Positions 1 to 50,203 of a stretch of DNA of 50,203 bases are shown here, piece by piece. Position numbers and translations under genes: made by a program. The stretch is from Halocafeteria seosinensis (lineage: Eukaryota; Sar; Bigyra; Bicosoecida): contig LVLI01000612.1 in assembly GCA_001687465.1 (NCBI GenBank), forward strand, positions 1-50,203, read 5' to 3'. The notes beneath the pieces are model-generated. The model had not been told where the DNA came from. It saw only the letters and a list, made by a program, of their open reading frames with translations, and made no database searches. How positions within the stretch are numbered: position 1 is the first letter of the stretch; every line of letters begins with the position of its first letter.

Positions 1-323
1 TTCCAATCGTCGCCGTGTCTCTGCTTCATTAATGTTGGTAGTTAGGGTATTTCGCCTTTCAATGCTCGCTTGACTGGTTGGCATCCACGCTTGGTAGCCG
101 AAAAAAGCGACCCTGTTTCACTCTCAGCTAGACTGCACCAAGTGCATCGTCTGAACCCTTAAATGGGCCACTGAAGCATCTCCATACGTCTGACTTTCGC
201 ATCCTATTGGCAGATACTCGGAACTGGTACTGATATATCTTCTGCGGATGCTTGTATATCGTTCCACGGGGCTATATCCTGCAATTTCCAAGTCTGATAT
301 TTGGCATTTGAGTTTTGCCAATT

Positions 324-412
324 GGGCACACCCTCGACCCCCGTGCCCGTGTGCCGCGCCGCGGCGCGGCACAGGGGGGGTCGTGCCTCGTGCCGGCACG
401 GTGTGCCCCAAC
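324..412. repeat. GC-rich imperfect foldback with perfect 22-bp palindromic core
   Basis: The outer ends are complementary (GGGCACACC on the left, GGTGTGCCC on the right). The centre, near 351-372, is a perfect palindrome built on GTGCCGCGCCG and its complement. C-run and G-run tracts in between also pair, with a few unpaired bases. Several short open frames cross it on both strands but none looks like a protein. It could be a small transposon remnant or a cruciform-forming site. No target-site duplication was identified. Confidence 0.7.
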
Positions 413-864
413 ACTGGTCTGGAACCACTGTATCTCGAACATTTGATTGTCGTGTTGTGGCAACATTTGACAATGGTGCTGATGGTGCGGAGGCTCGCAG
501 CGAACTAGAAGTAAATCACAATCGCACAGAGAGGATAAGACGGGATTGATAGATGGTACTACTCAATCATGGTTTAAATTTGTGTAAGATCTTCAACGGA
601 AAAGTTTGCTTAGCTCCCTGCACTACTGGTAGGGACACTCGAGAAGGACAACCGCCAAGAGTATCCAATATCTAGGATATCTGTGGCAATGGCAGGAGTG
701 TCTACTTGTTGGTGTGTTTTGAATATTCTGATAATATATTGGTATATTATTGAATTATCCAGTCTAGTACCTAGACTTCACCACCTCAACGCTATTTTTA
801 AGAGTAATAGATAAATGATTGTAAAAAGTTAGTGTAACAGTTTACAGTACACACACACATATCC

Positions 865-1196
865 ACACACATGTGACAGATAGCCCACCGGCCGGGAAGT
901 TGACCGCATCCTCTTAACGAGGAGCGGTATGCGCCCGTGTTAAGCAGCGACGGGCCCGCTGTTTACAGTATTATAAAAAGAGATTCAAAAGCTAGCGTGG
1001 AGCGTGAAGTATTGGGATAGCCTTGTGGGCGCAGGCATGGCTCCTCCCCCGATGCCTCCTGAGCTTAACCAGTGCTGTGTTCCCCCACGGCGCATGTCAG
1101 CAAGGCTGCAGGAACAGCGGGCCCGTCGCTGCTTAACACGGGCGCTTACCGCTCCTCGTTAAGAGGGGTGGGCTATCTGTCACATTTGTGTGTGTG
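865..1196. repeat. Inverted-repeat element (MITE-like foldback)
   Basis: The left arm (about 865-962) and right arm (about 1113-1196) are near-perfect reverse complements, apart from a ~21-bp insertion at 890-910 in the left arm. The shared core includes CTCTTAACGAGGAGCGGTA and the inner end GACGGGCCCGCTGTT. About 150 bp of non-coding sequence lies between the arms. The decamer GTTTACAGTA occurs at 839 and again at 961, so it brackets the left arm as a direct repeat. Arm length, arm identity and the lack of coding sequence fit a non-autonomous DNA transposon or other foldback element. The family is unknown. Confidence 0.65.
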
Positions 1197-1620
1197 TTTT
1201 GAAAAACCCTATTGTATAGTGTACCACAGAAAAGGCTTTCAGAACGAACGAAACAACGCACCTCTTCACATCGAACTGCAAAAAACAATACCAATAGACG
1301 TCATAAACTGGCATGAATTATTAAACCAAGATCCAGTCTGGTGCGACCGCGGCTCCCCTTAAGAACTTTTTTAGTTTGGGACTTTGGCTTCCATGTGCAT
1401 GTGCCAGTACCACTTGCTAAGCGCTGTTGCAGTCGACGCATAGTAATGTTACGTACCTAGGGATGAGTTCAGTTTGAAGAGTATGATATGTTGCAGGGTG
1501 TAGATTAAAGTTGCTGATTGGAGGAATTAACTGTTTGACACAGTGTATGAGTAGATGGACAGACGGGAGTTTTTACTGAAACTTTTCAGGCTTCCGTAGC
1601 TTTCCGTCCGGCGTACTTAT

Positions 1621-1944
1621 TTGCGCGACATTGCAGCTCTGAAAAGCATCAAAGAGGCGCTCGAGCACATGACGGATGATTTGGATGAGGTTTCTTTCGA
1701 AATTGGGACGTGTACTAACCAATATAGATGTTGCGACAAGTTATCGCCACTAGTCGAAGACGTACGCAACCTGGCGACACGGCTGGCTTCTGCAATGAGA
1801 GGAGCCACCACGTCTCAAGGCGGGCGATTTCACTTGAATGCTTTTCACCCCTGGGTGCGGTGCATAAAAGGCAGAGATCTGCCGAGCGATCAACTTGCCG
1901 CCTTCAAGGCACAGAGTACTGTAGAACTGTTGGTCCCAGTGTGA
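1621..1944 (+). CDS. Hypothetical open frame, possible exon fragment
   Basis: An open frame of about 107 codons begins without an ATG; the codon at 1621 is TTG. In-frame openness extends back only to a stop near 1604. The translation is helix-friendly at the N-terminal side, with acidic and hydrophobic spacing (SIKEALEHM, LVEDVRNLA), and contains a CC pair. I recognise no domain. It could be an internal or terminal exon of a gene starting upstream, a remnant of a mobile element, or chance. No splice site was convincing enough to fix its start. Confidence 0.2.
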   Translation: MRDIAALKSIKEALEHMTDDLDEVSFEIGTCTNQYRCCDKLSPLVEDVRNLATRLASAMRGATTSQGGRFHLNAFHPWVRCIKGRDLPSDQLAAFKAQSTVELLVPV

Positions 1945-2579
1945 AACGACCACGGTTCCGTCCGGTAGCCATAATTCACGTTGCCCGGCCATGTGTGGCC
2001 CAACGGCGCGTCTGGGCGACTACCAACAAGAGAAGGAATGTGTTGGATTGAAAAACCATGGAAAATGATGCAATATTGATTATACGATTTCGGAGTTCCT
2101 CGGAACATTGGCCTTTTCCAATCTTCAACTTGTTTGCGGTTTACGCCGCATAGATGCGTGCATGACATACTACGGCCCGAACTAGACTCTCAAGACTCGG
2201 ATATATCAATACCGGTTTGTCCCGTTCGAAAAAAGAGCCTAAATCAATAGCGAGCAAGGATGAAACCCCGCCGATTTGCCGCCTCGACGCTGATTCAGCA
2301 CTATGTACGCACGTACCACGCATTGAGCGCCCACTACCAAATGTGCCGTACCGGCATCCATAACTAAAATGTAGGCTCTGTGTGTTTGCACTGTATCGGC
2401 AACATATTTGTAGGATCCCGTGGAGTGGAATCGTGCGACCTGGGAGACGTTTAATGTCCGACATTACACTGTACCGTCCCACCGTGATATAAGTGCATAG
2501 ACAAGTGTCCGGAATATAAAACACTACATCTTTGAAATTTGCTTTTGTTTGTTGGGTCCCACTATTTAGTATCATTGTC
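1945..2579. other. Intergenic region upstream of the STRAP-like gene
   Basis: No gene is supported here. A 170-codon open frame on the minus strand (2141-2653) overlaps the STRAP start in antisense and has no recognisable domain. The region probably carries the promoter of the STRAP-like gene, but I see no clear core element. Confidence 0.4.
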
Positions 2580-3805
2580 ATGGCGACCGTAGTGTCCGCC
2601 GGCGGCAAGGCATCCTTAGCAGCTGCATTAGGAGCTGATAACAATGGCTCCACGGCAGGAGGCCGTGTTACAGTGTGCCCTGGTCATTCACGGCCTATTC
2701 GACAAGTTCAGTTCAGTGAATTCACACCCGATGGACTCTTCTTCATCAGTGCTTCACTAGGTAAGCTCGGCTCCGAATGAGGTGAGGTGAGCTTTGGGGA
2801 TCCGAACTCCTTGGGATTCTTTGCTGCAGATAAACTGCCTATGCTACGCGATGGAGCTACTGGAGACTGGTATGTGGACCTCAATGGTTGGTGCGCATGT
2901 TAGTATTCACCCGGGCGTGTTTATGGTCTCAGGATAGGGACATTTCAAGGCCATAAAGGGGCTGTCTGGTCGGCTTCTTTGAACAGTCAAGCCACCAGAG
3001 CTGCTACAGGATCCGCCGATTTCTCAGCTAAAGTATGGAATGCAACCAATGGAGAAGAGCTTCATCATTTTGAGCACTCGCATATTGTCAAATCAGTCCA
3101 ACTCTCGGAGGTAAGTCACTTGCGTTTGTGTTGCTCAGAGCCTGCCTTGTCACCCAAAATGTCCTTTGGCGGATACTGGATGTCCAGGATGGCTCAAAGC
3201 TAGCAACATGTTGCAACGATAAGAAAATACGAGTGTTTGACTTGAATAATCCTGACAAAGAGCCACTGATACTATCTCCCAATGGTAAACCTACCGTTTG
3301 TCGTTGGCTGGATGGCCATCAAAATGCTACAGAAGTCGAGCCCCATACATTGTTAACAGGATCAAGCGACGGTGTGCTGCGACAGTGGAATCTAAAGAAA
3401 AGTGTAGAAACTCCTGAGCGTATATATAATACTGAAGGGGAAATTGAAGACATAGAAGTCTGCCATCAGTTTGGGCTCTTATCGGTGGCCTCAGGTAACT
3501 CAGTGCAATTCATCTCTATAAGTGATTTGTCCCTGGTTAAAAGCTGCAACCTGGAAAATAAAGTTGAGAGTGTATCCCTTCATCCGAAGAAAAAGGACAC
3601 GTTTGTCGTGGGAGGAACGGATCTGTGGGTGCACGTGTACGATTACGATACATGTAAGGAAGTGGCAACTCTAAAAGGGCATCATGGTCCAGTGCACACA
3701 ATCAGATATTCGAGGGATGGCGGGGTATATTGCTCTGGCAGCGAGGACGGAACCATCCGCATGTGGCCACACACACGTCAGTTTGTCGTCGGAGAGGACG
3801 CATAG
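2580..3805 (+). CDS. STRAP: STRAP-like WD40-repeat protein
   Basis: Four exons: 2580-2760, 2830-2869, 2933-3110, 3188-3805. All have GT-AG introns of about 63-77 nt, and phases join cleanly to give about 338 aa. The protein resembles STRAP/UNRIP (human 350 aa), a seven-blade WD40 propeller. STRAP works with the SMN complex in snRNP assembly and as a scaffold in TGF-beta receptor signalling. Diagnostic stretches are the N-terminal [14 protein letters not shown], the second blade [11 protein letters not shown] followed by [10 protein letters not shown], and the last blade [16 protein letters not shown] followed by [11 protein letters not shown]. The ATG at 2580 follows an in-frame upstream ATG at 2532. 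I chose 2580 because the family has only a short N-terminal lead. Its 3' end converges on the ECH1-like gene, about 130 bp away. Confidence 0.85.
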
Positions 3806-3933
3806 ACATATAGTCGTTAGTCTCTTGCAAACACTCATATAGTAATGAGGCGTACTCTACTCCCGAGAATACAACAGCGGCAGCGTCCCACCCAAGGCCT
3901 TTTATAGAATATAGCTGCAAACAACACGCAAAC

Positions 3934-5289
3934 TTAAAGTTTTGGAAACTGCGGTGTCTGTTTTGTCATGGATGCCTCCGCGGCTTTCATGATATCTGAT
4001 GTTTGTAGCATTGCACCATTCCAGACAGCCTGTATTCCAGTAGTTCGCAGTATCCAGAAGAAAGCAGCAGACGACCATTCGACCACTCACCTGATGATCC
4101 AAACTTTCCTGAACAGTATTATCGCGGGCGTAGTTCAGATGGTATTTGGTTCCTTGCACTGCTAATGGACTCAAGCCAGAAATCTGCTGGGCTGTTTCAA
4201 GTGCTTGCTTGGCAAGGGCACTTTCATCTGGCGCCACATGGCTGACTAGTCCAAACTTGTGAGCTTCATCGGCTGCCATATTGCGAGCCGTGAAGGCTAG
4301 CTCGCGAGCCAGGGAATCATTGCCCACAATGCGCGGGAGCCTCTGGAGCGTACCAACATCTGCGGCCATCCCGATTGCAGCCTCCTGCGAAACGCAGGTA
4401 ATTCTGGTTGCATGAGTAATTGACACGGACAGGAAATAACGACCACCGTACCTTAATACAGAAATATGCATCCGTCGTACAGTATCGTATGTCAGCACTG
4501 CAGATAAGGTCAACCCCACCTCCAATGCATGCTCCATGAACCGCCGCAATAACTGGTTTGCTACACTGCAGAAAAAATTGTTGTCGCGAGGATCATGGCA
4601 ACATTGTAATAACTGGGATCAATGCCTAACACGCTTACCTCATTCACAGCTGTGAATGCAGCCTGATAGTTCCGGGTGAAATCTCGAATACGCAAGGCTG
4701 AACGAGCAGTATCTTGATTCTCCCCTTGGGTGCTCGTGAAAACGTCCACATGGTCCTCGAGATCCAAACCTGAGACCAATACCCATCGAATCAGAGCCCG
4801 AATTCAGACAATGAATGTGGTGATAACACTGTGTGAGAGCTGCTTACCCGCTGTAAAGCTTTTTCCAGCTCCTTTAAGGATAACGCAGCGAATATCGTTG
4901 TCGTAATCACTTCCGATGGCGTTGAATAGCTCCCTGGTTTCCTGCCAGAACTTCTTGTTCATAGCATTGAGCTTCTTGGGGCGATTTATTTCGACTTGGA
5001 GAACATGATTATCAGCCCATGTAACTGCATACGTCTCTAGAGAGGCAATTACCTCACCTAAAGCACCTTGAAGCGGTTCCGTCATCCTGGCTTCAGTCGA
5101 GAATTGCTGCTTTGTTAGCGTTCCTGCTGAGCTGATCGGGGGAATATCGTGTCCAATACGGTAGGAGGAAGATGTCAGACCAAGTGATAGAGTCGTAATG
5201 CCTCTTAAATGAGCTGTACAAGAGGTTTTGTGGGTACGGAGGATCTTTCGCCCGAGGCCTCTTACACCACTACAAGTTGATTGAAGCAT
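3934..5289 (-). CDS. ECH1: Delta3,5-delta2,4-dienoyl-CoA isomerase (ECH1-like)
   Basis: Five exons on the minus strand: 5289-4848, 4769-4639, 4565-4452, 4384-4091, 4029-3934, about 358 aa. It belongs to the crotonase superfamily. The closest match is ECH1, which shifts double bonds when unsaturated fatty acids with odd-position double bonds are beta-oxidised. The ECH1-specific core is present: HGACIGGGVDLI, then SADIRYCTTDAYF, then KEAAIGMAADVGTLQRLP. The Asp of GGVD, the Glu of KEAAIG and the Asp of AADVG correspond to the three known acidic catalytic residues. About 68 residues rich in Arg, Ser and Thr precede the core and look like a mitochondrial presequence. The C-terminus is P-K-L, a PTS1-like tripeptide, so dual targeting is possible. 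Confidence 0.88.
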
Positions 5290-5577
5290 TTCCTTTTCTT
5301 CTTCTTGGAGTCCACGACGAAAATACGAATCAGCACGCGCTCATATACAAACTAGTACAATGATTCAGCGGTCAATTGCGCTTATACAGAGGGGCGTTGT
5401 ACCATAGTGGATCGAGCCAACTTCACAAAAACTTCAACATGCAATATGGACAGGGTACACGATATACAGGTGCTCCCCATGAGAAATTGCTCTTTGAATG
5501 TATTGAATGGTGTCTGATAGTTCGATTTTGGAGTGGGCTTGCAACTGGACGTGAACAGAGAATTCGGAGAAGCAAAA

Positions 5578-6293
5578 ATGCGGCGCGTGCAGTCTCTAGC
5601 CGTCATCAGGCGATGTTCGGCTTTATCACCCTCTATAAGAGGTTCTCTGTCCATGTTGGGGGGTTTCATCCCATCGCAGTTTACCACAATCCTTGGCCGG
5701 AAACCTGAGGTACAGGGGATAGCTGCTTTCCATACCACACCACGGAGCTTCGCTGAGAACGAATCATCAAACGATGAGGATGATGATGTTCCCACGATGA
5801 ATACGGAGGAATTGAAACAACTTCTTGATACCAAACCTGATAGTTTTACTTTCATTGACGTGCGATCAGACGAGGAGATCTTCGAGACGGGACCTTTCTT
5901 TAAAGAGGCCAAACAGATTCCAGTGGAGGAAGTGCCACGCGCATTCGAAGAACTAGAGGATGATGACTTTTTCGACGAGTGAGTCGTTGTTGGAAAGATT
6001 CTGCTAAGCAATTCTTCAAGTGGAGTGGTTTAATCATCTTTTTGCAGATATGGCTTTGACAAGCCTTCCAAAGACGACCACGTCGTGTTCAGTTGTCGAG
6101 CGGGCGTACGAAGCCATACAGCTGCTAAAGTAGCGAAACAGAATGGTTATCAAAAGTAAGTATGGAATCCTTTTGTGGCAAGTTCTACAGTCTCATCCAG
6201 TTTCAAGAGCTAACCATTTTTTCTCGTTTCAATGTTTGCAGCGCTACGAACTACGTGGACGGAGCAGCTGGATGGTTTAATCTCCCTACTTGA
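5578..6293 (+). CDS. Rhodanese-domain protein, probably mitochondrial
   Basis: Three exons: 5578-5978, 6048-6155, 6242-6293, about 186 aa. The ATG at 5578 gives an Arg-rich N-terminus (MRRVQSLAVIRRCSAL) typical of a mitochondrial presequence. An in-frame ATG at 5533 would add 15 residues. After an acidic linker the rhodanese fold begins at about residue 75 (LKQLLDTKPDSFTFIDVRS). The active-site loop is CRAGVRS, with the catalytic Cys of the C-x-x-G-x-R sulfurtransferase signature, and the fold ends in GYQ-NATNYVDGAAGWF. It is a single-domain sulfurtransferase of the small TSTD/GlpE type. The sulfur acceptor cannot be told from sequence. It is divergent from the ECH1-like gene, about 290 bp away. 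Confidence 0.82.
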
Positions 6294-6898
6294 ACTTCCT
6301 AGCGGACTAGATGGGTTATAGACCTGCTACTACTAACCGTGTTAAGCCTGTAGTTAAGAGAGAAGCTTGCGTGTCGGTTCGTTGACAGGAATTAAATTGT
6401 ACTCTAATTTTCAAACTTTGTTGTTTTCTCTTGCTGAAGCGAGGGAATGCCAACTCTTTCTTGTCGTACCGATATTGTGGAATAGGGTTAACTAGCGGAC
6501 CAGTAGTGGTGGTAACTTAACAGTGTTATGTTAATTCTCATTTTACACGGGGCTCACAACCTCAAAAACTCTGCACTGGGCTAATTCCTCAATCCCGCGG
6601 GGAGAAGCATTGGTTGCTCAATATTAAAATGTTTTGCTAAGCAAAGGTTTCCAGATATGACTCTTCCAACTCGACAGGCCTATCAGCTATCACCACCGCC
6701 ATGTGCTGACTACTGTGTGACTGCTTTGCTTCGCGAAGATTGTAAGAGAAAACGACAATCATTTCGTCTACTTGGATCGGGGTCATTCAGGTAGATGCAG
6801 TAGCCTCATTTACCGGTCTTTTGAGGATTGAATAACATGATATTAAAAAAATGAAGGAGCATGCGGTGTAGGTAGATTGTGGTAGACAGGGCGAAAAT
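6294..6898. other. Intergenic region, rhodanese to THOC1
   Basis: About 600 bp between two genes on the same strand. It contains AT-rich 3' sequence after the rhodanese stop, but no canonical AATAAA. It presumably also holds the THOC1 promoter. A minus-strand open frame (6787-7092) is antisense to the first THOC1 exons. I see nothing else. Confidence 0.4.
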
Positions 6899-9242
6899 AT
6901 GGCAGAGAGTGAGTTTGAGCGAAGGACCCAGAGTCTCCAGGTAAGGATATTGGCCCCTTGTTTAGCCATTATGCACGATATACGTCCCTCTATGGCGATT
7001 CCAATGGACGCAGACTCAACTAGAAGAGCAGATTCCCAGTAATGTGGAGGACTTGAAAGCTGAGAAAACGAAAAAGAGCCTGATTGAGACAATCAAAGCC
7101 TCATGTAGGTGGGAATTATGAGCATACTTGGGCCTTTATGAAGCTATACACGACGTTTTCGTGTTCCTCAGTGGGCGAGAAACAAGATTCCGCCGCGGGC
7201 GCTGAAGAGGATAGGGTGGTTGAACAGGCACTACGGCGATCACTGGCGAAATGGTATCCTCTCCCGGCCTCCGAATCGGAGGATACAGCGTCCAAACAGA
7301 AGACATCCCGTGGACGAAAGAAAAGGCAGCAGCAACAAGAGGAGAATCATCATGATGATAATAAGACGATACCCTTTGGTCTGCATGCTACGGAGCTACT
7401 ATTGGACGTGGCCATTGAATGCACCCAGCAGGAACTTATACAACCGGCGATGCCGTTCTTGCTGCTAGAGGTAAGAGTTACCGCTTGCGTGTGGATTATT
7501 CAACGGTGCAATCATTTGACTGTTTGCTCGGCAACAGGATGCCGTCAAAACGTCCAGCATTACATATTGTAGCGAATTGTGGGAATACTTGGAACGGCGC
7601 AGAGATCTCCTGACGTCCAGTGTGTATTTGCCACCTGGCAAGAATCCGCCAGCAAAATTAGCTTTGTTGAGAACAGCCAACGACCTTCTTCGTCGTCTGT
7701 CTCAGGAACGGGATTCTGTATTTAGTGGACGAGTAATGATGTTTTTGGTTTACGGTTTACCGTTGTCGGAACCCTCAGGGGTGAATAAGGCTGGTCAATT
7801 CAATAGCGGGGTCGCGAATGCCTACAAAGTGGATGAAAAGAATACGCCCTCTCGTAAAGTCAAAAGCGAAAGGGACACGAACATGGACAACGGTGATAAA
7901 AATGCGGAGGATGCTATGGACCGTACTGTCGATCGAGACCTGTATAAAGCATTCTGGGATCTGCAATTCACACTAGCGTACCCACTGAAGGCTATACAAT
8001 CCACTCAGGAATGGAACACCTTCATTGAGAACACTAAGTTAATAATGACGACCTTTGAATCTCAGGCAGCAGATGCAGACCAGCTGGAGGATGATAAGAA
8101 TGTAAGAATGCTTATGCCCGTATAACAACCCCTCCCCGGCTGTACAAATGCTGAAGCGATCTCTTTTGATGTTTGTATCTGCAGGATTTATATTACTCAG
8201 TTAAATATCTAACTAGCCCAAAGCTATTTAATATCCAACTGAACGATACGTCACTACGACGACAAGTGCTGACACAAATTCTTATTGCGATTCGGTTTTT
8301 GTACGATCCTAGGATAAAGCACGAAGCGGTCTCGTTCCCATCTGGTATTGAGTCACAGGTACGTAGCTATTCTTTTCTTCCCTCCTTTGTAAGTTGATGA
8401 TCACATTGGTGCATTAACTTATGCAGAGTGAGCTCAAAGATCTTGAGAAACGAACTGTGGATCTGCTACGTGCAACATCACCCAATGGCAATAACTTCGC
8501 TTCGGCTATTCTACGCCTTATGGAGCGCGAGCAATTCTGGAAGCAATGGAAAGCTGACGGCTGCAAGCCTTTTGAAAAGAAAATCCCGGACGAAGAATAT
8601 ACGAAGTTTGATACATCAGCCCCCTCGAATAACCGACAGAATACGCAACCTGAGCAAGCTTCCGGTCCCATAGGGTTAGGAGAGAAGAAGCCCTCTGGTC
8701 CTATAGAATGGTCGGTGGGGAGTACTCTCAGCCGAGATCTAACACAGAGCTGTAAGGATTTTGTTGAAACCAGCACTCCGTCGCTCGACAAATTCACCAG
8801 TACAATCAAGGACATCGCCGATCCTAATGACCCATTCTCGACTGAAGCCGAAAAAGCAGAAGAGATTGACAGTCTTAGAAAAGACAAAAGGTTCCTGTGG
8901 CGGGGAACCCGTTTGATGTCGGAGGAAAACTTGTCGTCGATAGAGAAAATCACCCAAAAGAATTTTGTGGACCTAGTTGCGGATGTATATGATATTAAAC
9001 TGCCTCAGAAGCCCCAGGAGACAACAGCCAGTGTAAGTGATACTGCTGCTACGGAATCAACGCACACAAGTGGGGCCGCCGAAGATACGAAAAACACAAA
9101 TTCAGAGGGACAAACGAACACAGAGCCCGGGGCTCCCGAACAACCTCGGGAAGCAGAGCAGTCGGAAACCTCCGGTGTTAAACGGAACCGAAGCGAAGAG
9201 ATTGAAGATAGCCAACCGAAGAAGCAGCCTCGTGGTGAATGA
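6899..9242 (+). CDS. THOC1: THO complex subunit 1 (THOC1/HPR1)
   Basis: Six exons: 6899-6940, 7029-7104, 7172-7470, 7538-8101, 8185-8358, 8427-9242. Phases join to give about 656 aa, close to human THOC1. THOC1 is a scaffold of the nuclear THO/TREX complex, which couples transcription to mRNA packaging and export. Family landmarks are FSGRVMMFLVYGLPLSEPSG (human FLARLFPLSEKSG), DLYKAFWDLQ, then VKYLTSPKLFNIQLND followed by RRQVLTQILIAIRFL, and FWKQWKADGCKPF. The second exon donor was placed at 7104/7105 (GTAGGT) because only that keeps frame. The tail after about residue 560 is low-complexity Ser/Thr/Glu sequence ending in KRNRSEE and PKKQPRGE, a likely nuclear localisation signal. The C-terminal death domain of animal THOC1 is not recognisable. 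Confidence 0.87.
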
Positions 9243-9737
9243 AGTTAATCGCTTGCGAGCCAACAAGAGAATATCTGTGGCAACTATGAGACATTTTTGG
9301 CTTCAGTTTCCATTATGAACGTTATGTAGGTAGGAAATACCTACTAGGTTACTAGCATGCTTGCTCCCGTACTCATAGCACAACGGTGTTTGCAAGCGAA
9401 TACTCTTCCCAATAAAACTTATGTCAGTACCAGACATGTTGTCTTGTGACATAAATCAACACTGCTCTATCTGCCACTATCCACTACATGTAGTCTGAAC
9501 CAGTTTCACGCCGACGTCATTGTGGCTACAACGCCAGTGCTACATGGGTGACTGCATTTCGACTTAATGATTTGCGATGCATTGACGTTCAGTGCAGTGG
9601 CAACGGGATGTTTGCCAACCACGGACAGTCTGTTCGCGTTGGCTTTTCTTCTCTGGCTCGATGTCGTATCGTAGCCCAACTACTTTGAAGAATCGTTGCG
9701 CTAACAACCCAGATCTCGACTGCGACACACCATAACG
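9243..9737. other. Convergent 3' intergenic region, THOC1 and UFM1
   Basis: THOC1 and UFM1 end towards each other across about 500 bp. An AATAAA at 9411-9416 suits THOC1. No coding content is seen. Confidence 0.5.
9411..9416 (+). terminator. Polyadenylation signal after THOC1
   Basis: Canonical AATAAA 170 nt downstream of the THOC1 stop codon, on the same strand. The assignment rests on position only. Confidence 0.5.
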
Positions 9738-10169
9738 TTAGCCTCCTACTCGATCTCGTGGTATCATCCGTAAACTGGAGCCGTGTTTTAAGAAGACCGT
9801 TCCCGCATTTTCGTTCACATCCACACCGATTCCTGCTCCGAGCGGAAAGTATGGTCCGTTGGACCTTGTTCACGACAAACTTGTAGTATACTAGCTTAAA
9901 AGACGTACCATCTTCGCTTATAATTGCACTCGTAGAGGCATTTTGCTTGAATTCCGAGGCCGCGAATTTCACCACAGCCGAGAATGGGGCATTTTCCGGG
10001 ACGCTCATTCTGCACACAGATTTCAATTCAAAAAACAAGTAAAAAAAATAAAATAAATACACTTTTCTGTCTGTATAGATTCATCCACATACACTTTATA
10101 AGGCAATTTGGGGTCCGAAGCCAACGTGATGCGAAATTGGACTTTTCCTCCGCTATCTCCTTCGCTCAT
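9738..10169 (-). CDS. UFM1: Ubiquitin-fold modifier 1 (UFM1)
   Basis: Three small exons on the minus strand: 10169-10093, 10009-9909, 9832-9738, giving about 90 aa (human 85). Phases 2 and 1 join exactly. UFM1 is a ubiquitin-like protein conjugated to targets such as ribosomal protein uL24 at the ER, through UBA5, UFC1 and UFL1. Recognised segments are [18 protein letters not shown], then [19 protein letters not shown], then [12 protein letters not shown], then [18 protein letters not shown]. The protein ends R-D-R-V-G-G. Animal precursors end in V-G followed by a short tail that UFSP proteases remove. Here only one residue, a second Gly, would follow the conserved V-G. The gene is divergent from RBM39 over 236 bp, a likely shared promoter. 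Confidence 0.9.
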
Positions 10170-10405
10170 TGTACCCTATCGATTCGCATGCACTCCACTT
10201 GTATATCCTTTCTACCTGTTCCTTTCATGCATATAGCAGCATTCATTACCAAGGTGAATGAACTCAATAAATCAAGGCAATCTTGAACAATGAGACAATC
10301 TTTTCGTTCAGTTGAGTTTTTCAGTAAACCTGTTCCATTATGCCTTGATATCCTTGGTGTTGTGCCCTCCTAGTCGATAGAGAATACACTATAGACATTA
10401 TTAAA

Positions 10406-11916
10406 ATGGAAGAGAGGGGAAGAAACGGCAGTAGTAGCCGTCACAGGCGTCATGAAGACGCCGAAGACAGGGAGGAACGCGGCTCGAGTCGGCGTCGAAG
10501 TGGTTCTCATCGTCATTCATCGAGGTCCAGAGACCGCGATAGAGATAGAGACCGTCACAGTCGAAGGAGCCATAGGAGCCGCAGTCGAGACGGCCGCGAT
10601 CGGGACCGGAGATCGTCTCGACGGCGCGATGAAGACGACGACAGACGCCGTCGAGGAAGCCATCATCGCCATCGAGACCGTGATTATGGCGATAAAGAGC
10701 GTCGAAATAGGGGTTATGAAGACTCTAGATCAGCTGGGGAGAAGAAGAAAGAAGATGAGATGATGGAGATCACGCGGGATGCACGAACTGTGTTTGTGGG
10801 CCAATTGGTCTCCCGCGCCAAGGAACGCGATATACGCGAGTTTTTTGAAGCATTAGGTCCTGTGAATGATGTACAGCTGATACGCGATAGAGTGACGCAA
10901 AGATCTCGTGGGATGGGGTATGTGGAATTTGCGGACCTGGATACGGTCCCCAAGGCTATCCAGATGAATGGAGAGAAATTCATGGGATATCCGATCTTGG
11001 TCAAACAAAGTGAGGCTGAGAAAAACTATGCCTTTGAAGCTGAAAATGAAGGGGGGACTGTCTTTAGTGATAATGCAAACAAGCGAGTGTATATTGGTAA
11101 TCTTCATACGGATGTCAACGAGGATGACCTTAAACAGATATTTGAAAATTTGGGCGGTGTAGAAAAAGTACAACTTATGCGAGATGCCAAGGGAAACAGC
11201 AAAGGATACGGCTTTATTGTATTCAGGGAACAAATGGCAGTATCCGCCGCTTTATCAAGGTACGAGGAATTCTCTCTTTGCTTTTCTCGACAACGCTGAA
11301 AAATAGTTTGTTTGGGTTTTTTTTGGGGTGCAGCATGAATGGTATCGATTTAGCCGGACAGCAGCTCCGAGTGGGTGTCATTACTCAATCAGGTGATATT
11401 CAGGACGCTGAAGGGAATCAGTGGTCCCTTGAAGACCCTAATAAAGCTTCCTTGTCAGCGCAAGCTAGGGCTGCTTTGATTGCCAACCTCAGCGCAGCAA
11501 CGAATCAAGCAGCAGCGCAGCTGAACGTAACCTTACAACAGGCAAAGCAGTCATTGGCTAATGAACCGCAGCGGGCAAAAGCTGGTGTGCCGGAAGAGGG
11601 ACCTGGTCCTCACGGGGAACCGTCTAGGTTCTTATTGTTATCGAATATGGTGGATCCTGAAGAGCAGCACGAGCCGTACTGGGACATGGTAGTGCTGGAT
11701 GATGTTGACGAAGAATGTTCGAAATACGGAACTGTGATCTCTGTTCGTGTTGACCCTAAAGACCCTGCAGGATGTGTATATGTTGAATTCGATAAGAAGC
11801 AGGAGAGCGAAGAAGCTGCCAAGTCGCTCGCTGGACGGTACTACGCTGGGCGTACTATTGTAGCGCAGTTCCTTTCTGAACGCATCTTTGATCAGCGGAA
11901 ACCGCCTCGGCCATGA
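10406..11916 (+). CDS. RBM39: RBM39/CAPER-type splicing factor
   Basis: Two exons, 10406-11259 and 11334-11916, about 478 aa. The first ~120 residues are an Arg/Ser, Arg/Asp-rich (RS) domain. RRM1 follows (about 127-205; RTVFVGQLVSRAKERDI with RNP1 RGMGYVEF), then RRM2 (about 225-300; KRVYIGNLHTDVNEDDL with RNP1 KGYGFIVF). The intron falls at the end of RRM2, so MNGIDLAGQQLRVGVI completes it. The C-terminal domain (about 370-475; RFLLLSNMVDPEEQ, then VSVRVDPKDPAGCVYVEF and AGRYYAGRTIVAQFL) is a U2AF-homology motif of the RBM39 and U2AF65 family. RBM39 is a nuclear U2AF-related splicing factor and coactivator. The domain order and spacing match RBM39 fully. Confidence 0.92.
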
Positions 11917-12688
11917 AGCTGCGTTAGGTACATTTCGAAATATGTGCCAGTGTACGAACTGGTCTTTGAGAAGCATTGGATCTATGGTCTTTTCTAGTAG
12001 ATTTTTGCCAATGCCCAGTATACTTCCATCGTAGTTGCTGTCAGTAGTGGGTAGCAGAGTATTGGCAACGTGAGTGGAGAGTGCCGGTATATGAAACCGA
12101 AAACACAATAAACAGGGCTGTATATTTTCAGAATTTATGCGTCCCTTGCTCTTTATATCCTTGAAATATTAACACCGTGTTGTTTACTGCTTCGCAAATA
12201 GCAGCTTCAAATGTCGGTTGAAGCAGGTCGGATACGTCCCGCAGCACGTGGAAGGGGGCTCAACCGCAAGATCCGACAATGCCGCATAGCCCGTCTGACG
12301 GAACACTACGTGTTTTTGCTAGCAAAACTTTGGCCTGAAAACAAGTGCATGTTCCTCGCGTTGATCAGCACCGCGGTAACTCCAAGTTCGGATTTCGAAG
12401 TGCGATCCTTCTACTCCGACGCGCGACCTGTCCCGTACAAGGACAAGAGCATCTCAGAACCTGTCTGACAGGCTATCAGGAGGTGTTTCATGAGAAGGAT
12501 TATCTACATAAACTACGAACACACTTCTTTGAAAGGAAGGAATTATTGGAAGATATTGACCTGTCTGGGCGGTGTGGGCTGCCTTTCGCTGTACCGGTAG
12601 CGGTCAGCGAGTTTGGGAAGAAATCGCCGAGCGACGGCGCCGAGTTATTCAGTGACCAATCACGTTAACACTGAGGTTTTCTTCGAGG
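11917..12688. other. Intergenic or 5' UTR region before the giant membrane-protein gene
   Basis: It holds the RBM39 3' end, with an AATAAA at 12107-12112, and the upstream region of the next gene. Overlapping frames such as 12211-12468 (85 codons, Arg-rich N-terminus) have no recognisable content and no splice logic linking them to the next gene. I do not call them. Confidence 0.4.
12107..12112 (+). terminator. Polyadenylation signal after RBM39
   Basis: AATAAA about 190 nt after the RBM39 stop, same strand. Assignment by position. Confidence 0.5.
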
Positions 12689-15600
12689 ATGATACCGTTC
12701 ATGAACGACGAGAAAAATTTAAAGAAGGGCATGTTGACCATATTGCTGCTCTCCGTGCTGGTCCTGGCTCCACTAGTGCAGCGGCGCTCCGTCGAGACAG
12801 GTGGGATGCGTGCCGATGTTCGCGTTGAGAAGGCTGCTGATTGGACTAAACGCCCGATTTATCATCCGAGGCGAAGGCAGGTAAGGACAAGAGTATATCT
12901 TAGAAAAATGAACGATATCGTTCACTGCTACATCCATTTTAGCTTCTTTTGCTTCGTGTTCTGACTCAGCCGAGTTCGTCGGACACGTCGAGAACAACTC
13001 AGACCAGCTCGGAACGAGAGATGGGGCTAGCTCACAGTCTTGACTCCTTGGCAATGCTCAATGGAAATCGAGAAGTGCATCATATTCAGGACATGAGTAG
13101 ACGATTGAGTCCCGCGTCGAGGGATTCGAATTTGACCGACTGTGGACGGGAATATTGTGCAACTGCTGAGTACCATCCCTTTGTAGAATTTGACGAAGCC
13201 ATTCCAGGATCCACTTCCGGAGAGATAAATCTTACAGTACAAAGCGCCAATGGAGAAGAACCAAGCTTCTATTTTACTTGTAATACTGGCAATTTTGAAG
13301 CAACCAAAGGATTGTACTTCGCTTGTGATCCGCGATACGATGGCACGGGCTTAGCCGTTGGCCCTCCTGTGGTGCCATCGTCCCGAGTGGCCAACATCAC
13401 CACCTGTGGCAGCGCCTCCAACGACTGTCGCGAATACCACTACCGAGTATCCGTCGCATTGAAAAAGGACATTGAAGATCTTATCTCTAGACACTATGCG
13501 ATTCATGAAGAAAACGACGAACTCTCAGAGTGGGAAATGGAGAGCATACTCGTTCCTACGTCTATGAACGTAGCATTGGACGGCGAAGCTATTGCGCAGG
13601 TGAACCAAAATATTACCATAAATGCCAGCAATGTTGTTCCAAAAAGTTCAGTTACGAACGCTGAACATGCTTCTTCAGTCGCACCAAATCCTTTGGAACT
13701 GTATTTTACGCGGCGCGAAGGAACTCACGGAAAGATATGGAAACCCATAGTACTCACTGTCGCTTCAAACACTCATGTTCGGTGGGCCACCCGGGAGGAC
13801 ATCTCTGGCTTCGTCCATGTACCATTTGAGGAAATGTACCAGGAAGCAGGCGTTGCCGTGGTTGAGACGAATGTGTCTGTTGAAACCGACAAGGCTCCTG
13901 AGAGACGGACTCATTCGATGTTGTTCGTTTCGTTTTTCGACCAAGTGGGAGCGCACTTAAAAGACGTGCTTGTCGAGTTCGTGTTGACGGTAAAACAGGC
14001 AAATGTCGATGTCGAGGCACATTCCTTGAATGTCTATCAAAGCCTCTCAGAAAATACTCTCTCTAGATCATTTATGCTTTACAATTTCGGAACCGCCAAC
14101 ATGAGTTGGAATATGACTGTTTTTTGGAGTGACGGTTCTAGGACTAACATTACTAACCAGTTTCTATGGATTCCAAAGGACTCAGGAAGCGTCAGACCTT
14201 CCAATAAAGAGAATGTGTGGTTACAGTTCTCAAAAGAAACTGCCACATCCGAGTCTTCGTCAGCTTGGTTGCTCGTAGAAACGGATGCTTGGAGCAGTTT
14301 AAGATTGCCCGTCGACAGCAGCTTCCAACGGGAATTTTCTCTCTGGAATAGCACGGAACTGTCGTCGGTCCATTTTTGGGTATATATTCGATATACGAGG
14401 TCATCAGTCTTCTTGTGCAGAGACTATCCACAAACTATCACTCTGGAGCCTGGACAACGAAGTGCATATAACTTGAGCGTTGTGAATATGGGAGATGAAG
14501 ACATGCAGCTGAAAATAAGTAGAGTCATGTTACAGCCTACCGATGTCGCAGTCACGACTGTCCAAGGAGTCGAATCTTCCACAGGCAATCGTTTAAACTC
14601 TCCCACTGAACTCGCACTAAACTCGAGTCAAGACAATGGTCTACGACTTGCAAATTGGATGGTGATTACGCCGCAAAGTTTTCCTCTACGACGAAGGGAG
14701 ATCAGACACATGAAAATTCTCCTAAAATACCCGGATGTGAGTCTTACAGTACCCACTTTGGAGAGCAATGACCCTGAACTGGTTAGGCCCGGTGCGTATA
14801 GAGTGGTCCTCAATTTCGAGGGGCAGTTTCCCTCTGACAGCAACACTGATAGCTTCGAAGAGCAAGTTACCTTCGCTCATGTACCCGGCAGAGTGTCTCC
14901 AAGCGATTCTACCGTCTCTATAACCGGTAGTGAAAATGTGCAGGCTGGTCAGGAGCGACAAGGAGAAGTCAAACTCCGAGATGTGTTCGGAAACTATCCA
15001 ACCCTGGCTCGGCTCCGCACTTCCGATTGTTCTCATTCTAACGAAAAACAACAAATTCCCACGTTGTGTATATTGATGAAGACAGACTCCAAACAGCAGT
15101 CCCAAACACCAGCAGAGCTCAGTTTAAACAACACAGGCGACCTTGTCTCCTCTCTAACCTTCCACATCGATTTCAAGGCTCAAGGATCCGCTACCCTTGT
15201 TGTGAAAATTGGCGGAAAAGATATCCAGCATTCTCCATTAGAGTTTAACATCGACGAAAAGAAGTGCGGCGGTGACGGCGAGGAGAATGATGAGCAGGAA
15301 TGCAAATGCAAACCGGGCTACAAACGAAGAGCTAGGGGAAAGTGCGAGCAATGTGATCCAGGAGAGTTCCAACCTGAGCCATCAAACACTGAGACATGCC
15401 TAGTTTGTCAGAGTGGATATTTCTCCAACACTGGGAGTACAAGATGTTCGTCCTGTCCTAAGCAGGGATTGACGTGCAATGGCGGAACAATAAAAATGGA
15501 GAACGGTTTCTGGTGCGAAGCATGCGTGGCCCATAAATATCCCCGAACACATATAATAGAGCAGATAGTCCGGAATGATACAGAGCCAGTCTTCCACAAG

Positions 15601-18600
15601 TGCAGTCCCGCAGCTGCGTGTAAAGTCAATTCCAGTAGCCTCGCCACTGACTGTGCAAACGGGTTTGAAGGACCGATATGCAGTCAGTGCTCTGATGGTT
15701 ACGCTAAAACAAATAGCGGTGTATGTGCTCCTTGCCGTAGTACTCTCGAAAACGCTGTGCTTGTCTCCGTTTCAGGACTAGCTATTTTGATTGTCATCAT
15801 TGGTATTGCCTACCGCGCACACGAAGACGCGACGGCGACTAAGGAGGATGAGGTGCTCGAAAGGGATTTCGTAGAGTCAGGTGATCGAGATGCATCGCCT
15901 CAGAATGAAGAACAAAATAGTTATACAAACAAAAGTGAGGAGTATTCAAGGAAAGAAAAATCGAATGGTGAACCACCTCAGGATGAAGACAGAGAGAGTC
16001 ATCGGAATACATGTATAACTGAAGAGTGTACAGGAAACGGGAACGGATCTGATACTCTTTGCACAACCGGTCGGGATGAATCAAGTCAGAAAGAAGACAA
16101 AGAAGGTCTTTCCAACGAAAACGAAGAACCTTCGGGAAGGGACGAAGAGTCTAGTATCCTCGCTGTCTGCGATCGGGATGAATTAGCGCCAAATAACGAC
16201 CAAGGAAGTCCAACCAAGGGGGAGCAGATTTCAGGTATTTTCGATGTCCAGGATAGGGAAGAATTACCACAGAATGAAGAGCAAGAATCTTCTGACAATG
16301 GTGAGGACGTTTCAGGGAAAGAAGAGGAATACCATCTTCCGTCCTTCCAGGACCAGGACAAGGTACAAAAACGTCAAGGCGAAGAACTTGCGAGAAAGGA
16401 CAAGGAATCCGACATTCTCCCAGCTCAGTCATCTTTATACAATATTAAGTCATTTCAGCATGCATTCTTGGTGTACATTGATTATCTGCAAATCGGGCGT
16501 ATTCTGAACTCTATGGAGATTTCACCGTTCCGAGGGATTGCGGCGTGGATGAATGGTGCCACTTCGACGTCTACAATGAACCCAGCTGAGGCCGGACCTT
16601 TTCGCTGCGTTACTGGTGTGGAACCATTTCACGTGGCTTTGTTAACTATGTCTCTCCCTCTTATTATTGTCATTCTTGTGTTTGCGGTAATCGGGGTAAT
16701 TGAAGCTGGCTCAAGATACAAAGATAGTTCTCCACGGCGCGAAGTGTGTTTCAGATGGCTGAGGACATCGACATGGGCTGTGATCCTACTGCTCAACTTA
16801 ATTTATATGACTGTGACGATGTCAACTCTGAGGAGTTTGGAAAAATATCCGCGGGACATATACGGCTCAGAAAGAGCTAGCCTGGACGTCAGTATTCACA
16901 CCGAAAGTCTTAAGTTTGCATTGCTTCAAACGGTTGCTTTCGTCGTCTTAGGCATCTTTGTGCTAGCATATCCTTGTTTGCAAGCAGTATATTTTTCGTG
17001 GAGCTTTTCAAGGATTCGTAATGCCACTGAAGCGCTAAAGTTCTGGAAATTAACAGGAGGGTATCAGCTGAAGTCCTATGGGTTTCTCTGGGAGGTTGTT
17101 GTCATGCTGAGGAAATTATCCATGGTTTTGGTGTCAAGGTTTTATACGGGGGAACGTGGTCAATTCACGTTGACTACATTACTGTTAATCATTTCGTACA
17201 TGCAAGCACTGACGCAGTCTCCATATATCGACAAACCTGTTAACCGTTTGCAGAATCTTCTTGTGCTAGTCTCTATCATCAACGCGGGCCTTGGATTAAT
17301 TAGAAACGAGGTGACTCGATATGCATCTTTGTCAGTTTCTATGACGGCAGCCTCTACTGAGAATGTTGACAAACTTGTCATCAGTGTGCAACTTCTCTTT
17401 ACTGCCGCCACGCTTATGGTTGTCTTTTACCTTTCACCGCGGGCCATGAAAGCGTTTAACAGAATGCTCTTACCATATCTCCGGAAATTTGCTGCTTGTA
17501 TCCTGACATTTCTTTCCCTCCTGGTATCCGGTTGTGATCTTCTATGTACTCCGAGCGAATGGGCAAATGCCTGCAAAAGTTGTCTAAAGAGCACACGTTA
17601 TTATTGCCATCCAAGAACGTGTAGCAACTCCTGCAAACGGTGCCTTAAGAGTACGGGGTACTATTGCCATCCAAGGACATGTAAAGCAATGATTATGAGC
17701 TGCAAATGTGAATGTAGGCTGCCTTCGCGCTCCGCATTAATGAATCTATGCTACGGGTGTAAAAGGTGTAGAAACTCCTGCAAAAGGTGCTTTGAGAGCA
17801 CGGGGTACTATTGCCATCCAAGGACGTGTAAAGCAATGATTATGAGCTGCAAATGTGAATGTAGGCTGCCTTCGCGATCCGCATTAATGAATCTATGCTA
17901 CAGGTGTAAACAGCGCTGCAAACCTCCCCCTCTCCGGCATATCCTTTCAAAGTGCTGGGTAGGCATATTGACTGTGGTTTGGTATTTATCCTACTGGTGC
18001 AATCCGAAAAGCTGCAGCAAGCCAACCATAACTTGTCCGAAATTAGCGTCAAATTGTAGTACTACGGGCTTATTACAGAAGTGTAATCCCAGGAATTGGA
18101 CCATGCCTCAAGTGTCATGTCACAAATGCTGTTCGGAACTCCGAAGGCTAAGTTGGAGTGTACTTTCCTCATGCAACCCAAGAAATCATACCTGTCCGAC
18201 CATTGCATGTGAGAAACCGAGACTCAGTTGCTCCATAAAAAATTGTCTTCGCCGATGCAACCCTAACAACTGCACTGTCGCATGTAACGCTTGCTTACGG
18301 GAGATGAAGGCGGATATCGCAACTACGACGTGTAACCCGAGGAATTGGAGAAAGCCAACGACACAGTGTCGATATACTTGTAAGAAACCCAGCGATATGT
18401 ATTGTATGCAGAGGTGTCGTTCGCGCGACTGTACAATGCGAAATTGTCTTAAGAGTTCGGATGACAACCAGGGCAAATCAAGCAAATGCACTTGCAAAAA
18501 TAGCCGGTGGTGCAGGTGCGACTCTACAGGATGCTGTAGGAGCTGCCGACAGTGGTGGCTGGGAGTATCAGTCTTGCCTTTGTTTTGCAAGCGACATTGT

Positions 18601-19026
18601 TGCCGAAGCCATTTACGGAAGAATTCTCGGAACGAAGAGGACGGTCCTGTCTCTGGAATGAACCCGTTGCAAACTGCTACAACAGGAAACCCATTAAGAA
18701 CCGCAAATGGTAAAGCTGGAAGTGATGCTAGGAGCTCCTCTTTTTCTGTTAGTTCACAGTACTATTTGAGTAAAGCAAACTTGGAAAAATTGAACCGGCC
18801 ACGGAATAGGGCAAAAGAAAGAAAGCAACTAATGCAACACAGTTCAGGGAACCGCGTTCCAATGATGAAGAAAAAGGTGGAATTTGGTCAAACCGTTAAA
18901 CAAAAGCCGATAAACACTTCAGATAACGAAGTGGTTGATACGCAGCAGCTTCCATCGGATGTCCAGCAGATGCTCCAGGAGAGGTGTACGGATAGTTCAG
19001 ATGCAGAATCGAATAGAGCATTCTAA
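12689..19026 (+). CDS. Giant multi-pass membrane protein with GCC2/GCC3 cysteine-rich region and cysteine-rich tail
   Basis: Two exons, 12689-12880 and 12970-19026, joined in phase 0, about 2082 aa. The first exon supplies a hydrophobic signal segment (MLTILLLSVLVLAPLVQ). The ectodomain (about 80-830) has many N-glycosylation sites and beta-rich Ig/filamin-like stretches. At about 830-995 comes a tandem Cys region of the GCC2/GCC3 (ephrin-receptor-like) type, with CKPGYKRR, CDPGEFQ, CQSGYFSNTGSTRCSSC and EGPICSQCSDGY. Helix 1 follows (about 995-1012), then a ~200-residue acidic loop of degenerate repeats (residues such as DRDE, NEEQ). About seven more helices lie at about 1284-1587. The tail (about 1585-1950) is extremely rich in Cys, with repeated C-[NH]-P-[RK] motifs. 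The architecture is known from many protist putative receptors or channels; its function is unknown. Confidence 0.8.
15840..16430 (+). repeat. Degenerate acidic repeats inside the giant membrane protein
   Basis: About six degenerate units of roughly 30 residues follow the first transmembrane helix. Each carries a D-R-D-E or G-R-D-E start, an N-E-E-Q/D-K-E block and an S-G-x-E-E end. The DNA copies have diverged. They probably form a disordered, negatively charged cytosolic or lumenal loop. Confidence 0.55.
17571..17924 (+). repeat. 147-bp in-frame tandem duplication in the cysteine-rich tail
   Basis: Two nearly identical 147-bp units (49 codons) start at about 17631 and 17778. A partial, more diverged unit precedes them from about 17571. 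Each unit encodes C-K-R-C, then STGYYCHPRTC, then MSCKCECRLPSRS. The period is a multiple of three, so the frame is kept. The few differences imply a recent tandem duplication. Confidence 0.85.
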
Positions 19027-19639
19027 CACGTCTACATGCCTTCTTGCTTTTAGGTTGGTAGGGTTCGACCTCAAGTCAATCAAGTGATTTCAGCAGGAAG
19101 ATCTCAAAGCCACTGACCAAGAATCGTTCTCTGGCCACTATGTAGGCTTTGGTCTATTTTTCCCTCGCTTGTTTCTTGGGTTTGGGGCTTAGCCAAGGCT
19201 TCGATTTGTATACAATTGTCTTGGTATTGCTTCTACCGGAAGAGTGTAGTCTACGTACAGTACTATGCTACCATGGTAGGCCCTGAGGAGTGACTCTCAC
19301 GTCTCCGTACGCATCACCAAAATAGTTCACCGGCGACACCCAGACCCGCTTGTGTGCGTCAACGTGACAGCCAAGTACAAAATTTGTAGTCAGTTGGCAG
19401 CAGCCAGCCGTCGTCGTGTGAACCACTCGGGTTCTAGGTTGCTGTACAGTACTACCGCTTCTCGTAGTGACATACACACACTTAAAACCGCTTAGAGATG
19501 GTGATAAGCAATTGCTAGGGGAGATCTTTGATCAAATTAGAAACAAGCGGAAAGGAGCCTGGCGCTTCTAAGAAACTTCTGTTCTGTCACCAAGAAAGAA
19601 AAGCACCCACCTCGCCGGAGCGTTTCATGTACACACGTA
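19027..19639. other. Intergenic region
   Basis: About 610 bp between the giant membrane-protein gene and the GLUG-repeat gene, both on the plus strand. I see no gene and no clear regulatory motif. Confidence 0.4.
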
Positions 19640-21302
19640 ATGCCTCACTTCAGAGCATGTAGAGCCAGAACCCTGTTGGAAAGGATTGCTCTAGTATTTT
19701 GCTTGACGATCTCGCACACCAGCGCATCGAAGGAAGAGGGCGAGGACCTCCGAGAATCGATACGGGCTGGACTGGAGCCTTGTTTCCGCCACAGCCAGAG
19801 CACCTTGGAGCGTGCCCCACGGTTTGAAATGAATTGCTCGCGCATGTATTGGAAAGCGTCTGGCTACAACGGAAGTACTTTCATTTCTCTGAAAGCTAAC
19901 GAGGAGTTTGACGGACACAATGGAGAGATCGACTTGGAAGGAATCAACGGTTTCCAAGGTCTCATCGCAGTGGAAAACGACAATGTCACCTCATTCAAGG
20001 ATGCTCCTCTCATTCACAGGGTGCATATTAGAAGTGGATCTACAAGTACATCTGGTGGCTTCATCGTTAGAGAGAAAGCCCAATTTGTGGAAGTTGATGC
20101 TTGCAGCAGTTCTGGCATAGTCAACGGGTCCACTCGACCGCCATCGCCGGCTATCAGTGGAGGCGGTATATGTGGGCGCTTATGCGGATTAAATGGAGAG
20201 ATATTAATTTCCAATTGCTCTTCGACAGGGGTGGTGCAAGGTGTCAAATCAGGAGGTATTACTGGTGACCGTTTGGGGGAGCAGGGTCACGCCACTGTTG
20301 TTGATTGTTTCGCTACGGGAAATTTGGAGGGTATCAATTCCGGCGGAATATGTGGTCAATATTGTGGCCGAAGAGGAGTACTTTCTATTCAACAGGCCGC
20401 ATGCGTGGTATCAGAAGTGGGGGCCTCGTTGGCATAATAAGTGCCCAGTCCGGGGGAGTAGTCGAGGTTTCGAGCTCCTTTTCTACGGGCACCATAGACG
20501 GTTATAGGAGCGGGGGAATAGTTGGTGTGGATGCCGGTTTCAATGGGGGAACTGTACGTATCTCAGATAGTTACTCTACGGGAGCAATAGCTGGCCAAAA
20601 AGCGGGAGGAATTTCCGGCGAGGGCGCGGGCAAAGATGGTGGCTCCGTCTACGTGAATAGGACCTATGCTTCAGGCAACATCATTGCCCAACATGGAGGT
20701 GGAATCATCGGCGGTATTTACAATGGAACTGACGCTGACTTTTCCGATCCACCACGGGACATAGTGATTCAATTTTCGGTGCACTCATTTCCGGGCCCTA
20801 TGGTAGGACACAGAAGGTCCGTAGAGCCGAATGTACTAGGCACAAAAGGGAATTCTGCCGACTTAGCAGATATTCGCGGCCAACTTTACCATCAAGATGG
20901 AAGGCAGAAATGGTCAGAGGACGAATGGGCGATAGTTCACCCCAATGAACTTCCTGTTCTGAAATTTCAGTTGCCGATTCCGTCGGTTACGCCGTCGCCA
21001 ACACAATCTTGCAGGCCTTTACGCACTAGTTCTCCGACCACAACCAGAATGCCAACGACACCTCCCTCAGCCACTCAATCGCCCAATTCAGGATTAGAAG
21101 CTAACAAATTTATCGCGGAAGTCACGGTGCAATCTGGGGATCGAAGTGTTTTCGACGCTGGCTGATTTCGAGACTGTTTCACCAACAAGGCGTTGCGGAA
21201 TTTTCGAAAGCTGACGATGACCAAACGGTCTATCACGTTGATGCGCTACAACGTGAAGATGTTAGAGCGTTTTCGAATAGGATTCACCCCCACATGGCCT
21301 AG
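19640..21302 (+). pseudogene. GLUG-repeat secreted or surface protein gene, frameshifted
   Basis: The frame from 19640 starts with a basic then hydrophobic signal peptide (core LLERIALVFCLTISHTSA). It continues into glycine-rich repeats of the GLUG type (SGGICG, C-S-S-T-G, VVQGVKSGGITG) found in secreted adhesin-like proteins. Near 20385-20400 that frame leaves the repeat pattern. The next frame resumes it exactly (STGRMRGIRSGGLVGI) and runs to 21165 through three more repeats and a Pro/Thr/Ser-rich stalk. After the stop at 21163-21165 a third frame stays open to about 21302 (ISRLFHQQGVAEFSK). No splice sites fit at the breaks, so small indels are more likely. Either the gene is decaying or the assembly has errors. 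No transmembrane segment is seen. Confidence 0.6.
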
Positions 21303-21718
21303 CGTAGCATGTAGACTAGAGCAATACTACCAGGTAATACCATACAGAAACTGGAAACAATCAGGATAATTAAGGTGCAGCAATGCATCCAAAAACAAGA
21401 CACACAGAATTCAATCAACTTACGGTCTGACAAAACTCGTGCGACTTGTGTAATTTCATGCTCGGTGTTGCCCCGTATTCGTTGACAGTTGTTGGCTCAG
21501 GAACTTCCGAAGTTCCGACGGAAAGACTTGCGGGACGCAGTACGTTAACCAGATTTTGGTCCCGGCCGGGCCGTCAGCCCGGATAAAGGAAAAAATACGG
21601 TTACTTGTCTGTATTAGCCTTGATTCAGAGTGTATTCCCGATCTGACAAATGGTTTAGAGAGTTTATTGAAGTGTCTACTGGGATCCCTAAAGAAAGAGT
21701 GTGAAACAGCAGTGGGTG
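21303..21718. other. Intergenic region upstream of the SAS-6-like gene
   Basis: About 415 bp with one notable element, the GC hairpin at 21566-21582. Nothing else is recognised. Confidence 0.4.
21566..21582. promoter_or_regulatory. GC-rich hairpin CCGGGC-N5-GCCCGG upstream of the SAS-6-like gene
   Basis: A 6-bp stem (CCGGGC / GCCCGG) with the 5-nt loop CGTCA, preceded by CGG. It ends about 137 bp upstream of the ATG. The same stem with loop CTCAA, in the same CGG context, lies about 160 bp upstream of the aconitase start (37618-37634). A related palindrome lies upstream of the BEACH gene. It is possibly a shared promoter element (inference). Confidence 0.4.
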
Positions 21719-22993
21719 ATGTCGAAAAGTGCAGCTTTTTCCCCGGCCGCCCTTCACCAAAAATCGGCGGCAGAGTCCAATAACGCTTATTTCGACGCTC
21801 CACAGGGCGGAGCGCCTGAATCCAGGCATAGAATGTCTTCTACTATGTCTGCCGGAGCCGGTGCCGCCTCTGGCCACGACCGGGCGATGATGATGATGCC
21901 GTCAGAAGCCAATAAAGGCGATTCTGGCGAGGGTGGAAACAGCGAGCAAATCCGAAAATTGGATCCCATTCTTCGTGGAGGCTACAAGGTGGTGTACGAC
22001 CGTGAAGTGCCCGTAGAGGTTCGCATCCAAGAGGGGGAGGAAGCGCCCCAAGAAGTTGGTACATTGGAAGCACTTCGAGCCAAAGTGCTCTGCAAACCGG
22101 ATGGGCGCGGATCCATTAACACCGTTCGGGTACAGCTCTCTTCGGAGACGGACCTCTTTTTCCACTACCTCCATGAATGCACCCCCAAGGATTTTCAAGA
22201 AATTCGAGATGAACAGGAACTCATGGTCGAATTCGATGATTATCCGGGAGTTCTCGCCAAATCTTTGGCAGATTCCGTTCGGGAACCGCATAGGTACGTT
22301 ACGTCTGTGGGTAAACCCACAGCTAGCTACTTGAGACGCTTCGTGTTGTTTTCTTGATCCCTCCTGTTTTCTTTAGAATTTTGATGTCTCCCCGTTTGCT
22401 ATGTGTACCAAGGCTTTGCCTACGTTCACAATTGGTTTGATTTGATGTTTCAACAGTTTCCTTGCTGTCTTTGTCATGGACCGAGAAGGTCATGCTAGAC
22501 TAGACTTTATACAGGTATGGAAAAGATCTGACAATCGGTTTACTTGTAGTTTCCGCTTTTTAATATTGAACGTGGAATGTCTTTGCCGCAGAATTTGGAG
22601 TATAAGTTTATAGAGTTGCTATCTATCAACTTTGAACGATCCTCGGACGAGATGATACGGGAGCATATCATATATAAACACAACGCGCTCAAATCGAGAC
22701 TTACCATGGTGGAGAATCAATTTCAAGAAGTGATGCAGGCAATCAGATCGAAACACCCTTCTTTATTGCAATCCGTAAGACGGAATCTTTTTTTCATTGC
22801 TTAGTGTGTCCGGTTGATATGTCAATCTCATTACTATTTGCAGCTACCACAAACCGTCACTCCTGATGAAGCTGGGGCAGGGGATGGTCACTTTGCAGAT
22901 TCGCAACATCAAGCACGGACACCAAATGACGTGCAGCATCACAGTAATGGAAGAGGAAACAGCTATCTTGGCTTATCCAGGTCTCATCAATAA
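21719..22993 (+). CDS. SAS6L: SAS-6-like protein (SAS6L type), without long coiled coil
   Basis: Four exons: 21719-22293, 22457-22514, 22592-22774, 22844-22993, about 321 aa. A low-complexity ~90-residue lead precedes a domain resembling the N-terminal head of the centriole cartwheel protein SAS-6: VRVQLSSETDLFFHYLHE, then DFQEIRDEQELMVEFDDY, then FLAVFVMDREGHARLDF, then LEYKFIELLSINF. Canonical SAS-6 continues into several hundred residues of coiled coil. Here the protein ends about 110 residues after the head, in a short helix and a polar tail. That is the organisation of SAS6-like (SAS6L), described at the apical complex or basal body in apicomplexans and trypanosomatids. The start was set at the first ATG of the frame. 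The stop codon overlaps an AATAAA at 22989-22994. It converges on the BEACH gene, 80 bp away. Confidence 0.7.
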
Positions 22994-23073
22994 ATGAGGC
23001 TACTTCGTGTCCATTGTTCGAGAAAAACAGAGCACTTGTCCATTACTGTCTATAATACTTGTGGAAAAGTTTT

Positions 23074-26000
23074 CTACCCTTCTGAAGTAGGTTTCTTTTT
23101 CTTCCCGAACACATTACTAAATACTCCTTTTAACGTGGACCTGAACTCACTAGCGAATTGCTTGGTAGAGTGAGCAGCACTCTCGGCTCTGTCCTTCGTT
23201 GCCACCGCTGAGTACCCCAGCGAAGCAGCATGCCTTTGCACCTGAGTGGACACTTTCTCAAAGGCGATAATTCCAGCATTCTTTTTAGAAGCTACATTCT
23301 CGATTCCCGGTAAAGCAAACGCAGACACACACCCCTGGGAGCAGCCAACGAAGAAATATCCCCGGGAGTCACTCTTTGAGATGCTGCACACTGGTGAATT
23401 TGTAAAGAAATGAACGAGGGGCTGCAACTTCAAGGCATCAAGTAAGACCACGTTTCCTTGCGAATCGCCAATGGCAAGAGTTTCACTTGGCCCATGCCCA
23501 TAGGAACCTTCCGACGGCCCAGAAAACGGGGACGCATCGCACGTGCCAGTCTCGGAGGGGTTGGAATCAAGTACGTTAGTACACGTGATAGATGCATGAT
23601 GAGAACGGTTCTTTGCTTTGATAGCCTTCCCGTGCGAATGAGGATGCTTCCATTTCAAAGGAGACGAAGTGACACGTTGGTCAATGTCCTCTCGGGATAT
23701 GTAGGATATCGCATACCCATCCTCCGGAGAACCAGTGGAGGATGGTGCGAACCCATCCCACACGAGAACAACCGCGTTCTTACAGACAAATTCCGCAGAG
23801 ACGCACTTAACTTGCGATGCACAGTGTTCCACACCACCCAGCTGCTGATCGGCCCATTTCCAGCACTTTAGCGGTCTTGACCGACCAAGTTCGTAGAGCC
23901 ATGCTTCACCCACATACCCAACAACAACGGCATCATACTTTGCACTGACGGAAACGCGTGTCACTTTACTTCCTCTAGATGGGGGAGGGTACTCCATATG
24001 AGGGCGAGTAGGCGCCATTGGTTGCGACAGCGAAACAGTTGATAATAACCCCGTACTCACACTTCGCCTTGAGCGAACACGTCCGGAGTCCTGTGACTCA
24101 CTTCTCTTGTCCTTCGCAGACAGTGAGCCAAACCCATCGTGTAAACTAAGAATGGGCCAAATCTGTACTCCACCATCAGCAAAGCCAGCAGCTATAAAGG
24201 ACCCGTCATCCACAATAGTTAAGGCAGTAACTTTGCTATTTACGGGACATATGTCCATTCCTGCGGTAGCGGTTCCATCATATGGGTCGATAGCCAAAAC
24301 TCGGATACCTGTGGAACCACCGGCATTCGTCGCCATGATATTTGCTCGGGGACTAAATGAGACACAGAAATCAGATGGTACATCGTTTCGCACCTCTTCG
24401 TCTTGTGACGATACACTCTCAACTTTCAAAGACAAGTCAGTAGGAACAGAGTTGTCAAAAATGGACCGAACGGAACCCTCGGCGCTCATATACAAATTGC
24501 CTGTGGGGGGGAATGCTATTTCCGGAGGGCACGACGACCATTTAAGGAGCTCATCAGCATGTGACGTATTGCAAATTAAACGCAAGCGTTCCAATTGCTC
24601 GCTTTCAATGGAGCTCTTTGCCACTTGTTTAAGCGTCTTACACAACAGGGACCATGTTAACTGCTGACAGAAGGCTAATTTATTTTCTATACCTTGTCGT
24701 ATGGCGTAGTTTTCAACGGTTTCATCATGTATGTACGCTTCCTCTTCAGCCTCAGGTCTGGATAACCAGCGTTTCCAGGGGATATCCGGTAAGGGCGACA
24801 CGGGAACAAAGTTCTTCTCGTTTTCGCTGGAGCCATACAGAACTGTTAAACCAAGAGCCGCAAGGTTAAGAGAAGAATCAACGCAGATGCAGCGACCTTG
24901 CCCGTTTGGAACAGCTTGTGTATACGCTATATCGCGCATCCCTTGAGCCCTTGCTGTATCATGCAACCACGGGGACTTGAAGGGACCAAAATTTTCCATA
25001 CCAAGCTGATTTTCCTTGGCTTTGAAGGGTTGATTGAACTTGCTGAGGTCCAATGTATACGACATCTCGTTGGCGAGGCAATAGGAGTACCACTCCCGGT
25101 AGTCACTAGTTTCATTATACGCTTCAAAACGCTGAACATTGTCACCGTACTTCTCCAATTCCTTAAAATACGACTGGAGATCGGGAACCACGAATGTGGC
25201 AAACGGCGAATCCACTGACCATAAAGAGTTTACATGCATTTGTCTTGCTTTCGATTGCTTCCCCGAATCACTATCCTTGTGGACGCTTAGGTAACAATGA
25301 GAAAGCGGGGCATGCGCACGCATAGATGGCTCCGCTGAATTGACAAGACTTTCGTGAACACATACGACAGAGTCCAAGGTCGGCGCAGTCAAGCCACCAG
25401 TGAATTCTTTTAGCGCTTGAGAAGACAGGTCCTCCACCGCATCACCTGCTTCAGCGGCCCGTGAAGCTTTTTCGGGGGGAAGCAAAGTAACCATGCAACC
25501 CAAAGCAACATATTTCGCAGGAGGTAGAGGTACCCATACCGCCATGCTCTCGCCGTTGGCACCCGTGGATGCAAAACGAGCTTGCAAGCGAAAGCCTAAG
25601 GGAAAGGCGAGCGGAGCAGGGGCATTTGCATTAGCGTCCTGATATTGTAGTACGATATCTCGAATATCACTTATCCCATCAGAAAATATCATGGCAGAAG
25701 AAGTCGGCTTCGCAGATCCTACACTAACCACATCTCCAATTGAGAACCCATATATCTTATCATCCATTCGGTGAGGCCAATCATCTAGACTTGCATTAGG
25801 GCTGGCTGCTGTTGAGGAGGCAGTTCTGTATCTCATTAGGTCTTCCATCGGTAGAGTTGCAAGAGGCCTCCAGAAGCTAATGCCCTCTAAAACAGAAACG
25901 TGAAGAAGCTTGTGCTTGTACGTAGGAGCAACAAACAAGTGCGAACACCGTGCTGGCCGAGGAGTATCTTGTTTTCGTTCCCTACCACGCGACTCTGTAA

Positions 26001-29000
26001 TAGAAGGATCGCAAGCTTCTGCCACATCCCTCCCGAACCGCAAATCGTTAATTAAGGTGTGCGGCAATTTCGATTCAGTACTAGGGAAGTCCTTGGGCGG
26101 GTGTCTAGAATTTAGAAGTTGAATAGGGCATTGACCATACTGTTCTATCTGTTGCTCTAAAGCTTGCCTCATTGCGTCATCTTCGATATGCTCAAAATCG
26201 ACAGCACCGCTGTAGGTCAAGTAGAAGTACACATTGTGAGCCATTACAGCCGATGGCCCTCGTTGTTTGTAACCGAAGATGAGATCAACCCAGTGGTGTA
26301 GCCTTGATGACACATATTCATTTTCGAGTGACATACGAAAAATATCCACAAAGTTCTTCGCCGCGGCAATATGATCGTCCATAGTGGCAGCTTCCTTTGA
26401 GGGAGGCCTACAATCTACTTGAGCAAAGCCCTCTCTTGTAGGATCATACGTCCAAGCCCACGGAGGGAGATTGACATGGTCTACGTACTCTCCCGTCTGG
26501 GATTTCCCAAAATCATATCTACTCCAGTTTATCAAGAAGGACGAGCAGTTGTAAAACTCTGGAATTAGTTCCTTTACTTCAGAGATAGAAGTCGTTGTCA
26601 GGTTCCATGTGCTAGCAATCGAATAAAACAAGCGATCGGCAACGTCAAAGTGTTGATCTTGATAGGCAACATGGCTCTCAGTGAAGGGTGACAATCTTAA
26701 TAAATAATGAACAACAGCCCCAACGGGTGTGCAGTAGTGACTGCCATACATGAAGGGAGGCATATAACTGTACCCCTCCTTCTTCTGAATCGCAGCAACG
26801 TGTTTACCAAAAGGCATGTCTACACTTCCACCAAGCGCCTTGAACCTTGACCAAGTCTCTTTTAGCCGTTCCTGCGACAGTGCACCCACAGGCTTACGCA
26901 GATCTCGATAAGTATTGGGATTCGCGAAATTTGGACGGTCAGAAACAAAATCACATATTGTCCATGGAAAGACGGGGTATTGAGTGATATCGTTGTACGA
27001 TCTCCCGGCGATAGAATTTAGCGCGAGTAAGTAGTCAAAGTTACTGATGCGTCGTTGTTTCCATCGCTGCAGAATACCACTCTCTAGCAGAACGTCTTGC
27101 GCAGTAGAACTAACCGGCTGGTAAGGAACTGGGGATGCTAATGCGGCAGTAACGGTGGCGGTGGGAGACTGAGAGACCGGCAGCGTATTTAGACATTTTT
27201 TTATCACTTTGTCTCGGACATGTTTGCTACCAAAGGCGAAGAAATAACGCTTGCGGCGTGTCCTTGTGTGTAGCACCAGGTCGATTTCAAGAGCACGAGG
27301 TTCGAGTTTGTAATGTCGGTGCCAAATGCCGGCTATTTCACGGACACTCCACATCTTTGCTCTTGAGCTCCGAACAACTGCTTCATCGGTATCGCTTTCC
27401 TCGGAGTACGGTCTCCATACCATCGTATCCTGGCGGAAGAAGCAAAATTCCCCCTTCGTAGATCCTGTTATCTTTATTAGACTGCACTCATACTTTTCGT
27501 AGGGAGCTTGATGCATTATAGAAAACGCATTTGTAGTCTTATGCGCGGGAAGCATGGCTCTATCCAGCGACTTAGTCGTCGATAACGCCGATCTCTCGCT
27601 CGGAGCGGATGAAATAGACTGCGAACGCTGAGACGAGACCTCTGGGGCAGTGTTCTCGGAAGTTGCTTCCACAACCGACTCGTCTTCGGGAGACGCCTCC
27701 ACCCTTTCAGAACGAGTGGTTCTGACAAGATCATCTTCAGCATCTTCTTCAAAAGCCGTTTCCGGCACGTCCTCATCGGGCTGGTCCACTTTGGCATTCT
27801 TCAGTATATCCTCCAGATCAGTGGTGTCTGTCCTTTGCGATGCACGAAATGCTCCATGTTGCTTATAGTTCCGCGCCTGAACTCTCTGCCGGCTACTCTT
27901 GAGCATCCTGGTCCTGTGTCCCCATACACCACTCCCTGCTACGATGGATTGAGGCGTCGTCCTAGCAGCAAAGCCCGTACCAACACAAGCTAAACCTGCC
28001 CCACCAACAGGAATATCATGAGAATCTATCTTGAACATTACTTGTGTAGAGTCACTCTCAGGAGCTGGCCCTCTATATGTCTCTATACAGGGACAGTCAG
28101 AGAGTATATCTGAAACAGACGGGTCACCACTTATGGCACTCGCACAACAAGGGGCAGTATCTGTACCAGAAATAAAGTTATGCAAAGCTTCAGAGGTGCT
28201 CTTCGCGGAAACAGCATTCAATCTCCGAAATCGCTGAAGCGACCATAGCAAAGCTTCGGCGTGATTGTACAAAAGCCTGTCCTGGGTGTATAGCTTCTGA
28301 GCGCTTGCACAGAGCTGCAAGCGATCTTGAACAGACAAACAGAACCTAAGCATATTGACCGATGATAAAGAATTCTGAGCGGCAACGCCACTGTCATTAC
28401 CCGTAGTCGTTATGTTGGAGAGGTTTGCTTGGTACAAGATTTCCGTTAATTGACTCGTGCTCACGAGGCACACAAGTTCGGCCTCCAGCGCACTAGGTTG
28501 AACGGTAGCAGAAGATAGCAATTCATTCAGCCTTTCGCGTGGAGGGGGCGTCTCGCCTTCTCGCGAATCTACGTCGGAGGGCACATTAAAGAATCTTATC
28601 ATCTCTGGAAAGCTCGCACCCACATTCTCCGAAAACTCACAAGCAATAGTTCCCCTAGTGGGAACCAATGAGAGAGAAAAGCAGCAAGAAGCTAAGCTCA
28701 GATGCATCGAACGAGTTACCACTACATCAAGGTCCTCGGTCAATGCACTTAGTAAGGCGATCCCTCGCTTGCGTTTCTCTTCATGGTAAAACGATGAAGA
28801 CTGAGGCGACCCTTGCGCGCCGTAAAGGTAATGCTCATCACGGAAGGCATCAACCTTGTCATCTAGGGGCCCAAAGTTGTATCCATTTATTATTGAGCCG
28901 ATGATAGCGACAGACATGTCTTGTGGCGAGGGTTCGTTATGCGCTCCTCGATTTTCAATCCTCTCGCTCTTATTCAAAACAGTCTTTAAGATTGCCATTA

Positions 29001-32000
29001 CTGCCATAAGACAGTCTTCTATGGAAACAGATTCCTTGTTGACATATGAATGACTGCGACTCAGTTCGGAGGCCCCCTGTGGCGATTGTCCTGATTCTGA
29101 CGAGTCCCTCATCAAACCCGTGTCTCGAGGGTCGACCGAACGAAGAGCCTGATTGATATGGTCAAATATCAGGCTTTGTACCTCCAGCGCATCGTTGTCC
29201 ATTTGAGATGCTTCCGTATCAACGCTATGTCGGTCGGCTGCCCAACAATCTGTGTGGACTATAGATTGAACGAAGTCAAGGAGCTCGAAAATTTCTCCGT
29301 CTGAACAGCGGCTATCGTCATAGTTCGACCAGTAGTCTACAATTATTCGAAGAGAAGGTAAGAAACCCATGAGCATCTCGATTGGAGAAAATGCTGTTCC
29401 TTCACTATTCTTGTTTGCCCCGTTTCTCAAAAGCTTCATGACACTGATCAGTTTACTAGATACCGTTGAAAACGCTTCCGAAGGCATCATCCTACAGAGA
29501 AACGCCAGGGTCTGGTTCCAGTTTACCCGGAACCTGTTTGGCAACTTATCTCTCCTCTTGAATACCATATCCATTATACCAGTTACTATCGTTGCCAACC
29601 GAGCAGGCCAATTCGATATGCGCTCTGAAATATAATACGAGCACAATTCCGCGAACAGAAGATGGCCATTCTCCTTGGTCGCCAATTCATTGAGGCATAA
29701 ACCAGAAAGTAGTTGCACAGAAACGTGCGATATAGAATGTATAATACTATCGTGGGAATGACCAGCTTCTTCCTTGAGCACTATCATAGGCTCTAGTCTT
29801 TGGATCCAGTTAATCAAGGAGATATCATCGGTCGCCTGGCTGTTAAGCGAGGACGAGTTTACATGACTATCTGTCAAGAGAGCGTGAGCTACGAGTAGCG
29901 GTTCTAAGACGCATTGTTCGAGCACTTCTTCTGCAGCGGTAAAACTCTCTAGACTCGTGTTGTGGAGCACTGTGCTAATCAGGTACAGACCAGAGTACAA
30001 AAGATGTGAGTCCACAGTTGTGCAGGTTTGACCCTCCATTCTGGCATTGCTCACTTTGGAACCAATATCAAATGAGGGCATATCGCCAGGAGTGGAGGCA
30101 GCGAAAGACTGGTGCGCAACGTTCTGATGTGCAAATGCTTGCTTGAGCATGTTCCAATCTGAGGCAGAAATGGAAGACGACATATCAACACCGACATGCT
30201 CATACCGCACACGGCTTTCCCAAGTAACTGTGGGAGCCTGATCGGAGCACTTGGAAGAAAACGACCGCAGGATACAGCTACCTATGATATTCCTTAGGAA
30301 CGGCACACTCTCTCGGTTAAGACGACATGCTCCGGTAACAAGATTTCCTTCCTGTATATCAAGAGGATACAAGGCCGACATCATCATCGATGCATATAGG
30401 CGACACCATACTGCAGTATTTCCTCCTTTCGGAAGATATCTCCTAAATTTGGCTACAAGAGCTGCATATGAGTGCGCCCGAGTGTATGTTTCTCGGTCCA
30501 TTGAGGACAGACTGTCTAAGATGGCCAGCGCCCTTAGGGCCGCGATGTCTGAACCGTATTCGTACAAGAGTCCACTACCCGAGTTGACGCCATCCACATA
30601 TAGGCAGTGGAACTTTTCAAGCGAAGGTTCGGGATCACTTATCAGTTGGAGAGTTGGGCCTTTTGTATGTGAAATGCCATCTGCCCCTTCTACAACTCCA
30701 TCGATATCTTCAATACTCAAATCAACGTCATCGTTGTTTGCATTAGCATCCTCGTTTATGACTACCGGCATTTCGACACAACCCGCGGTGACGCGTCCCA
30801 GCGGACAAGATAAAGAACCAAAGCTCTCCACGGATGAGATAGATTTTTCCGAGTTAGAAAATTTCTGAATGACGGAACTACATGCATCCACTACAGACAG
30901 AGAGTTCCCCCGTTCAATATTCATTCCCAGGACCCTAGCATGGTGAAATAAAGTACTCAGCACCTGCCAAACCACATAGAACCTGACTGCTCTATCACCA
31001 TTCGGCCATGTCAGCCTTGCTACTCGAGACAAAGTCGGGAAGTCCTTTAATTCCACGCTGAGTCGCTGGCGAAGGTCCGTCCAATCAAACGGCACCTGTG
31101 GGAGATCAATCTTTGGTGGACTGCTAAAGGCCGCCCGGTGCTTTGCCAGTAAACAAGTTCTCTGGAACTGAACCAGCGCCACGTTCAGTTCAATGCACAG
31201 CAATTGATGCTTTCCATGGATAGCCTGAAGTATGCGGCAAACGCGTTCGTTGTTGCCCTGCTGGGAAGGCGTAGGAACACCAGTCATGGAACTGTAGATC
31301 AAGCAGCTGCGGAATCCTTCCAGAACATATGCCGCGGAGGCAAAAATTGGGCCGTAAGCAGAATGTCTCAAAATATCAGATATTGCAAGAGAAGTTGCCA
31401 ATTGCGAAATCGGGCCGCTGCTGCTTACCATCAATCGTATACACGCAAAAAGCTCCTTTAGCACGTTCTCCATTCGCGATACATTTCGAGAGTGAAACAA
31501 GGGAGAGGCGACGCTATGAAATTCTTCGGGAGAAAATCTCGCGTCGGTAGCTGACGATTCTGTCATCAGAAACGCCATCAGATATCCTAATTCGTGCGGC
31601 ACACAACTCTGTAGTAGTAGACGAAGCAAGCGTCTCATCAGCGACACAACATTTTGGGAGATGTTTTTTAGAGCAGTGACGTCGTCGGTGGTGTCCGTCT
31701 GTTCCGGTTTCCATAGGGAATTCAGCGTGTGTATCTCTTGCACAACGCTGCCCATTCGTCTTCTCATGGCTTGCAGAGCGAGACTAGGGGACAGGTTAGA
31801 TAATGCAGCCAAGCGCGGTTCTGTTTCTAGCCACTGAACAGCCTGTTGAAGCCATTCAAGCCAAACAGTTGAATCAGCCCGGCTCCATAACCTAATATCG
31901 AAGATGATGTCCCTAACAGCAGACGCTGCTAGGGGATACATGTCCCATGTTATTTGCAAAAAGTACAGACACACGTTCAGCGTTTCTGTGGTCAGTGCAC

Positions 32001-33402
32001 GGCTATCAACCCGTCGTAGTGTGAGGCTTAAGAAAGAAACACCTTGTAGGGCATAAAATTGTTCAGCAAATTCTGGCGAATATTGTAATAGCCAGGCTAC
32101 CAATCTAAGTATCCCGTGGACTCTATCGATAATTCCTCGTATGCGCAAGCCGTTGTCCCCCGCTATCGTCCCGGTACCTTCCTGTTGGAGGCGTAGAAGC
32201 TCCCAGAATACAAAAGAGATTGAGTTGGGCCAAAAAGCTTTTGTTGCATCCTTCATTTTGGAAGGTAATGAGCGAAAAAGCGGTTGATGCTTTAAGTAAG
32301 ACGGAGATGCTATTTCTTCCCCCGTGTCCTTTTGGTCTCTAAGAAAAGCGTCGTGATAATCGCGGGTTGCTTCTACCAGAGTCATGGAGCTTTCAAGCGG
32401 AATCTTCTTTACTACAGGCAGCGACGACTTGGGCGTTCGAGAGCCGAAGGATATTCGTCGAAATGTTGCTACAGCTGATACTGAGCTCAATGCCGTCATC
32501 TCGGTAAAACTCAGATATCCTTTGCCTAATGACGACCATATGGATGCTTCCTGCTGACGACGATCCGGGGAATTGTGATCTTCCTCTGTGCCGGAAGAAG
32601 AGTCCGGCAAAGAATCCACAGGTGAAACGTACAATGCTACTGCTGGAACTCCAGCGCTGTTGTCTTCATGGGAGATATGACCCTGTTGACCATCTAACGA
32701 TGTTGTAGCAGGAACAAGACCGACTCTACGCACTTCTGTCGACCATCTCCACGGGAGAGTCGATCGGTAGGAATGAAGGAGCGAAGCAAAGTTTACACCT
32801 CGCCTGTGTAGCAGGTTAATATGATTCGGAGTTAAGCATCCATTGTACAGCATCGGATGTGCCATGGCCCCGTCGAGTCCACTTGCAAAGACGACCGAGT
32901 TAAATGCTACTTTGAGCGGCAGTTCTGCATTGGCGACTTCGACACCGTTGACGTACAGGTGGGTTTTCGCTTTCTTGAGAACCGGGACCGAGTGCACCAC
33001 GGAGAGGTGAAACCATTCTTGTAGTTTAATGGGAGCTGATGCTTTCACAGGACGTCGAAAATCCGGGTGACTTGAATAAAGGGCTAGTGTATAAGTTCCA
33101 GGGGTATCTTCGTGGTACAAGCTCAAGCTGCAGGAAATGTTGGGTCCGTACACTTTGTACACTTCCGCGGGACTATCGCTCAGAGCCAATGAATCCAACA
33201 TAAGCCACACTGAGACACTGAAACCGCGCTTATCATCTAGAAAAGAGGTCCCTCCTGTCTCCTTTTCCGTGATATGGAGGCCCATTCCTCCGCTGTTGCG
33301 GCACTCAAAAAAGGTCAATGCCGGCCATCGTGATAATAGCAGACTATTTCGAGCCGCAGGAGAAGATGCCCCCTCGCTTGTATATGCCTCGGAAAGACTC
33401 AT
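23074..33402 (-). CDS. Giant BEACH-WD40 protein (neurobeachin/LRBA family type)
   Basis: One uninterrupted 10.3-kb exon encodes 3442 aa. BEACH proteins are large scaffolds in vesicle traffic, lysosome biology and autophagy. From the N-terminus there is a concanavalin-like segment (about 20-200; GFSVSVWLMLDSLAL, HLYVNGVEVANAELP) and a long helical-repeat region. The PH-like domain is at about 1955-2060 (YECSLIKITGSTKGEFCFF). The BEACH domain is at about 2105-2420, with NFDYLLALNSIAGRSYND, QYPVFPWTICDF, then PFMYGSHYCTPVGAVVHYLL, ELIPEFYNCSSF and NLPPWA. C-terminal WD repeats span about 3000-3410. The concanavalin-PH-BEACH-WD order fits the neurobeachin/LRBA or WDFY3 class better than LYST, but the subclass is not settled. 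It is unusual in having no intron where all its neighbours but one are split. Confidence 0.9.
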   Translation of the reverse strand: MSLSEAYTSEGASSPAARNSLLLSRWPALTFFECRNSGGMGLHITEKETGGTSFLDDKRGFSVSVWLMLDSLALSDSPAEVYKVYGPNISCSLSLYHEDTPGTYTLALYSSHPDFRRPVKASAPIKLQEWFHLSVVHSVPVLKKAKTHLYVNGVEVANAELPLKVAFNSVVFASGLDGAMAHPMLYNGCLTPNHINLLHRRGVNFASLLHSYRSTLPWRWSTEVRRVGLVPATTSLDGQQGHISHEDNSAGVPAVALYVSPVDSLPDSSSGTEEDHNSPDRRQQEASIWSSLGKGYLSFTEMTALSSVSAVATFRRISFGSRTPKSSLPVVKKIPLESSMTLVEATRDYHDAFLRDQKDTGEEIASPSYLKHQPLFRSLPSKMKDATKAFWPNSISFVFWELLRLQQEGTGTIAGDNGLRIRGIIDRVHGILRLVAWLLQYSPEFAEQFYALQGVSFLSLTLRRVDSRALTTETLNVCLYFLQITWDMYPLAASAVRDIIFDIRLWSRADSTVWLEWLQQAVQWLETEPRLAALSNLSPSLALQAMRRRMGSVVQEIHTLNSLWKPEQTDTTDDVTALKNISQNVVSLMRRLLRLLLQSCVPHELGYLMAFLMTESSATDARFSPEEFHSVASPLFHSRNVSRMENVLKELFACIRLMVSSSGPISQLATSLAISDILRHSAYGPIFASAAYVLEGFRSCLIYSSMTGVPTPSQQGNNERVCRILQAIHGKHQLLCIELNVALVQFQRTCLLAKHRAAFSSPPKIDLPQVPFDWTDLRQRLSVELKDFPTLSRVARLTWPNGDRAVRFYVVWQVLSTLFHHARVLGMNIERGNSLSVVDACSSVIQKFSNSEKSISSVESFGSLSCPLGRVTAGCVEMPVVINEDANANNDDVDLSIEDIDGVVEGADGISHTKGPTLQLISDPEPSLEKFHCLYVDGVNSGSGLLYEYGSDIAALRALAILDSLSSMDRETYTRAHSYAALVAKFRRYLPKGGNTAVWCRLYASMMMSALYPLDIQEGNLVTGACRLNRESVPFLRNIIGSCILRSFSSKCSDQAPTVTWESRVRYEHVGVDMSSSISASDWNMLKQAFAHQNVAHQSFAASTPGDMPSFDIGSKVSNARMEGQTCTTVDSHLLYSGLYLISTVLHNTSLESFTAAEEVLEQCVLEPLLVAHALLTDSHVNSSSLNSQATDDISLINWIQRLEPMIVLKEEAGHSHDSIIHSISHVSVQLLSGLCLNELATKENGHLLFAELCSYYISERISNWPARLATIVTGIMDMVFKRRDKLPNRFRVNWNQTLAFLCRMMPSEAFSTVSSKLISVMKLLRNGANKNSEGTAFSPIEMLMGFLPSLRIIVDYWSNYDDSRCSDGEIFELLDFVQSIVHTDCWAADRHSVDTEASQMDNDALEVQSLIFDHINQALRSVDPRDTGLMRDSSESGQSPQGASELSRSHSYVNKESVSIEDCLMAVMAILKTVLNKSERIENRGAHNEPSPQDMSVAIIGSIINGYNFGPLDDKVDAFRDEHYLYGAQGSPQSSSFYHEEKRKRGIALLSALTEDLDVVVTRSMHLSLASCCFSLSLVPTRGTIACEFSENVGASFPEMIRFFNVPSDVDSREGETPPPRERLNELLSSATVQPSALEAELVCLVSTSQLTEILYQANLSNITTTGNDSGVAAQNSLSSVNMLRFCLSVQDRLQLCASAQKLYTQDRLLYNHAEALLWSLQRFRRLNAVSAKSTSEALHNFISGTDTAPCCASAISGDPSVSDILSDCPCIETYRGPAPESDSTQVMFKIDSHDIPVGGAGLACVGTGFAARTTPQSIVAGSGVWGHRTRMLKSSRQRVQARNYKQHGAFRASQRTDTTDLEDILKNAKVDQPDEDVPETAFEEDAEDDLVRTTRSERVEASPEDESVVEATSENTAPEVSSQRSQSISSAPSERSALSTTKSLDRAMLPAHKTTNAFSIMHQAPYEKYECSLIKITGSTKGEFCFFRQDTMVWRPYSEESDTDEAVVRSSRAKMWSVREIAGIWHRHYKLEPRALEIDLVLHTRTRRKRYFFAFGSKHVRDKVIKKCLNTLPVSQSPTATVTAALASPVPYQPVSSTAQDVLLESGILQRWKQRRISNFDYLLALNSIAGRSYNDITQYPVFPWTICDFVSDRPNFANPNTYRDLRKPVGALSQERLKETWSRFKALGGSVDMPFGKHVAAIQKKEGYSYMPPFMYGSHYCTPVGAVVHYLLRLSPFTESHVAYQDQHFDVADRLFYSIASTWNLTTTSISEVKELIPEFYNCSSFLINWSRYDFGKSQTGEYVDHVNLPPWAWTYDPTREGFAQVDCRPPSKEAATMDDHIAAAKNFVDIFRMSLENEYVSSRLHHWVDLIFGYKQRGPSAVMAHNVYFYLTYSGAVDFEHIEDDAMRQALEQQIEQYGQCPIQLLNSRHPPKDFPSTESKLPHTLINDLRFGRDVAEACDPSITESRGRERKQDTPRPARCSHLFVAPTYKHKLLHVSVLEGISFWRPLATLPMEDLMRYRTASSTAASPNASLDDWPHRMDDKIYGFSIGDVVSVGSAKPTSSAMIFSDGISDIRDIVLQYQDANANAPAPLAFPLGFRLQARFASTGANGESMAVWVPLPPAKYVALGCMVTLLPPEKASRAAEAGDAVEDLSSQALKEFTGGLTAPTLDSVVCVHESLVNSAEPSMRAHAPLSHCYLSVHKDSDSGKQSKARQMHVNSLWSVDSPFATFVVPDLQSYFKELEKYGDNVQRFEAYNETSDYREWYSYCLANEMSYTLDLSKFNQPFKAKENQLGMENFGPFKSPWLHDTARAQGMRDIAYTQAVPNGQGRCICVDSSLNLAALGLTVLYGSSENEKNFVPVSPLPDIPWKRWLSRPEAEEEAYIHDETVENYAIRQGIENKLAFCQQLTWSLLCKTLKQVAKSSIESEQLERLRLICNTSHADELLKWSSCPPEIAFPPTGNLYMSAEGSVRSIFDNSVPTDLSLKVESVSSQDEEVRNDVPSDFCVSFSPRANIMATNAGGSTGIRVLAIDPYDGTATAGMDICPVNSKVTALTIVDDGSFIAAGFADGGVQIWPILSLHDGFGSLSAKDKRSESQDSGRVRSRRSVSTGLLSTVSLSQPMAPTRPHMEYPPPSRGSKVTRVSVSAKYDAVVVGYVGEAWLYELGRSRPLKCWKWADQQLGGVEHCASQVKCVSAEFVCKNAVVLVWDGFAPSSTGSPEDGYAISYISREDIDQRVTSSPLKWKHPHSHGKAIKAKNRSHHASITCTNVLDSNPSETGTCDASPFSGPSEGSYGHGPSETLAIGDSQGNVVLLDALKLQPLVHFFTNSPVCSISKSDSRGYFFVGCSQGCVSAFALPGIENVASKKNAGIIAFEKVSTQVQRHAASLGYSAVATKDRAESAAHSTKQFASEFRSTLKGVFSNVFGKKKKPTSEG

Positions 33403-33439
33403 AATGAGCTGTATAGAGCGTGTTGAATGAAAAAGAGCC

Positions 33440-33451
33440 CCCGGGCCCGGG
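33440..33451. promoter_or_regulatory. 12-bp GC palindrome between BEACH and COMMD7
   Basis: CCCGGGCCCGGG lies 38-49 bp upstream of the BEACH ATG, within the 173-bp divergent intergenic region shared with COMMD7. It is similar in composition to the two GC hairpins at 21566 and 37618. Its role in transcription is inferred only from position. Confidence 0.35.
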
Positions 33452-33575
33452 TTACCCTATTTTCTCCTGTATTATGGTTGTTTTATGACGTATTATCAAT
33501 CAGCACTCACTCATACATTCATAATTGTTATATACAGTAGTGTGTCATAGGGTTGGTGCACGACAATACAATTAA

Positions 33576-34467
33576 ATGGCCGATAATAAGCCATCTTCTT
33601 CCTCTGGAGGAGCGGGAGGAGGGGAGAATGAAGCCCATACAGAGTATATTTACAGTTTACAACAGCAGCATGCCCGAGGGGGGTCTTATGTTACTCGCGA
33701 GGAAGCTTTGCAAAGCTTCCCCGACTTGAAACAGTTCCAGAAAATGGAAGAAAACCTCGAAACATGCTGGAAAAAGGCCGTGGACTTTTGGAAAAGCCAG
33801 GATACGGAGACGGATACCTCCTTTACACAGTCCATAGAGGCTCTAGCAGAGCAATGGGGCAAAAGTTCCAAGTCATTAAAGGTACGTCTTTGTGCCATCC
33901 ATCCTCTCCCGCGCAGTGGAATCGGGAGCTGTCTAAAGAAGCCATTGCAACGCAGAAAGCCATGAGAGATTTGGTGCTCTTATTACGTACGGCAGCGACA
34001 CAGAATGTCTCTCCTCAGATGCTCAAACAGGACCTTATTAACCTACGTACGTCTGCCGTTGTTGAGCCTGTGGCTGTTGTTGGACTGGGACTTGCTCTTG
34101 GCCTCATACAGGTGCCGGAGAGGCGTTAGCCGAGCTTGCTCATACTAGATGGAGTACAGACTTAATAGACTTAAATAAAGCGATACAAGCATCGATTACT
34201 CCCCTGCAAGAGTTGCTCGATATGCGGTGGAGGTTTGGAATTACGGTGGCCACAGAAGAAGTACGGCAAGTGGGAAGCTCGTACCTCTTGGTTACACTAG
34301 TCGTATCCGATCCTAAGAATCAGAATGGCCACGTTTCAAGGCATACGATGGAGCTATCCATACCTCAGTTCTTTGATATGTTAACACAGTTGGAAAAAGC
34401 CAAAGCTGTAATGGATTATTTGAGTGGACAAGGGGGAGATACAAATGAAGGTGACGAGGAAAAATAG
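33576..34467 (+). CDS. COMMD7: COMM-domain protein, COMMD7-like
   Basis: Three exons: 33576-33881, 33917-34046, 34112-34467, about 263 aa (human COMMD7 200 aa). The first intron is only about 35 nt, the shortest in the window that keeps frame. The C-terminal COMM domain (about 180-250) is clear: LLDMRWRFGITVATEEVRQV, then SYLLVTLVV, then MELSIPQFFDMLTQLEKAKA. The W-x-F-G-[VI]-T core and the L-P/I-P-Q-F-[YF] motif match COMMD7 best. COMMD proteins form a hetero-decameric ring in the Commander complex, which recycles endosomal cargo. The N-terminal ~100 residues are helical with a Gly/Ser-rich start. It shares a 173-bp divergent promoter region with the BEACH gene, another membrane-traffic factor. 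Confidence 0.85.
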
Positions 34468-34476
34468 GATGTAGAC

Positions 34477-34482
34477 AATAAA
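34477..34482 (+). terminator. Polyadenylation signal after COMMD7
   Basis: AATAAA ten nucleotides after the COMMD7 stop codon on the same strand. Confidence 0.45.
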
Positions 34483-34650
34483 CATCCATTGGATTGAGAT
34501 TATGGATAATGAGTGTATTTGGTATTTTTTTAAGTATAGTGAATTGAAAAAAGTCTATGTACACAGAAAGAAAGGAAAAACAAGTGTATAATACTGAATG
34601 TCACATAACTCCCTCGACTTACACTCCTAGCTCAAACCTAGTGTACAGGA

Positions 34651-37457
34651 TTACCGTCGAGAGTTTTCAATCTGCTTTTTCATATGGTTCAACGCAGAGC
34701 CTGCTTTGAACCATTCAATTTGCTCTTCGTTGAATGTATGGTTAACTTTCACGTCGAAAGATGCGTTTCCGTCAGCTGGGTGTACGCGGAGAGTAAGAGG
34801 CTGCCCCGGGCGGAAGTTGTCCTTCAGTCCCAAAATATCAAGGCGGTCATGCCCACTAATGCGATCATAGTCGGCAGGATTATCAAACGTAAGCGGCAAA
34901 AGACCTTGTTTCTTCAAGTTTGTTTCGTGAATACGAGCGAAGCTCTTTGTCACGACGGCTCTTCCACCCAAAAAGCGGGGTTCCAGAGCGGCGTGTTCAC
35001 GAGATGACCCTTCACCATAGTTGTTATCTCCTAAGACAACCCATTGAAGACCCTTGTCTTTGTAGTAGCGAGCCACTTCCGGCACTTTCTGCCATTCACC
35101 AGTCTCCAAGTTCTTGACGCTGTTGGTCTCATCGTTCTCGTGGTTCACTGCGCCGATCAACAGGTTGTTACTGATGTTTTCCAGATGTCCTCTGTACTTC
35201 AACCAAGGACCAGCCATGGAAATATGGTCCGTGGTGCACTTGCCCTTCGTCTTGATGAGGACTGGCATTCCAGTAAGATCATTGCCATCCCAAGCAGGGA
35301 ATGGGTCCAACAATTGGAGGCGGTTTGAGTCGGATTTTACATCGACTGACACTTGGGATCCATCTTCAGGAGGAGCTTGGAAGGTATTCTCGCCACTGTC
35401 GAAGCCCTTCGAAGGTAATTCATCTCCAAAGGGATCATCCAATGTAAAGCGTGTACCATCCGGAGCAACCAGTTCGTCTTTTCGTGGATCGAATTTGAGA
35501 TTTCCGGCAAGGGACAAAGCAGTCACAACTTCCGGAGAAGTGACGAAGGCATGTGTTTCCGGATTCCCGTCGTTGCGCTTCGCAAAGTTACGGTTGTAAG
35601 AAGTTACAATGGTATTCTTTTCTCCCATCTCAACGTCATGTCTGTTCCATTGACCGATGCAAGGACCGCATGCATTAGCCAAAACGGTCCCACCGGCCTG
35701 CTCAAAGACGTCAATCAACCCATCGCGCTCAATGGTGGCGCGGATCTGTTCAGAGCCCGGTGTGACATTGTAGGGAGTTTGGAACTTCAGCCCCTTCGAA
35801 GTGGCCTGTTTCACAATCGCGGCGCATCGAGCCATGTCTTCATAGCTGCTATTGGTGCAGCTTCCGATAAGCCCAACAGAGATGTCGACTGGCCAACCGT
35901 TCTTCTCAGCCTCCTGGCCTACCTTGCCAACAGGATTAGCAAGGTCAGGAGTGAAGGGGCCATTCAAATGAGGCTCCAACTCAGAGAGATTGATTTCGAT
36001 CACCTGGTCGTATTCAGCACCTTTATCGGCTTGAAGATTCTCTTTGTACGTGTCGGCAATGTTGGCAATCTTCTCGCGGTTAGTTGCTTTCAAGTAGTCA
36101 ACCATTCTCGTGTTGAAGGGGAAGGTAGAGCAGGTAGCTCCGATCTCCGCTCCCATGTTACATATTGTACCCATTCCTGTGCAACTAATGCTTTCGACGC
36201 CAGGTCCGAAGTACTCAATAATTGCACCAGTCCCACCAGAGACAGTCAGAATATCGGCCACTTTCAGGATAACATCTTTGGGGCTTGTCCATCCGCTTAA
36301 TTTTCCAGTGAGATTAACACCAATAATTTTCGGTGCTTTTACCTCCCAAGGAAGTCCAGCCATAACATCTACAGCGTCAGCACCACCAACCCCTACAGCA
36401 ACCATGCCGAGACCACCAGCATTAGGGGTATGAGAGTCGGTACCAATCATCAGCCCACCAGGGAAGGCATAGTTCTCAAGTACAATCTGGTGAATAATAC
36501 CAGACCCGGGTTTCCAGAATCCCATTCCGTATTTTGCCGCAGCGCTGGACAAGAAATCGTACACCTCCTTGTTTGTCACGTTAGCAGTCTGGAGATCCTC
36601 TTTGCCTCCCTTCTCAGCAGCAATCAGGTGATCGCAATGAATAGTTGTTGGAGCCTGCACCTTGGGAAGACCGGAAGAGATGAACTGAAGCACAGCCATC
36701 TGCGCTGTAGCATCTTGCATAGCTACCCTGTCCGGGTGCAATTTAGTGTATGTCACTCCTCGCTGGGGTATCTCCTCGGGATTTTGGAGATGCCCGTAGA
36801 CAATCTTCTCGGCATACGTTAGCGGCCTATTCACTTGTTTCCTTACGGTCTCCAGTTTACTGGCCATAGTTTCGTAGGCATTCTCGATGGATGGACTTCC
36901 CGGGGGGTCATAGGCGCTCATAGGGGTTTTGCCATCAGCTGCCGTGGCAAAGCGACTGCAACAGCAAGGAGCGTCGTCAACAGTGAACCCTCCTATGGCT
37001 GAATAAACGCTTTGAAAGAGACTTACCGAGCTGTATGGAGCCGACCACCAACCTGGAGGCCCTTCTGCAGTAAAAATAAACCATAATACACAAGTGAACG
37101 CGTGCCGATAGCAAATGCTTGAAGATGATGTGTTATAAGGCGTAGGATACAATCATTCACACTACCCGACAGTGAGCCTGAGGCTCCTGAGAGCTCGTAT
37201 ATATCTCATACAGCCTTGTGAATTCCACTGAAGCCATAATATGTTCCACGGACACTCTTAGAGGGTTTTCCATAGGGGACAAAAAAGGTCGGGGGGGAAG
37301 TCAAGATGTTCTCCGCCCACGCAGTCATACTATGGTCCGCCATTGTTGACGTGTTGGTTGGCATGGAATTAGTCATAAGAACGAACGAGTGTGTACATAT
37401 GAGAAACAAGGTTCGAGAACTTACGCGACGCAAATGCTGATGAGCTTGGCGCAGCAT
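34651..37457 (-). CDS. ACO2: Mitochondrial aconitate hydratase
   Basis: Three exons on the minus strand: 37457-37425, 37064-37027, 36955-34651, about 791 aa (human ACO2 780). The two small 5' exons give a classic mitochondrial presequence: [11 protein letters not shown], then [13 protein letters not shown], then [10 protein letters not shown]. Reading straight upstream from exon 3 gives an unrelated N-terminus, so I prefer the spliced start. Aconitase converts citrate to isocitrate in the TCA cycle with a 4Fe-4S cluster. Cluster ligands are the Cys of [14 protein letters not shown] and both Cys of [11 protein letters not shown]. Substrate motifs are present: [25 protein letters not shown] and the C-terminal swivel-domain [19 protein letters not shown] hairpin lies about 160 bp upstream. 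Confidence 0.93.
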
Positions 37458-37807
37458 GACTTCTGGTGGAGAATGGAGATAGAACGCACACACAATGGTC
37501 TCTACACTAAAACAACAAACGTGCTCCGACACAATACATGTGTCAAACGAGACATGAACACCCTGAACCAACCAAAATGATGCTGTACAATTAACACAAT
37601 GACTGTCGGTTGCTCGGCCGGGCCTCAAGCCCGGGTCCGGACAAAACGAAAAAACATTACCGGGCGGGTACTCTCTTCAGAAGTGAGTATGTGAGGTGTT
37701 GCATGCTAGTGCATTCCGCAGTTTTTGAGCGTTTAAAAGTAAGTAGATACAGTATGTGATAGCCGATACAGGAATATAGATGCTAACCATAGAACCTGGA
37801 ATGCGTG
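37458..37807. other. Intergenic region between aconitase and the modular surface-protein gene
   Basis: It contains the GC hairpin at 37618-37634 and presumably the aconitase promoter and the 3' region of the minus-strand modular gene. Nothing else is recognised. Confidence 0.4.
37618..37634. promoter_or_regulatory. GC-rich hairpin CCGGGC-N5-GCCCGG upstream of aconitase
   Basis: Perfect 6-bp stem with loop CTCAA, preceded by CGG and followed within 20 bp by an A-rich run (ACAAAACGAAAAAAC). The element at 21566-21582 has the same stem, the same CGG lead and a similar A-rich run, also within about 160 bp of a start codon. Its function is inferred. Confidence 0.4.
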
Positions 37808-39339
37808 CTACGCTGCCGTGTATGAGGGATTTTTCACAGTTCTAGACGCTGTCTCCTGCTTTACAGCACTAGGTAGCTCAGTTGCCACTTCCTCCTGATC
37901 ATCACGTCGAGATCGTCGTTTCATGCCTACGACAACAATCGCCACAATTACCCCGATACCCGCTATACCGCCAACAGCGGCTCCAGCAATGGTGGCTGTG
38001 GAGGTACCGCCTCCTGAAGACGAACCTGAGGATCCACCACCAGGACCAGAGCTAGGCTCTGGATTCGGACCCGGTGCCGCGCCCACAAGAAGGTCCACAG
38101 ACTGTACAAAGGCACTGTCGGAGTCTTCATCTGTGCTCCGTCCACTCAGCACAATCGAAAAAGTGCGATTCTCACGATCATCCTCCACTCCTAGCAAAGT
38201 TCTACGTTCGCTCTCCGTTGGCAAGGCTGCCGCTCCTTTGACACTCACAAGGTCTACAGGAGCAGGCGAGCTGATCCAAACACTGCTTATGTTCGCTTGT
38301 GACAATTCATGTACCGCTGGTATATCCAAAATCCTTGTAAACGATGCAACATTTTTTCCGCGCTTATCCTCGCCATAGACGACGATGAAATCATCCTCCA
38401 TCCATGCCGCACTGATAACACTACTGAGCATTTCTGTGGCGAAGTCGAAGGGCCTGGAGCACTCAAGTGTGCCACCGTTTGATGCCTTCCCGCAAATTGT
38501 TGAGTTCTTTGCCAGACCATCCATTTCTAGGTTCACTGTATCAAAGATCAAAATAAGATTCTTATCAGGAGAGGAGGCAAAGATAGGCTCTTCGTAAGCA
38601 AGTTCCATTTGAATTTGCCCGTCTTCAGAAGTGATCCCCTGCGACCACACTTCCTCAGGCACAGATAAAATTGTGGTCGTTTCGCCTTCTGGACAGCTCC
38701 ATGAAACGACTAGGAAAGGATTCTGGTTAGAATCTTGGCCAAACAACTTCAGTCCAGAATGCAACGAGCATGCATCGGACCGACCCTCGACTGAGGTTGG
38801 TGCACGCTGAAGCGACTCAAAATTCTTTGACACTAACAACAAGCCTTCTTCACGGGAAGCAATTCCCGCAACATACGTGTCCTTGCTATCAGTCCCCCTT
38901 TCCAAGGTGACACCATCTACACTCTCACCGACGGTGTTGCTGTCGTCTTCGCAAGTCCCGCCCACACATTCTATTGTTTTCTGACGTTCTCCACACTGCA
39001 CCGACTGTTCGGCGGGGGTCAACAGCATGAGCTCATTGCTGGCGATCCCAAGCAGAATAAACGGCGCGGAATCGCCCTTTATCCCATTGGGGAAGTGGCT
39101 CAGCGTACCAAAGGAAGGATTCTGAATAGTGGGTGGGAGGTCACAGGTATCTGCCGGCTCAATTTTATTGGCAGTTACTTTTCCTTTTTCCGTGTTCCGA
39201 CCGGGGACGCTCGTAGGAGTAACTGTGGGCGTTGGAGTGCGGGAAGCGGAGGGCCTTACACTAGGAGTCGCCGTGGTCGGCTCCGCGCTTGGCGTGCCAC
39301 TGGGAGTAACATCAGGAGTCCCTGAGGGAGCCGGTAAGT
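37808..39339 (-). CDS. Terminal exon of the minus-strand modular gene: stalk, ectodomain and transmembrane helix
   Basis: This exon encodes about 510 residues. It starts with a Thr/Ser/Pro-rich stalk (GTPSAEPTTATPSVRPSAS), typical of an O-glycosylated extended linker. A ~330-residue ectodomain follows with paired Cys but no B-A-C motifs. It has beta-propeller-like phrases (FILLGIASNELMLL, then YVAGIASREEGLLLVS), but the repeats are too weak to call. A Gly/Ser linker (SSGSSSGGGTST) leads to one helix (ATIAGAAVGGIAGIGVIVAI) with a basic stop-transfer K-R-R-S-R-R. The cytosolic tail is about 30 residues, with no known signalling motif. The predicted topology is type I, with the units outside the cell. 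Confidence 0.75.
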
Positions 39340-42300
39340 CTGAAGCAGAAAAGAGCACTAACAGACACACTATCGGCATGAATCGAGATCCTGAATACTT
39401 ACCTCGGATAACAGAATCTCCCTGTGTTTGTGACGGAATAGCCGGTGGGGCGAGGCAGTCTTCATCTAACACTCCGATGCCTTCATTCCAGCCGTAATAA
39501 TGTGGATTTAACCAAAGGAAATCATTCTTTTCAATTCCATAGCCAGTATCGTAGCTGAAACTAACACAATACCAATTCTTCTTATCATTCTTATCATCGA
39601 CAGGATCTGGGTTAACCACGAAACTGCGTGGGAGACATATATGTTAGACTATGTAGCATTTGATTGGGACAGGGAAAAAAAAATTGAGGTAACCCCACTT
39701 ACTTGAGAGTAGCCATATCGCAATATGTGTTGTGCCGGTAGTTCCTGCAAAACTCGAAGTCCGAGTCCTTTTCGGAGGGAGGGTAATAAAAGTTGAAAGT
39801 GGCTCGAGTCCCATCTTGCAAGAAGAAAAACCGTTTCCTGAAGCGTCAACACATAGGGTAGAAAACCATGGTGGTAGACCCAATTAAAAAAGCATGTTTT
39901 ACGGGATTGGTAGAGACTAGATAGGTACTTACTGCACTTCCCCAGGGAGCCGTTGACACATTCCCTCTTGAAGAGTGACCAGGTCATCCACTGAGCTGCA
40001 CGATGCGGCCAAGATACCGCTTGTACCATCAGGGGAGATAGCGAATGCCCTTTCTTCTGCCAGTAGGCCGTATGAAGTGGTGTACTCAAAATGCACACAT
40101 AGATTGTTGTCGGAGATTGTAGACAAGTTCCTGCAAGGAAAAACAAAGACACAATCGCAACCTGTGTTCGGCCGCGCTCAGGGTAAGTTTCAGCACATAC
40201 TTTAGCACGGTATGGTTGCAGTGACCGTTCGAAAGGCAGAACTCAAACATGTCTTCGTCGAGGGAATCTCGTCCAGGATGGCCTGTTAGATGCAGTGAAC
40301 CGCAAGCACCATCTCCTTGATAAAACCTTCTCTCCTTTCTGCACGGTAGCAATTGTCAATACAGTAAATACATCTTGTCACTACACTACCACATTACTGC
40401 ACCATGTTTTTACTGCGCAACTTCTGGTAGAACAGGACATATCCCTTCTGCAACGTGGATGGTATGCAGAATATATGGATAATTTGCATGACAAATAGAA
40501 GTTGTTGACGACCAAGGACATATATTCCTGCAAGATAGCTCGCCTCGGTTGGAGGAGCACCAGAACAATCCGAACGACCGTGCTACAATACAGTAAGTGG
40601 TTAGAATAGTTTTGACTGTTTTCATTTGTTTATGGTCTTCCCGCAACCGGCAAGCAGAAAGTCTGAAGAGACCGGATCATGGTTTTGCGTAGAATTTTCG
40701 GTTCCCGATTCTATACCCGGAGAGCCCTCTACTCGTGGTCTATGGATGCGAGCCGACGGTTCACATGCCGCTTTTGCGTGCGTCGTTATGCTCTTCCTCC
40801 GAGTAACGAGGGGCTGTGCAGTGTCGCCGCCCACCTACGCCTCGACAGTACACGAAATTGTCGTATTCATTTACTTGGTTCTGGGTGTACAGAGGCCCTG
40901 TAAGGTTGACGGAGGCACATGTACCATTCTCTTTACTCCAAAATAGATGCTCCTTGCTGCGTTTAAGAAATTACTATATGTGCCTATATACCCAGTACAC
41001 GTGACCATACGGGATAACATACCGAAGTGGAGCAGGAAGAACATGACACATCCCATCGGCGTTTCCTGCACCCACGCAGGGTCGCCCTACCGGTATGGAG
41101 GTACTAATGACTCAGCGAAGGCGATGCCAAACATACCTAGGGGGGTTAGAGTGTCGCTGATACGGAAGTCAAGGAGTGACTTGCCATCACAATCAGAGGA
41201 CAGAACAGCTTTCGATGCATCGCTGTTTACCCATAGATGATTATTGTCATCCTGTACCAAATCACTTGAGTACTTTATGCAATACCAGTCGTCGGAAACC
41301 ATTCTGTTGCACGGAACGATGAATTAACTTTAGTAAAGTTCGAGTAGCGAACGACGTAAAGAAAATTCCAACTCACTGGATAGTTTCGACGGTTGCACTT
41401 AGGTCACAGGCACGTGCGGCCTCGCCATCATCTCTGAGCCCGCCGTACTGACAATACTCAAAGGGGCTGTAAAGGACCCTGGAAGCTGTCGAGCCCCAGC
41501 CGGGGGGTTGCCCGTAAAATTGAACGAACGGCAATTCCCGTCAAAATCGTTGAACTTTATATAAGTCCTGAAAAACTCCCGCAACATTCGCACAAAGTGG
41601 AGATCCGGCGCGTAAACCAAAGCATCCCGCTACTTACTGAGCAGCTGAGGGTAATCCCGGGCATCGATTAGCTGCGTACAGGTTGTACAAGAACGAAAGC
41701 GTCTATACTGCTAAACATGAGGCTTGGTTCCTATTTGCTTACCTTTTAGGTTCTCGAACTCGTGAGGCACATCGATGACTGCCTCACAACCCATACTATT
41801 GGTTGCGGCCTGCACATTTGACCCGTCATCCTTGAGCCAAAGGAACATGTCTTCCTCGTCTTGTCCCCATGTAAAGTGTGTACAATATAGAACGAAATCG
41901 CCACTAGTGTTCGTGATTTTGTGGATGTCCCTGTTCGTTTGTTTGTTTGTTTCCACATTCATCAAAGTATGCGCATCTTTCACTCTCCACTCTGACACTA
42001 ATATCACTTACTTAACGTCCGCGGGGAGACATTTACTTTGAGTTTCGTTTGTGTCGCGGCAGTACCGGAAACTAGCCGTGGGAAAGATCGCAACGGAGAA
42101 GTCAAATGAATGGCAGTTACCGCCTTGAGTGAAATGCTCTTCCTCCCTGTCTAATGAGGCAAACCAGAGATCATTCATATACTTGGCTACTCATGGAAAC
42201 GAATGTACTTACGTGACAGGTAGGGTTGGACACATTTCACCGGCTGTGAGACGGCAGGTCGAAACCAAATGATCGTTGACAGCACAATACATGTACGGCT

Positions 42301-45300
42301 TTGTCAGGACACCGAAATCACTGTGCCATTGCGGAATCGTCCATACAAAGGTTACGGAATAGTTGCGAAAGTCGATGTGCATTGTAGTCGTTTCGGGGAT
42401 ACACAGCAGACAATGTACTACCTAAATGATACAGAAAAGTACCTGCTCCACACAGAAGTAGCCACTGGTTTAGTTCGAACTTGGTGAGAACGGATGGACG
42501 CTGGGATATTGTTGGCACATTCCCTCTGTCACGGTATTCAAGGAGCAAGTGATTTGTTAAGAATTTTCGATGGATGTGGGTTAATCCGCAAGCGATTACT
42601 TACCTCGTAACACGTGTGTTCCATCAGCAGGAATGCTACTGCCGGGATCAGGATGGCTGCCATCACAATTTTTAACGACTTCTCCATAACCGACGTTCCA
42701 GTCGTAGAAATGAGGGTTGAACCAGATGTAACGATACGAATCTATTCCGTATTCATCAGTGTAGCTGAGTGTTACACAGTACCAATTCTGTTTGCCTTCG
42801 TCCGGGTTAATCACATGCCTGCAAAGGTTACCTCCTTCTATAAACACTGCATTCGTAACGGAGATCAATTTAATCAACACGTACAACAACTTCACGGTAG
42901 AGGCACACCAGTTATTGTGCCTCACATCCTCGCAGTAAGTAAGTGACTCCGGATTCTGCTCATTCGGAGGTTGGTCAAATCCGAACGATATGCAAGTCCC
43001 GGCTTGCCAAAACGATAATTTGTCTCTGAGTTTGCATAAATGTATGCGTGAAGCATGTATGTGATGCTACCGAATCATATACAGAGATGGACATACTGTA
43101 ATTCACCCGGAAGACGTTCAACCATTCCTTGTCCGAAGGAGTTCGAGGCACTGCCGCCGGTGAAGTCGCACTTGTCTACCAGAGTGGCAGAGTCACTGTT
43201 GACCCATACTCCGCGGTGCATACTCATTAGTCCATAGGTAGTGGTGTAATCGAAATCGATGCATACATCACTGTTTAATGCATCGCTTATGTTGCTGCAA
43301 AACCAAGTGCAAATGATTGAATGTGGAAAAAAAGGTGTATGGTCAAATCCGAAGTAGTCACCATTCCCTTACGTGACAGTTGCATGGAAACAGTGCCCAT
43401 TATGAGTGCAATATTCGAAGTCATCCGGGCTCCCCCCGAGTCGCCCCGGATGCTCACTGAAATCTACGGAAAGGTATTTACTGTCTCCTTGGCTCCAGCG
43501 GATTTCCTTCCTGCGAAAGAATTGCGCCTCAGATGTTCCGAATCACGCCATTGACACGCAAATTTCAATAACTGACGTACCGAGCGTCATCGGGAATGAC
43601 CCGGCATTCAGCCTCTGGGACAACAATCAATATTACGCAAAGATCAGCTTTATTACGGTCGTCTTCTGACACTGAACGGTATCCTTACCAGCTACATAGT
43701 TGGCGTAACTCTCTGGGGGATTATTTGGTGCAGAGCAGTCATTGCCGTGGAAAAACGCGGCCCGACCGTTATTATTGTTATCGCTATCACCCGCATGCAT
43801 CCAAAGACCTACTGTGTTTGTATCAGCGTTGTCAAAGTGGTAAATGTATTGGACGCAATACCAATCATTTCCCATGGAGCTCCTCATGGCATTGAACGCC
43901 CTGCACGGGCGTAGCGTCACACAGTCACTCACTTAGAGACTACAAGAAGTTAGGATGCGCACCGTGCACATACTCGATACTAGAAGAGTGTTCGGGAACG
44001 TTACCGACACCATTAGATTGTGCTACAGAGCGATGCACTTTGGAAGTGCACTGTCGGCGCCCACCAGTGCCTTGGCAGAATTTAAACAAATCGGCATCAT
44101 CTCTGTATTCGCTCATTGGTTCCTGGTTCCCTGTAATAGCTTCAGCGAAAGTTGAGATGAATGGATCGAACATAAATGATCGGCAGTCATCATTGCTACC
44201 GTCTGGTAACGATCCCCAAAAACGGAATGTCGAGCTGCGTGCAGGCCAGCAATATCAAGAACGATGGAACACACCCCAAGAGCAGAGTCACTTACCCTGT
44301 TAGTCCCTCCGGCAGTGCATGACATACTGCAGAAGATAACACACACCCATACATCGTAGCATTTGATGTGATTGCATGCAACATCGATGATCACAAATAC
44401 AACGTACACCCCTGTGATGTTTTAAGATCACTTTGGCGGAAACCTAGAACGGTTTCATCTTCACAATCCGATGAAAGCACAGCCTTAGAACCATCAGCGC
44501 TGAGCCAAAGGTGGTCTTTTTCCCCTATTGCATCGGTATTGATCTTCAGGCAATACCAGTTAGCATTAGGGGCGAAAATATGACTGCAGTATGCGTATAA
44601 TTGGGAAGTCATCCAGCACTCAAGGATAATGAATCCTTGGTTTGACGTACTCGATGTTAGCATAGGTATCACAAACACGGCTCGTCGGACCACCGTGCAT
44701 GTCTGCCCAATTTTCTGCGCCCTCCCCGCAATAACGAAAGGTGCTGTACATTTGCCTGCCGTTAGTATCCCCCCCAGTCGGGTCGGCAGTAAAATTGAAT
44801 GATTGACAATGCCCGTTGAAGTCCAAGAATTTCAGGTTGTTTCTGCAGACAACGAGGAAGAGGACATAGTCATCTGCGAAACGCACAGTGGCGCAAGCTT
44901 GTTCTCACAAACCCACATTAACGAATTCGGGAGACCTTCACATCTTCCGTCTGCACAGTGGGCACATGAATTCGCTGTCCAACCAAAGTGATAAGTTACT
45001 GCTATACAGATACATACCGGAGATCTCCTCGAAGCTTCCCGGTATATTATCGCAATTGTCGTCCAGTGTCGCGCCATCTTTCTTGACCCACATGTATTGG
45101 TTGTCACCGTGCCTATCTTGGAACTTAACACAGAAATTATCAACGTCATCGGAATCCACCTTTATTGTCATCTCTCTGTACCAACGTAAATTGACATATT
45201 CGACAACACAAGCGGTGCAAAACCAACTCTCGCGCGCAGTATACTCACGTTATGGCTGTTGCCGTGCATTCAGCCAGTAGAGTATCATTTCCGAAGCACC

Positions 45301-46905
45301 ATTGGAATCCAGCAGTGTTTTCGTGTACACCCATCTCTTCTAAGAAGCCAAACGAATTGCACTGTTTCCCGTCTCCGCCGGGTTGAAAATGCTGAATTTT
45401 GTCACTGAGGGACCAGCAAGGCAAGGACACGTGTTTCGCTCGTATGAGCCTCATATGAAAGCCATGCGAACACAACTTACAATTTAAGGCTGGGGCACGC
45501 CTTATCTGCGCATACGTATACAGGTGCATGTATATGTGTGAAGAGCTGGCCATAAGTGTCAGTGCGATGTGTTGTACTCACCCTTGATGTCGTAAGTATT
45601 CGTCGGTAGGTTGCCAGAACTACATAAATCTGAACTGCTCACTGCGGCCTTTGTCCCATCCTCTTGTAACCAGAGATATTGCTTGTTCTCGCCATCTACC
45701 AAATCAACGCAGGTCCAGTTCTTGTTATCGGCTTCAATGCGCGAACGGATCGACCTGAAGCAATTGTCCGATTATGCCCAGACGGGACTGTAAACATAAT
45801 CCGATAAATACGTACTGAACCACAGCACCACTTCTGGTATGACATGTCTTATCCCCAGCATCACAGTATGGGTCGACGGAGTCTCCTTCCTTCGGCTGTC
45901 CGCCAAAGTTGATGCGGAAACACTTGTCATCGTCATTAGATTCAATAAAACGGAAACGACTGCAACAGAAGGCGGCAAAGTGTAAGCACAGAGAACTGGA
46001 GCAGTCTGCTTCATCCATTGGTCATAGAGTATACATACCTCGTGAATTGGGACGGAATCTCTCCGCACATGTAGGCTGCAGGCGGATGAAGCTATCAAAA
46101 ATAGTGCATTTGTAGGCATTGCGACTTCGCCACGGAACAAACTTACGTGAAGTATCTGCCTGATACATGGACAACGGAGGATCCCCGTCACAATCGGATG
46201 CTTTCAGGGCCTTGGTCCCGTCGTTTCTCACCCACAGGTACTTGGATGACTGATCCTGGCTCCAAGTAAAGCCGATACAAAAGAAATCATCCTTATTGGT
46301 GCTCACAGAGCTGGGCGTATGGATACGTCACACGTCAACAAGAGCAACCTTGCAAATAAGGTAAGGTACGTACTTGATCCATGCAGCACCGCACTTCAAG
46401 GCAGAGTCCCCACTTCCCCCAATTTCTCCTTGGCAGAATTCGAAGTGATCATCTTCGCCAAGGTCGCTCTGGGTAAAATCGAATGAGTTACACTGATCTC
46501 CCGGGCGCTCGTTGTAAAATTCTCTTTGTATGAAGCGGCGCTTTTGTCTGCATGTATGCACGAAGTCCATGTGTATAGAGGGAACAACTCCCAAGCTAAA
46601 CCTAACGACCGTTCGTCGGTCCGGCTCCCTTGGAGGTCCCTGCGTTCGCTCCCCATCATGTTTTTGTTGCCCCTACAGGGGGGGAAGGGAGGGCAGGGAA
46701 AACACCAACACTGTCTAGACAGTGGGCAATTGGTAAAGGTACATGGCTATCGCAAACATATGATTTCCACTGGACGCTTCGTCCAATGCAACAGATGTTG
46801 GGAAAGGGACGCGAAAAAGTGTACTTACGAGAATGGAAGCGCTTGAGCGGCTTGGGAGCACAGAAGCGCTCCGAGGAGCAAGGAAATACCACCCAATGTT
46901 CGCAT
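37808..46905 (-). CDS. Modular type I surface protein built of three-exon B-A-C units, with lesions
   Basis: The signal exon (46905-46829, MRTLGGISLLLGALL) is followed by about 13 units. Exons B/A/C are: 46547-46374/46310-46147/46075-46039; 45959-45816/45754-45582/45505-45481; 45404-45249/45175-45018/44950-44917; 44842-44651/44583-44408/44326-44296; 44234-43974/43900-43689/43614-43581; 43510-43373/fused A-C 43294-43097; 43025-42885/42818-42604/42525-42492; a collapsed unit with C 42243-42213; 42146-42012/41930-41743/41671-41638; 41567-41377/41303-41137/41065-41023; 40956-~40800/inverted A/40447-40414; 40338-40201/fused A-C 40130-39933; 39837-39703/39623-39403. The last exon, 39339-37808, encodes stalk, ectodomain, helix and tail. 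Phases are B 2-2, A 2-1, C 1-2. Key residues are B: G-x-C-x-S-F and F-x-[YF]-C; A: W-[YF]-C-[VI] and S-D-C; C: C-x-x-[IL]-P. I do not recognise the domain. A 1-nt frameshift (41377-41567) and an inverted exon suggest decay or assembly error. Confidence 0.7.
39340..39402 (-). other. 63-nt frame-preserving intron encoding a hydrophobic segment
   Basis: This intron (GTAAGT at the 5' side, TTCTGCTTCAG at the 3' side) is exactly 63 nt and has no stop in the reading frame. If retained, it would insert 21 residues including MPIVCLLVLFSAS between the last unit and the stalk. It also contains an in-frame ATG followed at once by a signal-peptide-like core. Splicing is favoured because both sites are strong and the length is typical here. 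Retention or internal initiation would give an alternative product. Confidence 0.5.
40550..40805 (+). other. Inverted exon segment inside the minus-strand modular gene
   Basis: On the plus strand this stretch reads as the 3' end of a B exon (ending NPNDRATIQ at 40592), a GT-AG intron (40593-40657) and an A exon from 40658 (GSWFCVEFSVPDS, then RGLWMRADGSHAAF). The phase-2 junction is intact. On the minus strand, where the rest of the gene lies, unit 11 has its B exon start (40956 downwards) and its C exon (40447-40414) but no A exon between. The missing A exon is therefore present in the opposite orientation. Breakpoints lie near 40545-40570 and 40790-40815. Imperfect inverted similarity exists there (CCTCGG-TTGGAGGAGCACC against CCTCGTTACTCGGAGGAAG). 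Confidence 0.75.
41194..42272. repeat. Left arm of a large inverted duplication
   Basis: This segment is the reverse complement of 49128-50203, about 98% identical by eye: roughly 20 substitutions and two small indels. It covers the C exon of unit 8 through most of the A exon of unit 10 of the minus-strand gene, introns included. The boundary near 42272 lies in the intron just upstream of the unit 8 C exon. Homology continues to the end of the window on the other side, so the true arm may be longer. Confidence 0.95.
42244..42491 (-). other. Collapsed unit at the edge of the inverted duplication
   Basis: Between the unit 7 C exon (42525-42492) and the unit 8 C exon (42243-42213) only about 250 bp remain, too little for normal B and A exons plus introns. 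One frame reads HIDFRNYSVTF, which resembles the A-type CIDFDYTTTY. It runs without a stop through the usual A-C intron into the C exon (AGEMCPTLPV). Another frame has a B-like end (LFRNLCMDDSAMAQ) with a possible phase-2 donor. No combination restores the phase pattern. The unit was probably damaged when the duplicated block was inserted or converted. Confidence 0.5.
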
Positions 46906-47839
46906 TGTGCAAAGGTAGTGTTCTTTGGAAACTCGAATAAAAGCAATTAGACAGCTACCAATTGGTTCGTTGTTGTGTCCTGTTGTACAACTCAAGGCAC
47001 CTGAATGGAATGACGTAGTTCAGTCAAACCAGCTAGCTTAATCTTATCTAAGATTTCAGTTGCCACCCGTAGCCGGGATCAGGCCGGTGGGTCGCAACGA
47101 GAACTGCCACCCTGGTCGCAACTTCCCCATGCACTCCATGTGCGCATGTGCCCATAATGCACCTCAAGAAAGAGACAGAGGTGAATATATAAGTTTAAGG
47201 AGGCAGTATGCACTCAACATTGGCTATTGCATAGCTTTCTCGTTGGGGTGGAGACCGCCAAACACACGATCTGGGTTCGAGCTTCACAGAACACTCTGAC
47301 CTTTTTTGTTCCCAGCGCGTTCCCGCCAAAAACATGCCACTCCCCGCCGAGAGCCCTGGCGAACAACACTCACCAGACCAACACTCGCAGCTGCAACCCT
47401 CCTGCCGAGACAATTAGTTTCAGATGTCGATGTTTCTCCGATGCTATTGTATGCGTCTAAGCTGGCACCGCAAGCACTCACCCCCAAAAGCAGAAGCATT
47501 CTCGGTTTCTTCCTCGGAAGAAGCAGAACACAGAACCCAACGGAACTCCGGTATCCAGCACCAGTGCTGCACCACCCCAGACCCACCGTGGCACCGCCGG
47601 TCCGCCGCCATCCAGTGTTGGTGGTGTTCGCCCGGACACCGTGGTGGAAGAAGCTATTGGAAGAAGCTACATCGGGTTCGACAGCGTGCTTGGTTTCGGA
47701 ACACGTTCATACTGTATGTGTTTCGTTCGATCGTTTAAGCTTCTTGCGCAGGATTAGTTGTCACCGGGGTAATTTACATCCTCCTCCTCTCCTCCAGGGT
47801 GACAAATTCCATCCAGTGCTGAGACTGAGATACCCAACG
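46906..47839. promoter_or_regulatory. Divergent intergenic region between the two modular genes
   Basis: About 930 bp separate the two signal-peptide ATGs, which face away from each other. It must contain both promoters. A TATA-like stretch (GAATATATAAGTTTAAGG) lies near 47182. A plus-strand frame open from 47306 runs into the signal exon, but its upstream part is low-complexity and basic and has no counterpart in the paralogue. I treat it as non-coding or 5' UTR. Confidence 0.5.
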
Positions 47840-50203
47840 ATGAGGACCCTCGTGAGCACTATTGTGGTGGTTGTTACCACTTTGGTTGCGGCAGTGACAG
47901 CCACAGGTTTACATAATCAAGTTCCTTCGACGTAAGTCATCATGCATGCATGAAGGTATTCTAGAACGAGCACCTGGCCGCGTTTGGGGGGGTGGAAGTC
48001 AACATATGCACTGATGCAATTCGTAGCTATTTCCTGTTCATTGTAATTACGGCAACATTAAATTTTCGTTCTGCAGCGCACAAGAAAAAATTAAGTTTGA
48101 TAACAAACTGATGTACAACCACGACGACCGAATCGGAGAATGCGTCTCTTTTGACTTTAGCAACATTACGGCAAACAACGAGTTCACACTAGCTGTCAGA
48201 CCGGAAGATGGCGATCTCGCCATTGACAGGGAAACAATCATCAAGTACGTTGTTCGCAACTGCGACCTTGGTTCGTGTTTTTTGTGCGGCGGGTCACTCA
48301 AGAATATCCTTCGGCGCAGATCCGTTTACGAACCAGACGATGCAAGCGGCTGGTTTTGCGTGAACTTCGAAACCAATTTAAACAGTTTTGACTTTCAGTA
48401 CGTCTGGATCAAAGATGATCGCACTCATGCAGTGCTGGCCTCGGATTGCTCCGGTGAGGAGCCGCTGGCCATGTATCAGTCGGAAGCTGAGAGTAAGCGG
48501 GCCAGTGGACATCAAAGAGTTTCGTGTGCTAAAATACACGGGGGAGACTGTGGCTTGCAGATGCAATGTGTGGACAGATTCCGGAACCTTTTCGGTACGA
48601 GGCTTTATGAGGATGAAGTTGCATCTCAGGCTGGGTATATCAAATCGCTTCAACGTGGTCATGCAGACACCCCGGCTTTCGTTTCGGTGACCCGAATGAT
48701 GACTGTACATACGTCAATTTCGGTAACAATAATCCGGATGAGGGCGGTTCCTTGAGTGAGTTCTGCCGGCATTCGTGGGGACAACAAGTGTGCTACGAAG
48801 CCTCCCCTATCACGTGCGTATCTCATGGTTAAGAAGCGTACAAAGCATCTTAGTTCTCTCACGTATTCTTTGCTTAAACTTAGGCAGAAAGGTGAACTCT
48901 CTCCTTGGAGACGATGAAGCATGGACTTGTGTGGGTTTCCAACCTGAGCAAAGTGGTAGTAACTCGTTCGAGCTGTGGATGAACCCACCGGCGAGCAATA
49001 ATGCAAAGGCTTATCTCCGAGAAAATCCGGGGATGTCGACTTGTCAAGATAGTAACACGCCGAGCTCCAGCAAGGATGTTACTCGTATGTGAGATATTGA
49101 ATGCTTGGGAACACTCTTATCTTGTATCATCTGGTTTCGACCTGCCGTCTCACAGCCGGTGAAATGTGTCCAACCCTACCTGTCACGTAAGTACATTCGT
49201 TTCCACGAGTACCCAAGTATATGAATGATCTCTGGTTTGCCTCATTAGACAGGGAGGAAGAGCATTTCACTCAAGGCGGTGACTGCCATTCATTTGACTT
49301 CTCCGTTGCGATCTTTCCCACGGCTAGTTTCCGGTACTGCCTCGACACAAACGAAACTCAAAGTAAATGTCTCCCCGCGGACGTTAAGTAAGTGATATTA
49401 GTGTCAGAGTGGAGAGTGAAAGATGCGCATACTTTGATGAATGTGGAAACAAACAAACAAACGAACAGGGACATCCACAAAATCACGAACACTAGTGGCG
49501 ATTTCGTTCTATATTGTACACACTTTACATGGGGACAAGACGAGGCAGACACGTTCCTTTGGCTCAAGGATGACGGGTCAAATGTGCAGGCCGCAACCAA
49601 TAGTATGGGTTGTGAGGCAGTCATCGATGTGCCTCATGAGTTCGAGAACCTACAAGGTAAGCAAATAGGAACCAAACCTCATGCTTAGCAGCATAGACGC
49701 TTTCGTTCTTGTACAACCTGTACGCAGCTAATCGATGCCCGGGATTACCCTCAGCTGTTCAGTAAGTATCGGGATGCTTTAGTTTACGCGCCGGATCTCC
49801 ACTTGCGAATTTTGCTGGAGTTTTTCAGGACTTATATAAAGTTCAACGATTTTGACGGGAATTGCCGTTCGTTCAATTTTACGGGCAACCCGCCGGCTGG
49901 GGGGTCGACAGCTTCCAGGGTCCTTTACAGCCCCTTTGAGTATTGTCAGTACGGCGGGCTCAGAGATGATGGCGGTGCCGCACGTGCCTGTGACCTAAGT
50001 GCAACCGTCGAAACTATCCAGTGAGTTGGAATTTTCTTTACGTCGTTCGCTACTCGAACTTTACTAAAGTTAATTCATCGTTCCGTGCAACAGAATGGTT
50101 TCCGACGACTGGTATTGCATAAAGTACTCAAGTGATTTGGTACAGGATGACAATAATCATCTATGGGTAAACAGCGATGCATCGAAAGCTGTTCTGTCCT
50201 CTG
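47840..50203 (+). CDS. Paralogous modular surface protein, B-A-C units, runs out of the window
   Basis: The signal exon 47840-47931 (MRTLVSTIVVVVTTLVA) ends in phase 2, as in the paralogue. Exons then follow as B 48077-48244, A 48320-48492, C 48561-48594; B 48667-48813, A 48888-49084, C 49156-49186; B 49253-49387, A 49469-49656, C 49728-49761; B 49829-50020, A 50094 to beyond 50203. Every junction keeps the 2-2, 2-1, 1-2 phase pattern and no stop is met, so this copy appears intact as far as seen. Unit 1 matches unit 1 of the minus-strand gene: GWFCVNF with LASDCSGEEPLAMYQ, and C exon MCGQIPEPF against MCGEIPSQF. The first B exon lacks its second and third Cys together. The start was chosen for the signal peptide and the shared M-R-T-L. 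Confidence 0.8.
49128..50203. repeat. Right arm of a large inverted duplication (continues past the window)
   Basis: Reverse complement of 41194-42272. In the plus-strand gene it covers the unit 2 C exon through the start of the unit 4 A exon. Its B exon at 49829-50020 is 192 nt and in frame, whereas the left-arm copy is 191 nt. The homology starts in the intron at about 49128 and is still running at the last base. Confidence 0.95.

Follow-up and report, generated by a model that had tools for sequence, protein, structure and literature searches.

The window, meaning the whole 50,203-nucleotide stretch of DNA analysed, carries a repeated three-exon cassette (B-A-C). In the reading we favour (probability about 0.6), it encodes an orphan domain that is arranged in seven-copy surface ectodomains, secreted in the case of gene a and anchored in the case of gene b, and that serves adhesion or recognition. 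Each cassette would encode an extracellular domain of ~110-180 residues with relatives found only within the family, and seven domains in tandem would form the ectodomain of a small surface-protein family. The gene a product, with a signal peptide, seven units and a short tail, would be secreted, and the gene b product would hold its units on a stalk with one transmembrane (TM) helix and a short cytoplasmic tail. Gene a could provide a soluble partner or coat and gene b the cell-bound form. The multi-domain ectodomain would likely serve adhesion or recognition, and whole-gene duplication and intronic recombination may have diversified the family.

The exons, motifs and phases described for the cassette in the initial annotation are present. 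A splice model combining codon bias and splice-site weights found most B, A and C exons in the window and likewise recovered most cassette exons on four other contigs, which are the more independent test because the splice weights were seeded from the window. The model failed from B4 onward in the minus-strand copy of b and missed or misplaced several plus-strand exons; exons that it failed were placed by hand from the printed sequence (Table 1). Phases were recounted over seven stretches, leaving out terminal exons (four B, three A). Since the units themselves supplied the profiles used to recognise A and B exons, and C exons were picked by a translation pattern, the resulting counts lean towards the model: internal B-type exons were in phase 2-2 in 35 of 40 cases, internal A-type exons in phase 2-1 in 35 of 38, fused A-C exons in phase 2-2 in 5/5 and C exons in phase 1-2 in 24/24. 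The eight exceptions look to be mostly exons cut short or running into a neighbouring intron. The cassette exons are real.

Module borders coincide with introns, and the covalent unit to which the cysteines point is also B-A-C. As previously stated, the B-A-C cassette begins and ends in phase 2. The same is not true of the whole b array, which is 2-1 and asymmetrical because no C exon stands between unit 7 and the stalk. About 13 minus-strand copies had been proposed; we count 12 B exons, divided between two genes (seven in a, five in the b part). Two A exons on the minus strand are fused to their own C exons, one in each gene.

Table 1. Coordinates of genes a and b and of the inverted repeat in the window.
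Feature	Position	Strand	Basis
Gap between divergent starts of a and b, 934 bases	46906..47839	.	
Gene a exon 1, signal peptide, ends phase 2	46829..46905	-	splice model; hydrophobic stretch
Gene a B1	46374..46547	-	splice model
Gene a A1	46147..46310	-	splice model
Gene a C1	46039..46075	-	splice model
Gene a B2	45816..45959	-	splice model
Gene a A2	45582..45754	-	splice model
Gene a C2	45481..45505	-	splice model
Gene a B3	45249..45404	-	splice model; second half covered by P0001
Gene a A3	45018..45175	-	splice model; P0001 collinear
Gene a C3	44917..44950	-	P0001 collinear; splice model gives later donor
Gene a B4	44651..44842	-	splice model; P0001 collinear
Gene a A4	44408..44583	-	splice model; P0001 collinear
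Gene a C4	44296..44326	-	splice model; P0001 collinear
Gene a B5	43974..44234	-	splice model; P0001 collinear
Gene a A5	43689..43900	-	splice model; P0001 collinear
Gene a C5	43581..43614	-	splice model; P0001 collinear
Gene a B6, without C1 cysteine	43373..43510	-	splice model; P0001 collinear
Gene a A6+C6 fused, without C6 cysteine	43097..43294	-	splice model; P0001 collinear
Gene a B7	42885..43025	-	splice model; P0001 collinear
Gene a A7	42604..42818	-	splice model; P0001 collinear
Gene a last exon: C7, short tail, stop TAA 42472-42470	42470..42525	-	by hand; P0001 C-terminus similar
Gene b exon 1, signal peptide, ends phase 2	47840..47931	+	splice model; hydropathy
Gene b B1, without both C2 and C3 cysteines	48077..48244	+	splice model
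Gene b A1	48320..48492	+	splice model
Gene b C1	48561..48594	+	by hand; missed by splice model
Gene b B2	48667..48813	+	by hand; splice model has earlier acceptor
Gene b A2	48888..49084	+	splice model
Gene b C2	49156..49186	+	splice model
Gene b B3	49253..49387	+	splice model
Gene b A3	49469..49656	+	by hand; splice model puts another exon here
Gene b C3	49728..49761	+	by hand; missed by splice model
Gene b B4, 192 nt	49829..50020	+	by hand; splice model has earlier acceptor
Gene b A4, cut off by contig end	50094..50203	+	splice model
b 3' half, C of unit 2	42213..42243	-	splice model
b 3' half B3	42012..42146	-	splice model
b 3' half A3	41743..41930	-	splice model
b 3' half C3	41638..41671	-	by hand; aligned with plus copy
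b 3' half B4, 191 nt, one base shorter than plus copy, frame broken	41377..41567	-	copy alignment
b 3' half A4	41137..41303	-	by hand
b 3' half C4	41023..41065	-	splice model
b 3' half B5, 3' end uncertain	40765..40956	-	printed sequence; splice model ends exon at 40875
b 3' half C5	40414..40447	-	by hand
b 3' half B6	40201..40338	-	by hand
b 3' half A6+C6 fused in one exon	39933..40130	-	by hand
b 3' half B7, without C1 cysteine	39703..39837	-	by hand
b 3' half A7, then no C exon	39403..39623	-	by hand
b stalk exon: Ser/Thr/Pro linker, ~400-residue ectodomain, TM helix ~37978-37922, short tail, stop	37808..39339	-	
Inverted repeat copy 1, 97.7% identical; begins inside intron before b C2, reaches contig end	49126..50203	+	
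Inverted repeat copy 2; start of b 3' half	41194..42273	-	

The units do not form one array. The window holds a secreted gene a, the upstream (5') half of gene b, which is anchored, and an inverted 3' half of b. Gene a is a complete seven-unit gene (46905-42470, minus strand) whose spliced frame of 931 amino acids has no inner stop. The public protein P0001 aligns to it with 61% identity over 647 columns (15 gap positions), collinear from B3 to C7 and spanning the junctions from B3/A3 to A7/C7; a TM segment was not seen in P0001 by hydropathy. The plus strand carries the 5' half of b, ended by the contig end, and the minus strand (42273-37808) its 3' half. Hydropathy places a TM segment in the stalks of window b, C140 and P0002. 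Within the window, the claim that the units precede a stalk and TM helix holds for b and fails for a, where they are followed by a short tail and a stop. Other loci were searched for the b tail, with nothing firm found.

The units share ancestry. In a test that omitted one unit index at a time, all 44 three-part units scored 26.5-76.8 bits; the best of 17,600 shuffles reached 12.1 bits, which excludes chance. The models of 47 of ~59 expected units were good enough for the comparison between genes, and for every one of these (47/47) the best match in another gene had the same unit index, showing that the array is ancestral. Between a-type and b-type genes the best match had the same index in 43/47 (the misses were Wb3, Cb3, Eb2 and Fb3). 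The duplication or shuffling of single units, for which the initial annotation had considered the cassette suited, is therefore not seen since the genes diverged. Breaks inside introns do occur at a larger scale, in an array placed on a second anchor and in an inverted copy. A and B exons, compared with each other, showed no homology (hhalign probability 0.6, P 0.09).

Cysteine covariation was used to propose disulfide bridges. Of the six cysteines in a domain, C1-C3 lie in the B exon, C4 and C5 in the A exon and C6 in the C exon. C2 and C3 are absent together in 5/47 units and never singly. C1 and C6 are absent together in 6/44 units, a count that leaves out C170 and P0002 b7 and in which four b7 units scored as lacking C6 have no C exon whatever. 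The one listed discordance, Wb4, is an artefact of the six-residue cut-off, as its C exon has a cysteine at residue 7. When C6 is paired with C1 of the next unit, 9 of 32 cases are discordant as printed, or 8 without Wb4. The two excluded b7 units lack C1 and have an extra B cysteine together with a stalk cysteine. These patterns point to a domain-closing C1-C6 bridge and a C2-C3 bridge, each pair resting on about two independent losses (a6 and b7; b1 and C506 b2). C4 and C5 are invariant (45/45), so a C4-C5 bridge would follow only by elimination. These losses suggest a single B-A-C domain, with closure between the B exon and the C exon.

The units are extracellular by architecture, and the expectation that they match no known family was borne out by sequence searches of Pfam, PDB, PHROG and NCBIfam. 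Two unit profiles (14 and 6 sequences) gave no PDB match at E up to 10. Against Pfam, a one-by-one search of 14 unit sequences matched three families, each in 1/14 (E 0.018-0.17, the best being DUF5066 at E 0.018). P0001 had no Pfam match over the cut-off, P0002 had none, and 8/8 further pieces matched no family at E up to 1. PHROG gave a single match (E 0.56) and NCBIfam none. We take the weak Pfam and PHROG matches as chance; that of Scytovirin (PF20888) to P0001 residues 98-158 (E 1.1) reached 10.3 bits against a cut-off of 27, no better than chance. A single two-unit alignment was also run against prokaryote genomes (1 peptide pattern; 16 pattern matches) and viral contigs (2 peptide patterns; 31 pattern matches), and none of the matches was confirmed. 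Single modules were not found elsewhere within the limits of the searches made.

All of these family searches work by sequence, and units within one gene are only ~22% identical, so drift is fast enough to conceal an old origin. We put at a little under even odds the alternative that the unit belongs to a known cysteine-rich or beta-sandwich extracellular superfamily but has diverged so strongly as to lie beyond the reach of sequence methods, and that the genes are ordinary fast-evolving surface proteins. Alternating hydrophobic residues around the cysteines would be consistent with a beta-rich fold. However, neither unit profile matched PDB at E up to 10, and we read the weak matches in the other databases as chance.

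The split of gene b raises a second alternative, namely that b is a single intact gene, its minus-strand part (42273-37808) and plus-strand head having been scrambled by inversion or misassembly at the contig end, and that no truncated copy exists. The two copies of the inverted repeat are identical from base 49977 of the plus copy to the point where the contig stops (227 bases), and the assembly yielded no third copy in DNA searches. Over their full 1081 columns, however, the copies show 21 mismatches and 2 gap openings, and their upstream flanks differ between the two sides. The minus copy also has a broken B4, and a complete A exon was not recognised behind its B5. Furthermore, the order a (minus), b (plus) already matches that of the C115 pair without any inversion. 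We therefore regard a single scrambled gene as doubtful. The idea that the repeat represents a switchable, invertible segment was set aside, as the a/b order needs no inversion.

Four other contigs carry five further arrays, among them a second head-to-head pair: C115 has a divergent pair in the same relative order as the window, with b' on the minus strand and a' on the plus strand, separated by a gap of 787 bases. The splice model returned C115 a' as three pieces and C115 b' and C506 as two each, and the first units of C140 were left unmodelled; the C115 and C506 pieces were joined by unit order and DNA similarity. The C140 and C506 arrays are 86.7% identical and switch to different anchors inside the next intron, with similarity stopping ~32 nt into it. 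In C506, the array precedes the ectodomain of a protein related to a multi-TM family.

Any fold or rod shape of the array is inferred, as is its probable binding function in adhesion or recognition. A partnership between a and b is suggested by gene order at two loci only. The regular seven-domain length and the presence of both secreted and anchored forms would also fit a structural role in coat, matrix or cell wall instead of one as recognition receptors, with the cassette a building block that binds a neighbouring chain. This is unlikely: in one relative the array sits on a protein with kinship to a multi-TM family, and the b stalk, TM helix and tail are conserved, both of which better suit signalling or adhesion than a wall component.

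Two known systems bear comparison with the adhesion or recognition array that we favour. The genes of the Dictyostelium Tgr pair lie head to head, and window a/b and C115 a'/b' are likewise adjacent, divergently transcribed pairs. In two reports (PMC3188802, PMC4448137), the Tgr (Tiger) adhesion and allorecognition proteins form a surface family with repeated extracellular domains, which are IPT/Ig-like E-set, and TgrB1 and TgrC1 act as a pair. The family described here differs in that an IPT/TIG E-set Pfam match is absent and in that the gene a product is predicted to be secreted. The s48/45 domains of malaria-parasite surface proteins have six cysteines and three bridges per repeated domain, in the order 1-2, 3-6, 4-5. 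Our units share six cysteines and, putatively, three bridges per repeated surface domain. In contrast to s48/45, covariation, which is not a mapping of bonds, points to 1-6 and 2-3 (4-5 by elimination), and a Pfam profile match is absent.

The cassette also invites comparison with animal exon shuffling, for which Patthy 2021 (PMC8001218) reports class 1-1 for the domain types used. The modules in that account share with ours borders at introns, flanking introns of equal phase, arrays on secreted and membrane proteins, and intronic recombination. The cassette differs in being class 2-2 by the phase recount rather than class 1-1, in that two or three exons together encode each domain, and in that the host may not be an animal. 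A tentative extension is that these genes, if the host is a protist, represent that protist's own exon-shuffling system for surface recognition, with a new three-bridge domain of class 2-2, seven-domain secreted and anchored ectodomains made from divergent pairs, and arrays transferred via introns from one anchor to another (a single-pass stalk, a multi-TM protein), perhaps in self/non-self or mating recognition. The host is probably heterotrophic; a photosynthetic host was set aside, as no phycobilisome or light-harvesting match was found. A Wnt match, sought as a check for an animal host, was absent, but the control also gave none, so the check says nothing about the host.

These genes add an extracellular domain family without relatives found by sequence, in which two or three exons make up the unit, the first and last of them putatively joined by a closing bridge. 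They provide class 2-2 cassettes that are domain-sized and symmetrical in phase, as against the class 1-1 reported for animal exon shuffling in PMC8001218. They also show two breaks inside introns, one of which puts a whole array ahead of a different anchor. If the host is a protist, this family would allow a test of the question, raised in that source, why exon shuffling should be confined to animals.

At the sequence level, most exon comparisons show purifying selection. C140 and C506 have a dN/dS of 0.33 (359 codons, 6 exon pairs). Comparison of window a and b with C115 gave pN of 0.35 and 0.31, respectively, with pS saturated (7 and 8 exon pairs). The two repeat copies differ by five non-synonymous changes and one synonymous change across 106 codons of two exon pairs.

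The minus-strand B-A-C cassettes reported in the initial annotation fall into two genes: gene a, and a second gene, b, of which this strand holds a 3' half. Exons were called with a splice model that combined codon bias from the window's long single-exon genes with splice-site weights seeded from visible exons. Most exons proposed by the initial annotation were recovered. In the minus b copy the model failed from exon B4 on, and on the plus strand it overlooked several exons or put them in the wrong place; these exons were positioned by hand using the printed sequence.

Array genes in the window and on contig C115 of the same assembly (C115 rows from locus models; a' and b', a second divergent pair, are the counterparts of a and b)
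Feature	Location	Strand	Content
Gene a	window, 46905 (signal peptide) to 42470 (stop)	minus	21 exons, 931 residues, seven units
Gene b, 3' half	window, 42273 to 37808	minus	C exon of unit 2, units 3-7, stalk exon, one transmembrane helix
Gene b, 5' half	window, 47840 to contig end	plus	signal peptide, units 1-3, part of unit 4
Gene b'	C115, 63446-58036	minus	
Gene a'	C115, 64234-68891	plus	

The two b parts share an inverted repeat (plus 49126-50203, minus 42273-41194) that is 97.7% identical over 1081 columns, with the final 227 bases identical, and that starts within an intron. DNA searches of the assembly found no third copy. The 106 codons compared between the copies (2 exon pairs) hold 5 non-synonymous changes and 1 synonymous change, numbers too small for any further conclusion. 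In the minus copy the unit 4 B exon is one base shorter, and no complete A exon was recognised in unit 5. Our reading is that the minus b part is a truncated inverted duplicate of b lying next to the genuine pair, though an assembly error at the end of the contig may instead have produced the duplicated stretch.

With gene a as query and E up to 1, the assembly (30.6 Mb, 605 contigs, the window being contig C389) gave 63 matches, of which 25 lie in the window and 38 on other contigs (21 on C115, 7 on C170, 6 on C506 and 4 on C140). Locus models placed b-type genes on C140, C506 and C170. These models were fragmented (b' in two pieces, a' in three, C506 in two, with the first units of C140 not reached), and pieces were joined using unit order and, for C140, DNA similarity to C506. 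The resulting set holds 47 of about 59 expected units, the remainder being modelled too poorly to enter.

We removed all units of one index and scored them with a profile of the others, taking the start of the stalk as the third part of b7. All 44 left-out three-part units scored between 26.5 and 76.8 bits; the best of 17,600 shuffles reached 12.1. Homology between A exons and B exons was not detectable. Unit identity averages 22% within a gene and 40% at equal index between genes; a unit's top match in another gene shares its index in 47/47 cases, and in 43/47 when a-type are compared with b-type genes (misses, labelled by locus, gene and index: Wb3, Cb3, Eb2 and Fb3). Because best matches share the unit index, the seven-unit array seems to be older than the a/b split, and this comparison gave no sign of single-unit movement since.

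Among 5.8 billion public proteins, residues 1-514 of gene a found two relatives, P0001 and P0002, a six-sequence profile found P0002 again and nothing else, and a two-unit profile found no relative, within the limits that candidate length and shared words set on these searches. In prokaryote genomes and viral contigs no relative was confirmed. Aligned with gene a as spliced, P0001 shows 61% identity over 647 columns (15 gap positions), beginning mid-B3 and ending in the last exon. Judged by its sequence, P0001 is a case in which B, A and C are read as one chain, whether it is RNA-derived or comes from an intron-poor genome. Its identity is higher to window a than to a' at units 4 (61 and 50%), 5 (53 and 36%) and 7 (75 and 58%), unit 6 being omitted since it is not modelled in a', which suggests that the a/a' duplicates arose before the split from the source of P0001.

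Each unit has six conserved cysteines, C1-C6: three in B, two in A and one in C. C2 and C3 are jointly absent in 5/47 units (four b1 units and C506 b2) and never singly, while C4 and C5 are present in 45/45. C1 and C6 are jointly absent in 6/44 units (a6 twice, b7 four times), the four b7 units counted without C6 having no C exon; the sole listed discordance, Wb4, is an artefact of the cut-off used. The alternative pairing of C6 with the next unit's C1 is discordant in 9/32 neighbours as printed, or 8 without Wb4. From this covariation, with about two independent losses per pair, we infer a disulfide pattern 1-6, 2-3, 4-5, which would make B-A-C one domain, in the register first proposed. The b7 units of C170 and P0002, excluded from the C1-C6 count, are without C1 and have an extra B cysteine and a stalk cysteine, which may form a replacement bridge.

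C140 and C506 share 86.7% identity over 3825 columns, most of the array, with dN/dS 0.33 (359 codons, 6 exon pairs). For window a and b against C115, pN is 0.35 and 0.31 (7 and 8 exon pairs), with synonymous change saturated. The C140/C506 match ends within the intron that follows A7, some 32 bases in (C140 27281, C506 9298). Downstream, C140 has a long stalk and a single helix, and C506 a large open frame related to the window's 2027-residue multi-TM protein (25% identity, 862 columns, E 2e-48 in that one comparison). Phase-1 splicing is possible at the printed junctions of both, and no TM segment was found in the C506 stretch examined. This break and the start of the inverted repeat are both inside introns, and both fit intronic recombination between phase-compatible exons. 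The C506 frame behind the array (9298-13497; L050 5799-9998) has weak NCD3G-like and TNFR-like matches below cut-off.

The proposal of a phase-symmetric cassette holds for B-A-C (class 2-2) and does not extend to the whole b array, which is 2-1 since no C exon stands between unit 7 and the stalk. In its passages on phase, a review of animal exon shuffling calls classes 1-1, 0-0 and 2-2 equally suitable, describes all domain types used as 1-1, unlike the 2-2 cassette here, and asks the reason for the restriction of exon shuffling to Metazoa (PMC8001218).

Neither of two profiles matched the PDB at E up to 10. Pfam searches with 14 unit sequences singly gave three families, each for 1/14 (E 0.018-0.17), P0001 gave Scytovirin (E 1.1), and eight further pieces gave none; PHROG gave one match (E 0.56) and NCBIfam none. 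We take the weak Pfam and PHROG matches as noise.

Surface adhesion or recognition is the best reading for the putative array proteins, and by itself we give it about even odds. It is based on their signal peptides and repeated cysteine-rich domains, on their occurrence in anchored and secreted forms, and on the array that stands in front of a relative of the multi-TM family. Hydropathy found no hydrophobic anchor in P0001, the gene a relative. Of the papers listed in a literature search for similar systems in protists or unicellular hosts, none, judged on title and abstract, describes a fitting system. The nearest working analogue we can name is the surface recognition system formed by paired Tgr proteins in Dictyostelium (PMC3188802, PMC4448137), whose domains differ from B-A-C. 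The assembly has no match to phycobilisome or light-harvesting families, which makes a heterotrophic eukaryote the probable host.

Within the b stalk (window 37811-39337, minus) lies another conserved ectodomain; it is 41% identical in C115 and C140 and matched no Pfam family. The short cytoplasmic tail of b has E-[LM]-P ... N-P (NPSY in the window), and C170 and P0002 have a similar tail. Cadherin-domain matches number 45 in the genome (best E 3.3e-13; e.g. C250 41553-58907) and may be of use in placing the host. The multi-TM protein (window 12943-19026, plus) is single-exon and combines a Cys-rich stretch with about six hydrophobic segments; no Pfam family matched it at E up to 1. Its relatives occur on 19 or more other contigs (42 additional matches; 23/130 candidates scored). 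At 19541-21165 (plus), two overlapping open frames show a recurring GGIxG pattern, rich in Gly, and an end rich in Thr and Pro, with no Pfam match. The neighbours in window 1-37700 are ordinary: a WD40 protein, a THO subunit 1-like protein, an RRM protein with an Arg/Ser-rich start, a BEACH protein in a 3460-residue open frame and an aconitase. In contrast to the array genes, the large frames among them run for long stretches without introns.
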